Assembly: GCA_034401795.1 (NCBI GenBank)
Contig: CM067366.1
Span: 78,483,470 to 78,547,469, forward strand
Reading direction: 5' to 3'
From: Chaetoderma sp. LZ-2023a
Lineage: Eukaryota > Mollusca > Caudofoveata > Chaetodermatida > Chaetodermatidae
DNA length: 64,000 bases
How positions within the stretch are numbered: position 1 is the first letter of the stretch; each line of letters starts with the position of its first letter. Made by a program: the position numbers and the translations under genes. Below are positions 1 through 64,000 of the stretch, piece by piece. The notes below the pieces were generated by a model that made no database searches, was not told where the DNA came from, and was given only the letters and a program-made list of their open reading frames with translations.

Positions 1-2219
1 CTTACAATATTAAGAATCTGTCATACCTGCGACTTGATTTGAAAGGGGTAATTATCCAAAGTGAACATGCTATAATTACTGCATTCAAAATGGGTTAAAA
101 ATGACAACCTGTTAATCATCAATCATTAATTGATCATTGGTTAGTATATAAAACCAATCATCGATCCCAAAAATAATACCAATTCCCAACACTAGGTCTA
201 GCACTATGGATATAATACTAACAAGAGCGATCAGAGATTGTAGAACCTCGCCCTCCTGTTTTTGTCACATTGTAAAGCATTTCCAGATTTTCCAGATTTG
301 TTTCGGATCATGCATAAAGGTGTGGAATCCTAGTGTATAGTTAGATCGCCTCTTGTGTTAAAATTTGAGCAAAATCGGACTAGTAGTTATCTTAGATATC
401 CATACATCCATGCTTTGATCCAAGCCAGATCCTCGTTCTTTTATCCGGACCGTGGCCAGTCTGCAAATTCTCATGCATGACAAGTTCCTTCCTTGTGTTA
501 AAATTTGAGCCAAATCGGATCACTAGTTTTTTTTAGATACAGGTGCGGAGACAGGCACGCGCAGTCACACACACACAGACCTCATTACAATACCCTCTTC
601 CCATTACAGGCCGAGTGTTGCCTTAGGCAGCCTTCCAATCCAAGGGATACAAGGTCAAAATACTGTATAATAATCCTTTGAATAGCCAAGCCAACCAAAA
701 CTCTCAATTGTAACAATCTTAAGATATATCTATTTACAGGCCAACAAACGACTATTTTGGAATTTTTACCTCTGGAATGATTGGCACAATAATCAAGGCA
801 GTCCTTCCAATAGTAAATTTTCAAAATTAGTTTTGGCTTGGTTTGCAAATGGACACTCTCTAAGGAAAACTGGAAAAGTAAAATCAGTAAATGGTTAAAG
901 ACGAAGCCTAATCACTGAATCTGCCAAGAAAGGGATAGGACCATTAGATTCATAACATAAGAAAAATGCACTTGTCATTAGGCCTGCTGACTAATGGCCC
1001 ATGCAGGTTAAGCCTATAATGAACACGATGGCCAAACTGGAAACTGAAGTGGTCTTGTGGAATACTTATTTGGAGGATAAAAGATGACTATCTTTGAAAA
1101 TTTATGACTGGAATGACTGGTCCAGTCATTCCAGTCCTAAATTTTCAAAAAAGTCTTATCTTGCCTTACAAATTGACATTCAAAAATGAAACATTTAGAT
1201 TTTCTTGACCAAATTTGAACATTAAGGGGCTAAAGCTGAGTACTTAGCTGGCATGCCACTTTAAGGCCTTTGGAGTGGTATTGAAAAATGCCTATTTGCT
1301 GGCCAAGAGGCTATTTTTTGAAATTGTTTCACTGGAAGACTGGCTCGATAAGCTAGCCAGTAATTCCAGTAGCAAATCTTTTGCAAATGGACATTCTCCA
1401 CTGCAGAGTGCAGACAGAGCCTGGTTTTGGTCGGCTTGACCATGAAATGGTTAAAGGGTTGTGACGCTGACAGCTTTGCCAGAAATGTAAAAAATTTGAG
1501 ACCGATCAACGACCAACTTATTATAATCGCAACTAAAAAACTCCCAGATATTTGACCGGAATACTGTCATCATAAATATTTACAACCTGCATTTGTGGAA
1601 ACACACCACAAAAAACCCAAATAAGCCTAATGAGCGAATATGAACAAGAATGGACATTTAAATTATATTTGCAAAGCAAACATGAGGACCAAGGGGCCTG
1701 TATCGCTCACCTGGAACACAGGCATTTCAACATCGACCATTTCAATATTGTAAGTGAGCAACATAAAATGATCCGAATATAAATCAAACGTGCGACGAAA
1801 TTTGCTTGAATGCCCGATAATTAAAACTCAGTGGATCGCTTCTTGTGTTGGAGAGCTAGCAAAACACTTTTGTGATTTGAGACGCATGACATAACGATTA
1901 CGTTATTTACATTTTGAAAAACCACTATCTTTAAGATTGAAAATCCTCAATTATTCGATTACTTAGTTTTGTAATCGTCCACGTGATGCGCATATTTTAA
2001 AGAATAATCACGATTAATCGAATAATTGTGCAAGCCTACAACCAACTTCCATTGAACAAACTTGCTTCAGCTGTGGCCTTATTGCCCTTCATGGATGACC
2101 TTTCATGAGTTTTGAATGCACCTTTCCATTTTTAGCTATGCCCCGCCCATCACTAGCTAAGCTCCACCCACACCTCGCCGTGTTGGGATTGATCGATCCC
2201 TGAATGCCCTAGCTATCAA

Positions 2220-2345
2220 TTTCCTGAAAACTATACAGGGAAGCTGTTGAATATTTTGTAACTAATTTGACTGGGCGCTGTTGTTGCCTATGGCAGCAAC
2301 AGCGTCCAGTCAAATTAGTTTCAAAATATTCAACAGAATATTTAT
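2220..2345. repeat. Palindromic MITE-like repeat, family B
   Basis: This is a near-perfect palindrome whose arms read CTGTTGAATATTTTG... and ...CAAAATATTCAACAG around a GCTGTTGTTGCC/GGCAGCAACAGC core. Related copies occur at about 4960-5055, 20460-20515, 21970-22030, 22930-22995, 41145-41365, 41990-42060, 50640-50880, 51220-51305, 56000-56060, 56262-56370 and 58570-58680. Several copies are followed by a shared tail containing ATCGATCCCAAC and GCTTAGCTAGAGATGGGC-like text. Confidence 0.8.
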
Positions 2346-2581
2346 TAAATCGTAAGAGCAAACAATTTGTACAACAATGAATAGACCATCTTCAAATATG
2401 CGTTCGTGACGTACTTATCGATGTCATTCATGATGTCATTCATTATGATGTCATTGTACACATCACGCAGTTCATTATGATGTCAAACTCTGGAAAGGTG
2501 AATTGATCCCCCAAGCGGATACTGAAAAGAAAATTCTTTAATGCATTGTTTTAAATGCATTAAAAAAATTTCTTTTCATCA

Positions 2582-2649
2582 GCCCATCAGCCATCTTGGA
2601 TTTTGCCCGACCTTTTTAGGTTGGGCAAAATTCAAGATGGCTGATGGGC
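2582..2649. repeat. Long near-perfect hairpin
   Basis: A 32-bp stem (2582-2613 with 2618-2649) has two mismatches and a TTTT loop. Another hairpin lies directly upstream at 2523-2578, with a stem of about 24 bp that starts TGAAAAGAAA and ends TTTCTTTTCA. There are no coding signs, so this is most likely a fold-back repeat. Confidence 0.8.
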
Positions 2650-3964
2650 AAATTGGCTGATCGACTTTCTTTGAACCTGAATCCCTATGACCTAAGAATA
2701 CTTCCTGCCACATATACTTGAAATCAACCAAGCGGTTCTCGAGAAGACGTTTAAAATTTCCTATTGCTTTAATATAGGAGTGTTTTGCAGGAAAAAAGAT
2801 CCAAGATGGGTACCAAAACGTTTATCTGACAGTTTCAAAAATGGCAAATTGGAATCAGAATACATAAAACACCTATATAAAACCAATTTCGGCTTCAAAA
2901 TCCATCAAATAAAAAAACCCAATATGGCCGCCAAACACGCTAGATATTGATTGGCCCACAACGGCCAGGTTTTTTGATGCATAAACTTCCCTTGACCAAA
3001 GGTCAATGGCCCTTATTCTCTAATCATACCTCCCAAATTTGGCCTGATCCATTCAATGATTCTGGAGAAATTGTTTTCACGAAAACTAAGTCAACCAAGA
3101 TGGCCGCTGAAGCATTTATCTAAACAATTTCCATTGAACAAACTTGGTTCAGGGCAATTCCGTGAACAGGTTAACCACAATACTATTCAAAGCTCAGTGT
3201 AGCCTGATAAATGTTGTATCATTTAGTTGGAAATTTATTAGAGATTACAAATATTAACAATTTCTTTGGTTTTGAAAAAGTTTTTTTGAGTAAAAATTGG
3301 AAGGAATGTAGGTATATGGATTCTTTAAAAAAAATACTGATTTAAACACAAGATCTTTGCACCGTAACCTATTACCCAGAGAATGAGTGATAAGTTGAAA
3401 TGATTTAAATTTGTAACATAGAATACATCCATTTTAATATATCCAAGAAATTTTTTACCACCGATGGCTATGAGGAAAATGGGAAACTTTGAAATATGAC
3501 TTAGTTCGCTAATGTACGTCCGGTACCAACATTTTTTTTTTCATATTCAGTCTATAAAGCTTTGGGAATCAAGGTATATTATGCTTTTGATAAATTAGTT
3601 TTGGTAGCTCTAAGAATTGATAGCTAGATTAATTATATTCATCTGAAAATTTTCTATGAATCCTGGTGCCGGATGTACTCTATTTTGTACGTCCGGCACC
3701 ATAAATGACTTTAGGTTGATTTAGTTTTTTAAATTTTATCGGATTCTCTGCCTATCTATGAGCAAGTCACTGCACTATAGAAGTTTGTGGACGCTGATCT
3801 ACCTGACTTTGAAGGAATTTGCCACGGTTGGCTTGAACAAGCTACGTGTATGTTATGGTAAGAAACCTAATTACCATTATTATTAATCTAGTTAGATAAA
3901 ATGTATTTGAAATTTACCATAGGCATAAATTAAACTGTGTTGTTGGAAACCGTGGCCAATCAAC

Positions 3965-4425
3965 TTTGATTAATTAATCAAAAGGTGAATTGTTTCAGCA
4001 ATGTATCGTGCAAGGTATGTTAATTAATCCAAAGTTGAATTGTTTCAGCAATGTATCGTGCAAGGTATAGTAATTATTCAAAGTTGAATTGTTTCAGTAA
4101 TGTATCGTGCAAGGTATATTAATTAATCAAAAGTTGAATTGTTTCAGCAATGTATTGTGCAAGGTATATATATATTAATTAACATACCTTGCACGATACA
4201 TTACTGAAACAATTCAACTTTGATTAATTAATATACCTTGCACGATACATTGCTGAAACAATTCAACTTTGATTAATTAATATACCTTGCACGATACATT
4301 ACTAAAACAATTCAACTTTGATCAATTAACATACCTTGCACGACACATTACTGAAACAATTCAACTTTGATTAATTAATATACCTTGCACAATACATTAC
4401 TGAAACAATTCAACTTTTAAGTAAT
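3965..4425. repeat. Tandem array of about 50-bp units that switches orientation
   Basis: Units containing GAATTGTTTCAGCAATGTAT recur at about 3984, 4034, 4083 and 4133 on the plus strand. The same unit then appears reverse-complemented five times, near 4210, 4259, 4309, 4358 and 4408. The turning point is an AT-rich stretch (TATATATATTAATTAA) near 4175-4190. The whole array is a large imperfect palindrome made of short tandem repeats. Confidence 0.9.
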
Positions 4426-5936
4426 AAATATACTTTGCACAAAACAAAGCTGATTACCTCTGACATGGTCATTTCATAGCTTAGATCTAGCTCACTTATT
4501 GGATGGAGTACAATGTTGCGATCAACTTGATGATACCTTGGTTTCACCAACATCGTGATCAGATTATTCTGATATACATTTTCAAGTTTAACACCTTGGA
4601 CACAACATACTAACATCAGCTGTATATAATATCTAGATACATGTGCACCGTTTTCAATACCAAAGTTTAAGATGAATATCCATATTTTGAAACCTTACTG
4701 TATTGCCCACTTCGGGCATAGAACCCATTGTGTGAAATGTCATTAATTTCTGTTTTAATTCTGGATGTTTTCACTTTCGTTGTGAGTTTTAGCTCGTCTA
4801 ATGATACAGGTCCATTGGGACTCTTGTTTAATTTTATTGCAAACTGTTAGATTGACAATGATACATTTTTGCTACGATTTGTTCATGTGGTACCACAATG
4901 TCATACTGTAACCCTTTTACTTTTGAGATTCCATTATCTAAATTTCAAGTCATCTATACAGGTATGCTGTTGAATATTTTGAAATTAGTTGGACTGGAAT
5001 ATGTTGCTAGGCAGCAAACAGCTCCCGGTCAAATTAGTTTCAAATTATTCAACAGGATATTACTTTGTACATGTACATCATAAGGAATTTATAATTTATG
5101 AATAAAGTGCAAACTCCAGTATAATTCAAACCCATCATCATAGCTTTGATAACTTTACAGAAAATTGTATTGGAAGTCGACAAATGTGAAAAATCTGCAT
5201 TTTGCGAGTACGTCCGGCACCATGCCTTTATCATGCTCTGTACCCCAATTAAAAGGCCTGTCTTACCAATCAAGAGTGGGAATTATAATGTGCTTAGGGG
5301 CTGACGGCTTATCTGCAGGAAGAATTACTGGTGCATAAATAGTACATTAATAGGGCATCAAAACATGTGTCCCATTTGTACATCCGGCACCACGGAATTG
5401 CCCTTCAGCTGTTGCCCTAGATGCTGTTGTATGAGCTTTGAATCGATTCCCCAAGCGGCTTCGGAGATTTTTTCAAAGAGGTTTCTAAAATTGGTATGGG
5501 AGCTTTTGGTGAGAAAATTATCCAATATGGTCGGCAAACATGCTATATTTTGACTGTCCATCAGTGGCTATGTTTCTTTACCTGTCAACTTCTTTTGAAC
5601 AAACTTTAATGACGCGTAGTCTCTAATCATATCTCTCAAATTTTGGCCCAATCCGTTCTGGAGAAGTCATCTTCGTGAAATCTTGATCATCCGATGGCCA
5701 CCAAACCGTTTATGCGACAGTTTCAAAAATAGCGAATTTGAAATCAGATTACCCAAAAACCTATATAAAACCAATTTTGGCTTCAAAATCCTTAAAATTA
5801 AAAAATCCAATATGGAGATAGCCGCTTCAAGACACAATGCTGCAGTTCTGTTACTGAGTATTTAAGATGGGGATCTGGACTCATAGGATTAGCTTTTCAT
5901 CCAGAAACAACGCTTTATACGGTTTTTATCCAACCA

Positions 5937-6019
5937 GATGTGGGTGTGACCATTGATGGAAGATTGTCTTTCGAAGAGCACATAAGCGAAAAAGTCAACA
6001 CGGCAAGGCGGATAATGCA
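5937..6019 (+). pseudogene. CR1/L2-like LINE reverse-transcriptase scrap
   Basis: The plus strand encodes a short peptide around GVTIDGRLSFEEHISEKV. This matches the stretch that follows the catalytic core of CR1/L2-type LINE reverse transcriptases, which typically read LGVTID..LSF..HI. It lies just inside the left inverted-repeat arm and has no readable continuation. After it, 6040-6190 is non-coding and rich in short GGTAACC/GGCAACC motifs. The fragment is too short for family assignment. Confidence 0.55.
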
Positions 6020-6204
6020 GGGGTGTAAAGTTAGATTTTTTATGATAACCTACAGTAGGTCTCGCAAATGCACATATGGCAACCTCATGGTAGGTTACGC
6101 AATAACAAATGGTAGGTAACCCATGGTAACCTTTGGCAACACATGGCAACCTTTGGTAACCAATAATATATAGGCTACCCGGTCAGCAGTAAATCTGAAC
6201 TAAA

Positions 6205-7077
6205 TCATGAAATAAATAATATTGAACTTGAACGGCGAGTACCAGATAGAGCATGATATTGTGCATACGATAACATGTAAATGAGTCCGACTCGCTGAAG
6301 CAGTTTAACAGGACCCTTGACTTTGGAGACATGTAACACACCATCTACCCATAGGATGCCCTCCTGGAGGTTAACAGCTTCTACTGGTCCATCGAATGGA
6401 CGACGCGGCAGGAGCGTTCCACCTGTAACCCCGATCCAGTGACCCACCCTCGTCAGGGAGACGCCTTCACCTATGTAGGTGAGGAAGGATGATCCCCGAT
6501 TGTAGAGCTTTTGAACTGTCCCATCCTTTTTCACAGTAGTGGAGAGGGGAGTAACCTCTATGTCAATGACTGCGGGAGGCATATATAGGGGCAACCATGT
6601 TTGCCAGTCACCCCCAGGTCCAGCGGGGTACCACACTTCATTCTTCTCAAATATGAACTGCAGGTTTTTTGCCAGGGTCAATAGTAGACCATCATGGGCC
6701 ATCGGCGGGACACCGCTTGAATACGGTTTGACCAGATGAAAGCTGAGGTCGTTATTTAGGATGTTGATGTCTGCCACCTCTGTATCCGAAAGCTCAAACA
6801 ATGTCTCAAGGATGTACTTCCTCTTCGGGAAATCGTACCGAAACACAATCTTGTGGCCATCTATGTTGCAACCCAGGCGCTCCTTCGACACATCCTTGAG
6901 GTCTGTGAGCAGCTCCACCCCATCACCACCAATGGGGTGGAGGGAGAATGCCTTTGAGTTTGCTTCGTACTGTAGGGCGAATGACTTGCCATCGCTCTCT
7001 TCTACCTTGCCAGCATCAACTGCGTACACATCTGCCAGGTCAGCAAGACCAGTCGAGTGAGCAAATATGGGTTCCAT
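6205..7077 (-). CDS. Open 290-codon ORF of unknown function in the Polinton remnant
   Basis: The ORF is uninterrupted and starts with MEPIFAHSTG. I recognise no domain, signal peptide or membrane segment. It looks like a soluble beta-rich protein (many short V/I/L strands, GVTGG turns). It sits at one edge of the Polinton remnant and is read away from the plus-strand genes. All plus-strand neighbours carry stops or frameshifts, while this ORF does not. That could mean recent decay, chance survival or selection; the sequence alone cannot separate these. By position it may be a structural or accessory Polinton protein. That is inference from context. Confidence 0.55.
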   Translation of the reverse strand: MEPIFAHSTGLADLADVYAVDAGKVEESDGKSFALQYEANSKAFSLHPIGGDGVELLTDLKDVSKERLGCNIDGHKIVFRYDFPKRKYILETLFELSDTEVADINILNNDLSFHLVKPYSSGVPPMAHDGLLLTLAKNLQFIFEKNEVWYPAGPGGDWQTWLPLYMPPAVIDIEVTPLSTTVKKDGTVQKLYNRGSSFLTYIGEGVSLTRVGHWIGVTGGTLLPRRPFDGPVEAVNLQEGILWVDGVLHVSKVKGPVKLLQRVGLIYMLSYAQYHALSGTRRSSSILFIS

Positions 7078-7125
7078 AGCACGCTATAGGAGGGGTTTAA
7101 ACAGTTTATATATAAACATATAACC

Positions 7126-7504
7126 ATGCCGATTGTCCGACTGCTGCTCTCCGGTGGTGAGAACGTAATCTCACCCTCTCTAGAGGGGAGACGGGTGGTA
7201 CAGTACCGTGTAGAATGGGTCCTCTTCGAGGTGCCCCAGCGGGGCTAAAACATACATACACGCCGATGTGCTATATCAACCTCCGGGCCGTGCACACAGC
7301 AGCTCACTGGTAGAAGTCGGTCGGGACGTGATAGAGTATCTCCCAGGTGCCAACAGCAACCTATGGAAAGCTATCAGTCCTAGCCTGTTTACACCTGTAA
7401 ATCACCTGTTTGACAGCCTCTCCATTAACATATATGCCAGCACGGATGGGATATCGGATGCCCATTTAGAGTTTACACTCTTATTACTCATTGATCTGAC
7501 ATGA
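7126..7504 (+). pseudogene. Broken small Polinton gene of unknown function
   Basis: An ATG at 7126 opens a frame (MPIVRLLLSGGENV...) that meets TAA near 7247. A second frame from about 7268 carries on in the same style (LVEVGRDVIEYLPGANSN...) and ends with TGA at 7502-7504. A single frameshift explains the pair, giving an ancestral protein of roughly 125 residues. The stop overlaps the next start (ATGA), as in compact viral-type gene packing. I do not recognise the family. Context suggests a Polinton structural protein. Confidence 0.5.
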
Positions 7505-7779
7505 TATCACACCAGGAATATCTGACCTTTGCCGAGATGATGAAGCGCCCGCTACAGGGTTGGCCCTTCATGACTCCTGCACAGATAAAGGCCCAGAGGC
7601 TCGCACTGCAACAAGAAGGAGAGTGACTACAGCGGGAGAGCTGGTATCAACAGAATGCGAGCATTGCAAGGAGGCGAAGGAACAGTGAAGGTTCCCGATA
7701 CTGGCAGGCCCTCCTGGGGGAGAGTAAGTGGGACGCAGGAGTCTTGACAGACGACGATGAGCCAATATGTCTACGATGA
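7501..7779 (+). pseudogene. Broken small Polinton ORF
   Basis: An ATG at 7501 overlaps the stop of the preceding gene. The frame runs 41 codons, meets TGA at 7624-7626, then stays open in the same frame to TGA at 7777-7779. The peptide is charged, with Q/R-rich stretches, and has no recognisable domain. It is probably one small gene of about 90 codons with one internal stop. Confidence 0.45.
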
Positions 7780-8062
7780 TGTCACAGACGAGGATGGGCC
7801 AGATGCCTTACAGTAGGAAGAGGAGATGGCGCAGAAGTATAAGACGAAGAAAGCCATCCAGCGGCGGACCTACTATCTTGGTCATAAGGTGAAGTTCCAG
7901 ATGTCACGTCTCAGAAAGCTACTGGCACCCGACATAGTGCTGGATATCCTCTGTCTAAGAGACGTCTGTCTCGACACCAGCAAGCTGGCACGGTTTGCCA
8001 GGCTCTCCAAAATGAACCCTTCTATGACTCATGAGCAAATTCTGCAGGTGATGCAGGTTTAA
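7757..8062 (+). pseudogene. Small basic Polinton ORF with one in-frame TAG
   Basis: An ATG at 7757 starts a frame interrupted only by TAG at 7814-7816. It continues through an ATG at 7826 to the stop at 8060-8062. The downstream part (MAQKYKTKKAIQRRTYYLGH...) is basic at its N terminus and helical afterwards. The start overlaps the end of the previous ORF in another frame. Function is unknown. The 78-codon downstream part could still be translated from 7826. Confidence 0.45.
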
Positions 8063-8076
8063 TCTCCAGGTATACT

Positions 8077-8692
8077 ATGGCAAAATCAGATTGGCGAAAG
8101 CAACCAGAACTATACCGTTCTGACAGCTGACGAGGGCGGTACCATCCACGGCTGGTGACTCCAGCAGATAGATACCATCAGTCAGAATCTCATCCATGAG
8201 GCAGAAATGTACAGCAGAACGTGCAGGCGATATAAGACAACCTACAACGTCCTCACGCATACAACCACTGCTGCGGGTGTAATTGGAGCCAGTGCTGGGG
8301 TGGCAGCTGTGGCCACTCTCACTACAGGGGTTGGTGCCATCATCGCCATCCCGATGGGTGGCATGATACTAGCCACCACTGTCTTGGCCACGGGCTTGGG
8401 GGTGGGGCAGCGGCAGATCACAAGGAGGCTGGAGAAGTGTGTTAAGTATGTGGCACTGGCACAGAGTATGCTACGAACTATCGACGAGGCTGTCAGCAAA
8501 GCTTTCGAGGATGGCCAGGTCACTGATGAAGAGTACTGCCATATATTGTAGGTCCAAGCCCTGTACCGCACAGAGAAACCTAAAGTGTGAGAGCAATGCC
8601 TCAAAGGGCGGGTTGATATGGAGGAGTTAAAAAACGAGATGTTACAGCGAGGTGGTCTCGCTGGTCTCTGGAGTCGAGACGACTACAAATAG
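8077..8692 (+). pseudogene. Broken Polinton membrane-protein gene
   Basis: The longest open piece (8207-8551) encodes a strongly hydrophobic Gly/Ala/Thr/Val-rich stretch, roughly residues 20-65 of that piece, long enough for one or two membrane spans. A basic, helical tail follows (ITRRLEKCVKYVALAQSM...). In the same frame the upstream sequence is open from about 8084 apart from TGA at 8156-8158. Downstream the frame passes TAG at 8549 and TGA near 8588 and ends at 8692. Metazoan Polintons often encode small hydrophobic proteins, so a Polinton membrane or virion-associated protein is the best guess. Confidence 0.5.
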
Positions 8693-8731
8693 TGTGCTGC
8701 CTGTAAGGTAGCTTTAAGAACACCAGTATAG

Positions 8732-9189
8732 ATGGCCTTCCCACTGAACCTCACGACAGTCATCCGGAGCCAACCGCCCCTCCTGGGTACACCCTTGACT
8801 GGCCTGAGAGGTCTACTGGATGATATACCAGAGCTAACACCGTTCTCCATCACAGTGGATGGACGGTCTCAAACCAGCTTCTCCGTCAACCCACGACCAC
8901 TGACCAACCGCCCCATCACCATCAAGGATGCGAAGCAAGCTCATATTTAGATGGTTGCTCCAAGCCTCTCATACTGGAATCAGCAGCTGAACTTTACCGT
9001 GTGGTGTGCCATGGCAGGACGTGGAGTAAGTTCCACCCTGCTTCATTCCAACAGGCTGGAGAGAATCTCAAGATAGGCAATCTCAGCCTGAGCCATATCA
9101 CTGTCGATGGCCAAACAGGGGCTACCGCCAGCCTCCAGCTACCAGAGGTGAAGAAGTCAGGGTTCTTTGGTTTGCTGTTTAGGTCTTGA
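8732..9189 (+). pseudogene. Broken Polinton ORFs, possibly capsid-related
   Basis: Frame 8732-8950 (MAFPLNLTTVIRSQ...) ends at TAG 8948-8950 and stays open in frame for about 40 more codons. That stretch contains LSYWNQQLNFTVWC, a signature I associate loosely with Polinton capsid-region proteins. A second frame (9001-9189) then takes over and ends with a Gly/Phe-rich tail. The pattern suggests one or two ancestral genes broken by a stop and a frameshift. The capsid assignment is weak, and no jelly-roll fold can be verified here. Confidence 0.35.
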
Positions 9190-9254
9190 CGTACTCGGTA
9201 ACGGGTAAAGAGTAATACTGTCATGAAACAGAAAAAAACCCAAACTACAGTACA

Positions 9255-9392
9255 GTGAAAGTCACCAAGAAAGCTAGTCAGACCACGTTCCTCATAACAC
9301 CTGAGTTACGGTTTCTCGATGTGCTGAACTACCTCGGCCCAGGAGTCTCGTATGCGGTATGGGTCAAAGCTTATGGGTGTACACAGGTTTAA
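9255..9392 (+). pseudogene. Fragment of protein-primed family B DNA polymerase
   Basis: Forty-five open codons contain FLDVLNYLGPGVSYAVWVKA and end in YGC. This resembles the conserved block of protein-primed family B polymerases of Polintons and related viruses, which typically reads FLD..NYL.PG.S...F..AYG. The rest of the expected gene of about 1000 codons is absent. The element therefore cannot encode its own replication polymerase and has suffered a large internal deletion. Confidence 0.6.
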
Positions 9393-9407
9393 GACCACAG
9401 GATAGTC

Positions 9408-9686
9408 ATGGCTTCCCGTGCATGTCTCATACAGATACTGGATGTACTAGACACTGTGTGTGCTGACACAGGCCCTCTACGATATCTTCTCAGCTGCTGC
9501 TGGGATTTCATGCTTGACACCTCCATCGTATCCTTTGTATCCGCCGGAGGTGCAGGATTCCCCGCTCTGCAGGCAAAAGAGCTGGTGCAGGAAGTACTGC
9601 CGTTTAGTCTCCCAGATATAGACGAGGCTACCGCCGACCAAGTGCTAACCATCCTCCGCACGTATGTCTGTACCATTCGACAGTAG
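9408..9686 (+). CDS. Open 92-codon ORF in the Polinton remnant, unknown
   Basis: The plus-strand ORF starts MASRACLIQILDVLD and is cysteine- and leucine-rich with acidic helices. No recognised domain was found. It follows the polymerase fragment after about 15 bp and overlaps the next ORF by 23 bp in another frame. It may be a truncated gene or a non-functional leftover. Confidence 0.3.
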   Translation: MASRACLIQILDVLDTVCADTGPLRYLLSCCWDFMLDTSIVSFVSAGGAGFPALQAKELVQEVLPFSLPDIDEATADQVLTILRTYVCTIRQ

Positions 9687-9905
9687 GCCGGCCGATGCTG
9701 GCCAGGTGGTGCTGATCATTACCCCATCAGGACACGGAGAAAACATCTTGCTGCGTGCTCTCCTGGCCGAACATCTACACTCTCAATGCATCCTTCTGGT
9801 GTCTGACTCCGCCGCTGAGGCGGTTGACAGTAATGATCAATGGTACAATGGCCCAATCACCAAGATGCAGAACCTGACAGACTGTCGGCCGCAACTTTTT
9901 TTCAT
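9664..9905 (+). pseudogene. Possible NTPase-like fragment in the Polinton remnant
   Basis: About 80 codons include LIITPSGHGENILLRALL, which resembles a P-loop context (hydrophobic strand, G-rich loop, helix) but lacks the Walker A lysine and Ser/Thr. It could be a decayed packaging-ATPase fragment or a coincidence. Beyond about 9905 this frame is the antisense of the opposite-strand ORF 9902-10669 and should not be read as coding. Confidence 0.25.
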
Positions 9906-10669
9906 TCATCAGAACGCTGAGGAACTTCATCCGCGGTCTCCGCTACTTCGTCAGATGCTTGAGGACATTCGTCAGAAGCTACTTCATCAGAAGCTTCTTC
10001 GGCAGTTATGGCAGAAGCTACTTCGTCAGAAGCTACTTCGGCAGTTTTGGCAGAAGCCTGTGGCTTCTTCTTCTTCTCCTGAAGCTTACGAAGCTTCTCC
10101 TTAAGATGATACTTTCGCTGAAACTCTTCCCACTGAGGGTCCTTCTCTGGGATTTCCAGAAAGGCTTCCAGATCACTGTACAATTTCTCGCGCCCTTTTT
10201 CGTTGGAGCTGTGCTCAACAGCCTTCTTGCGGCCATCAGTGACCCCCTCCTGAGTACCTTCTGCATGACCGGTGGCGTGGCTCTGTGCTACAGCGGCACT
10301 GACCTCCTCCATGAGGGCGTTATTTGCTTCAGATTGGAGTCTATCCAGCATCTCTCGTTCTTCCTGGCTATGGAGGCTATGGAGGCTAAATATGGCAGCC
10401 CATTTCCCGACCGTTAGTAGATCTATGGGGTCGACCCTCGCCCTTTGGAGAGCTAGAATAACAGGACTGTTGGTTTGGGACACAGGTGGTAGGCTGAGTG
10501 TCTTGCCCTGGGTGCTGTCAAACTTCTGGTAGAGTATCTGAGTCAGGAGTTCTTTTGACTCATCGTGTATACTGGGTCGAATGACCATCAGGCAGTCCTT
10601 CCGAGGATCAGTGCGGTGCGATGTCGCGGGTTCAATGGCCCCATCTGGATGTTGCACATACTGCAGCAT
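9902..10669 (-). CDS. Open 255-codon coiled-coil ORF of the Polinton remnant
   Basis: The minus-strand ORF (MLQYVQHPDGAIEPATSH...) has an N-terminal mixed domain, a helical middle with Gln/Glu/Ala-rich segments, a Lys/Arg-rich coiled coil (about residues 165-200) and an acidic repetitive tail built from ASDEVAS-like units. Open sequence continues upstream in the same frame to about 10750 without an obvious ATG (for example LLENFTKHGRQLK), so the true start may have been lost. Polintons often encode one or more lysine-rich helical proteins of unknown function on the opposite strand, which fits. No enzymatic motif was seen. Confidence 0.5.
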   Translation of the reverse strand: MLQYVQHPDGAIEPATSHRTDPRKDCLMVIRPSIHDESKELLTQILYQKFDSTQGKTLSLPPVSQTNSPVILALQRARVDPIDLLTVGKWAAIFSLHSLHSQEEREMLDRLQSEANNALMEEVSAAVAQSHATGHAEGTQEGVTDGRKKAVEHSSNEKGREKLYSDLEAFLEIPEKDPQWEEFQRKYHLKEKLRKLQEKKKKPQASAKTAEVASDEVASAITAEEASDEVASDECPQASDEVAETADEVPQRSDE

Positions 10670-10759
10670 ATTTAAGGTCTGGGTATATAGAGGTTTTAAT
10701 TGCCTGCCATGTTTGGTAAAGTTCTCCAGCAGATTGTCTATAGGCAGCAGGACAAGTCG

Positions 10760-11240
10760 GCATGACAGTCACAGCCACCGCGTGCACTGTCCCACTATCC
10801 TACTTCGTGACATCAACATTATCCATGAGCGAGCCAAGGTCACCCCTCCGTCTGATGCAGAGATACTGCCCGCAAAAAACGAAGGAGCGCCAGCTCATAG
10901 TACAAAAGAACTCCTGGTCAAGTCCCTTAACTTCTGAGGGTTAATCGATATACTACCATTCAGTGAGGATCCAGCAGAGACTAGATGCCGTAACTTCCGA
11001 GGGTTACTCGATAAACTACCGTTCAGTGAGGATCCAGCAGAGACTAGACGCCGGTGTACGGAGGTGTTTGAGGAGGTCTTCAGTGATAGTCGAATGAATG
11101 ACGGACGTCTGTTCACCTGTTTAGAGTTCGCCCAGGCCATGCGTGACAGGACGGGAGTGGACGTCAGTGATAAAATCACCCCGGCCATGCGTGACAGGAT
11201 GGGAGTGGACGTCAGTGATGAAATCTGGGAGTTCCGTCTT
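10760..11240 (+). pseudogene. Scrambled Polinton coding region with local tandem duplications
   Basis: Short plus-strand frames (10762-10944, 11064-11246) are joined by duplicated blocks. About 57 bp ending AGGATCCAGCAGAGACTAGA is repeated at about 10929-10985 and 10986-11043. About 45 bp containing GCCATGCGTGACAGGA is repeated at about 11135-11180 and 11181-11225. The predicted peptides share no domain I recognise. The tandem copies probably arose after the gene stopped working. Confidence 0.5.
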
Positions 11241-12214
11241 TCCTGAGGAACTCTACTATCAGCCTGGTGGATATTACTGTGAGCCCACTCAACTACTCGA
11301 GGCTGCACGTCACAAGGGCTACAACGTCACATTGGAGACAGTTAGCCAGTGGCTCAGCCACCAGGCGATGTAGCAGATATACAGACCTCGTCCATTGCAC
11401 ATCAGGCTTGCCCATTTCGAGGAAACTGTCCTGAACAGAGTTCACCAGGCAGATGTTCTATTCCTTCCCCATGACTCGGTTGGCCGTAAGACCTACAGGT
11501 ATGCCCTCACCATCGTCGATGTCGCCAGCATGTACAAGGCGGCAGTTCCACTCACAGACAAGTCAGGTGGCCAAGGCATTCCAGGGTGTCTACGAGGCTT
11601 CGGAAAATCCCCTCCAGTGGCCGGAATTGTTGCAGATGAATATGGGTAAGGAGTTCAGAGTGGAGACTGCAGCCCTCATGCGGAAACACGGTGTGGCCGT
11701 TAGGCGAGGCGAGGTAGGGCATCACCGTGCCCAGGCTATCGTTGAGTGGTAGAATTGGACACTGGCAGAGAGACTGTTCCCACACCAATACGCCCAGGAA
11801 ATGGCCGCGCTGAGTGAACATTCTAGAGTATGGGTGAGAGGGCTGCCTGCTGTGGTGGAGAGATCCAATGCCGGGGTTACTAGGCTAATCGGGAAAAAGC
11901 CGGTAGAGGCTATCAGACACTCTGCTGGTTACAGCTCTAGAGGAGCGAACAAGGGAGAGGAGTGCCTACCACCTGATGCTCTGGTTCGGTACCTGTATGA
12001 GCCTGGTAAGCTGGAAGGCGGTCGACGGAGTGCAACACATCCTAACTGGTCGATAGATTTTCACAGGCTTGACAGGTATGGGGAGGCGGAGGGGAGGCCT
12101 ACACTGTACTACCTGGCACGCCAGCACAGAGTGCCTAGGAGCCCATTTGTCATAGAAGAGCTTCAGCTAGTCCCTGCAGACACACAGCTACCACCCCCTA
12201 GGGTGCTAACATGA
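11241..12214 (+). pseudogene. Decayed Polinton (retroviral-like, rve) integrase
   Basis: The sequence reads as an N-terminal zinc-binding/HTH-like part (LYYQPGGYYCEPTQL..., about 11250-11370), a catalytic core (HQADVLFLPHD near 11440; AQAIVEW near 11735) and a C-terminal domain to 12214 (LYYLARQHRVPRSPFVIEE). The family inserts Polinton DNA and resembles retroviral integrases. Defects are TAG at 11371-11373, a frameshift near 11575 and TAG at 11750-11752. The position expected to hold the second catalytic Asp reads MNMGKEF, with Asn instead of Asp. The first Asp and the final Glu are recognisable. It is the strongest evidence that 6205-12214 is Polinton-derived. Confidence 0.85.
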
Positions 12215-12229
12215 TACTCGAGGGGCTCT

Positions 12230-13500
12230 GACGATGTACATTTTTTATTGCTGTTTCTATTGCTGTGTATTGCTATATTACTGTGAGTACTGAGTAATTT
12301 AAAGATATTTATATTGATATTCTTGTATTGCCTGCCCTTAAATATTAAATATTATCATGTTACTAATCATTAGTACCAACCACATTTCTCTTATTTCAGC
12401 TTTGTAAATTAAGCCCTCTTTGATTGGAAAAATATATATATATATAGACAGACAGACTAGCTGACAAACCTACCACTTGTAGAGTGTGCGCCTGGTAGCA
12501 TTTTTGTATTGATTGACTGTCTGGCTGCTTTAGAGTTTGATTGATTGATTGATTGATTGATTGTCTGATTGATTGATTGTCTGATCTAATTGGTTGCTTG
12601 ATCTGATTGGTTGCTTGATCTGATTGATTGCTTGAGTCTTACTTGATTTGACAGGTTGCTTGATTTGATTGTTTGTTTGAGTTGATTGCTTGCATGACTT
12701 GTTATTTGACCTGATTGGTTGCGTGATTTGATCTGATTGGTTGCGTGATTCATTGCTTGAATTGATTGGTTGCATGATGTGTTGCTTGAATTGATTGGTT
12801 GCGTGATTTGTTGCTTGAATTGATTGGTTGCGTGATTGGTTGCTTGAATTGATTGGGAGCGACAGGTTGATTGAGATTGATTGAAATTGATTGAGATTGA
12901 TTGAGATTGATTGAGATTGATTAAGATTGATTAAGGATTGATGGAGATTGATTAAGATTGATTAAGATTAATCGAGATTGATCGAGATTGATTAAGATTA
13001 ATTAAAATTGATTAAGATTGATTGACTGGGATTTGCTTGATTGATTGGGGGCTTGAGTTGTCACTTGATTTGATTGGTTGTTTCATTTGATTGGTTGTTT
13101 TATTTGATTGTCTGCGTGACTTGTTGTTTGATTGGTTATGTGATTTGTTGCTTGAATTGATTGGTTACGTGATTGATTGTTTGATCTGATTGGTTGCGCG
13201 ATTGATTTTTTAATTTGATTGATTGCGTGGTTTGTTGTTTAAACTGATTGGTAGCGTGATTGGTTGCTTGAATTGAATGGTTGTGTGATTGATTGGTTGT
13301 TTGAATTGATTTGTTGCGTGACTGGTTACTTGAATTGATTAAGTGCTTGATTGGTTGTTTACCTAGTTGCTAGCTTGATTGCTTGTCTTATTTGACTGAT
13401 GGTTTGACTGGTTGTTTGATTCGTTGTGTGATCTGATTGCGTGCTTAATTTGATTAGGTTTTGATTTGTGATTGATTGATTGGTTGCTTGTCTGTTCGAT
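12230..13500. repeat. AT-rich spacer and TTGATTGA-rich low-complexity tract
   Basis: After the integrase come about 250 AT-rich bases with a short (TA)n run. From about 12530 to 13500 the plus strand consists of irregular TTGA/TTGATTGG/TTGCTTGA units, including a GATTGAGATTGA stretch (12860-13020). It is a degenerate tetranucleotide-derived minisatellite. Short ORFs on either strand here reflect composition only. The PLE coding region begins at its right edge. Confidence 0.85.
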
Positions 13501-13523
13501 TGGTTGATTGCCAGGGCATTATC

Positions 13524-14525
13524 ATGGCTAGACAGAGCAGGGGAGGGAGAAAGGATGGCAATGAATCGGATTCACGCCACCAATCTTCTGCCCATGCTCG
13601 CCTAGTCAATGTATACTATATGGTAATACAATGCTTCCATCACCTTGGTGTGTTGGGCAAGCACATGGAGGCAGAGACACTGCCAAACTGCTTAGGCAAG
13701 AAGCTAAAAGAACTAAACAAGTTCTGCAAACCAGCCATGCCAAATGGAGATGTCCACTTTAACATTTGTAATGCTAATTTTGGTTGGGCTAAATCCATAG
13801 TACAGACTCTAATCAATCATTACAATTGCCAACTTGGCTGTATCAGATCCGAAATTATATCAGCCCAGGATCATTCCCACCTAGACGTTGGCCGTGCCAA
13901 GTCAACCGCCATTCGCTGGGCAAAAAACAATCATGGAAAAAGGCTTCATGATAAGGCTATTGCAGCCTTTTATGACTTTATCAGACCCATTGATCCTCAT
14001 CTTTTCCCTGCTGCCGTCAACAGAAATGCTACTCCAGTTCGTAAAACACCAGCCGAAACATCAGATTTTGTAACACCCTCTCAGGCTAAAAAGCGGGTAC
14101 GGTCACCTGCTGAGACCTCAACTCCAATCAAACGTACAGATACCAGGTGTTCTCCAGGCAGTGTCCGATCTACATCCTGTGATGGCAACATGTACTCACC
14201 AATTAACCCATTGCTAATCCCATTACCTGAGTCACCACCACCCGCCGAAACCTCGGCACCAATCGTACGCATAGATATCAGGCCTTCACCAGTCGGTGTC
14301 CAATCTACATCCGGTAATGACGAGATTCAGTCACAAATTGATCCAGCATCAATCCCTTTACCTGACTCGCCACCGCCTTCTGCACCATCATTCTCACCTG
14401 ATGATTTTCCCCCGCTTCCACAGAGGGTAGCTAAATCTGATCGGATATTAATGGAGAACAAGCTGGGCCTCACAACCCACACTACTCCAAAAGTACCGCA
14501 ACCACGGTTCACACCATCTCCTTAG
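13524..14525 (+). CDS. Gag-like ORF of the Penelope-like element
   Basis: The ATG at 13524 (MARQSRGGRKDG) is the most plausible start. An upstream in-frame start at 13476 lies in the TTGA repeat. Residues about 20-150 form a folded-looking region with conserved-looking W, C and H residues (LGKKLKELNKFCKPAMPNGD, NANFGWAKSIV). The rest is Ser/Pro-rich and disordered, with a twice-repeated segment (PAETS.PI.R.D.R.SP..V.STS). The stop at 14523 is probably a mutation, because the frame continues open directly into the SGNH domain. I infer a nucleic-acid-binding or structural role. No zinc knuckle is visible. Confidence 0.6.
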   Translation: MARQSRGGRKDGNESDSRHQSSAHARLVNVYYMVIQCFHHLGVLGKHMEAETLPNCLGKKLKELNKFCKPAMPNGDVHFNICNANFGWAKSIVQTLINHYNCQLGCIRSEIISAQDHSHLDVGRAKSTAIRWAKNNHGKRLHDKAIAAFYDFIRPIDPHLFPAAVNRNATPVRKTPAETSDFVTPSQAKKRVRSPAETSTPIKRTDTRCSPGSVRSTSCDGNMYSPINPLLIPLPESPPPAETSAPIVRIDIRPSPVGVQSTSGNDEIQSQIDPASIPLPDSPPPSAPSFSPDDFPPLPQRVAKSDRILMENKLGLTTHTTPKVPQPRFTPSP

Positions 14526-15118
14526 TCTAAGCCAAGAAAACCAACGAAACTAGAGCAAAATACGTTCTGGAAATTCCGGTATGAGTCATGTAACAAACCA
14601 AATTGGCAGCTCCCAACCATCAACAAAAAGATCCTGTTGCTTGGAGCATCTAACCTGAGCCGAATCAATGTGGCACCTCACCCAGAAATGCAGGTAGCTT
14701 GCTTCCCTGGGGCGTCTATCAATGATCTAAGAACGATCATTAATAGATACTCAGCGAAAGTCAAACCAGAAATGATCATCCTAAATATAGGCATAAACAA
14801 TCGAGACAACCCAATTCCAGCCCCAGAGAATCGGCTCAGGTTGTTGTTCAGCATGGTGAGGAAGAAGTTCCCTTCGGCGAGCATCCACTTCACTAAGTTA
14901 AACTTCTCAACCACTTCGACCCTGCATCAAAACGTGCACTGGAGGCAATCAATTGTGTTGCTGAATCTAGCAGGATCAAGTCCTCTGAGTCCGGCGTTAT
15001 TGTCATTCCACGCCTGCCACTCACAGAGTTCAGTGTGTGTCATGACAATATTCACTGGACTGAGAGAACTGATAATGCTATCTATGGTAATTGGCTCAAG
15101 TTCCTTAATTTAAATTGA
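14526..15118 (+). pseudogene. SGNH/GDSL-type hydrolase domain of the Penelope-like element
   Basis: In frame with the preceding gag-like ORF lies ILLLGASNLSRI, which corresponds to the GDS nucleophile block with Ser. NIGINNRDN follows as the G-x-N-D-like block. After a frameshift near 14910 comes DNIHWT, a D-x-x-H catalytic block. SGNH hydrolases act as esterases or lipases. Such domains are known as passengers in several retroelement groups (for example some CR1 ORF1 proteins and Ngaro-type elements). Here the domain sits directly before a Penelope-type RT. The final TGA is at 15116-15118. Confidence 0.6.
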
Positions 15119-16886
15119 ATGAAGGTCAGGGTAGCATCCACCCAGAACTGGAACTGGGACTGGGTAGAAATATTGTAAACTTAACCGGCTCCGCATTAGG
15201 TGAAGCAGAACAGTCACTGCTTGATTTTGGCTTGACCTTTGTCCCAACACCAAAACCTAAAACAGGTTTGGATGCAGATTTAGATAATGGCTTTACTGAA
15301 ACTGCTGAATTTGGTCACCGAGTGAAATTGGCAGATTTTTTTCGAAACTCCAATAGTAATATTCCACCATTCATTGAAAAAACCGGCTGGGCTCCAAACT
15401 TAAAATGTGTTGGCCCAGCAATCGGTGAAAGTATAAAACTTTACTCAGAATGTATTCAAAATACTACATTTCCAAACGATCAGCAAAATTTATCCTATGA
15501 GCAACGCCAGGCCCTATTAGATTTATCTAGAAAGAATGAAATTGTCATCAAACCTGCGGATAAAGGATTGGCTACTGTAATAATGGATAAAGACAACTAC
15601 ATCAAAGAAGCGCATAGACAGCTTAGTAATCCGAAGCATTACCGAAAACTAAATGGACCACTTTGGCAAAATAACTGTAGCAAATTCAACGAAATTCTCC
15701 AAAAAATGGTTGATAACAAGAAGATAACTGAAAAGCAATTTAAATACCTGTGTGCAAAAGATGATTCGAAACTACGTACATTTTATCTTCTTCCTAAAAT
15801 CCATAAGTCTGTTGACTTATGGACCGACCCAATGACATCACCAGGGCGACCCATCATTTCAGATTGTGGTTCAGAATCATATAGGATTAGTGAATGTATC
15901 GACTACCATCTTCAGCCAATTGCAAATAGACATTTTAGCTATCTGAAAAACACTGAAGATTTCCTAGCCCAGGTCTCTAAGATCTCGGTCCATCCAAATT
16001 CATTCTTAATTACAATGGACGTCGATGCTATGTACACAAACATTGACATCGAAAAGGGTCTAAATTCAATTCGTAGAGCATTTACCGACTATCCTGACAC
16101 CAACAGGCCCGACAGAGAAATAATAGCTCTATTAGAGCTTAGTCTGAAGGGCAATGACTTTGAATTTGCTGGTGAAATTTTCCACAAATTTGTGGCTGCG
16201 CAATGGGTAAGCGTTTCAGCCCAGGTTTCGCTAACCTTTACATGGCAGAGTGGGAAAAGGAAGCACTTGAAAACTGTCCAAATCAGCCGCTCATTTACCG
16301 CAGGTACCTCGATGACATTTTCATGATCTGGCAACATAGTAAGGAAGCATTTACCGAATTCCTGGCCATTCTGAATAATCATGATCCGAATATCAAACTA
16401 AAAGCTCAAATTGACGAGATGGACGTAGATTTCCTGGATATAACTTTATACAAAGGTATAAAGTATGAAACAACTGGTTACTTAGACCACAAAGTTTATT
16501 TTAAGCCAACCGACTCGCATCAACTACTGCACAAGAAATCATTCCATCCACCGCATACTTTCAAGGGACTTGTAAAATCACAAATAATCCATTTTCATAG
16601 AAATTCGAGTGATAAGAAAAACTTTGAATCATCATGTTCGACCTTATTCAAAGCCCTCAAACCGAGAGGGTACTCTTCTCGGTTCCTGCGTAAAATAAAG
16701 TCTGAAACTTTGCATAATTTGGAAATCATTCCGGATAATGCCAGAAATTCTTGGCCTACCAAAATTTGTCATAATCGTCCAATTATTGGTGAAGGAGAAT
16801 CTCGGAAATGTGAAAAGAAAAGGTGTAAATTGGATAAATTTCTTCCTTCCCAGAGTACATTCATGAGCTTTCAAAACAAAAGCTAA
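15119..16886 (+). pseudogene. Penelope-like reverse transcriptase
   Basis: RT motifs in order are KPADKGLATVIMD near 15550, LPKIHKSVD near 15790, GRPIISD near 15845, TMDVDAMYTNI near 16015, then after a frameshift near 16195 MGKRFSPGFANLYMAEWEK and YRRYLDDIFMIW with the catalytic YLDD near 16300. The LPKIHK, GRPIISD and MDVDAMYTNI pattern is typical of PLE RTs, which relate to telomerase RT. The open frame before 15119 also reads into this protein from 15115. Apart from the frameshift the catalytic motifs look intact. Confidence 0.85.
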
Positions 16887-17423
16887 TTTCAAATTCAGTC
16901 GAAATTAGATTGCGATTCTGAAAATGTCATTTACTTAATTTCATGCAAATTGTGTCAAAAGCAGTGTGTTGGCGGAACGAAAAATCCATTAAGATGCCGA
17001 GCAACTAGGCACCTTTTAGATATTAGACTAGAGGAAGACACACATGTGGCTGAACATTTTAATCTTCCTGACCATTTAGTCACTCGGGACTTTGAAATTA
17101 TCCCTATCGAACAGCTACCTCTTTCAGACACAACAGAGGAAACTGATAGACAAAGAAAGCTAAGAGAATCATTTTGGATTAAAGAACTCGAAACACAATG
17201 GCCAAGGGGCATAAATTCGGACCCAGGCCTCTCGGATCAACGTGAGATTATCCTATTTACTCTCACATACAATCGGAAAAATGTTGAAATAGCGAAAATC
17301 CTAAAGGATGAGTATCACAAATTACAGGACAATTTAAAACAACCATTCAACAAGCATCCGGTAATTGCATTTAAGAAAAATCCTAATCTACGCGACATCT
17401 TGGTAAAAGCGAAACTCAAATAA
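16887..17423 (+). CDS. GIY-YIG endonuclease domain of the Penelope-like element
   Basis: The sequence continues in the RT frame after one stop (TAA 16884-16886). A VIYLISC segment is followed by a CxxC pair (C-K-L-C), then QCVGGTKNPLRCRATRHLLD and HVAEHFNLPDH. This is the usual layout of the PLE GIY-YIG nuclease: a VIYLI strand in place of GIY, VGGT in place of YIG, a catalytic Arg, and HFN. An open tail of about 80 residues follows and ends at TAA 17421-17423. The enzyme nicks target DNA for retrotransposition. Confidence 0.8.
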   Translation, partial: FQIQSKLDCDSENVIYLISCKLCQKQCVGGTKNPLRCRATRHLLDIRLEEDTHVAEHFNLPDHLVTRDFEIIPIEQLPLSDTTEETDRQRKLRESFWIKELETQWPRGINSDPGLSDQREIILFTLTYNRKNVEIAKILKDEYHKLQDNLKQPFNKHPVIAFKKNPNLRDILVKAKLK

Positions 17424-17604
17424 GTGTTCAAAACATCAATCAATGATTTATCATTGTATACTAATCAGGCCATATGGCATCTCTTAAACAAAATTGACAA
17501 TCTCAGGTGATAAAATAAGCAAAAATATTTTCAATTTTTTCAATTTTGAAAATTCTGAGCCGGTGTGTTTACAATATTACATACATACGTACGTACATAC
17601 ATAT

Positions 17605-18620
17605 CCGCTTCTGCTGGTTAGGCTAGTAAGCCTGTAACAGATTTTCACTTTCTTCTTGAGCCTGGGTTTCATTAACCTGTTTAACTGATTGAGTGCGGAT
17701 GGGTGATATCGGGAACTGAATTGATCCGTGTATGGCATTATTGTCGGTGACACTCTCCTTGGCTCAAATCATAAAAAGTACATCAATTCACTGCCTCACT
17801 GGAGTTTACATCACTCTTGAAAACACACGATGCACTACTGAGATTGCATCTGTAGACCAGGTAGTGGATATCTAAAAGCAGTAACTTTATTTTAGGGTTT
17901 ATTATTATTTTTGAGAATGTTTTATTTCAGTGAATGTCTGCTAGTTACGAAATTAACTAAATTTGTTGATAAAATGCCTAGTCTTATACTAAATTGTCGA
18001 AAATGTGCTTACACCTCGAAAACCCATTATCCGATGATCTACATATTTGGAGGTTTGCCTGAAGGGAACTGCGAGAGGCGGAATTTACATAACAAGAAGA
18101 ATATTTACTTGCCAACTTGTTTTGTTTAAACCTGTCGTAGTCTTCGAATAACTATAGTAACAGAAATTGCGACAGTACTACATTATTTAATGACGTATTG
18201 AGTGACACTAAATCATCAACATATCTTGCGTAAGTATTTTTTTTACTTATTATATTTGAGTAACCAGTATTCGTTAGTAAAATCAATTAGGCTACATAGT
18301 AATAGTTTATTAGTTACATAGTTACATGGTCCTCTTCTGCTTGTTAGGCTATATAGCCTGTAGCATGTCTTCACTGTCTTCATTTTCCTCTTACATAGTC
18401 CTCTTCCGCTGTGTAGGTTAAACAGCCTGTAGGGTATGTAGCAGTTCTTCACTGTCTTCTTCATCACAAGAAGTTTGAACCTGTTGAACTGATTGGGTGC
18501 TGACGGGTTTGATCGGGAACTGAATTTCATATGTGCTGCTGCCATAGTACTTGTCAAGTCTTCCCTTGACACTCAGAAACTGACTGAAACAAAAGCCAGT
18601 TAAAACACATGTAAATAGTT
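17605..18620 (-). repeat. Repeated C-terminal fragments of an unidentified ORF
   Basis: On the minus strand 18418-18600 encodes a peptide with FPIKPVSTQSVQQVQ followed by an acidic stretch (CDEEDSEELL). A diverged second copy at about 17605-17770 encodes FPISPIRTQSVKQVN plus QEESENLL. A third partial copy, covering only the 3' end, is at about 18330-18400. The longer frame runs up to 18765. I do not recognise the protein. The copies point to local duplication of one 3' exon or of an element's 3' end. The gaps between copies (17780-18320) hold no supported gene. Confidence 0.5.
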
Positions 18621-18659
18621 CTTGTTCACCATCGTGACCATGCACTTCTATTTGTATAT

Positions 18660-19330
18660 ACACTGACAGTGATAATTTATTAAATAAAAGACAGGAGCTT
18701 GAACTTCTAGCAAATGAAATCCAGCCAGCCGTGATCTGCATAACAGAGGCATTTCCAAAGTACACACAGACAGCTATTAAACACAGTGAACTGCAGTTGA
18801 AAAATTATGACTTATTTACAAACACCAGGCCTTTGCGAGGAGTAATTGTTTACACACACAAGTTCCTTAGTGTTCAACCATGTGACTCGTTTAATAATTA
18901 TGACTTTAATGAATCTGTTTGGTGCCACTGGACAACGGGTACTAATGAGAAGGTCCTACTAGGATGCATGTATCGGAGCCCGAGCTCCAACAGTAGCAAC
19001 GAAAACCTAATCAGCCTCTTGAATAATACGGACAAGGAAAATGCAATGCATTGTTTGATTGTCAGAGACCTTAACTACCCTAACATAAACTGGGATACAG
19101 GCACCTCAACTGATCAGACCGGCCAATGCTTTGTAGACGTTCGCCATGATAATCTCCTATAGCAATTTGTTCACAAACGCACTAGGCATCGGGAACTTCA
19201 AAAAGAAAACATCCTAGACTTAGTTATTACAAATAATGCCAATGTAATTATCGACATTTCACATGAAGCCCCTCTTGGCGAGAGTGACCATGGCACGCTA
19301 GAGTTACATCTACACCCTAACCTAATCAGC
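18660..19330 (+). pseudogene. CR1/L2-like LINE endonuclease fragment
   Basis: The frame reads like an apurinic-type endonuclease: PAVICITEAFP near 18725 (catalytic E), LLGCMYRSPSS near 18960, RDLNYPNINWD near 19070 and ESDHGTLEL near 19280 (SDH motif). One stop lies at 19160-19162, after which the same frame continues to the SDH motif. The RT part is missing, so this is a truncated LINE copy. Confidence 0.75.
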
Positions 19331-19335
19331 AGTAG

Positions 19336-19515
19336 TAGGGTCGGGGTCAAAATGATACCACCTCCCTCAACTGGCCACCATTCGGCGATCCGTGGCCCCC
19401 ACCGCCCTCTCAATCCCTGGGGCATAGGTTGTTGAGAAGGGGGCCACCACGGATCGCTGAACGGCTGCCAGGGCGGTAGTATCATTCAGACACTACTACT
19501 ACCAGGGTCTGAACG
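19336..19515. repeat. Imperfect fold-back at the end of the LINE fragment
   Basis: GTAGTAGGGTC... and a later ...ACTACTACTACC are the outer ends of arms of about 80 bp. Both arms contain GATAC(C/T)ACC, GCGATCCGTGG and GCCCCC-type segments in inverted order, around a short GGGGCATAGG centre near 19428. No coding function was found. Confidence 0.6.
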
Positions 19516-19641
19516 CCCATTTAGAGACAAGCCTCCACAGTGATATACACCACTGATCGCCATCAACTACAGGGCCGGCCTCTCTCTCTTCTGTGTGGGC
19601 TCAGACAAACACGTAGTCTCTGCCAGAGTCGCATCGGCATG

Positions 19642-21965
19642 ATGCTCAGTAGCAAAACTGCAGCATTGTGTCTTGAAGCGGCTATCTCCATATTGGATTT
19701 TTTAATTTTAAGGATTTTGAAGCCAAAATAGGTTTTATATAGGTTTTTGGGTAATCTGATTTCAAATTCGCTATTTTTGAAACTGTCGCATAACCGGTTT
19801 GGTGGCCATCGGATGACCTAGATTTCACGAAGAGGACTTCTCCAGAACGGATCGGGCCAAAATTTGAGAGATATGATTAGAGACTACGCGTCATTAAAGT
19901 TTGTTCAAAAGAAGTTGACATGTAAAGAAACATAGCCGCTGTTGGACAGTCAAAATATATAGCATGTTTGGCGACCATATTGGATAATTTTCTCACCAAA
20001 AGCTCCCATACTAATTTTAGAAACCTCTTTGAAAAAATCTCCGAAGCCGCTTGGGGAATCGATTCAAAGCTCATACAGCATCATCTAGGGCAACAGCTGG
20101 AGGGCAGTTCCATGGTGCCGGATGTACAAATGGGACACATGTTTTGATGCCCTATTAATGTACTATTTATGCACCAGTAATTCTTCCTGCAGATAAGCCG
20201 TCAGCCCCTAAGCACATTATAATTCCCACTCTTGATTGGTAAGACAGGCCTCTTAATTGGGGTACAGAGCATGATAAAGGCATGGTGCCGGACGTACTCG
20301 CAAAATGCAGATTTTTCACATTTGTCGACTTCCAATACAATTTTCTGTGAAGTTATCAAAGCTATGATGATGGGTTTGAATTATACTGGAGTTTGCACTT
20401 TATTCATAAATTATAAATTCCTTATGATGTACATGTACAAATTTGACCGGGAGCCGTTTGCTGCCTAGCAACATATTCCAGTCCAACTAATTTCAAAATA
20501 TTCAACAGCATACCTGTATAGATGACTTGAAATTTAGATAATGGAATCTCAAAAGTAAAAGGGTTACAGTATGACATTGTGGTACCACATGAACAAATCG
20601 TAGCAAAAATGTATCATTGTCAATCTAAATCTAAATCTAAATAGAAAATCTAAATGTTTCATTTTTGAATGTCAATTTGTACGGCAAGATAAGACTTTTT
20701 TTGAAAATTTAGCACTGGAATGACTGGACCAGTCATTCCAGTCATAAATTTTCAAAGATAGTCGTCTTTTATCCTTCAAATAAGTATTCCACAGGACCAC
20801 TTCAGTTGCCAGTTTGGCCATCGTGTTCATTAAAGGCTTAACCTGCATGGTCCATTAGTCAGCAGGCCTAATGACAAGTGCATTTTTCTTATGTTATGAA
20901 TCTAATGGTCCTATCTCTTTCTTGGCAGATTCAGTGATTAGGCTTCGTCTTTAACCATTTACTGTTTTTACTTTTCCAGTTTTCCTTAGCGAGTGTCCAT
21001 TTGCAAACCAAGCCAAAACTAATTTTGAAAATTTACTATTGAAAGGACTGCCTTGATTATTGTGCCAATCATTCCAGAGGTAAAAATTCCAAAATAGTCG
21101 TTTGTTGGCCTGTAAATAGACATATCTTAAGATTGTTACAATGGAGAGTTTTGGTTGGCTTGGCTATTCAAAGGATTATTATACAGTATTTTGACCTTGT
21201 ATCACGCTCCGCTCACTTCAGTATGAGAAGTTGTATAATTTACAAAACACACTGCAGCTCAGAAAAAACTTTTGTTTCCAAAACAAAATAAAATGTGCTA
21301 TTGGATATTTTAAAGGTGATTGGATTGGAAGGCTGCCTAAGGCAACACTCGGCCTGTAATGGGAAGAGGGTATTGTAATGAGGTCTGTGTGTGTGTGTGT
21401 GACTGCGCGTGCCTGTCTCCGCACCTGTATTTAAAAAAACTACTGATCCGATTTGGCTCAAATTTTAACACAAGGAATGAACTTGCCATGCATGAGAATT
21501 TGCAGACTGGCCACGGTCCGGATAAAAGAACGAGGATCTGGATTGGATCAAAGCATGGATGTATGGATATCTAAGATAACTACTAGTCCGATTTTGCTCA
21601 AATTTTAACACAAGAGGCGATCTAACTATACACTAGGATTCCACACCTTTATGCATGATCCGAAACAAATCTGGAAAATCTGGAAATGCTTTACAATGTG
21701 ACAAAAACAGGAGGGCGAGGTTCTACAATCTCTGATCGCTCTTGTTAGTATTATATCCATAGTGCTAGACCTAGTGTTGGGAATTGGTATTATTTTTGGG
21801 ATCGATGATTGGTTTTATATACTAACCAATGATCAATTAATGATTGATGATTAACAGGTTGTCATTTTTAACCCATTTTGAATGCAGTAATTATAGCATG
21901 TTCACTTTGGATAATTACCCCTTTCAAATCAAGTCGCAGGTATGACAGATTCTTAATATTTTAAG
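19642..21965 (-). repeat. Right arm of giant inverted repeat
   Basis: This is the reverse complement of 1-1204 joined to about 4853-5858. The inner boundary lies beside the shared CTGCAG-containing segment near 19650 and 5845. At 20620-20655, where 3.65 kb is missing relative to the left arm, the sequence has a short (ATCTAA)n run. After 21965 the sequence continues into another fold-back-family fragment (about 21970-22030). No gene was found in the arm. Confidence 0.9.
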
Positions 21966-22540
21966 AAATAATCTGTTGAATATTTTGAAATTAATTTGAC
22001 TGGAAGTTGTTGCTGCCTTAGGCATGTTATTGGTATGGTTGCTTTGAAATTAACATACTATTTCAGTGCTGAAAGGATTAATGTCTTAGACTAAGGAGTA
22101 ATACTATATAGTTGTACCAATTAAACTTAAATTCTTTTCCAAAAAGTATTCATTTTCTAGCTTGACCAGTTAAAATATATTAATAAAGTCAATTTATAAC
22201 CAACCAAAATCGATTTTTGAAATCATAATAGATCGGTTGGTTGAACATGCAAACCAACCAATCATCGATCAAATCGATTAATCGGAACAACACTAGCTAG
22301 ACATGACAAATTTTTATCAGCCGCAGACTTTCTCTAATTTGTTGATGGTTGGTGGGAAAGATACACAATATCTAGATTTTTGCTTGGCACATGTCCATTT
22401 ACAGGCGAAAAGAACATTTTCGAAAATTTACCAATAAGCCTGGTGGTAAATTCTCAAAAGTGGCCTACAAATAGAGATTTCTCAAAATCACTGCAGATCA
22501 GTCTTTGACGAGCTTGACTTTGAAATGGGTAATTTCAATC
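21966..22540. other. Non-coding spacer with palindrome-family fragments
   Basis: This is AT-rich sequence next to the right inverted-repeat arm. It includes a half-copy of palindrome family B (21970-22030) and family-A-like TGGTAAATT text near 22430-22460. I see no gene. Confidence 0.6.
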
Positions 22541-23789
22541 CCTACATATATCTTGTGTCCCATTAAATAGAGACACTTTTACATGAGATATGAGGTGCCT
22601 GTTGATTTCTGTTCAGTTTACCCAGGATGCAATTCTACCCAGTGTGCATTGCCGTGCAATGCTACCCCGCATGCGATGCGCTGACTCCATAATCGTTGTA
22701 ATGATTGGATGCCATTTTCGTTGAGTCTATTGTCTGTAGAGGCCATGATTTCTCAAACAAAAAGAACCCATATGCACATGCAAATGGTTGTTTGTCAGCC
22801 ACCTCTGGAAGCATACACGTATGATGTATTCATGGGAATACAATCGACAGCCTCTATTTCAATACTGTTCAGCGCACATGTCAATTTCCGCGAGAAAATA
22901 GCAAAAAGCTTTTATATACTTTGACAGTAATTTGTGTGAAAGTTGTTGTTATCAATGACAGCAGCAGATGTCAGCAACAACTTACAGTCAAATTGGTCTT
23001 AAAATCTGCAGCAAGTTTCAACTAAAAGCTATGCTGATTATTTTAGAATATTTAGATTGAAAGTTGCGCCCTCGAAATTCGCCACAGCATTCAGCAAAGC
23101 CATGGTAAACTGAATTTGCCGCAGCAGATGTTTGCTGTGGAAGAAAATTGCCGGCCTACCTACTTAAATATGTTTTATCATAGATACAAGGTATCAATCA
23201 TGATTTCATATCAAAGCAAGGTTCTACAATTCATAAAAGTAAAACAAAGAATGTAATTGATGAAATTTGAAAAAATGCTGTAGTAGTGCCTAGGTGAACC
23301 TGTTCTGCCGCAGCATTTTTGTGTTGTGGCACAATTGTCTGAATTTCAAGGACTTAACCTGTTGCTTTCCATTCAAATTTGTATCAAATCTGCAGCAAGT
23401 AGTAATCACATCTGCTAATTATATTGACAATAATTTGTTTGAATCCTGTTGCTGTCATTGATAGCAATAACTTTCATGCAAAGTATTGTCAAGGTATATA
23501 AAAGTTATCTCATACTTTATCCTGGACATGCTGGAAATTGACACACTTGCTCTGATATGTATTGAAATACAGGCTGTGGAATGTACTGCCGTGAATACAT
23601 CTGATAGCCATGCTTACGCTTCCAGATCTGGTTGACAAATGAACATTTGCAGACAGGTTCCCTTTGTTTGAGAGATGTTGGCCTGTATAGACAATTGACT
23701 CGACGAATATGGCGTCCAATGGTTACAACGATTATAGTCAGGACATTGCATGCTGGGTAAATTGAACAGAAATCAACAGGCAGCTCTTT
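22541..23789. repeat. Diverged fold-back element interrupted by the DIRS insertion
   Basis: Arms of about 350-400 bp (about 22541-22990 and 23440-23789) are inverted copies, about 70% alike by eye. GCCTGTTGATTTCTGTTCA, for example, pairs with TGAACAGAAATCAACAGGC, and the Tyr-rich segment near 22850 has a counterpart near 23560. The outermost part of the right arm reappears past the DIRS element at about 31073-31110 (GTGTCTATTTATTGTGACAT against GTCCCATTAAATAGAGACAC reversed). The DIRS copy therefore landed inside this repeat. Confidence 0.65.
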
Positions 23790-23955
23790 TCCTTCGATCA
23801 ATACTCACCAGTCTGTTACTTCTGATATACAGCTGGCCTTGACAGCGGCTCTAGGATTATAGACTTAGAAAGCTTTACCGACTCCTGGGAACCGGGTACT
23901 CGGCTCCCAACTGCGAGTACCCGTTTACCATAGAGCTCATTCTTGTTTGCATAGC
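23790..23955 (+). repeat. DIRS left inverted terminal repeat
   Basis: The repeat begins near ATCAATACTCACCAGTCTGT and matches the reverse complement of 30862-31050 almost exactly. It contains an internal hairpin, GGGTACTCGG...CGAGTACCC. The exact first base is uncertain by a few nucleotides. Confidence 0.85.
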
Positions 23956-25137
23956 AACAAGAGCAATACATGCTTTTTGCATTAGGGATTTTAGTGTTTT
24001 AAATAATCTAAGTCTTTAATCGGTGATAGTTTGTGTGTTCTGAAAGGATTAACTAAGGACTATGGAGAATACCGCCCAAGAAAACCAGGTTGTATTGTTC
24101 TTTATCTTCTTCTTTTCGTTCGCTGATCATACCGCCAGTCCTGTAAGTGACTATCGACATGATCATAAGCGTTAAGTGCGTGGATCCATGGTTTATTAGA
24201 GTGCGGCCTGGAACCTCCGTCTTCAGCACTAGAGGTTTCTGTCATGGTTACCTCACCCGTACCTCCTTTAGTCGCCTCTTACGACACGCAGAGGATATGG
24301 AAGGTGTATTCTAAGCCCCACCTGTTCTTTATTATCCATAGTTAAAAGACTTAGGTCTCTAAATTTCGTTGTGTCGCATGTTCCAATTTCTGACCCCATA
24401 GAATCTGGGACGTGTGCTAACAACGATATATGCCAGACGATCGCCTTCTTTAACCCCCAACAGGCGATCGGCAGATATGAAAATAGGTGTTTGCTACGGT
24501 ATTTCTAACACGAATATCGGCTGGTGTCGTTCTCCGTAGAATCCGAGCGGGTGACGTCACACCCGGTCGCTCGGATGTTTATGTGAAGAAAATTTTTTTC
24601 ATTAATTCGCGCATCTTATTCTGGGTGCTGCGTACTAAAAATGGTACCGGAAACTTTAGAATGATCAAGTTTACGTGCGATCACGATCGGTTTGCAATGA
24701 TCAGTGGTTTCAAAATTCTTGAGTAGATGCGTGGTCTGCAGTTTTACCGTGTGAGACAGCAGTTTGTTATACATTTTGTTGTTTTCTTCACATATCGTGC
24801 TGCTTTCGTTAGGAGTATAATTTATATTGATTAGTAAATATACCCTGAATGCTATGCGATATGATTCCTGGAGCCGTTACACATCCTGGAGGATCTATTA
24901 TGGGTGTGTTTGTGCCCGCCGCATGCTTGTCGTCATAATCAATGCGATCGTTGTTGTAACATGGCGGGGTGGGGTGCGGGGAGGTTACGGTTAATTTATG
25001 AGTCAAAATTATTTGAAAATTAATTGTCTGCCTTCCATCCGGGTCTCGTTCCGCTTGTTTATTGTAGGTTTGTGCTTATTTTATAGGCCAAGCCAGCCCC
25101 GCCATCATGTGACGACTGCCATAAGTTTGTCCGTGTA
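23956..25137 (+). other. DIRS 5' leader region
   Basis: This non-coding part of the DIRS element precedes gag. It includes a segment with TTAGTCGCCTCTTACGACAC (near 24270), which looks like a dispersed short repeat, and palindromes such as GGCGATCGGC near 24470 and a GAGCG...CGCTC pair near 24545-24575. No gene is supported here. Confidence 0.5.
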
Positions 25138-27191
25138 ATGTTCAAGGACCATGTCTGTTTTAGGTGTTCCCTGTGTAATATAGATCATAGGTGTAATGTT
25201 TGTGCAGTGTGGTCCGTCGAAATGATGGTTAAGTTCCTTGCCCAGAAGGACTTGGCTGGGTCTGACGCGGGGTCAGGCGGTCCGAGAGGAAATCGTGGTG
25301 CGCCCGGTTCGGCCGGTGGGGGTGCTCCACGTCCCCAGCTGGATGTGGCGGAGATGGCACCGCCGGCGTGGTTTGGTCCGGCTATGCAGGGTTTTCTGCA
25401 TAGCGTTCTGCCCACGCTGGTGTCGTCCCTGCTACCAAAGGTTGGGGGGCAGTTTCTCCCCATGCCTGGTACGGATCCTGTCCTCGGACAGGATTCTGGA
25501 CTGGTTACCGAGGGGGGGCCGTCTCGTACGGTCCCCTGGCAGGCACGTCTGGCTTCGGTCAGACGGGTTCTGTCTCTCTGCGGCCACCTCCGGGTGGTCC
25601 AGTAGCGGTGGCCGGTCCGTCAGGTATGGGAGCCGTCCGCCAGGACGGCTCCACGGTTGACTCGTCTAGTGACGGCTCTTCGGAGTCTGAAGACGAGGAG
25701 GAGAGGTTGCTGCGGCCCATGAAGCCGCAGGTGGAGAATATGGAGGTTGATTCCGTCCTGGACGGAACCGGCCTCCATTTGTCTGGTTTGGCGCAAGCCA
25801 GGTCAGCGGCTCCGCCTGCGGCTCCGCCTGCGGCTGAGGCCAATCCGTTACCTTGCACCGGTTCCGCGCGGCTTGGTTTGTCACCAGCCGTCATGGGAAC
25901 GGGTGTGCCGGGCCAGGCGTGGTACTCGCCTATCTCGCCTGGTCTGGCAGCCGGACGTGGGGTGCCATTGGCGCCCGTGTCCGGCTATGGTTCCGCGACT
26001 GTTACGGGTCCGTACGGTTTTCCATGCGGACCTACCCCATGGACCGGAGTGTTTCATGGGGTGGCGGCGGAACCGTGTGGTAGCGGAGTGCCTGGCGTGT
26101 CAGCCGTGGCTCCTTGCCGGGAGGCCGTGGCTGGCAGACCCGTGAGCACGTCAACGGGTGACGTGTTTGCGGGGGTGTCTTCATCGGAGGTAGATTGGTC
26201 AGATGCTCTGGCGTGGCTAGCCAGGGTTGACCCGTCTGTGGTTTCGGCCACGGCCGATGAAGATGCGCCCCGTCCGTCGGTTGCGTCGATTAGGACGGGG
26301 ATTTTGCCCGCGGCCCGGATCCAGTCAGTGGGACTGGATCCACGGTTCATAGATTTGTTGGATGCTATTTATAGCAAACAACTAATGACCAAGGGTTAGC
26401 TCCCTGCGGCCTCCAGGGAGGTGCGGGCAAGATGTCGTATTCCGCGGGGTGAATACGACAGGTATGGTGTAGTCCCGTCGGTCACGGAGGATGACCGATG
26501 GGTACTGGGAGTCCAGAGTGCCGGGTCGGGTGGCCCCGGTCCGGCACTAGTGGATAAGTCCCAGGTACACCAGGAAGAAGTCCTGTCCCTATGCGATGAG
26601 GGTGTGAGGGCAGCGATGAGCGCTGTCAATCACTCTTATCGTCTCCTTCAGTCGGTGTGGGCTGAAGCGGGGGCAGGCCACCCTGTGCCACCTGTGGCGC
26701 TCTCATGTGTTAATGACGGCTTGGTGCTGTCAATGGACGCATTGGCAAGGGTGCAAGCGCGAGTGACGAAGTCCACTACGGCAGTCAGGGAGCGTCTTCT
26801 TGGGACGCCCCTGACAGGGCCTAGCATCTTCGGTGGCCAAGCGCGAGCCATCTTAGAGGACACCGCCAGTATCGCGCAGAATCGGTTAGCGGTAAATCTA
26901 CAGCTAGAGCTAGTGCGGCAAGCGCACGCACTAGGGGCTGTGGGCAAACCGCTAACCGGGCAGCCTTCAAAGAAGCAGAAGAAGCATAAGAGCAAGGCGA
27001 AAGCCAGGCCTGTTGCGACTTCTGTTTCAGCTGGGTTCTCGGAGCCGCCGCCGGCGAAGAAACCCAGGAAGGTTGTAGAGGCGCCTACCCTCCCCAATGT
27101 TGCTCCTGACCGCCCTAGAGGCGGGAAGGGCAAGGGGAAGGGTAAGGGTAAGGCCTCAAAGGGCGGACAGAAGGGGCCGAATCGTACCTGA
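25090..27191 (+). pseudogene. DIRS gag-like gene
   Basis: The N-terminal part is Cys/His-rich (CDDC, then CFRCSLCNIDHRCNVC near 25159-25206), probably a zinc-binding module. Long Gly/Pro/Ala/Ser-rich linkers follow, then a helical domain (26421-26950) and a basic tail of KGKGKGKG and KKQKKHKSKAK type that could bind RNA. The frame shifts near 25605 and a TAG occurs at 26397-26399. Beyond it the same frame is open to TGA at 27189-27191. DIRS gag proteins are poorly conserved, so the call rests on position before RT and on composition. Confidence 0.7.
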
Positions 27192-29379
27192 GGGTACGCA
27201 AGCTCCCTTCATATCCGCCTGGACCGCGCCTGTGCGACAGGAACAGCGGTGCCAGTTATACCCGTCGTGCCTAGAACGAAATGGTTCTCACTCTCTCTCG
27301 TTAAGAAAGAGGGGGGGGCGGACTGCGAGCCGGACAACCCCGTTAGACGTCGAGGCGTCTATGGTGGGTGGAAGGCTCATGCGTTTCGTCGAGGTCTGGC
27401 GAGGTGTGACGTCAGACAGTCTGGTCCTGGGATGGTTATCCCAGGGTTACATGCCGGAGTGGTGGGACTTTCCGCCACAAAATCTGTCTTTGGCACCTGT
27501 CTGGACACCCGTACCAAGGGAGCCAGACAAGTTAGAAGCCGTTCAAAAGGAAGTGTCGGGTTTGCTTCTGAAGGGAGCAATAAAACCAGCAAACCGGAAC
27601 ACTACAGGCTTCTATTCAAATATGTTCCTTGTCCCCAAGAGCACAGGGGGATGGAGACCCATACTCAATCTCAGGCCATTAAATTGGTTTATCCATACGC
27701 CTCGGTTCCAGATGGAAACGCCGAGGTCGGTAATGGCGGGATTGAGGAAAGGAATGTGGTGTGTATCGATCGATCTGAAAGATGCATATTTCCACATTCC
27801 GATGAATCGGAGTTGGCACAGGTTTCTGAGATTTGCGTTTCAGAATCAAGTATGGGAGTTTACAGTTCTCCCATTTGGCCTGTCGACAGCTCCGAGGGTT
27901 TTCACAAGAGTGGTCCTTGCGGTGACAGCGTTTCTCAGAAAAGAGAACGTGGCGCTACACACCTACATAGACGACTGGCTGCTCAAGGCAGACTCGGCAG
28001 CCAGGTTGAACGTGGATACTGCTCTGACTCTGAAGTTACTTTCAGATCTAGGCTGGATAGTCAACGAGGAGAAATCCGAGTTGACGCCCACTCAACATTT
28101 CGTTTATTTGGGGATGCGATTCGACCTCGAGGAGGGCAGGGTTTACCCGTCAGAGCCCAGAGTGGTGTCTCTGTTAGCCATCCTCAGGAGTTTTCGAGTG
28201 GGAAACCACATTCAGGCGAGGCGGTTCCTTCAGATGCTGGGCATGATGGTCTCCATGGAGCAGGTTATCCCGTACGCTGCTCTAATGCGAAGACCTATCC
28301 AGTTGTATCTGATGTCTCTGTGGAAACAGAGAACAGAACCCCTGTCAAAACTGGTGCCAGTTTTGGAGCCGATAATATCGCATCTTCTATGGTGGAAACA
28401 GCGTCAGAATCTCCTAATAGGGGTTTCGCTGCACCTACCCCACCCCCAGCTGTCCGTTTACACGGATGCATCGCTGGAGGGGTGGGGTGCCTGCCTGGGA
28501 GAACACCAGGTCTCGGGCACATGGACTCTCCCGGAGAGTCAGCTGCATATCAATCTGTTGGAAATGATGGCAGTGGAACTGGCGTTGGAAGAGTTCCTTC
28601 CGATGATCAGGGGCAAGGTGATATTGATACGGTCGGACAATTCGACAGTAGTATCATATATAAATCGCCAAGGCGGGACCAGGTCGCCCACCCTGTGCAT
28701 CAGGGTGTGGCACTTGATTCAATGGTGCAGGAATTACTCGGTTGTTTTGAAAGCAGCTCATATTCATGGCCGATTGAACATTCTGGCGGATGCTTTGTCT
28801 CGCAGACAGAGAATCTTGCCAACAGAATGGTCCCTCAACCCTCCAGTTCTACGACGGATCTTCGAGCATTGGGGCAAACCCAACGTGGACTTGTTCGCCA
28901 CAAAGGAAAATGCTCAAATCATGACATATGTCTCACCGATTCCAGATCCAAATGCCGTTGATACAGACGCTCTGGCGATAAGCTGGAGAGGGATGCACGC
29001 TTACGCGTACCCACCCACCATTCTTCTACCGAAGGTATTGGTGAAGGTCAGGGAGGAGCCGTGTCTGGTCCTGCTAATAGCGCCGTATTGGCCGAGCAGG
29101 GCGTGGTTCACGGATCTTCTAGATCTGCTGGTGGAAAATCCTGTGCAGTTTCCCGAGATTCCGAACATAATCTCCCAGGCCAAGGGACGCTTCCTACACG
29201 AGCGTCCCGAAATGTTCAAATTGACTGCGTGGAAGGCTTTTCTCGACAGGCTGCTGATTTCATCGCGGCTGCGAGAAGGAGGTCAACCTTCAAGTCATAT
29301 AACAACAAGGTTAACAGATTTGCAGACTGGTGTGAAGAAAAGGGTATTGATACCTTTCAATCCACTATTCAGCAAATAG
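27097..29379 (+). CDS. DIRS reverse transcriptase-RNase H
   Basis: The open frame of about 760 codons overlaps the gag end by 95 bp in another frame. RT motifs are VPKSTGGWRPILNLRPLN (about residue 180), SIDLKDAYFHIPM (about 225), LPFGLSTAPRVFTR (about 257) and TYIDDWLLKAD with catalytic YIDD (about 290). RNase H residues appear in VYTDASLEGWGA, NLLEMMAVELAL and IRSDNSTVVSYI, followed by ADALSR. This matches DIRS/Ty3-like RT-RH without protease. The frame is intact, so the RT may still be functional. The real start is unclear because DIRS RT is often made by frameshift or internal initiation. Confidence 0.9.
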   Translation: MLLLTALEAGRARGRVRVRPQRADRRGRIVPEGTQAPFISAWTAPVRQEQRCQLYPSCLERNGSHSLSLRKRGGRTASRTTPLDVEASMVGGRLMRFVEVWRGVTSDSLVLGWLSQGYMPEWWDFPPQNLSLAPVWTPVPREPDKLEAVQKEVSGLLLKGAIKPANRNTTGFYSNMFLVPKSTGGWRPILNLRPLNWFIHTPRFQMETPRSVMAGLRKGMWCVSIDLKDAYFHIPMNRSWHRFLRFAFQNQVWEFTVLPFGLSTAPRVFTRVVLAVTAFLRKENVALHTYIDDWLLKADSAARLNVDTALTLKLLSDLGWIVNEEKSELTPTQHFVYLGMRFDLEEGRVYPSEPRVVSLLAILRSFRVGNHIQARRFLQMLGMMVSMEQVIPYAALMRRPIQLYLMSLWKQRTEPLSKLVPVLEPIISHLLWWKQRQNLLIGVSLHLPHPQLSVYTDASLEGWGACLGEHQVSGTWTLPESQLHINLLEMMAVELALEEFLPMIRGKVILIRSDNSTVVSYINRQGGTRSPTLCIRVWHLIQWCRNYSVVLKAAHIHGRLNILADALSRRQRILPTEWSLNPPVLRRIFEHWGKPNVDLFATKENAQIMTYVSPIPDPNAVDTDALAISWRGMHAYAYPPTILLPKVLVKVREEPCLVLLIAPYWPSRAWFTDLLDLLVENPVQFPEIPNIISQAKGRFLHERPEMFKLTAWKAFLDRLLISSRLREGGQPSSHITTRLTDLQTGVKKRVLIPFNPLFSK

Positions 29380-30221
29380 CAGACTTTCTCTGTGAGCTGT
29401 TCTTTGCAGGACTAGCTCCCGTCACAGTTGCTGGATACAAGTCAGCTTTGGCATCAGTTATCCCTTGTCTAGCCAACAGGGATAGTCCAGAGGTGGCCCA
29501 GTTAAATGTGATGTTGAAGGGAATGAGCAATCTCCGCCCGAGACAACCGGTAGTCATTCCAGCCTGAAGTCTATCTTTAGTGCTTAATGTACTGGCCAAG
29601 CACCCTTTCGAACCGTTGCGTTCGGCTAGTCTAAAGCATTTGACTCTAAAGGCGGTCTTTCTATTGGCAGCTTCCTCAGCTAGAAGGCGCAGTGAGATCC
29701 ATGTGCTTTCGGCAGAGAGGAACCGATTTATTGTTTCTGGAGAAGGTCTGCGTCTTCTGCCAAGAGCAGAGTTTATGTCAAAGAACCAATCTTTGAGATA
29801 TCCCGGCAAACCGATCATTATACCGAAGTTAACTAGGTTTGATCGTGATGCCAGTGTCTGGTGCCCGGTCCGTGCTTTGACTAAGTACAAGAAACGGACT
29901 GACTCGTTACGGTCGAACGATAGACATCTGTGGATCTGCCATAAAAAGCCTTATGGCACTGCATCCATGGATACTATCTCTCGTTGGGTGGTCGAATGCA
30001 TTCAGACTACTCACGAGATGGCGACTGGGCACCAGGTGCAGGGTGTAAGGGCACACGATGTTAGAGGAATAGCCGCCTCGACCGCCCTTTACAATGGTGT
30101 TCCGTTAGAGGACATCATGGCCGTTGCACAATGGCACTGTGAGTCCTCATTTACGGATTACTATATGAGGGATGTGTCAGACTCAGCCAATCCACTCGCT
30201 TTTGCTGTTTTGAAACGATAG
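29061..30221 (+). pseudogene. DIRS tyrosine recombinase
   Basis: The frame overlaps the RT end, as usual in DIRS. The N-terminal SAM-like domain (about 29220-29560; ARRRSTFKSYNNKVNRFADW) is followed by a catalytic domain with Arg in SARRRSEI (29675-29700), HDVRG (30055-30070), a W in QWHCESSF and the nucleophile Tyr in TDYYMRD (about 30155-30170). One stop, TGA 29565-29567, splits the frame between the two domains. Otherwise all catalytic R-H-R-W-Y residues are recognisable. Its role is strand exchange of the circular DNA intermediate. Confidence 0.9.
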
Positions 30222-30723
30222 TTAGTGACCACACTGCTTTTCCCCTTTTTTCAATTTGGTAAGAAAAGAACCTAAAGCAGGCATGGTCAAGCGAGAGGAT
30301 GTCAACCAGATTGTGTCACTGATGGCCGAACCGGTGAATTGTTGGAGGCGGTACGTCTGAAGTCCTGTTATCATAAGGTAATTCAATAAGTGAGAGTTTT
30401 TTGTATTATGTATATGTATCATGTTCATTCATCTTATATATATTCATGCTCATTCCCAGGCTAATACAAGCAATATGCAGGGAGTAGTTAACCCTCTTGG
30501 CATATTGGTGTTTTCAGGCGAGATACATGTTCGTTAGTTCTCTCCCTTTTCTTAGGAGGAAAAAGGGGGTGGGGCTGTGACGCGAATGTGATTCGGTTCC
30601 GTGAACTTGACGGTCCTTTTAGGTCTCCGTTAGTTAAGTTTGAAGTCTAAAATCTTTCTCCAAAGGGCAAAATTAGCATGTATGGCTTGCCCCTTCCCAC
30701 CAGGTTACTGATCAAATCTGGTT

Positions 30724-30824
30724 TATATCAGAAGTAACAGAATGGTGAGTATTGATCGAAGGAGAATGCAGGAAATGTCAATTTCCCTTTCTCCGAGATC
30801 TAACAATACTCACCATTCTGTTAC
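30724..30824 (+). repeat. DIRS internal complementary region
   Basis: The left half (GTAACAGAATGGTGAGTATT GATCG...) is complementary to the outer left terminus near 23791-23830. The right half (GGAAATGTCAATTTCCCTTT ...) is complementary to the outer right terminus 31018-31070. The junction of the two is near 30765-30770. This is the template that DIRS elements use to complete their ends. Confidence 0.85.
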
Positions 30825-30861
30825 GGACCCAGCCTCCCAGCCCCACGGAGGCAAGCCATAG

Positions 30862-31072
30862 TTTTCTCTTGTTTGGTGGCTATGCAAACAATATGAGCTC
30901 TATGGTAAACGGGTACTCGGCAGTTGGGAGCCGAGTACCTGGTTCCCAGGAGTCGGTAAAGCTTTCTAAGTCTATAATCCTAGAGCCGCTGTCAAGGCCA
31001 GCTGTATATCAGAAGTAACAGAATGGTGAGTATTGTTAGATCTCGGAGAAAGGGAAATTGACATTTCCTGCA
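30862..31072 (-). repeat. DIRS right inverted terminal repeat
   Basis: This is the inverted copy of 23790-23955, plus about 45 extra outer bases. The outer end reads GGGAAATTGACATTTCCTGC and lies about 200 bp upstream of the TXNDC9 start codon. Any promoter or splice effect on that gene would act from here. Confidence 0.85.
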
Positions 31073-31248
31073 ATCTGGTGCAAACGTGTCTATTTATTGT
31101 GACATGAGAACTTTAAGGTCTTACAAAAATGTACATATACATGTATTGCTGAGTTGCAGAATAGTGTTGCCAAGCTACTCTTGAAAACTGTAAAATTTTT
31201 GCTTTGTAGCAAACAGATTTAAAAATAATAAATGTGTTTTTACCTTGC

Positions 31249-31250
31249 AG
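31249..31250 (+). promoter_or_regulatory. Probable 5' UTR splice acceptor of TXNDC9
   Basis: A pyrimidine-rich run, TGTTTTTACCTTGCAG, ends at 31250, 30 bases before the TXNDC9 ATG. This is a good acceptor and implies a non-coding first exon upstream. The first exon may lie beyond the DIRS insertion, which would place that element inside the first intron. Confidence 0.5.
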
Positions 31251-31280
31251 TTCCTGATTGATTGATCAAACATTTCCATC

Positions 31281-31949
31281 ATGGCCGAGTCTGTTCAACA
31301 ACAACTCTTGCAAGCAACTCAGATCATCGAACAGCAAGTCGATGCCCAGATTGAGCGTTTGGAGAACTTGGACGAGGATGATTTAGACGTGCTACGACAG
31401 AAACGTATGAAAGCCATGAAACGCGCTTCAGAACAGAAGAAAGAATGGCTAACATTGGGTCACGGTGAATACACAGAGATTGCTAGTGAGAAGGAGTTCT
31501 TTGAAATGTACAAGAAGAGCAAAAATGTTGTGTGTCATTTCTTCAGAGACAGTACATTCCGTTGTAAGATCGTCGATAAGCATTTAGCTATTCTAGCTCC
31601 AAAGCATATTGAAGCAAGGTTTATTAAGCTAAGTGTGGACAAATGCCAGTTCCTTATTGATCGTTTACGGATAAAGATCCTGCCTACAATAGCTATTTGT
31701 CGTGACGGGAAAACAGTAGATTATATTGTTGGCTTTGATGACCTGGGTGGTATAGATGACTTCCCTACAGAGATGTTAGAATGGCGCCTTGGTACAACAG
31801 AAGTTATCAGTTACAATGGTGACTTGCTGAACCCACCCACCATTGAGCAGAAGAAGAAACAAAGTAAGACAGTGTTTGGATTTGCAAAAACCAAGAGTTC
31901 AATACGAGGAGGTGATGATGATGATAGCAGTGATGAAGATGATTGGTAG
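31281..31949 (+). CDS. TXNDC9: Thioredoxin domain-containing protein 9
   Basis: The intact 222-codon gene has the ATG in a good context (CATCATGGCC). The layout matches TXNDC9 (phosducin-like protein 3), which acts with the CCT/TRiC chaperonin on actin and tubulin folding. It has an N-terminal coiled coil (about residues 1-55), the conserved GHGEYTEI segment (about 60), and a thioredoxin-like domain (about 65-185) with FFRDSTFRCKIVDKHL. It lacks a CxxC pair, as expected for this non-redox family. The C terminus is acidic, ending DDSSDEDDW. Length is normal. The coding region is one exon here, whereas vertebrate genes have several. The 3' region to about 32200 is AT-rich, probably UTR. Confidence 0.92.
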   Translation: MAESVQQQLLQATQIIEQQVDAQIERLENLDEDDLDVLRQKRMKAMKRASEQKKEWLTLGHGEYTEIASEKEFFEMYKKSKNVVCHFFRDSTFRCKIVDKHLAILAPKHIEARFIKLSVDKCQFLIDRLRIKILPTIAICRDGKTVDYIVGFDDLGGIDDFPTEMLEWRLGTTEVISYNGDLLNPPTIEQKKKQSKTVFGFAKTKSSIRGGDDDDSSDEDDW

Positions 31950-33355
31950 TATGTCTACAAACTTTCTATATCTACACGATCTTTATAAAATGATGCATTT
32001 TTATAATGTCTATGCTATGTGGTTATTATATTTAAAATATTACATTACATCATTTTATTTTATTGCTACACCTATTGAACATTATTATTATTAACTGATG
32101 CATGCTACACTTTTATGAAGATGGTTTTCATTTAGGCTGTGTTAATATATGATCATAGATCATGTAGCTTCATTTTATTATTGGATGTTGAAGATCTGTC
32201 ATCTGTATAAAAAAATTGTTTAAGAAAAGATATCTGCGTTCTCACTCACAATCTATGGGGACATTCAAAAGTCATGTAATGCCACAGGGTGTGGGTGTGT
32301 ATATGCCTAGGTGTTACAGTTCATTGGGGGAGGTGTTTACACGGCTGTTACATAACTGAACCGAGTTATGCATTTTGATAGAAATGTATTTTGCACTAGA
32401 ATGCGCAATCGATGGCACACCATCGCAAATCCCCACACTTTCACCCCCTCCGATGTTCTACCTCCCACCCTGACCATGCTCCACCCCAGCCCTGGGGGCA
32501 TAGTCTAATGTAAACATTGTTTCTCATTTGCAATCATATGGGTAATTAACACACTAAATTCTACGGAATTTTAGTATCTGCCTTTCATCTCCGCCTCCAC
32601 CCTGTCCCCACCCAAGCCTGAGCCCAATACAAATGTCGTCTTGCAGTTCACAATCATATGGGTAACTCACATAACACATTTGATTGAACTCCACCAAATG
32701 GTTTTCGAGGAGATAGACGAATGGATGGAGGCGATTGCAATATGCCCCCCCCCCCCCAATTCCTTCAAAACACATGGGGGTAATTACAAGCTCATCGAAA
32801 CAGCTGAATGATAATTAACCCTTTACTAGTCGCATGGTCTAGGCCATAGGGAGGTAATTTATGGCCACTGTAAAAACATTTACTGGTGAGCAAAATGTAT
32901 TTTTGAGCAGATTTCCCTCTTAAGACTGGCTCTTTATAAAAAAAGTCATTGTCCGTTAAAAGTATTAAAAAATAAACTTTAGGAGGATGTCTGACTGCCT
33001 CTTCATTTCTGTCCATACTTTTAAGACCTATATATTTGAATAATCTTAGATAGCTCTGGAATCTGGATGGGCTCTCAAATTTCTCGCCAATTTGCATTAT
33101 ACTTTCAAGAATAAGTTTTGTATCGTAAAGAATATACTTTTTCTGGGATTTTACTATGGATGGGTTAAAGTGTTAAAGCTAATTGGAGGGGCTCGATTTG
33201 TCACTCGGTAATCTGACGTCATAGTCAAAATATGTCACTTGGTAATCTGACGTCATAGTCAAAATATGTCACTTACTAGCTGATGTCAAATCAAAATATG
33301 TCTTAATTATGACGTAGAGCGGGAAGCTTAATTTTGGCAACCTCAACCCGCCTAG
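31950..33355. other. 3' UTR and spacer after TXNDC9
   Basis: AT-rich sequence is followed by non-coding DNA with a poly-C run (about 32745-32758), CCACCC-rich stretches near 32450-32620, and three roughly 41-bp tandem units (33190-33305) with GTCACTnGGTAATCTGACGT and AAAATATGTC. Short ORFs here have no recognisable content. Confidence 0.6.
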
Positions 33356-33359
33356 TTGA

Positions 33360-33720
33360 TGCTAAAGGGATGCATGTAGTGTAGAGTAGTTGATGGATCC
33401 AGGGGCGTTGATGGATCCGGTTGCTTTCTTTAGCCTGTCTCTAAACTGTGGCCTCTGCATCATCTGGGTCTGATGATAATATTTGGATGATGCAGAATTG
33501 TAGATCACTCTTGGTGTGGTTTTCAGTAGTGAAATGTCTTGACACATATGGCTCATAGCGTGTGATTTTTTTTAATTGGTGATGGAATGTAAGTGCTCCT
33601 CTATCCTGATCTCAAATGTGCGTTTAGTTTCTACCACATATTGTTTTTTGCTTCGTTTGCAAGTTATTGGTTAAATCAGATTTCTAGTCTGGCAGCTACC
33701 AACTATTTTGGCCCTATACA
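33360..33720 (-). pseudogene. Penelope-like GIY-YIG endonuclease fragment
   Basis: The minus strand encodes ITCKRSKKQYVVETKRTFEI near 33660-33610, then RIEEHLHSI and a SHAMSHMCQDI segment further on. This is the QYVGET.R...R..EH signature of PLE GIY-YIG domains with Val replacing Gly. Frame breaks are present. Together with the RT scrap at 34108-34340 it marks a minus-strand PLE remnant, distinct in sequence from the PLE at 13.5-17.4 kb. Confidence 0.65.
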
Positions 33721-33769
33721 TTAGCTTGCTGTAGTTGCTTTTAGCCCTTAATGGTCAGATTTAGTCCAA

Positions 33770-34110
33770 AAATTTTTAATATTTTCTTATTGAATGCACA
33801 TTTACAGGCCGAAATAATACAATTTTTTACAGTTTATCACTGTGGTAAATTTTCTAAAATTGTATACTCTCGGCCTTGAAGTGGACATTCTACAAGACCA
33901 TAATGGTCATACCAACCTCTGCTATGGTCTGCTAGATTGTCCATTTACAGGTCAAGAAAATACAATGTTTGAAAATTTACCACAAATGACTGGCTCGATG
34001 ACCGAGCCAGTCATTCCAGTGATAAATTTTCATAAATTGTATTCTTTAGGCCTGTCATTGGACATACCATAAGAAAATATTAAAATTTTCTTGACTCAAT
34101 CTGACCATTA
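33770..34110. repeat. Palindromic MITE-like repeats, family A
   Basis: Two fold-back segments lie between the two pieces of the PLE relic. One centres near 33845. The other is at 33940-34070 with GACTGGCTCGATGACCGAGC as its core. The arms carry CATTTACAGGCC/GGCCTG...AATG and AAAATTTACCAC/GATAAATTTTC, the same family as the cluster at 48.9-50.3 kb. Their position indicates insertion into the PLE. Confidence 0.7.
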
Positions 34111-34345
34111 AAGGGCTAGAGGGTTAAAGCAGCGTTGGTCCATAACTTGACAGAACTTGCACTTAACTTTTGGCAAGTTGAGCGAGGTTAAGTAAGCCTC
34201 TGATGGAAAGCATGTCTGGTAGGCCGTGGTGGTGTATGAATTTTCTTTGTTTGTTATATTTGCATACAACGATGTCACGTCCATTGTGACTAATAAAGTA
34301 TTTTCACTGGCACGACCATAATTTTTTGCCCTTCTGATGAAATCG
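34108..34345 (-). pseudogene. Penelope-like reverse-transcriptase fragment
   Basis: The minus strand reads WVDFIRRAKNYGRA...LVTMDVTSLYANITNKE. TMDVTSLYTNI is the motif A region of PLE RTs, including the catalytic Asp. The fragment stops where the inverted end of a DIRS relic begins (about 34341). The rest of the RT was not found at higher coordinates. Confidence 0.7.
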
Positions 34346-35710
34346 ACCCAGACGTATATACTGGTCTGGCATTTTGTTAGCTTACTAAAATACTTACCAC
34401 TCAATTCACTGTTTGCTATAAGTCACCTGACTTGGATATCTCAGAAAATTTTAACCTATTCATTCCCATGGTGTGTGGGTTCCCTTGTAAACAAGGTTAG
34501 CAGAGATACATCCCTCCATTGGGTAGTCTTGATAGTATCTCTAACTATAAAGCAGTCATTGCTCTAGGGAACCGGTTCCTCTATTCCTATAGAGAACATA
34601 AACGAGTCCGTGAGCATGCGCATTTATGCTACTATGCATGCGACCGAGTCCAAGGCGTCATTAATTAATTCCACACATTTTTAATAATGATTTGCAATTT
34701 AATGACGTGGGGTGGCCAAGGTGGGCCACAGTGAATTGAGTGGTAAGTATTTTAGTAAGCTAACAAAACGCCAGACCAGTATATACGTCTGGGTCATTTT
34801 GTAACACAACGAAAATACTAAGCCACTCAATTCACTGTTTGCTAAAACATAGAATTGGTCAGAGCCCAAATACTAGGTGGGTTGGTAAATTGCAAATCAA
34901 GAATGAAAGGTTAATCACCAAAAATACTAAAACCAACTAAATCGCTGAAGTGCTGAAAGAGCACGAACAAACAAATGTTCTAAATAAAATACAATAAAAT
35001 AATGATAATTAGAAAATCTCAGCAAAGAGAATTTAAAAACAGACGTGAGATGGTGAAGAAGATGGCTGACTAAAGAATCTAGGCAATTGAGCCTCGGTTT
35101 GAGTGGCGAAACTAGAAATGTCAGATTGTGAATTGAATCTGATCTTTCAGATAAAAATAATGTAGAATCTGACATTTATACCGCAACTTACATAATGTCG
35201 TCCACTGATAGATCTGCATAGAATGCGAAGGAGAAGGCCATACCACGAACATCGTGTGCCTTAACACAAACTGAGTGTCTCCTGGAGATACATTCTAGCG
35301 TCAATTAATGGTGTTTGTAATCCAGTTAATGAGATGCGCGCTTACTAAACAAATTCGCATAAGCAATCTGAACGGTAGATCTGCATAGAATGCGAAGGAG
35401 AATGCCATACCACGAACATCGTGTGCCTTAACACTTACTGAGTGTCTCCTGAGATACATTCTAGTGTCAATTAATGGTGTCTTTAATCCAGTTGATGAGA
35501 TGCACACTTACTAAACAAATTCGCATAAGTAATCTGAACAGTAGATCTGCTTAGAAGGCGAAGGAGAAGGCCATACCACGAACATCGTGTGCCTTAATAC
35601 TTACTGAGTGTCTCCTGGAGATACATTCTAGTGTCGATTAATGGTGTCTGTAATCCAGTTGATGAGATGCACGCTTACTAAACAAATTTGCATATGTAAT
35701 CTGAACGGTG
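34341..35710 (-). mobile_element. DIRS relic in minus orientation
   Basis: Bases 34341-34407 and 34728-34797 are inverted copies of about 67 bp (GACCCAGACG...). Directly after the second, 34798-34850 repeats the inner part of the first in direct orientation. This resembles a DIRS right terminus plus internal complementary region. Upstream on the minus strand, 35160-35700 encodes tyrosine recombinase text (VKAHDVRGMAFSFAFYADL). The order of recombinase, internal complementary region and terminus matches the intact element at 23.8-31.1 kb. The gag and RT parts are missing. The element appears to sit in the PLE RT fragment. Confidence 0.6.
35205..35710 (-). repeat. Three tandem copies of a recombinase active-site segment
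   Basis: A unit of about 167 bp recurs with ACCACGAACATCGTGTGCCT at about 35242, 35409 and 35575. On the minus strand each unit encodes the HDVRG box of a DIRS tyrosine recombinase, followed by a non-homologous stretch ending near an ACTAAACAAATTnGCATA segment. Identity between units is high, about 90-95% by eye. Confidence 0.85.
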
Positions 35711-36640
35711 TTTGAAAAAGATCTTTTAAATTGGGTATAGTTTTCGGAAAGGATTGAAAACAATTAATTAGGTTTTATATATATAAGATCTCTTCAAGGG
35801 CAAAGAATGAAGGCAGATCTCCTACCACCTAGAAAAGATCATTCACAAAAAGAACATGAATATCAAAATGCCATCTAACAAATGCGGCAGCTAGTAGAAA
35901 AGGATGATTTCAGAGTTATACAATTAAACGTGTGAAAAACATTGCGTGGCAGAGGTATGCATTTAAAGCTATACTGGTATATAATTTGTCATTTGTCCAA
36001 GAGAAAATTAAAAAAATTCACACTTTGGACAAGAGACATATTTCGCTCTAGAAATGCAGGAAATGCCCTCTCAGAGTATCTGGAGGTCAAAAAAATTCCC
36101 GGACCCGCCCCGCCCCCCCCCCACCACCATCCCCACTTAAAGGATGGTCTTTTGCCGTTGTCTAGGCCCCAGAAATTCTAGGGCCAGCCCTGCATACATA
36201 TGGCTGCGTAGGGAAGCAATAGTGTGAAGCTACTGCTGCCCATAAACCTATTGCTGCCCTGGGCAGTTATGAAGCAATAGCTTCCAGCATAACCTTGAAC
36301 CCACTTAGGTTAAGAATAATCTGCCACTCTTGAAATTTTTTTGTTTTCAAGACGTTGAATTCTATGAGTAATTTGGCCCATTCTTAGGACCATGATGTAA
36401 TGTACCAATGAGAAAAGTACCTCCCTCATACTCCTAAATTATAAATTATCCATAACTGGATAGAATTGAAAAATTTAGCAGCCAGCTAAGGGTCCATATT
36501 TATCTCTGGAAATGTAGGAGAGGCGATCTTGGAGCACCAAGATTTCAAAGTTTCCAGTGGAGGACACCCAGACCCCCCTCCCTTTCCTCCCCGCCCCATC
36601 TGTTTTGGCTGTCACTGGCTTGGGTCTTTGAGAGGCTGTC
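35711..36640. other. Non-coding spacer
   Basis: This is unique-looking, AT-rich DNA with two C-rich stretches (36105-36140 and 36565-36600) next to GAGG...CCAGA-type text, which may be ends of old repeats. I see no gene. Confidence 0.5.
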
Positions 36641-36689
36641 TTTTTCATGCACTCCTGCCCTAAAAAATTTCTGGATCCGCCCCTGAATT

Positions 36690-37103
36690 GTCATCGTCTA
36701 TACCCACGAATCATTAAATTCCCACAACTGCGACACCCTAGATTGAAAAGAAGGTCACGGCAATTAGAAAAGAGTTCAAAACTTGTCCCACAAATCAGAG
36801 AGTGTAGCTACACAGATAGACTCGAAGCCTTAATTCTTAAGGCTTCGATGATATTTACCTGAAACGTTGAAGCTCATCAGGGATCTATATAATATTGATG
36901 GAGACCACCTTTTCGAAACATCCAGTATCACAAAGACCAGAGCTCTCAACATAAAACACAGCAAGAAAGATATTCACAAGCACTTATTCGCTAATAGAGT
37001 GCTACCACGGTGGAATTCACTGTCACCTACAATAACAATAGTCGAATTATTAAAAAACAAACTAGATATCTACTTCAGAGAAAGAACATTTGAATTTGAC
37101 TAA
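36690..37103 (+). pseudogene. CR1/L2-like LINE ORF2 C-terminal fragment
   Basis: The plus strand encodes LKRRSRQLEKSSKLVPQIRE, then SYTDRLEAL. After a frame break it encodes LIRDLYNIDGDHLFE and HLFANRVLPRWNSLSPTI, ending with a stop at 37101-37103. FANRV...WNSL is the usual C-terminal signature of CR1/L2-type LINEs. The fragment covers the last 130 or so codons. Confidence 0.75.
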
Positions 37104-38170
37104 ACACTGAACAGGCCATACAAAGTCTTACTGCATTTCTGCCAATGCAATGGACTGATAGTTGAGTAGCTTGTACATTGGCAAGAACATGCTTGGTAGT
37201 GATTCCAATTACCAGTAGATACGTCTCTGGTTTCAAGATCCAATTCTTTAGGTAGCATGAAGAGACATTAGCGTATATTGCTTGCAGACTCAGACTTTCC
37301 TGCACCATACACTCTCAATCTTTCTTGACTGACGCTTCAGGTGTGGTGACCATACTGTGTTACAGAACTCGAAGGTCGGTCTGGCCATGGTTTTGAACAT
37401 AACATTAAACAGTGTACTATCTATGTGAATGTCCTCTTAATCACTCCCAATATTATGTTAGCCTTGTTTACTGCAGCATTTATATGAACATCAAATGACA
37501 GGTTGTCGTCTCTATATGCCTAGGCTATTTTCATTGTCTATGGCTAATATGACGGGAGGGTATCTGTACCTGTCATGATGTACTGCTTTCTTGGATTATT
37601 TCTTCCCCGGTGGAGTATATGTATATTTATTGAGCTGAAATGTAACTGCCAGTCAGTTGACCATTTGCAGGTGTTGCTGATTTTGTTCTGTAGGTTGTCA
37701 GTGTAGGGATTTTCTATCAGCTTTGTGTCATCAGCAAATACTTTACAGATACATTCCAGTGTGTCTGGTAAGTCGTTAATAAATATTTAAAATAGCATAG
37801 GGCCAAAAACACTTCCTTGTTGTACTCCATTTAGCACCTCTTTTCAGGCTGACATTGCACCATTGCCACTGTTTGCTGTTGGACAGGAAATCTTCAATCC
37901 ATTCAACTACCTTCTCTCTGATGCCATATGCCTTGTGCGTCTCTATGGGTCGTCTGTGTGATACTGTGTCAAATGCATTTTTAAGTAAAGGTATATGACA
38001 ACGACTGACTCATCTCCATCTATCATTCCGGTAACTATCTCTAAGTACTCTAGTAGTTGAGTCTTGATAAATTGTGTTTAAAACCATATTGGCATCCAGT
38101 TAGTAATTTTCCTTCCTCTATAGATTTAGGCTTAGCCTTTGATGGACGACCCATTCTGACTTTGTACATA
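37104..38170 (-). pseudogene. CR1/L2-like LINE reverse-transcriptase fragment
   Basis: The minus strand encodes AFDTVSHRRPIETHKAYGI near 38000-37920, EWIEDFLSN near 37890, VFADDTKLIENP near 37745 (catalytic ADD), LSFDVHINAAVNKANIILG near 37480 and TVWSPHLKRQSRKIES near 37330. Several stops and shifts are present. It ends where the plus-strand fragment (36690-37103) begins, and together the two cover most of the RT and C terminus in opposite orientations. Confidence 0.8.
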
Positions 38171-38990
38171 TACTATTATCCCGCAAAATAAACAACTTTG
38201 AATTTGAAATTTGGTCATGCTCCTTTAAATATTAACCTGGTCTATACGCAAGATGTACTTTTAAAACCATTTAATGGTACAACCGACCAAAACTTAAGTA
38301 GTAAAAAAGGTAATGTCCATGCCTTAGCTACTCGATCAGATGCAGAAACAGTGTCATGTGAATGATTTATTTCTTTACACCTTGATCACATGTGTGAATG
38401 GGGTGATCCTACCTGGGCCCATGTTCCTGAAACGATCATTATTGCGGGTCATAACAATATCGGTAACTAAGATAACGATACTGTAACGAGAGCGCTAACG
38501 GGAGTTAGCTGAAACCTTCATAACCTTCTCGTTCTGCTCTCAATATTAATCACTACTAACGAGGTAGGTAGGCCATCATTATCACAAATATTTAAAACAA
38601 GGACAAATTTGTCCAATATCTGCTTAGTTAATATATTTTCCAATCAGGGTGCCATGAGGACAAATGTGTCTATTTTGGAAACAATGTTGCTGAAAGCTGT
38701 TGTTTTGCATGCATTCTCGGAACCCCAGAGACATACCTCCACCCAAGTTTGGCGAAGTTCCCTCAAGTAGCACCAGAGTTATTAAAAATGTTAAATATTC
38801 AAAAGCAGCGATAGCGGTGATGACGGCGGTGCCGTCGCCAATGATGACGATTACTACTACTTACATACTTGCAAGTGCCTAGTGATATATCAGAATGTAT
38901 CTCAGAAAAACGCAAAAGTAAGAATATCTGAAATGTACACCATCAATTCCAATCAATTCATGTGGTTGTGAGACGGGTAGTTAAAAGCTA
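38171..38990. other. Spacer with a possible MITE end
   Basis: The region is non-coding. At about 38415-38570 a segment starting GGGCCCATGTTCCTGAAACG with many ATAACGATA-type words resembles the inverted end at 45870-46010. No gene was found. Confidence 0.45.
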
Positions 38991-39016
38991 GTCCGGTGAA
39001 AGTGGATTTTTGTCCT

Positions 39017-39115
39017 CTGGATGCTGGTCTAGTGATAGGCTATTCGCCTCCCAAACATTAGGCAGAAGATGTCACAGAATTCACTGGTTTGAACCCCCGC
39101 TCGGGTCGAGAATTG
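39017..39115 (+). repeat. tRNA-Gly-like SINE head or tRNA pseudogene
   Basis: CTGGTCTAGTGATAGGCTAT TCGCCTCCCAA resembles the D-arm and anticodon arm of tRNA-Gly (CCC). It is followed after extra bases by GGTTTGAACCCCC, a B-box-like T-arm. The anticodon stem is degenerate and the spacing is too long for a functional tRNA. It is most likely the promoter head of a SINE. Confidence 0.5.
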
Positions 39116-40139
39116 AAAACGGTAAAAATTACATTGCTGATGACGAATGAGTTATATCTTAGTTTCAGTGCATCATCAATGACATGGTTCATAAAACTAA
39201 TGCTTGATAATAATAAAATCTACTACAAGTACTCCATGCTCACATTAACACTTGCATCTAGGGACCCGGGTAAAAATTTTAATTTACATTTCTTAACTTG
39301 CACGATTACCTGTGCGTTGTGGAAATGGGCATGTCATGTATTAAGTATACACAGTTGCATTCTGTCGCTAATATTAACCGACACGAGAAACATTCACATA
39401 TCGGCTGTTTTATCTCAAAGAAAGGTGCTTTTACCCGTATTTCCAGTGTGATAACAGCTCTCAATTGTATTTGCAGATATGAATCTACAATGCTAATTAA
39501 TATGATACAGAGAAAATAATAAATGATATAATAATATAAATATGTCAGTCCGTTCATCCATACGTCTATATGTCTGTCTATGTGTCAGATAATTTCCATT
39601 AAAGAATATATCTTAAAAAGCAGCTGAAAATATATTTAGTAAACTTGGCATTTGCCATTGGCGAAATAAATTAATATTTTCTTGGCTAATTGTTAATGGT
39701 GACAACAGTGTTTTCCTATAATTTCTTTAATTAAATTAAACTTGTCAGCAGCATCATACTTTTGCATATTACAGGTAATTCTACACGTTTTTTAACTCAT
39801 GAATAAATAACAATTGGTTGGTTTGTCTTTCGATCTCTCAAGTGTCCATATGTCTGCCCATCTGTCTGAGCAGACATCTCTCGGTCTGAAATATTGGGTA
39901 AGCTAAGTTTCCCAGACCTTCTACTTATAATAGCCAAGCTTGATATTTGGATAAATATTTGGATGAAAATCTGCATACATCAAGCTTGTCATTGTGTCCT
40001 AATTCTCATAGATGAGTGAACCGCAAATAATATCACTTATTGACTCTGCTGTAATTTCACACATACATACACCTGTGGTGTAAATTTACTTTCGGAATAG
40101 GCTACTATAGATCATGTTGTCCCCAATGACAGGGTTCGC
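39116..40139. other. AT-rich spacer
   Basis: I find no ORF with recognisable content, no clear repeat structure and no RNA gene here. Short ORFs on both strands near 39.1-39.55 kb are composition effects. Confidence 0.5.
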
Positions 40140-40495
40140 ATCTGGGATAAGGGGTTACCGTGCTATGCCATATGCACTATCACGAAGCAGCCATCTTCCT
40201 GTTATCTGAGTCTCAGACATTTCCCTAGATAGAGTACAATTTCTCAACACCGCAGAGTCGTGATCACTGCGTGGCCAACTTGCAACCATGTCTAAAGAAT
40301 CTACCATCAGCATCAATAACTCCCTGAACATTAATCGCATTGTTGCTTTTTCTGCAAACGTACAAATGGTCATCTTCACTAGGGGATTTGATTACTTGAT
40401 TGGTGACTTGATTCTTTTTGAGCATCAGTGATGCATCAGCTCGAGTTGATTGGTAAATTTCTCTACTTTTGGTGTGCATGCTGCGTCTTCGCATT
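40140..40495 (-). pseudogene. PIF/Harbinger transposase fragment
   Basis: On the minus strand two overlapping frames carry AINVQGVIDADGRFF, then VASWPRSDHDSAVLRNCTL, TGRWLLRDSAYGI and ARYP-like text. This corresponds to the DDE_Tnp_4 core: the first Asp in DADGRF, the second in the SxHD.. stretch and a G/RDSAY block. A frameshift near 40330 breaks it. Terminal repeats and the companion Myb-like gene were not seen. Confidence 0.65.
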
Positions 40496-40559
40496 TATCT
40501 ATGACATGGTCTGGGAGAAAAAATTTCTAACCTCGGTGCGTGATCATTGTTTTTAAAGT

Positions 40560-40836
40560 TTTTGACTGTGTCCACGTCTATTGGTAATTGGTGCCAGGAA
40601 GAAATCCTCTCTGCTGATTTTGTAATAGCCATTGATATGTCTCGCGAAGGTCTGTTTTCTCACGTCTCATTGACAAATTCTCAAAATGTGTGCTGCATAG
40701 CTTTGCGGAACGTTCTTGGACTTTATCAATTTTGGTGATATTTTTCTGTAGCCAAGGATTCCAACTAGAGGAACAGTACTCTAACAATGGTTTTACTAAC
40801 GCGGTATACAATAAGTGAAGGTTACTGTGGATCTGT
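40560..40836 (-). pseudogene. LINE ORF2 fragment, 3' piece split off by hAT
   Basis: The minus strand encodes YTALVKPLLEYCSSSWNPWL then KIDKVQERSAKL, the region downstream of the RT core in CR1/L2 LINEs. Its upstream continuation is at 43987-44560. The intervening 3.1 kb is the hAT-like insertion. Confidence 0.75.
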
Positions 40837-40935
40837 CAGGGAAGCATGGATGGGGTAATAGTAATATGTAATAGTAATAGAAATAGATGTTAATTTTACA
40901 ATGTAATAGTAATTGATTAAAAAGTGATAGGTAAA

Positions 40936-40984
40936 AGCCATCTTCCTGTTATCTGTGTCTCAGACATTTCCCTAGATAGAGTAC
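40936..40984. repeat. 49-bp copy of the neighbouring Harbinger fragment
   Basis: AGCCATCTTCCTGTTATCTG through AGAGTAC is identical to 40189-40237 except for one base (A to T). It lies just inside the hAT-like element, 750 bp from the source copy. Confidence 0.85.
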
Positions 40985-42227
40985 TATTACTTGTCTATTA
41001 CAGGGGTATCTTATATGCTCAGAATACAAGCCACAAAATTCTGCTTCCACATATTGTTACGAAACAGACAAACAGGGTATCTGCTGTGTAAGACAACACC
41101 AGTTTGCAGCAAGACCATAGGCCTTAGCAAGCAACAGCTTCCGGTCAATATTGGTTTCAAAATATTCAATATAATATTTGTTGTATCGAATCTTATACGC
41201 CAGAGTTTTAGAATAAACAGGTTAATCTTTCACCAATGCAACACTCTTTCTATCTTTTTTCAAACAATCGCATAGGAAAGTTGTGGAATATTTTGAAACT
41301 AATTTGGCTAGAAGCTGTTGCTTTCTAAAGCAGCAACTGCCTCCTTGTAAATTAATTTCAAAGTACTAAACAGAATATGTGTTAAAGAATAACAAATTTG
41401 GTTTCTCTGGTTTACATAGGTGAAAAGGTTCGTTCTTAGTGTAAATCTAAATAGTCTACTATCACCTTTACTTTCAATAGATCTCATTATATCTTACATA
41501 ATGGTTAAAGGTTTAATTCCAGTCAAATTAACTCCCAGCGTGGTGTCTGGTGGGAACAGAGATCGTATCTATAACTAATCTATTTACAAGGACTTCTGAA
41601 ATATCAGTGGGCTAATTAATAGATGTTTAATCTTTATTAACCAACGTTCACGTTATCTTTATAACTGATATTGCTGTAAATTGTTGTTCTATATACATCA
41701 ACTACTTTCAGAAACACAAATTTCATAATATTCTGTGTTCTTCCTGATCCTGTAGAATTTAATAGAATGTTGAGATTTGCCCTGATAGCTAAACGGGTTA
41801 AAATCATTCAAGCATAGTCTACTATCTGACCACAGTTGGGGAAGAGTATGCTATTCACAAACATTGTATCAGTAAATTAAATATGTATGGTGAACTGGGA
41901 GAAATATAGGCAAGAGTCTACACTCATTATCATTAACCCATGTAGCAACTTGTTTATGATGTAAGAAACAATTAGTTGAATATCTTAAAATCAGTTTACA
42001 GGGACGACATTACTGCCTGCAGCAGCACCCTTCAGTCAAACAATTTAAAAAATATTCAAACGCTTTCCTATTTGGTTTCAATGAAATTGAGATAAGTGGG
42101 CTTCATCAGTGAAAGGGTTAATATCAAAATAGCTGAATTGTTTTCGTTTACATGCATGTATACAGGAGTACATGTGCGTCAGCAATACATATTGTTCAGA
42201 TGTAATAGTAATCGTAATAGTAATATA

Positions 42228-43870
42228 CACCTGTGCAAAAGTTAAGCACCAGCAAAAACAATAGAACGTAGAAACATGATGGTACAACTAGGCTGCCATA
42301 CTTTTTGTCCCCGCGTTAGCTGACATAATTCCAAGTACGAAATGCACATGCATGCATGACTTCACGCCGCTTGATGTCCGTGCGTGGCGGGAAACAGCAC
42401 ACGTGTTCAGTTATGTAAAAGTCCAGTTTGAGGTGTAGAACATTACATACAGATTTAGGCGACAAGATTAGGAATTTTGTGTTCATGACCGTGGTTTATT
42501 TGTACAGAGAGAATTAGCTCTTGATTGTGAACCGCTATGGCAAGACGAAGGTTAAGTGATCGTGTGAAATGGCAAATCATAGGCATGCATACCACTGGTA
42601 TGTCATGCAGAGAGATTGGCAGACAGCTGAACATTAACCATACTGTAATCAGTCGTTTGATTGCAAAACATGGGCAAACTAACGAGGTGAAGGACAGGCC
42701 TAGATCTGGAAGACCGAAGAAGACTACTGCCCGTGATGATCGAGCCCTAGTACGCCTTGTTAGGAGATCTCCATTCACCAACAGCAGAGTGCTCAGCCAG
42801 CAATGGGAAACGCGCAATAGAGTGTCAATGTCTACCGTCAAAAGGAGACTGTATGCTGCTGGCATGAAAGCTAGGAGACCTGTCAGCCGTCCTCTCCTCA
42901 CTGCACACCACAAAGAGGAGAGTCTGAGGTGGTGCAACGAAAGAAGACACTGGAACATGAGATCCTGGAGACGGGTACACCGGTCCGATGAAAGTCGGTT
43001 CCTGCTTCATGCCACAGATGGTCGAACTCGTGTATGGAGGTCCAGACGCACGGCGTACGACCAACGTAACATCATGGAAGAAGTTCCATTTGGTGGAGGT
43101 TCCGTTATGATATGGGGGTGCATCTCATTTGATTGTAAGCTGGATCTGTTGACTGTACCTGGAACACTAAATGGACAAAGATATCAAGATTCCATACTGG
43201 ATAGAGTTGTGGTCCCTCATTTTGTAAATCATGCACCTGGAACCCACCCTATATTCATGGATGACAACGCCCGACCACATCGTGCTAGAGCTGTGCCAGA
43301 ATGCCATCGAAACCCTACCATGGCCAGCAAGGAGCCCTGACATGAACCCTATTGAGCATATCTGGGACATTCTGGGAAACATGGTGAGAAGGAGGGATCC
43401 TCCTGTGCAGAACCTACAGGAATTAACAGACGCACTCCATCTTGAATGGCAACGAATACCACAATGGCGTATCAGTCGGTTGGTGACCAGCATGAGACGT
43501 CGTGTCCAGGCCGTCATCCAGGCACACGGTGGATATACCCGGTATTAATAATGACAGTCTCAAACTCATGCACAGATGTTAAACTTCGTTTTCAGACACC
43601 ATTAATGACAATCTAGCCACGTGTGTCAACTGTAGGGCAATAGTTGTCAGTTGTGTCAACGTAACCATATTCAGGCCTCGTTTTCAAGTTCAAACAAAAA
43701 CATACAGTGTTTCCCCACCATCATAATCAGCATTCCTCTAGTTGCATTATTACCTCTTGCACTAAGATGGATGGGTACATAAATGTTTATGCTATTGCTT
43801 TCTTCATAGCACATGAATATACCCTCGCATGTGCGTAAAAATAGGGTGGTGCTTAACTTTTGCACAGGTG
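42228..43870 (+). mobile_element. Tc1/mariner element copy 1 (inactive)
   Basis: Inverted ends CACCTGTGCAAAAGTTAAGC and GCTTAACTTTTGCACAGGTG are flanked by TA (42226-42227, 43871-43872). Length is 1643 bp. It is nearly identical to 56425-58084. It carries a 14-bp deletion in the transposase near 43296 and a 3-bp deletion in the 5' leader relative to copy 2. It was inserted inside the hAT-like element. Confidence 0.95.
42537..43548 (+). pseudogene. Tc1 transposase, frameshifted copy
   Basis: ATG 42537 opens a frame with the paired-like HTH (MARRRLSDRVKWQIIGMHTT) and the first catalytic Asp in RSDESRF, where copy 2 has Trp before Ser. The second Asp lies in MDDNARPH near 43265. A 14-bp deletion near 43296 shifts the frame, and the original frame resumes at 43231-43548 (SPDMNPIEHIWD with the catalytic Glu). 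The protein would be truncated between the second Asp and the Glu and therefore inactive. Confidence 0.9.
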
Positions 43871-43986
43871 TATAGATATGAAAGTAATAGTAATAGATCG
43901 AATATGGCGTAATAGTACTAGTAATAGAAGGAATTGAAAGTCATAGTAACAGATGCAATATAATCGACCCTATCCCTGCATGGAAG

Positions 43987-44565
43987 CATCTTTTAATCAT
44001 GGTTGGTCTTTGATTAGCATTAGATGTGATGGACTGAATGTGTCTGGATGGCTTCAGATTATTAGAGATTATCAGTCTGAGGTCTTTCTGATGGTCAAAC
44101 TCCTGCAGATTTTCGCCACTTAAGCTATGCGTGAAATCTTTTGATCCTCTGATTCGCAGTACAGAGCGCTTGGTGGTGTAAAAGCCAGTCCTACTTGGAT
44201 AGACAATCTAGATCTTTCTGAATGTCCTGGCAGTTTTCTATAGATTCGATGCTATGGTACAGTTTACATTCATCAGCAAATAATTTGGCTATGCTGGAGA
44301 CAACTTCAGGTAAATCATTCATGTAGAGCAGGAAAAATACCAGACCCAGGATTGTTCCTTGAGGCACACCTAAAATTAATCATTCCCAATTGGATTGGAT
44401 GTCACTTAAGAATGTTATCGGTCATCTATTGCTAAGGAATGGCTGGAGCCACTTGTGGATATTACCTCTGATTCCCAGTTGCTTGAAAATAAGTCTCTTA
44501 TGCGGGACAGAATCAAACGCTTTACTAATCTTTATGAGAACTTAACGTGTCTATGTTCATAAAAT
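43987..44565 (-). pseudogene. CR1/L2-like LINE reverse-transcriptase fragment, 5' piece
   Basis: The minus strand encodes AFDSVPHKRLIFKQLGIRGN near 44520-44460, LGVPQGTILGLVFFLLYMND near 44390-44320, and KLFADECKLYHSI near 44290-44250, where the catalytic ADD reads ADE. Stops occur throughout. It continues at 40836 on the other side of the hAT-like insertion. Confidence 0.8.
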
Positions 44566-45110
44566 TCCCCAATTGTCATCGTTTTGGTCTCTGAGAAAAA
44601 GCATATGTCTCTGCAAAATTATGTTAGCCATTGAGTTAGCAAAACCATGCGCACATCTAGAAAGAGAAAAGCCCACACACTCACCCCACGTTAGTTTCCT
44701 ACACAAATATTCAATACCAAACACGATCAATTCTATATCATTGGCACAATATCCTCATCATTTAATGTATCTGGATGGCTGTCTCTCTTTCAAAATACTC
44801 TCACTATACATTGCACACGATATATCTGCTGTAAAACATTCAAAACTGCAGCTATAATACGAGTTGATCATGAAGTAAAAAATAAATGTTATTACAGTCA
44901 TTTCAAACAGTGCTTCAAATGCCATTTTTATAATTTGACCCACAAATCCATGTGAAAAAACGAGAGTGATTGCATTAATGAAAGTCTAACAGGATGTAGG
45001 CCCTATGTATCTGACCCCTTGCCAGGCCATCTCTCGAGTTTAGTCAAACCGTCTGGGACCTATATACCAATGAGCTGGCAAGAAGCTAGAATCTGTCCAA
45101 TGACATGCCG
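44566..45110. other. Non-coding spacer
   Basis: AT-rich DNA between two LINE fragments in opposite orientation. No recognisable gene or repeat structure was found apart from short composition-driven ORFs. Confidence 0.45.
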
Positions 45111-45119
45111 CTCATTATA

Positions 45120-45700
45120 CACTAAATCGGTACGGACAGACATCCAGCATCGGCGAAATGCTCATGGAGCTAAAGTGGCAGCCTCTGGCAGAGAGACGTA
45201 GAATCGCAAGACTCGTCATGTTCTACAAAATCCACAACCATCTTGTCACAACTGCTATGCTGCTGACATCAAAGCACCACCCAGATCCTACATGAACAGA
45301 AAATACCTGGGCATACCAAATTCCTATGCCATTATGTGACTATCGTCTTTCATTTTTCCCACGTACAACTAGAGACTGGAATATCTTGCCAGAAAGCACT
45401 GTCTTGGCAAAAACTATTGAGGCATTCAGAAGTGCGATCCAACTGTTGCTGTAGTTCCACCACAGCACCAGATACTCCACTGGAATCCAGTGTCAGGGAG
45501 CCGTGCTCCTGCCTTGAGGAGACCGAAGCAATAAGCTTCTTTTATTGTTTTAACTACTAAATTCTTACTATATTTTAACCTCATGTGTCCTGAAGCGCAT
45601 GCACACCACAATTCAGAGCCAAAGTCTTCAGTTTAATTAAGTTAGTGCTTTCTTGGAAGACGAAGAAATTAAGGATCTGTATCTGTATCTGTACTAATAC
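45120..45700 (+). pseudogene. LINE C-terminal fragment with (ATCTGT)n tail
   Basis: The plus strand encodes LMELKWQPLAERRRIARLVM FYKIHNH and, after frame breaks, FFPRTTRDWNILPES and TIEAFRSAIQLLL, typical of the LINE C terminus. A UTR-like stretch follows and ends in GATCTGTATCTGTATCTGTA at about 45674-45693. Short microsatellite tails of this kind mark the 3' end of CR1/L2-type LINEs. Confidence 0.7.
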
Positions 45701-45864
45701 TGGGCCAAATTGATAATGCGCCCAGGTGCGTGTCTGGATAAAGATGGCCGCTCCGTCTCAGGAATAAAAGCAGTTATATACATATTTACAGTGATTGTGG
45801 ACGCTTAAATGGTCACCTCCCAGAGGTATCTCTTGAACGTGTCTACATCCGGTGCTGAGATGAT

Positions 45865-46010
45865 GCTGTCAGCCAGATCATCTCTCGTAAAAGTAACAAT
45901 ATCGGTGACACCAACGATACTTTCGGAAATATGCCATTTTACATAGCGATAGCTTAGTGAGAGTATAACGATATCATAGTGAAAGCTTCGGGAACATGGG
46001 TCCTAGTTTT
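45865..46010 (-). repeat. Possible MITE with ATAACGATA words
   Basis: The segment ends GCTTCGGGAACATGGGTCC, whose reverse complement resembles the start of 38415-38570 (GGGCCCATGTTCCTGAA). Both interiors are rich in TATCG/AACGATA words. It ends about 190 bp upstream of the AFG2A start codon. Paired ends were not resolved. Confidence 0.4.
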
Positions 46011-46203
46011 TTTGGTTCGAAATTCCAAGCATTTACGGCTCGGCGTAAAAAAAATACACTATGCCAATCTGGTCGTCATCTACTTTCAAACCTCAGCGAT
46101 CTGGCAACTATATACCCGTTTCCGACTTCCGTTTCGTCATTGTTTACTTCCGGCTTCGTAAACACGTGTAATTCTAAGTGAAGCACAATTACCAATTAAT
46201 AAA

Positions 46204-48834
46204 ATGTCTCGAAAATCTAGAGCATCTCGGCCTGATTGGAACGAGTGTGTTTACTGCACGCGAATTATAAGCATCAGAGACATTGACAAACACGCTGAGC
46301 AGTGTTCTCAGAATGATATACTCGCTTCAGACACTGTTCCTAGTTATGGATACATTCGAAACGGCGTATTGTTTAATACAGTTACACAGATTACAGAACA
46401 ATTATCCGAGAAACTCAGGAAATCAGAGAGTACTGTCAACATAAATCTAGTTATTCACACGTCTGCAATGAAATTATTAGGTTTAAAAATAGGACAGTTT
46501 GCTGTAATGAATAAACAATATGGGGTGAAAGTCTGGCCATCAGAAACATGTCAGCCAACAACCATCTCGGTTACAAAAGATGTTATGAAGTCTTCTGACA
46601 TGCTTAAGGAAAATGCAGTAGTTAGCTTAGCGCCATTGATATGTATCCCTACCGAAGCAGAAGAGGTACTGATTAGTATTTCACAATCATGTTCGTGGTT
46701 TGTAGTTGATGATTCCTTGAAGACATTTATACAAAATAAACTCTCTGGCAATATAGTTGCCAATCAGAATATTATCAGATTGTGTTACTATGGACAGCCT
46801 GTAGAATTTACGGTCACGGAAATTAAATATAAGCATGCGATTGACAGTGAGTGGAGCATACAAGGAAAAGCTACAGCTTCATCAGATATTAGTGTTTTAA
46901 CTGAAAGCCTTTCGGAACTGGATGTTTCTGATGCTAATGTTAGTCTAGATGTCAGTGAAACTCTGGTTGTAAATTCAACACCGAAGAGGACTAATTGTTT
47001 GACTAGTGAATTGAATGCAAGCGGTCAATCAATTGCATCACCTAGAACTCCTCTATATTCCCATGCTGCACAGTTTATTACACCTATGCCATGTACAAGC
47101 TTACAGTATGTCTCAACGCTAGATCTTGTAAGATTCTGTACTATTTCTGCATCAACAATAGTTAATGTAATGAATCAAGTGACTAAAATTGATACAGAGA
47201 GTTCAACGGATAATATAAAGATAACGTTTGCCAATATCGGAGGGTTAGATTCCCAGATTAATACTATTCAAGAGATTATACACTTACCATTGCAGTCTGC
47301 AGACATACTTACGCAATATGGCTTTTCAATGCCCAAAGGTGTCTTACTCTTTGGTCCGTCAGGGACTGGAAAGTCTATGATAATTGAAGGCGTTTCTAAT
47401 GAAGTAAATATGTTTGTACTAAAGGTCTCGGGCTCCGAAATATGGAGCAAATATTACGGTGAAACTGAGAAACGTCTTATTGAAATATTTAGAAAGGCCA
47501 AGCAATGTTCACCAAGTATAATACTTATAGATGAAATTGATACACTTTGTCCTAAGCGAAGCTCAGCCACATCAGAATTGGAGAAAAGAGTAGTGTCTTG
47601 TTTATTAACGCTAATGGATAGTCTTAATAATTTAATGAGTGACAAAACTGTTTTAGTTCTAGCCGCAACAAGTCGCCCAGATGCTCTAGACCCTGCATTA
47701 AGACGGCCTGGCAGGTTTGACAGAGAAATTGAAATTGGAGTGCCTACTGTTGCGGAAAGAGCCTCAATACTCAGTAAGATTCTTGCTGGTTTCAAGAGCA
47801 AATTGTTAAATTCTGATATAGCTTCTATAGCAGAAAAAACACACGGTTTCGTTGGAGCTGATTTACAAGCTCTGTGCAAAGAAGCAACACTTTTGGCTGT
47901 AAAAAGGCTTCCACAAACAAACACTAAGCCAAATTTACGACTATCAGTTGATTATTTTACTGAAGCTTTGAAGAAAACCCAGCCAAGTGCATTGAGAGAG
48001 GTTCAGCTTGATGTGCCAAAGGTATTGTGGTCTGAGATTGGTGGTCAGAGTGATGTAAAGCTAAAATTAAAGCAAGCAGTAGAATGGCCTTTGAAGCATC
48101 CAGATGCATTCATACGCATGGGAATCCAGCCACCTAAGGGTATATTGATGTATGGTCCACCGGGATGCTCAAAGACAATGATTGCCAAGGCTTTGGCTAC
48201 AGAGAGTGGTTTAAACTTTATCGCTATTAAAGGGCCAGAATTATTTAGTAAATGGGTAGGTGATTCAGAAAAGGCTGTTCGAGAAGTGTTCCGTAAAGCA
48301 CGAAGTGCTGCTCCATCCATCATATTTTTTGATGAAATAGATGCGTTGGCTGTAGAGAGGAGTGCAGGGTCTGGTGGAAACAATGTGGCTGAGAGGGTAC
48401 TTGCTCAACTTCTCACTGAGATTGATGGTGTTGAAAAACTGACAGATGTGACTGTTGTAGCAGCGACGAATCGACCTGATATGATAGACAAAGCTCTAAT
48501 GAGGCCTGGACGATTTGACCGTATCCTCTATGTTCCTCTGCCAGATGCACAAACAAGAAAAGACATATTTACAATTCGTTTCAAAACAATGCCTGTGTCA
48601 TGTGATGTAATTGTAGAGTCATTGGTGGAGAGAACTGATCATTTCTCTGGAGCAGAAGTCGTAGCAATTTGTCATGAGGCGGCCATGTTTTCCTTACAGG
48701 AGGACATTAGTAATAAGGAGATTAATGTGCATCACTTTGAGCAAGCACTCAGTGCTGTGCATCCTAGGATAAGTAGTGACATGATCTCATTTTATGAAAG
48801 TTATCACAAACAAAGTGGTCTAAAACACTGTTAA
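46204..48834 (+). CDS. AFG2A: AFG2-type AAA ATPase, SPATA5/AFG2A orthologue
   Basis: The intact, uninterrupted 876-codon gene has the ATG in the context AATAAAATGTC. AFG2 releases shuttling factors from pre-60S ribosomal particles. The N domain (about residues 50-230) is followed by D1, with Walker A GPSGTGKS (about 384) and Walker B ILIDEID (about 440). D2 follows, with Walker A GPPGCSKT (about 651) and Walker B IIFFDEID (about 707-713). The Cys-Ser in the D2 P-loop and LFSKWVGDSEKAVRE are typical of AFG2A rather than VCP. Length matches vertebrate AFG2A. An N-terminal C2HC motif, CVYC(x11)HAEQC at residues 15-34, is an added feature. The absence of introns contrasts with multi-exon vertebrate genes. 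Confidence 0.93.
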   Translation: MSRKSRASRPDWNECVYCTRIISIRDIDKHAEQCSQNDILASDTVPSYGYIRNGVLFNTVTQITEQLSEKLRKSESTVNINLVIHTSAMKLLGLKIGQFAVMNKQYGVKVWPSETCQPTTISVTKDVMKSSDMLKENAVVSLAPLICIPTEAEEVLISISQSCSWFVVDDSLKTFIQNKLSGNIVANQNIIRLCYYGQPVEFTVTEIKYKHAIDSEWSIQGKATASSDISVLTESLSELDVSDANVSLDVSETLVVNSTPKRTNCLTSELNASGQSIASPRTPLYSHAAQFITPMPCTSLQYVSTLDLVRFCTISASTIVNVMNQVTKIDTESSTDNIKITFANIGGLDSQINTIQEIIHLPLQSADILTQYGFSMPKGVLLFGPSGTGKSMIIEGVSNEVNMFVLKVSGSEIWSKYYGETEKRLIEIFRKAKQCSPSIILIDEIDTLCPKRSSATSELEKRVVSCLLTLMDSLNNLMSDKTVLVLAATSRPDALDPALRRPGRFDREIEIGVPTVAERASILSKILAGFKSKLLNSDIASIAEKTHGFVGADLQALCKEATLLAVKRLPQTNTKPNLRLSVDYFTEALKKTQPSALREVQLDVPKVLWSEIGGQSDVKLKLKQAVEWPLKHPDAFIRMGIQPPKGILMYGPPGCSKTMIAKALATESGLNFIAIKGPELFSKWVGDSEKAVREVFRKARSAAPSIIFFDEIDALAVERSAGSGGNNVAERVLAQLLTEIDGVEKLTDVTVVAATNRPDMIDKALMRPGRFDRILYVPLPDAQTRKDIFTIRFKTMPVSCDVIVESLVERTDHFSGAEVVAICHEAAMFSLQEDISNKEINVHHFEQALSAVHPRISSDMISFYESYHKQSGLKHC

Positions 48835-50345
48835 TCCTGTTAACTGTCAAATTTAGTCAAGAAAATGTTATTTTCTCATAGAAAATATTCTTTCGCAAAC
48901 CATGAGATTCAATGCCATTTAAAAAAAATTTACAACTGGAGTGACTGGCTCTGTTACCGAGCCAGTTATTTCAGTGGTAAAGTTTCCAACTGTGCTAACA
49001 TCATCGACATTCAATAATTGTATAATGGTTGACAACATCTTTGACCTCTTTACCCTCACCCCGTTAGGGGAGGAACTCTTGGTATTGCGATCATGAGGAC
49101 TGTCTGGAGCTGTATCTAATACCTACCTACTGATTCAGTTTGGCTCAGATTTTAACACACCAAAGGACGTTGCCGTGGAGGAGGGTTAGCAGACTGGCCA
49201 TAATCCGGATAAAAGAGTCCGGATAAGATCAAATTCTGGATATATGGATGTCTTGGAAACTACTGGTCAGATATGGCTCAAAACATTTGAAACAGGAAAT
49301 GGTGCGACCATACACTAGATTCCACGCCTTTGGTTGTGATCAGAAAAAATCCGGAAAATCTGAAAAACTGTGTGTCAAAAATGGGATTGTGAGGGTCTGC
49401 AATCTCTGATTTCACTTGTTATTCTTGTAAAACAACCTGATAATACATAATTTTAATGGTCCAGCAGGCTCAATATGGTTTCTTTAGTGGTCTAGATATA
49501 TGTTCTTTTGCAGGGCAAGAGATGTTTTTTTGAAAATTTACTACTTGAATGACTGGCTCGACTGAGCCAGTCATTCCAATGATAAACTTTAAAAAATTGT
49601 CTTCTTGTGCTGCAAGCGGGCGTAAGTAAGCAGTAATTTAGATGTGTTAAACCATGAAAAACGTAATGGAGGAAAATAACTGACTTCACCCTTTAACCCT
49701 CGAATTTGTTCAAGAAAATGTCAAATTTCTCATAAAATGTCCATTTGCAGACCAAGAGAAGACTCTTTTTGAAACTTTACCACTGGAATGACTGGCTCGG
49801 TTATCGAGCCAGTCATTCCAGTGATAAATTTCAACAATCGTCTTATCTTGGTCTGAAAATGGACATTCCTCAAGACGACTGCAGAAGCTGGAATTTCCAT
49901 TTACAGGCCAAGAAATAACTATTTTTGGAAATTTACCAATGCGGGTGCAGATCTGGTTTTCACAATGAATATTTTGCAACTAATCTGCCTGGAAGCCGAG
50001 CCAGTCATTCCAGTGGTAAATTTTCAAAAATAGTTTCTTGGCCTGCAAATGGACATTCTCTAGGCAAATGTATTGATTTTCTTAGCCAAATTTAACTATT
50101 AACCCTTTAACACTCATATCAGCTTAAAAACAGCCTCTGCAGTGGTCTTGTGAAATGTCTATTTGCAGACCAAGAGAAGATTATTTTTGAAATTTTACTA
50201 TTGGAATGACTGGCTCGATAACCGAGCCAGTCATTCCAGTGGTAAATTTTCAAAAATAGTCTTCTCTTGGTCTGCAAATGGACATTTTCTATGAGAAAAT
50301 TGAAGCAAATTCAAGAGTTAAATGGTTAAGTTGTCACAGCATGAT
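48835..50345. repeat. Cluster of palindromic MITE-like repeats, family A
   Basis: At least five copies are centred near 48955, 49562, 49803, 49985 and 50222. Each has mirrored arms, GAAAATTTACCACTGGAATG and its complement, around GACTGGCTCG...CGAGCCAGTC. Longer copies extend to CATTTGCAGACCAAGAGAAG arms. Copies outside the cluster lie near 1120, 1350, 20725, 33985 and 55775. Between copies, 49110-49420 resembles the inverted-repeat arm segment 235-545 reversed. No gene was seen. Confidence 0.85.
49110..49425. repeat. Diverged relative of the giant inverted-repeat arm
   Basis: The order of words matches the reverse complement of 235-545 and so the direct sequence of about 21425-21735. Examples are CAGACTGGCCATAATCCGGA, GGATATATGGATGTCT and TACACTAGATTCCACGCCTT. 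Similarity is about 75% by eye. The arm is therefore built at least partly from a dispersed repeat. Confidence 0.65.
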
Positions 50346-51585
50346 TGAGAAGTGGTCTTCTGACAGGGGTTCTCTGGATCTTCATTGATTATCAGCATTC
50401 ATATTAGGGTTATACAGTTAAATCTCTATAATGGACATCTGCTTTTGGGACCCAAACTCATAATGTGGTGGTTCTTATGTACATCACTTTGAGTAAGCAC
50501 CTTTTCAGTTTTGTAGTCTCTTCAAGACATGTGATCAATACAACGCCAAAAGCTATACAGTACAGCTCATAAATATGTTAACATGTATCCAACACAGAAA
50601 CAGTTTAGTTAGTACAATTTTGAACATGGTGTAAAAAAATTTTGTGGAATATTTTGGATTTAATTTGCTTTACCTTTCCAGAGTATCCATCTATCACGTC
50701 ATAATTAGCTATGTGGTGTGTAGGATGACGTCATAATCATTACATCAGAAATGATTCAATCTGGCTTGTCTTTAACTCTTAATAGTCAGACATGTTGTAC
50801 GAAGTGTATGTCTGGCAGCAACAGCACCCAGTCAAATTAGTTCCAAAATATTCAATAGCTTACCTATATAGTTTTCTCGAAATTGATAGTCAGGGAGTTC
50901 AGAGATCGATCGATCCCAACACAAGCGGGGTGTGGGAGGTGCTTACTTGGAGATTGGCGGGGCATTGCTAAAAATGGAAAGCTCCATTGGAAGGCATTTC
51001 TGCCTCAGATACGTTGCGGTTAAGTTATTTCTGAGCTGTGCTGTACACTATTGCCAATAAGGTGTATTAGCCCTTTAACATGTTTGACCAATTTGATCAA
51101 GAATGGTCAAGAAAATCAAAGATTCTGTTTAATGAATGGCCATTTGCAAGTCGCGATAAGACAACTTTTGAAAATTTACCTCTGAATTGACTGACTCGTT
51201 TATCGAGTAACAAATTCTTTTACGATGTTATGAAGCTAATTTGACTGGGAGTTGTCTATGGCAGCAACACATTCCCAGTCAAATTAATTTCAAATAATCA
51301 ACAGCTTTTCTGTATAGCTACAAGTTTTGAAATTGAGACACTGGCATGTAAAAGGTTTACATGGTTAAATGAATGTCTGGTATATATATATAGATTCCAT
51401 ACATGCTTTAGTGTACAGTATGTTTTATGTGATTTGTCACCCGATTCCACAATCAATTCTGTGAATGTCCAATGAGAATTCATCGAACAGTTCCGTCAAT
51501 CAAGTATATATTTCATTATCCAACTAACCAATCATAGAAAAATAACAAATAATAATAATAGTGATGGATGATTCTTGGCTTTACC
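50346..51585. repeat. Spacer with two palindrome family B copies
   Basis: Family B fold-backs occur at about 50640-50880, with its ATCGATCGATCCCAAC tail near 50905-50990, and at about 51220-51305. A family A-like half copy lies near 51150-51210. The remaining sequence is AT-rich and without a supported gene. Confidence 0.6.
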
Positions 51586-51589
51586 TTGT

Positions 51590-54500
51590 AATGGATCCTG
51601 GGTTCATTCATATTTGTTTGAATGGATCCTGTTTTCATATTTGTGGATGATCCAAGATGTGTCTTTGTTGTGGATCCTGGGTTTGACTTTGCTAATTCCA
51701 TATAGATAATTTCCTGGGCATATTTGGAGTGAAAATCCTGGATTAGTATTTGCTGTGGGGATTGAGATTTGATGTGGTGTATCCGGTGTGTATATTTGAG
51801 GTGAATGATCCTAGAAGTTCCCATTTTATGTGGTTAATTCTGGGTTTATCATTGTGGTGGGTACTTGATTCATATTTTGGTGTAATCGATCATGTGTTCA
51901 TAAAATTTGGGGTGCTAGATGATTCTGGAGGTTTTTTTGTTGTGTATCCTAGGTTCATATTTGGTGAGGTGGATCCTGACTTCCAATTTAATATGGATGA
52001 TTTTCTGTTTAGGAAAAGAAATTTATGCTAAATTCTGGTATGGTAAACATTTGCAGTGAAGCGTTCTGTCTCTTTCTTTGAGGTTGATCCAGTATTGATT
52101 TTTGTGGAAAATCCTGGGTTTATGTTTGTGGTGGATCCTGGGTTCAATTTTGTGGAGAATCCTTCAAGCTCAATTTTGGGCTGGAGGATCCTCGGTTAAT
52201 CTTTGGTGGCTCCTGAGTTCGTCTTTGGGGTGGAGGATCCTGTATTTATCTTTGTGGAGGATCTTGGGTTTATCTTTGTTGAGGATCCTGGGTTTATATT
52301 TTTGGTGCATCCTGAGTACATCTTTGGAGTGGAGGATCCTGAGTTCATCTTTGTCAAGGATCCTGGATTTATCTTTGTGGAGGATCGTGGGTATATATTT
52401 TTGGTGGATCCTGAGTACATCTTTGGAGTGGAGGATCCTGAGTTTATCTTTGTGGAGGATCCTGGGTTTATCTTTGTGGAGGATCGGGATCCTGGATTTA
52501 CCTTTGTGGAGGATTCTGGGTTTATATTTTTGGTGGATCCTGAGTACATCTTTGGAGTGGAGGATCCTGAGTTTATGTTTTTGGTGGATCCTGAGTTTAC
52601 CTTTGTAGAGGATCCTGGGTTTATATTTGTGGAGGATTCTGAGTTTATTTTTGTGGAGGATTATGAGTTTATCTTTGTGGAGAATATTGGGTTAGATTTT
52701 GTGGAGAATCCTTCAAGCTCATCTTTGGGCTGGAGGATCCTGGGTTAATCTTTTGTGGCTCCTGAGTTCGCCTTGGGGGTGGAGGATCCTGGATTTATAT
52801 TTGTGGAGGATCCTGGATTTATATTTGTGGAGGATCCTGGGTTTATATTTTTGGTGGATCCTGAGTACATCTTTGGAGTGGAGGGTCCTGAGTTTATGTT
52901 TTTGGTGGATCCTGAGTTTATCTTTGTAGAGGATCCTGGGTTTATCTTTGTGGAGGATTCTGAATTTATCTTTGTGGAGGATCCTGGATTTATAGTTTTG
53001 TTGGGTCCTGAGTACACGGTCCTGAGTACAGCTTTGGAGTGGAGGATCCTGAGTTTATGTTTTTGGTGGATCCTGGGTTTATCTTTGTGGAGGATCTTGT
53101 GTTTATCTTTGTGGAGGATCCTGGGCTAAATTTTGTGGCGAATCCTTCAAGCTCATCTTTGGGGTGGAGGATCCTGGATTTATCTTTGTGAAGGATCCTG
53201 GCATTATCTTTGTGGAGGATCCTGGGTTTATCTTTGTGGAGGATCCTGGGTTTATCTTTGTGGAGGATCCTGGGTTTATATTTTTGGTGGTTCCTGAGTA
53301 CATCTTTGGAGTGGAGGATCCTGAGTTTATGTTTTTGGTGGATCCTGATTTTATCTTTGTAGAGGATCCTGGGTTTATCTTTGTGGAGGATTCTGAGTTT
53401 ATCTTTGTGGTGGACCCTGAGTTTATCTTAGTGGAGGATCTTGGGTTTATCTTTAGGATCCTGTGTTAAATTTTGTGGAGAATCCTTCAAGCTCATCTTT
53501 GGGCTGGAGGATCCTGGATTTATATTTGTGGAGGATACTGGGTTTATCTTTGTGGAGGATCCTGATTTTATTTTTGTGGAGGATTCTGGGTTTATCCTTT
53601 TGGTGGATCCTGGGTTTATCATTGTGGAGGATCCTGAGTTTATCTTTTTGGTAGATCCTGAGTTTATCTTTGTGGAGGATCCTGGATTTATCTTTGTGGA
53701 GGATACTGGGTATATCTTTGTGGAGGATACTGGGTTTATATTTTTGGTGGATCCTGAGTACGTCTTTGGAGTGGAGGATCCTGGGTTTATCTTTGTGGAG
53801 GATTCTGAGTTTATCTTTTTAGTGGATCCTGAGTTTATCTTAGTGGAGGATCTTGGGTTTATCTTGAGGATCCTGGGTTAGATTTTGTGGAGAATCCTTC
53901 AAGCTCATCTTTGGGCTGGAGGCTCCTGGGTTACTCTTTTGTGGCTCCTGAGTTCGTCTTTGGGGTGGAGGATCCTGGCTTTATCTTTGTGGAGGATTCT
54001 GAGCTTATTTTTTTGTGGATCCTGGGTTTATCTTTGTGAAGGATTCAGAGTTTATCTTTGTGGAGGATCGGGATCCTGGATTTACCCTTGTGGAGGATCC
54101 TGGGTTTATATTTTTGGTGGATCCTGAGTACATCTTTGGAGTGGAGGATCCTGAGTTTATGTTTTTGGTGAATCCTGAGTTTATCGTTGTAGCGGATCCT
54201 GGGTTTATCTTTGTGGAGAATTCTGAGTTTATCTTTGTGGATGATTCTGAGTTTATCTTTGTGGATGATTCTGAGTTTATCTTTGTGGAGGATCTTGTGT
54301 TTATCTTTGTGGAGGATCCTGTGTTAAATTTTGTGAAGAATCCTTCAAGCTCATCTTTGGGCTGGAGGATCCTGGGTTAATCTTTTGTGGCTCCTGATTT
54401 CGCCTTTGGGGTGGAGGATCCTGGATTTATATTTGTGGAAGATCCTGGATTTATATTTGTGGAGGATCCTGGATTTTTATTTGTGGAGGATCCTGGGTTT

Positions 54501-55255
54501 ATATTTTTGGTGGATCCTGAGTACATCTTTGGAGTGGAGGATCCTGAGTTTATGTTTTTGGTGGATCCTGATTTTATCTTTGTAGAGAATCCTGGGTTTA
54601 TCTTTGAGGAGGATTCTGTGTATCTTTGTGGAGGATTCTGAGTTTATCTTTGTGGAGGATCCTGGTTTATTATTTGGTGGAGATTCATGTTTATCTTTGT
54701 GGAGGATCCTGGGTTTATCGTTTTAGTGGCTCCTGAGTTCATCTTTGTGGTGCAGGATCCTGGATTTATCTTTGTGGAAAATCCTGTGTTTAGCTTTGTG
54801 GTGGATCATGGTTTCCTATTCGGTGTGGTGGATCCTGAGTTCAATTTTGTGGAGTATGCTGTTTATCTTTGGGGTAGAGGACCGTGGGTTCATATTTGTT
54901 ATGGATTAGCCTGGGCATGTACGGAATGAAAATCCGGGATTAGTATTTGGTGTGGTGGATCCTGAGTTCAATTTTGTGGAGTATGCTGTTTATCTTTGGG
55001 GTGGAGGACCGTGGGTTCATATTTGTTATGGATTAGCCTGGGCATGTACGGAATGAAAATCCTGGATTAGTATTTGCTGTGGTGTATCCTATTTGTATAT
55101 TTGTGGTGAATGATCCTATAAATTTGGAATTTGTGCTAAATTCTGGGTTAATCATTGTGGTGGTCGTTGATTCATATTATTGGCAAGTTAGATCCTGTTT
55201 TCATATTTGAGGTGAATGATTCTGGATATTTCTTTTTTGTGTATCCTAGGTTCAT
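51590..55255 (+). repeat. 24-bp-unit satellite array, first part
   Basis: From about 52100 to 54870 the DNA is built of 24-bp units with a central GGATCC that translate as VEDPGFIF on the plus strand and KINPGSST on the minus strand. Variant units (LVDPEYIF, GVEDPEF) occur in a regular order. The landmark AATCCTTCAAGCTCATCTTT recurs at about 52160, 52709, 53145, 53482, 53899 and 54340, showing a higher-order unit of 340-550 bp. Flanks (51590-52100, 54880-55255) are the more complex part of the satellite, with a local tandem duplication at about 54930-55060. Stops at each higher-order junction argue against a gene. Confidence 0.9.
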
Positions 55256-56424
55256 TGCGTGCCCGCTCCAGCGGGCACGCTTCTATTTATTGCTCCCTAG
55301 AATTGCCTATAGGACATTATTTCGCGCAGGAGATTGTGGGGCTGTGTCTCGCGAGATCTCCAACGATACGAGATCTAATAATTCTCGGCGCGAAGACACG
55401 GCTCTATTTTTAGATTGCTGGATATCTCATATTTATAATCTTCATGCGCGTGATTCATGGCGAGTTCTCTTATTTGTTCTGGTCAGACTAATAGAGTTTA
55501 CGCTGCGATGACCGCTTAATTATTTTAATAAACAGTCAACGGAACTCCAAATAACTACTCTAAATAAGCTTCTTTTGCTGGAGGACTGCGTACAAAACAT
55601 GTTTATCATTCCTTCTGCAGATGAAAGTACTCAGGCACACGCCCACTCGCGGCGTCTCTTATATGTCCACTTTAGCACTCTATCAAACTGCCCACAACTG
55701 GCTTGCGGTAATCGTGAGAAATGTCCATTTGCATTAGCTACTCGAGAACTTGTTTTGAAAGTTTACCACTGGAATGACTGGTTGGATAACCGATCCTATA
55801 ATGGTCTCTTGGACGGCAATTAGACATAGGACATTTTCTATGATAATGGGTTTTTTCTGTATATGACGTCATCATTATTTAGGTCAGATGTAGCTGGACC
55901 TCACAATCAAAATATGTAATGAATGACGTATCTAGCTCCACCAGGAACATTGAATAGCCAGTCAAGTATGCGAATTGCGCGTCTTTACTATTTAATCAAC
56001 ATGCTGTTGACTATTTTGAAACTAATTTGACTAGACGCTGTTCGAATTGTATGTCGTTGCTATTTATTCAACAGTCATTTTCTATGATAATGGCTGGGTT
56101 CGATCTGTAACTGAAGGATATGACGTAATAATCAATTACTTCATATACAGGCTGACGTCACAATCCAAAATGTGTAAATGAATGGCGTATTGAGGTCAGT
56201 CATGAACATTGAATAGTCGGGCAAGTGTACGAATTGTATGTCTTTACTGTTTAATCAACATCGTGTTGAATATTTTGAAACTAATTTGACCTGGCGTTGT
56301 TGCGGCCAGAGGCAGCAAACCTTTAAAAGCACCCAGTCAAATTAGTTTCAAAATATTCATCAGCTTACCTGTATATTTACCTTGAAATTGGAAGTCTGGG
56401 AATTCATTATTCAGCGTATATATA
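55256..56424. other. Start of the block that splits the satellite
   Basis: The block begins with a perfect hairpin (GCGTGCCCGC, loop TCCA, GCGGGCACGC; 55257-55280). A stretch of about 250 bp of distinct composition follows, with many CG/GAGATCTC words and no readable protein. From about 55730 come MITE family A and B copies (55755-55800, 56000-56060, 56262-56370) and repeated text near 55870-55990 and 56120-56240 with TGACGT(C/A) words. No gene is supported. Confidence 0.6.
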
Positions 56425-58084
56425 CACCTGTGCAAAAGTTAAGCACCAGCAAAAACAATAGAACGTAGAAACATGATGGTACAACTAGGCTGCCATACTT
56501 TTTGTCCCCGCGTTAGCTGACATAATTCCAAGTACGAAATGCACATGCATGCATGATGACTTCACGCCGCTTGATGTCCGTGCGTGGCGGGAAACAGCAC
56601 ACGTGTTCAGTTATGTAAAAGTCCAGTTTGAGGTGTAGAACATTACATGCAGATTTAGGCGACAAGATTAGGAATTTTGTGTTCATGACCGTGGTTTATT
56701 TGTACAGAGAGAATTAGCTCTTGATTGTGAACCGCTATGGCAAGAGGAAGGTTAAGTGATCGTGTGAAATGGCAAATCATAGGCATGCATACCACTGGTA
56801 TGTCATGCAGAGAGATTGGCAGACAGCTGAACATTAACCATACTGTAATCAGTCGTTTGATTGCAAAACATGGGCAAACTAACGAGGTGAAGGACAGGCC
56901 TAGATCTGGAAGACCGAAGAAGACTACTGCCCGTGATGATCGAGCCCTAGTACGCCTTGTTAGGAGATCTCCATTCACCAACAGCAGAGTGCTCGGCCAG
57001 CAATGGGAAACGCGCAATAGAGTGTCAATGTCTACCGTCAAAAGGAGACTGTATGCTGCTGGCATGAAAGCTAGGAGACCTGTCAGACGTCCTCTCCTCA
57101 CTGCACACCACAAAGAGGAGCGTCTGAGGTGGTGCAACGAAAGAAGACACTGGAACATGAGATCCTGGAGACGGGTACACTGGTCCGATGAAAGTCGGTT
57201 CCTGCTTCATGCCACAGATGGTCGAACTCGTGTATGGAGGTCCAGACGCACGGCGTACGACCAACGTAACATCATGGAAGAAGTTCCATTTGGTGGCGGT
57301 TCCGTTATGATATGGGGGTGCATCTCATTTTATTGTAAGCTGGATCTGTTGACTATACCTGGAACACTAAATGGACAAAGATATCAATATTCCATACTGG
57401 ATAGAGTTGTGGTCCCTCATTTTGTAAATCATGCACCTGGAACCCACCCTATATTCATGGATGACAACGCCCGACCACATCGTGCTAGAGCTGTGCATGA
57501 ATACCTCCGCCAGAATGCCATCGAAACCCTACCATGGCCAGCATGGAGCCCTGACATGAACCCTATTGAGCATATCTGGGACATTCTGGGAAACATGGTG
57601 AGAAGGAGGGATCCTCCTGTGCAGAACCTACAGGAATTAACAGACGCACTCCATCTTGAATGGCAACGAATACCACAATGGCGTATCAGTCGGTTGGTGA
57701 CCAGCATGAGACGTCGTGTCCAGGCCGTCATCCAGGCACAAGGTGGATATACCCGGTATTAATAATGACAGTCTCAAACTCGTGCACAGATGTTAAACTT
57801 CGTTTTCAGACACCATTAATGACAATCTAGCCACGTGTGTCAACTGTAGGGCAATAGTTGTCAGTTGTGTCAACGTAACCATATTCAGGCCTCGTTTTCA
57901 AGTTCAAACAAAAACATACAGTGTTTCCCCACCGTCATAATCAGCATTCCTCTAGTTGCATTATTACCTCTTGCACTAAGATGGATGGGTACATAAATGT
58001 TTATGCTATTGCTTTCTTCATAGCACATGAATATACCCTCGCATGTGCGTAAAAATAGGGTGGTGCTTAACTTTTGCACAGGTG
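56425..58084 (+). mobile_element. Tc1/mariner element copy 2 (apparently intact)
   Basis: The 1660-bp element has inverted ends CACCTGTGCAAAAGTTAAGC and GCTTAACTTTTGCACAGGTG. It is flanked by TA on the left and TG/TATATA on the right. It lies inside a palindrome family B repeat, whose tail resumes at about 58095 (CGATTCCAACACGC). Nearly identical to copy 1 at 42228-43870, it encodes a full transposase. Confidence 0.95.
56737..57762 (+). CDS. Tc1 transposase, full length
   Basis: The ORF is 341 codons, the normal length for Tc1 transposases. It has an N-terminal bipartite HTH (about residues 1-110: MSCREIGRQLNINHTVISRL, then a GRPKK AT-hook-like linker at about 58-62) and a DDE core. The catalytic residues are Asp in HWSDESRF, Asp in MDDNARPH and Glu in SPDMNPIEHIWD, with 34 residues between the last two, i.e. 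DD34E. The enzyme binds the terminal repeats and inserts the element at TA. The frame is undamaged, and copy 1 differs mainly by a 14-bp deletion. Activity is plausible but untested. Confidence 0.95.
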   Translation: MARGRLSDRVKWQIIGMHTTGMSCREIGRQLNINHTVISRLIAKHGQTNEVKDRPRSGRPKKTTARDDRALVRLVRRSPFTNSRVLGQQWETRNRVSMSTVKRRLYAAGMKARRPVRRPLLTAHHKEERLRWCNERRHWNMRSWRRVHWSDESRFLLHATDGRTRVWRSRRTAYDQRNIMEEVPFGGGSVMIWGCISFYCKLDLLTIPGTLNGQRYQYSILDRVVVPHFVNHAPGTHPIFMDDNARPHRARAVHEYLRQNAIETLPWPAWSPDMNPIEHIWDILGNMVRRRDPPVQNLQELTDALHLEWQRIPQWRISRLVTSMRRRVQAVIQAQGGYTRY

Positions 58085-58840
58085 TGTATATATACATCGA
58101 TTCCAACACGCAAAACGGGGTGGAGCTTAGCTAGAAATAGGCGTGGCATACCTAGAAATGGATCTCTATTGAAATTGTCATGAGCAGATTGAGCATTACA
58201 TGGCTAATAGCACTTGTTAATGCGTGGTCCACACAATATGGACCACTTGTATTAAGAGAGCACCCGTATTTATAGGTCACATATTTTAACAAGGCCAATC
58301 ATAGATTGTAGACCCTTGCCATCCCGAACGCACATAGACCCGAATACAATACACTCATCCTCTGACGGAGCGAGGGTAATTAATACCACTTCCTAATGGG
58401 CCATTTCAGGTTGTCTATCCATCATATTACGTCATATGACGTCGTAATTAATTAAGTGACGCGTAGGATATCGTCATAATAATGACGTCATGACTGACTC
58501 GATTTAGTCCATCTTAAATGCTTAATAATCTGACACGTTGTACGAATTGTATGTTTTTGTTATTTAATAAAAAATGCTGTTGAATATTTTGAAAGTAATT
58601 TGACTGGCCGCTGTTGCTGCCATATGCAGCAACAGGACCCAGTCAATTTAGTGTCTAAATATTCCATGGCTTACCTGTATAGTTTTCTTGAAATTTATCC
58701 TCTAGTAGTTCAGAAATCCATCGATCCCAACTCGAGAGTGGTATGGGTGAAGTTTAGCTAGAGATGGGCAGGGCATAGCTAAACTGGAAAGGTTCATTGT
58801 ATTAATAAACCACCACAATTTTCAGTGCCCTATTGTCTGT
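58085..58840. repeat. Palindrome family B copies and spacer
   Basis: 58095-58160 is the interrupted tail of the repeat that holds Tc1 copy 2. A further full family B palindrome with its tail is at about 58565-58800. Several TGACGTCA-like words lie in 58430-58500. No gene was found. Confidence 0.65.
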
Positions 58841-58844
58841 AGTA

Positions 58845-60140
58845 TGTTAAGTTACCCCACATAGACTTGAGCTAGTCTATACGCTAGTTATATTCCGAAT
58901 CTAACAAATTCTAGATGAAGTAATTTTAATCTGCAAAATTTAGCTTAAATGATGGTGTATTCGTGGTTTTCGGTGCCTTACTTTCCGTAATATTGTCGGT
59001 TCCAGAACTTCGCTCACCTAGACGTATAGAAGTTTGAATATGCTAGTTACATTGGGAATTTAAAAGAATTCGAACTGAAGTATTTTCGTAATATGCGATT
59101 TCATCGCATAAATTTGTTCCAATGTCGGCAGATCTGTGGTTTTCAATACCCTACTGTCTGCAATATGTGTGGCTACATAATTTCAGCCATATGGTTAGAT
59201 AGGGATATGAATACGCTAATGAATCTTGAGATTTCTACCACGTAGTAATTTCGTAATATTCAATTTAGTAGCCACGGACAGTTGTCAAATGCCAACAATT
59301 GACTATATTCAGTATTAGAATCTCAGTTCTCGGTTTGTAATCATTTTTTTTTTTACATAAAGCTGTATATAACTGAATATGTACTACTGCTTTTGCACGA
59401 TTCTACCATCAAGTAATTTGGTAATATGTAGTTACATATTCGCCATATGGCCCCATTGTAATATGGTTGGTTCACATTCACCACATTCAGATAGGTGTCG
59501 ATATGTCCTGACATATCGCTCATAATGGGTTCGGCCCAGAATATCACCCATATGTTTAGATAGGTATAGGCATAAGCTTACGACGTAGTGACATTTAAAA
59601 ATGCCATAACGTAAATAAGCTCAAACTTAGGATAATTCATGGTTTTAATTGCAATACGTTCACCCCAAGAATTTCACCCACAAATACTTATAGGAAATAT
59701 GCTAGTTGTATTCCGAATTTTTCAAAATTCTACAGGAACGTAATTTCATAGTACACAATTCCATACCGAAAATTGGCGCAAATTCTGTCAGATCAACGAT
59801 TTTCTGTACCACACTGTTTGCAATAGGTTCGACCCCAGAAGGTCACCCATATGGTTAGATACGTATATGAATACGCTAATAAAGTATCAAAGGTTTAAAA
59901 AAATGTTTACTATACAGCAATTTAGTAGTGGCACACCATTGTCAAATTCCAATAATGTACTATATTCGGTACCAGAATATCTCCACATGCCTTGTAGCCA
60001 GTTTTCGAACATATGTTCTCGTGCTATGCGAAATATTGTATAATTCTACCACCAAATATTTATTATAGTAATGTGAAAATATTTCCATATATCCCATATT
60101 ATTAGCCACGTGTACTGGTAGAACCTGACTTATCAGGCTA
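58845..60140. repeat. Diverged tandem repeat of about 160 bp
   Basis: A phrase of the type ATATGCTAGTTA.ATT..GAAT, preceded by TCACCCATATGGTTAGATA-like text, recurs near 58880, 59042, 59213, 59573, 59702 and 59874, with weaker copies near 59385 and 60024. Spacing is about 130-180 bp. Each unit also has an AATTCTACCA...AATTT(C/G)GTAATAT phrase. This is an old, mutated satellite and is non-coding. Confidence 0.7.
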
Positions 60141-60269
60141 ATACCCTAACATTTGCACATATGGTCAACAAGATCGTCATCATTACAACGGTTGAGGCCG
60201 ATTTTGGCCTTTTTGTCGAGCAAAAATATTTGATTTAATAGTTTGTCACTGTTTCCAGTAAAGATATCG

Positions 60270-60600
60270 TTTAATAGATATGATAGCTAAATGAAACAGA
60301 TCACGATTGTGGTTGTTTCCCACTGGGTCTTGTCAGAATGTTTTCTACTATATCATTTTCATTGGAGAAAACTAGGTTCACAGTATTGGTTCTATCCTGG
60401 CCACTTAACTTTGTTGAAAAGGTTATCTGTCGGTACAGATCGGGGTCCTGTATTGCATCAAAATATACTTGCTTTGTGCATTTCACTAGCATTGCAGTGT
60501 ATATTTCACCAATATATTTCCAGGTAATAAGCTCTTCACGTCTGTTTAGGAAGGTATCAAGATTTAAGTTTAAAATAGTCTTCACAGTTTTTCTTTAATA
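60270..60600 (-). pseudogene. CR1/L2-like LINE endonuclease fragment
   Basis: The minus strand encodes RTNTVNLVFSNENDIVENI near 60390-60330, which matches the endonuclease stretch before the SDH motif in CR1/L2 LINEs (..LDLVFTNE...V..I). The N-terminal part of this 94-codon frame is not recognisable. Only a scrap remains. Confidence 0.55.
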
Positions 60601-61072
60601 TGTTTGAATGGGTGGCAGGGTCTGTACTGCTTCTTGCGCTGATTTTCTACTGACTGGGTTGCCAGATTTCTTTATCTTTACAAGTTGTTGATACCTAATG
60701 ACCCAAATTTGATCTGTTACGCTCTGTTGATGCAGTAGTACACTTTTCTCATCACTGGCTGCTCTTAATTGTGTCTGTTCCTCTCTCTGTTAAGGGGTTT
60801 GGCCTGGAGAAAAAGGATGGATGGAAAAATTGTTGGACTGACCAAAATATAAGCTGCTTTTCCTAGCCCACAGCTAATACTGCCCATATCTTTTTGCAAA
60901 AAATATTCTTTCTTTTGTGTTTATTGTCCGCATATATTTTTGTCATAAGTGGCTTGTATGCCTTTATATAACTTCATTTTTTCATGAAACAGTTGAGTTT
61001 ATTCTCAGAATTATAATAAGCTCCGGGCACGCTATTTTACCATTGATGCCTTGCATCAATATGTGTACTTGT
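60601..61072. other. End of the inserted block
   Basis: This is an AT-rich spacer. Near 61019-61033 the text GCTCCGGGCACGCT, reversed, resembles the GCGTGCCCG start of the block at 55257. No gene was found. Confidence 0.45.
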
Positions 61073-64000
61073 AGTTGGTGTGGTGGGCCCTGACTTCGTA
61101 TTTGGGGGAATGAATTTCTTTGTCATACATTATGGGTAATATTTGAGTGTCTCTGTTTTGTGGTTGATCCATTGTTCGTATTTGGTGTGAAAGGTCCTGG
61201 GTTTATATTTGAGGAGGATCCTGGGTTTATATTTTTGGTGGATCCTGAATACATCTTTGGAGTGGAGGATCCTGAGTTTATCTTTGTGGAGGATCCTGGG
61301 TTTATCTTTTTTGGTGGATCCTGGTTTATCTTTTTGGTGGATCATGAGTTCATATTTGGGATGGAGGATCCTGGATTTATCTTTATGAAAAATCCTGGGT
61401 TTATCTTTGTGGTGGGTCATGGGTTCCTATTTGGTTTGGTGGATCCTGGGTTCAATTTTGTTGAGAATCATGTTTATCTTTGTGGAGGACCCTGGGGTTA
61501 TCGTTTTAGTGGCTCCTGAGTTCATCCTTGGGGTGGAGGATCCTGGATTTATCTTTGTTGTAAATCCTGTGTTTATCTTTGTGGTGGATCATGGTTTCCT
61601 ATTTGGTGTGCTGGATCCTGGGTTAAATTTTGTGGAGAATCCTGTTTATCATTGGGGTGGAGGACCGTGGGTTCAACTTTGACGTTTGAGAATTTGTGGT
61701 TCATTCTCGGAATGAAGGATCATGAGTTCATCTTTGTGGTGGATCCTGAATTCATCTTTTGGGTGAAAGATCTTGAGGTGCTCTTTAGGGTGAAGAACTT
61801 ACGTGTATCTTTGTTGTGGATTCTGGTTTCATATTTGTTACGGATTAGCCTGGGCATATGCGGAATGAAAATCCTGGAATAGTATTTGCTGTGGTGTATC
61901 CTATGTGTATATTTGTGGTGAATGATCCTACAAATTTAGAATTTGTGGTAAATTCTGGGTTTACCATATTGTGGTGGTCGTTAATTCATATTATGGGTGA
62001 GTAAGATCCTGTGTTCATATTTGAGGTGAAGGATTCTGGATATTTCTTTTTTTGTGTATCCTAGGTTCATAGTTGATGTGGTGGACCCTGACTTCGTATT
62101 TTGGGGAATGAATTTCTTTGTCATAAATTATGGGTAATATTTGGAGTGAAGCAATGTCTCTTTGCGGTTGATCCACCCTTCGTATTCGGTGTGAAAGGTC
62201 CTGGGTTTATCTTTGTGGTTGTGTTCATATTTAGAGTGCACGATCCTGAGTTCAGCTTTGGGGTTGAGGATTCTGGGTTCATCTTTCGAGTGGAGGATCA
62301 TTGGTTCAGTGTTTGGAGTGGAGGATCCTGGGTTTATTTTTGGAGTGGAGGATCCTGGTTTCATCTTTGGGTGGCGGATCCTGGGTTTATCTTTGGGGTG
62401 GAATTTCTTAGGTTCATCTTTCTGGTAGAGGATCGTAGGTTCATCTTTAGAGTGGAGGATCATGGGTTTATCTTTGGGGTGAAGGATCCTTGGTTTATCT
62501 TTGGGGTGGAGTATCCTGGGTTAATCTTTGGAGTAGAAGATCCTGGGTTCATGTTTGGAGTGGAGGATCCTGGGTTTATCATTTTGGTGGATCCAGAGTT
62601 CATCTTTGTGGTGGAGAATCCTGTTTATCTTTGGGTTAGAGGATCGTGGGTTCAACTTTCAAGTTTGAGAATTCGTGGTTCAATCTTGGAATGAAGGATC
62701 CTGAGTTTATCTTTGTGATGGACCTTGACTTCATCTTTGTGGTGGATCCAAAATTCATCTTTTGGGTGAAAGATCTTGAGATGATCTTTAGGGTGAAGCA
62801 ACTTAAGTGTGTCTTTGTTTTGGATCCTAGGTTCATATTTGTTATGGATTATCCCGGGCATATGTGGAATGAAAATCCTGGATTAGTATTTGCTGTGGCG
62901 TATCCTATGTGTATATTTGTGGTGAATGAGCCTACAAAATTAGATTTTGTGGTGAATTCTGAGTTTATCATTGTGGTGGTCCTTGGTTCATATTTTAGCG
63001 AGTTAAATCCTGTGTTCATATTTGAGGTGAATGATTCTGGATTTTTCGTTTTTGTGTATCTTAGGTTCATAGTTGGTGTGGTGGGCCCTGACTTGGTATT
63101 TAGGGTGAATGATTTTCTTTGTCATAGATTATGGGTAATATTTTGAGTGAAGAATAGGGTCTCTTTTTTGCGGTTGATCCACTGTTGATATTTGGTGTGG
63201 AAGGTCCTGGGTTTATCTTTGTGGTGGATCCTGTGTTCATATTTAGAGTGCACGATCGTGAGTTCAGCTTTGGGGTTGAGGATCTCGGGTTCATCTTTTG
63301 GGTGGAGGTTCATGACTCATCCTTGGAGTGGAGGATCCTGGGTTTATCTTTGGAGTGGAGTTTCCTGGGTTCATCTTTCGGGTGGAGGATCGTGGATTTA
63401 TCTTTGGAGTGGAGGGTCCTGGTTTCATCTTTAAGGTGGAGGATCCTGGGTTCATCTTTGGGGTGGAGGATCCTGGGTTTATCTTTGGAGTGGAGGATCC
63501 TGGTTCATCTCTGGGGTGGCGTATCCTGGGTTAATCTTTGCAGTGGAAGATCCTGGGTTTATCTTTGGAATGGAGGATCCTCGGATTATCTTTGGGGTAG
63601 AGGATCCTGGGTTCATCTTTGTGTGGAGGATCCTGGGTTCATCTTAGGGGTGGAAGATACTGGGTTCATATTTGGAATGGAGGATTCTGGGTTAGCTTTG
63701 GGGTTGAGGATGATGGCTTCATTTGTGGAGTGGAGGATATCTGGTTCATCTTTTGGGTGGAGCATCATGATTCATCTTTGGAGTGGATGATCCTGGGGTT
63801 ATCTTTGGAGTGGAGTTTCCTGGGTTCATCTTTCGGGTGGAGGATCCTGAATTTATCTTTGGAGTGGAGGATCCTGGGTTCATCTTTGGGGTGGAGGATC
63901 CTGGGTTCATCTTTGGGGTGGAGGATCCTGGGTTTATCTTTAGAGTGGCGGATCCTGGGTTCATCTCTGGGGTGGAGTATCCTGAGTTCATCTTTGGAGT
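61073..64000 (+). repeat. 24-bp-unit satellite array, second part with 1-kb higher-order repeat
   Basis: The same 24-bp GGATCC-centred units are organised here in a higher-order unit of about 1000 bp. GTGG(G/A)CCCTGACTT recurs at about 61081, 62081 and 63081, each followed by TTTCTTTGTCAT, TATGGGTAATATTT and GGTTGATCCA. Blocks of 24-bp units lie at about 61190-61780, 62200-62760 and 63200-64000. The array runs off the right window edge. Both strands show long stop-poor frames because the unit is a multiple of three, but frame breaks occur between units. Confidence 0.9.

What the first reader, a model, noticed from the sequence alone, without database searches (positions are those of the whole stretch)
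13524..17423. Penelope-like element with gag-like and SGNH-hydrolase modules upstream of RT and GIY-YIG
The frame runs from a gag-like region through a single stop into a GDSL-type hydrolase and then to a Penelope RT with GIY-YIG nuclease. SGNH domains are known in CR1 and some tyrosine-recombinase retroelements. Their use by a Penelope-like element would be an unusual domain combination and suggests convergent capture of an esterase.
Basis: partly seen in the sequence, partly recalled or inferred. Interest (0 to 1): 0.75.

Follow-up and report, generated by a model that had tools for sequence, protein, structure and literature searches.

The report
Two-gene Penelope retroelement carrying an esterase
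This is a broken copy of a Penelope-like jumping gene that carries, ahead of its copying enzyme, a second protein made of a helical domain and an esterase; related copies elsewhere keep the same layout, and some look as if they join the two proteins by a ribosomal frameshift, as retroviruses do.

Summary
The domains at 13524-17423 are real and belong to one element: a dead copy of a two-ORF, endonuclease-bearing Penelope-like element (PLE). ORF1 = 138-residue helical domain + Pro-rich linker + SGNH hydrolase; ORF2 = PLE RT + GIY-YIG. SGNH catalytic residues are nearly invariant in 90 rows. 'Gag-like' is not supported; 'convergent capture' is unresolved. SGNH esterases in PLEs are already in print (Schneider 2013). 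Not found in print (ten searches, open-licence papers): this two-ORF layout and a likely -1 frameshift. ORF2 is in the -1 frame in all three lineages read; two have TTTAAAT/TTTAAAC in the overlap and no ATG before the RT. Against it: downstream RNA is not above shuffles, L002 lacks the heptamer, and P0010 has SGNH and RT in one frame. The window's own genome could not be searched.

The parts
13524..15118 (+). ORF1 (N-terminal helical domain + Pro-rich linker + SGNH hydrolase), broken by TAG 14523-14525 and a frame change near 14900; ends TGA 15116-15118
   Evidence: six ORF1 relatives, of which P0121, P0122, P0123 and P0125 end in LNLN as the window does (P0124 LHLN, P0126 different)
13584..13997 (+).
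   Evidence: HMM of proteins 54.9 bits vs best of 500 shuffles 6.4; AlphaFold model pLDDT 92.4, pTM 0.84; no Foldseek match under E 1
13998..14624 (+). Pro-rich linker; the matching part of relative P0122 has pLDDT under 50; contains an imperfect duplication 14104-14242 / 14239-14377 (73%)
14625..15115 (+). SGNH (GDSL-type) hydrolase domain; Ser, Gly, Asn, Asp and His motifs all readable, in two frames
   Evidence: HMM of proteins 75.0 bits on 14526-15110 and 30.6 bits on 14897-15115; catalytic columns; model of relative P0122 matches SGNH structures such as PAF acetylhydrolases, E 7e-6 and up
15109..15115 (+). TTTAAAT heptamer (X XXY YYZ in the ORF1 frame), directly before the ORF1 stop; proposed -1 frameshift site
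15109..17423 (+). ORF2 in the -1 frame relative to ORF1: N-terminal motif L..GL.F.P, RT, GIY-YIG; broken by a frame change near 16190 and TAA 16884-16886; no ATG before the RT (first Met is residue 159)
   Evidence: 358 RT relatives at E <= 1e-5, 120 listed
16176..16883 (+). second RT piece with YLDD motif
   Evidence: RT/EN model 321 bits
16887..17423 (+). GIY-YIG endonuclease region
   Evidence: RT/EN model 104 bits; Pfam GIY-YIG E 0.07 in the window, 2.4e-6 and 3.4e-5 in L001 and L002

Best explanation
A decayed copy of a two-ORF, endonuclease-bearing Penelope-like retroelement. Shown: ORF1 encodes a conserved helical domain, a Pro-rich linker and an SGNH hydrolase whose catalytic residues are intact in relatives; ORF2 encodes PLE RT and GIY-YIG; the unit recurs in distant lineages. 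Inferred: ORF1p binds or assembles with the element RNA through the helical domain, while the SGNH domain acts on (or docks to) lipids or acyl esters, steering the ribonucleoprotein to a membrane; ORF2 is made mainly as an ORF1-ORF2 fusion by -1 ribosomal frameshifting at T TTA AA(T/C), giving much ORF1p and little RT/EN fusion, like Gag and Gag-Pol; RT/EN then integrates by nicking and target-primed reverse transcription (recalled knowledge of PLEs). The confidence given is for the element, its two-ORF layout and an active ORF1p; the frameshift step alone I put at 0.55.
For: L001 has the order in two tandem copies (ORF1 1290-3140, ORF2 3056-5353; 6731-8581, 8497-10719; 5248 of 5279 positions identical) and L002 has SGNH-RT-GIY-YIG followed by the 5' part of another ORF1. 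N-terminal domain found in 79 of 82 SGNH proteins and, with models free of them, in 6 of 6. One of 120 listed RT proteins (P0010) has SGNH and RT in one protein. Closest RT (P0001, 75% identical over 70% of the query) and an ORF1 relative (P0123) each come from a single JGI contig of 4068 bp, probably the same one, not verified. Catalytic Ser 89/89, Gly 89/90, Asn 89/90, Asp 83/85, His 85/85. ORF2 is in the -1 frame in 3 of 3 lineages read as DNA. Canonical heptamer in the overlap of 2 of 3, against 49 of 20000 (window) and 1587 of 20000 (L001) shuffles. First Met of ORF2 is residue 159 (window) and 392 (L001), after the conserved motif at 38 and 63. Possible footprints: 'LN' at the ORF1 C-terminus in 61 of 71 readable of 88; 'FK' upstream of the RT motif in 11 of 28 RT-list proteins with at least 30 residues there.
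Against: Downstream RNA folds no better than shuffles (z -1.16 and -0.76 for L001, -0.42 and 0.38 for the window, -0.23 for L002). L002 has no heptamer in its overlap and an ATG overlapping the ORF1 stop. P0010 has SGNH and RT in one frame, so needs no shift. Other in-frame heptamers occur outside the overlaps, for instance AAAAAAC at window 13922 and TTTAAAT at L002 766. 17 of 28 RT-list N-termini lack FK, and LN/FK could be plain protein conservation. No hammerhead ribozyme and no terminal repeats around the window copy. The membrane role is taken from ZfL2-1 ORF1p, not tested here.
Confidence: 0.75

Rival explanations
1. Two unrelated elements abut or nest: the gag-SGNH part is the ORF1 of a CR1/RTE-type element (whose endonuclease fragment lies at 18638-19435) and the PLE is inserted between.
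For: A non-LTR endonuclease fragment lies downstream on the same strand (PF14529 E 1.7e-5); SGNH ORF1 proteins were first identified in the CR1 clade.
Against: L001 and L002 show the same ORF1-ORF2 junction in other genomes; ORF1 and ORF2 overlap by 10 nt in the window and share the -1 relation in 3 of 3 lineages; the ORF1 end matches that of four of six relatives.
Confidence: 0.04
2. The two-ORF architecture is right, but ORF2 is translated by termination-reinitiation, splicing or a non-AUG start rather than by -1 frameshifting.
For: L002 has an ATG overlapping the ORF1 stop and no heptamer; RNA downstream of the heptamers is not unusually structured.
Against: The window and L001 have no ATG before the RT core and carry TTTAAAT/TTTAAAC in the overlap.
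Confidence: 0.3
3. The SGNH domain is a non-catalytic or scaffold module kept for RNP assembly, not an active esterase.
For: Non-catalytic SGNH proteins exist (Oskar, passage; GDSL derivatives of Athena-L, passage); no substrate is known.
Against: Catalytic residues are nearly invariant in 90 rows, which a pure scaffold would not need.
Confidence: 0.15

Closest known systems
Penelope-like elements with endonuclease (PLEs)
   Same: RT of PLE type and C-terminal GIY-YIG; head-to-tail tandem arrangement in L001 and apparently L002
   Different: Literature seen here describes these as having a single RT+EN ORF (PMC6431247 section 8; passages of PMC3846280); here a separate ORF1 with helical domain and SGNH precedes it
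SGNH-esterase ORF1p of CR1/L2/RTEX elements (ZfL2-1, PDB 4c1a/4c1b)
   Same: N-terminal helical region, variable linker, C-terminal SGNH; 4c1b is the best PDB sequence match (E 6e-6)
   Different: The residues aligned with H191 and S228, called transposon-specific by Schneider 2013, are absent (0 of 90; 0 of 88); the RT and endonuclease downstream are of another class; 4c1b is not among the 50 fold matches listed
Penelope-like elements with esterase in Schneider et al. 2013
   Same: SGNH esterase in a PLE
   Different: I could not see their supplement, so I cannot say whether theirs is this family; the missing H191/S228 suggests it may not be
Athena/Terminon PLEs of bdelloid rotifers
   Same: PLE RT with GDSL-type ORFs in some families
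   Different: Endonuclease-deficient giant elements with many ORFs; their GDSL ORFs are reported not to cluster with the non-LTR esterases (passages of PMC5408684)

Membership tests
Penelope-like element | RT of PLE type | tested here: met
   358 RT relatives at E <= 1e-5, 120 listed, many with precomputed RVT_1 and some with GIY-YIG; window groups with P0001 and P0002 at 100% SH-aLRT. That these are PLEs rests on the RT + GIY-YIG make-up; no named PLE clade references were in the tree, so the clade is not assigned.
Penelope-like element | C-terminal GIY-YIG endonuclease | tested here: met
   Above Pfam cut-off in L001 and L002 ORF2 (28.2 and 24.5 vs 22.6 bits); weak and decayed in the window
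Penelope-like element | pseudo-LTRs / tandem copies | tested here: inconclusive
   Tandem copies in L001 (period 5441); L002 ends overlap by 39 bp inside ORF1; none found around the window copy
Penelope-like element | Hammerhead ribozyme motif (reported in PLEs) | tested here: inconclusive
   No match in window, L001, L002 at gathering thresholds, nor at E <= 5 in L001, L002 and window 11800-19600
SGNH hydrolase superfamily | SGNH fold and Ser/Gly/Asn/His motifs | tested here: met
   Model of P0122: 67 PDB chains at E <= 0.001, the 50 listed mostly SGNH esterases such as PAF-AH; residues
CR1-type transposon esterase of Schneider 2013 | H191 and S228 conserved | tested here: not met
   0 of 90 His, 0 of 88 Ser at the aligned positions; the H191 position follows and the construct limits, the S228 position from extending by 3 residues
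Retroviral/LTR Gag | Capsid fold | tested here: inconclusive
   No Gag among the 50 listed Foldseek rows of PDB and of BFVD, all E > 1, nor among the 50 entries shown by VIA-align
Retroviral/LTR Gag | CCHC zinc knuckle | tested here: not met
   No such Pfam hit in window ORF1 pieces or P0121-P0126 at E <= 1
-1 programmed ribosomal frameshifting | Canonical X XXY YYZ heptamer in the ORF overlap | tested here: met
   Met for the window and L001; L002 has none
-1 programmed ribosomal frameshifting | Stimulatory RNA structure a few nt downstream | tested here: inconclusive
   z-scores -1.16 to 0.38 for window and L001; pseudoknots not modelled
-1 programmed ribosomal frameshifting | Frameshift product or efficiency | not testable with these tools
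   needs reporter or ribosome profiling

The most novel reading that the evidence does not exclude
A widespread branch of endonuclease-bearing Penelope-like elements, in fish and in the window's (unidentified) lineage, has a Gag/Gag-Pol-like expression plan: an ORF1p made of an undescribed five-helix domain and an active esterase, and an ORF1-ORF2 fusion produced by -1 ribosomal frameshifting at TTTAAA(T/C).
Probability: 0.55. Interest if true: 0.65.

Novelty: new variant of a known kind. Interest (0 to 1): 0.5.

Why it matters
PLEs share ancestry with telomerase and are usually described as compact elements, those with endonuclease having a single ORF. A conserved ORF1 with an esterase, coupled to RT by what looks like -1 frameshifting, would mean that this class has its own counterpart of Gag and Gag-Pol, and it supplies open fish-type copies on which RNP assembly, membrane involvement and frameshifting can be tested directly. 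It also gives a sequence handle for proteins now deposited as 'hypothetical protein' in fish genomes.

Tried and rejected
Own-genome search: the genome search 'own' did not complete in 13 attempts, so copy number and intact copies in the window's genome are unknown, and so is the host.

Viral-contig scans with the RT and ORF1 found no relative. Genome contigs gave 2 loci out of 133 pattern matches, both in bacterial records; I take them as fish DNA because their ORF1 relatives that bear names are mostly fish, which is inference. The ORF1 search scored only the 7994 candidates sharing most words; its 6 hits are a lower bound.

Papers: PMC3905857 section 12 and passages; PMC6431247 section 8 and passages; PMC5408684, PMC5718144, PMC3846280, PMC7599744 and PMC5009743 passages only; the rest search listings. 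Three look-ups were not held. Supplements were not seen. 'Not found in print' rests on the ten searches in open-licence papers only; one search listed 8 of 41 papers.
Full report
What is there. The 13524-17423 stretch holds, in order, an N-terminal domain, a Pro-rich linker, an SGNH hydrolase, a Penelope-type reverse transcriptase and a GIY-YIG end. It is a dead copy: TAG at 14523-14525, a frame change near 14900 in SGNH, a frame change near 16190 in RT, and TAA at 16884-16886. Between SGNH and RT I see no decay but a natural boundary: ORF1 ends with ...FLNLN and TGA at 15116-15118, as P0121, P0122, P0123 and P0125 end in LNLN (P0124 in LHLN, P0126 otherwise), and ORF2 is open in the -1 frame from 15109.

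More than chance. Models built from the proteins (78 of the 82, those of 480 residues or more; 77 of these gave the 79 rows of the N-terminal model, 78 the SGNH model) find the window at 54.9 bits (N-terminal domain) and 75.0 bits (SGNH); the best of 500 shuffles reach 6.4 and 10.3 bits. The rows were gathered with seed models that held the window or its relatives, so the alignment, not the content, of these models leans on them. Pfam on its own is weak on this copy.

One element, not neighbours. A genome-contig scan with a PLE RT alignment gave two loci. L001 has two head-to-tail units, each with ORF1 (616 codons open) and ORF2 (765; the second is cut by the contig end), 5248 of 5279 aligned positions identical. 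L002 has the 3' part of an ORF1 with SGNH, a full ORF2, and then the 5' part of another ORF1 with the helical domain; its contig ends overlap by 39 bp, as a head-to-tail array would give, so in L002 the link between helical domain and SGNH is inferred. Database searches gave 6 ORF1 relatives for the window and 82 proteins for the L001 SGNH region (one is L001's own deposited protein), among them proteins named from Sarotherodon, Oreochromis, Xyrichtys, Channa, Hemibagrus, Scophthalmus and other fish; most carry no name. The N-terminal domain occurs in 79 of the 82 (the three without it are P0149, P0191 and P0207) and in 6 of 6 by models that hold none of them. SGNH was found in 1 of 120 listed RT proteins, P0010, where SGNH and RT share a frame; few are expected, because ORF1 is a separate frame and the search admitted only proteins up to 1.75 times the query. 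In an RT tree of 110 rows the window sits with P0001 and P0002, outside the 48-row group that holds L001, L002 and P0010, so the architecture spans distant PLE branches.

How ORF2 is expressed. ORF2 is in the -1 frame in 3 of 3 lineages read. In the window the overlap allows one heptamer position only, and it reads T TTA AAT; L001 reads T TTA AAC in both copies; L002 has none in its overlap. Heptamers also occur by chance elsewhere in the ORFs, such as AAAAAAC at window 13922 and TTTAAAT at L002 766. Mononucleotide shuffles give a canonical heptamer in the overlap in 49 of 20000 (window) and 1587 of 20000 (L001). ORF2 has no Met before residue 159 (window) and 392 (L001), while the conserved N-terminal motif starts at 38 and 63, so an ordinary AUG start upstream of the RT is not available there; L002 has an ATG overlapping the stop, and P0010 has both domains in one frame. 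At protein level, 'LN' (which TTA AAY would encode) stands at the ORF1 end in 61 of 71 readable of 88 proteins, and 'FK' (which the shifted frame would encode) stands before the RT motif in 11 of 28 RT-list proteins with at least 30 residues there; 17 of 28 lack it. RNA downstream is not more structured than shuffles. I judge -1 frameshifting more likely than not, but not shown.

Proposed function. By analogy with ZfL2-1 ORF1p (binds liposomes and hydrolyses esters; abstract passage of PMC3905857), ORF1p would package or tether the RNA and use the esterase at membranes; the ORF1-ORF2 fusion would put RT/EN into the same particle. None of this was tested here.

Against what is known. SGNH in Penelope-like elements is in print, and GDSL ORFs are known in Athena/Terminons. 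A 2019 review describes PLEs as having until recently been regarded as compact, with a single RT+EN ORF or two ORFs without EN (section 8). In ten searches of the held open-licence library I found no description of the two-ORF layout with this helical domain or of frameshifting in PLEs; subscription papers, Repbase reports and supplements were not available, so this is a weak negative. Verdict: a real element, a new variant of a known kind, of moderate interest, with the frameshift as the testable new claim.

Noticed in passing
window 34111-34422 (-): A short second PLE-like RT fragment (20.9 bits, E 5.4e-6 to the RT/EN model; 35 residues around a 'LLVTMDVTSLYANI' motif), on the other strand.
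   Followed up: partly
window 27079-30221 (+): Reverse transcriptase (RVT_1 E 8e-23), RNase H and a weak phage-integrase SAM-like domain (E 3.6e-4): looks like a DIRS/Ngaro-type tyrosine-recombinase retroelement (the type name is recalled).
   Followed up: partly
window 46162-48834 (+): 890-residue uninterrupted ORF with two AAA domains (AAA E 7e-87), CDC48-like by domain make-up (recalled); single-exon gene or retrocopy.
   Followed up: no
window 42223-43879 and 56420-58093: Two 98% identical copies of a stretch that in the second copy encodes a Tc1/mariner-type transposase (DDE_3, HTH_Tnp_Tc3_2).
   Followed up: no
window 12537-13360, about 51.6-55.2 kb, 61.1-64.0 kb: Degenerate minisatellites; the first (TTGA-rich units) ends about 160 bp before the ORF1 ATG, with similar-looking sequence up to it, so the 5' end of the element is not visible; the other arrays are G- and T-skewed.
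   Followed up: partly
window 18638-19435 (+): Fragment of a non-LTR retrotransposon endonuclease (PF14529 E 1.7e-5 on 18638-19159, just under its curated cut-off).
   Followed up: no
P0087 (database protein, residues 1-50): A PLE RT protein whose N-terminus reads, by eye, like the end of a GIY-YIG domain and which ends without an evident GIY-YIG: possibly a permuted (Naiad-type, recalled) element.
   Followed up: no
L001 and L002: Bacterial records (Epulopiscium single-cell WGA, Enterovibrio MAG) carry animal-type retroelements; a protein of L001 is deposited as Candidatus Epulonipiscioides gigas (P0127), probably host DNA contamination.
   Followed up: partly
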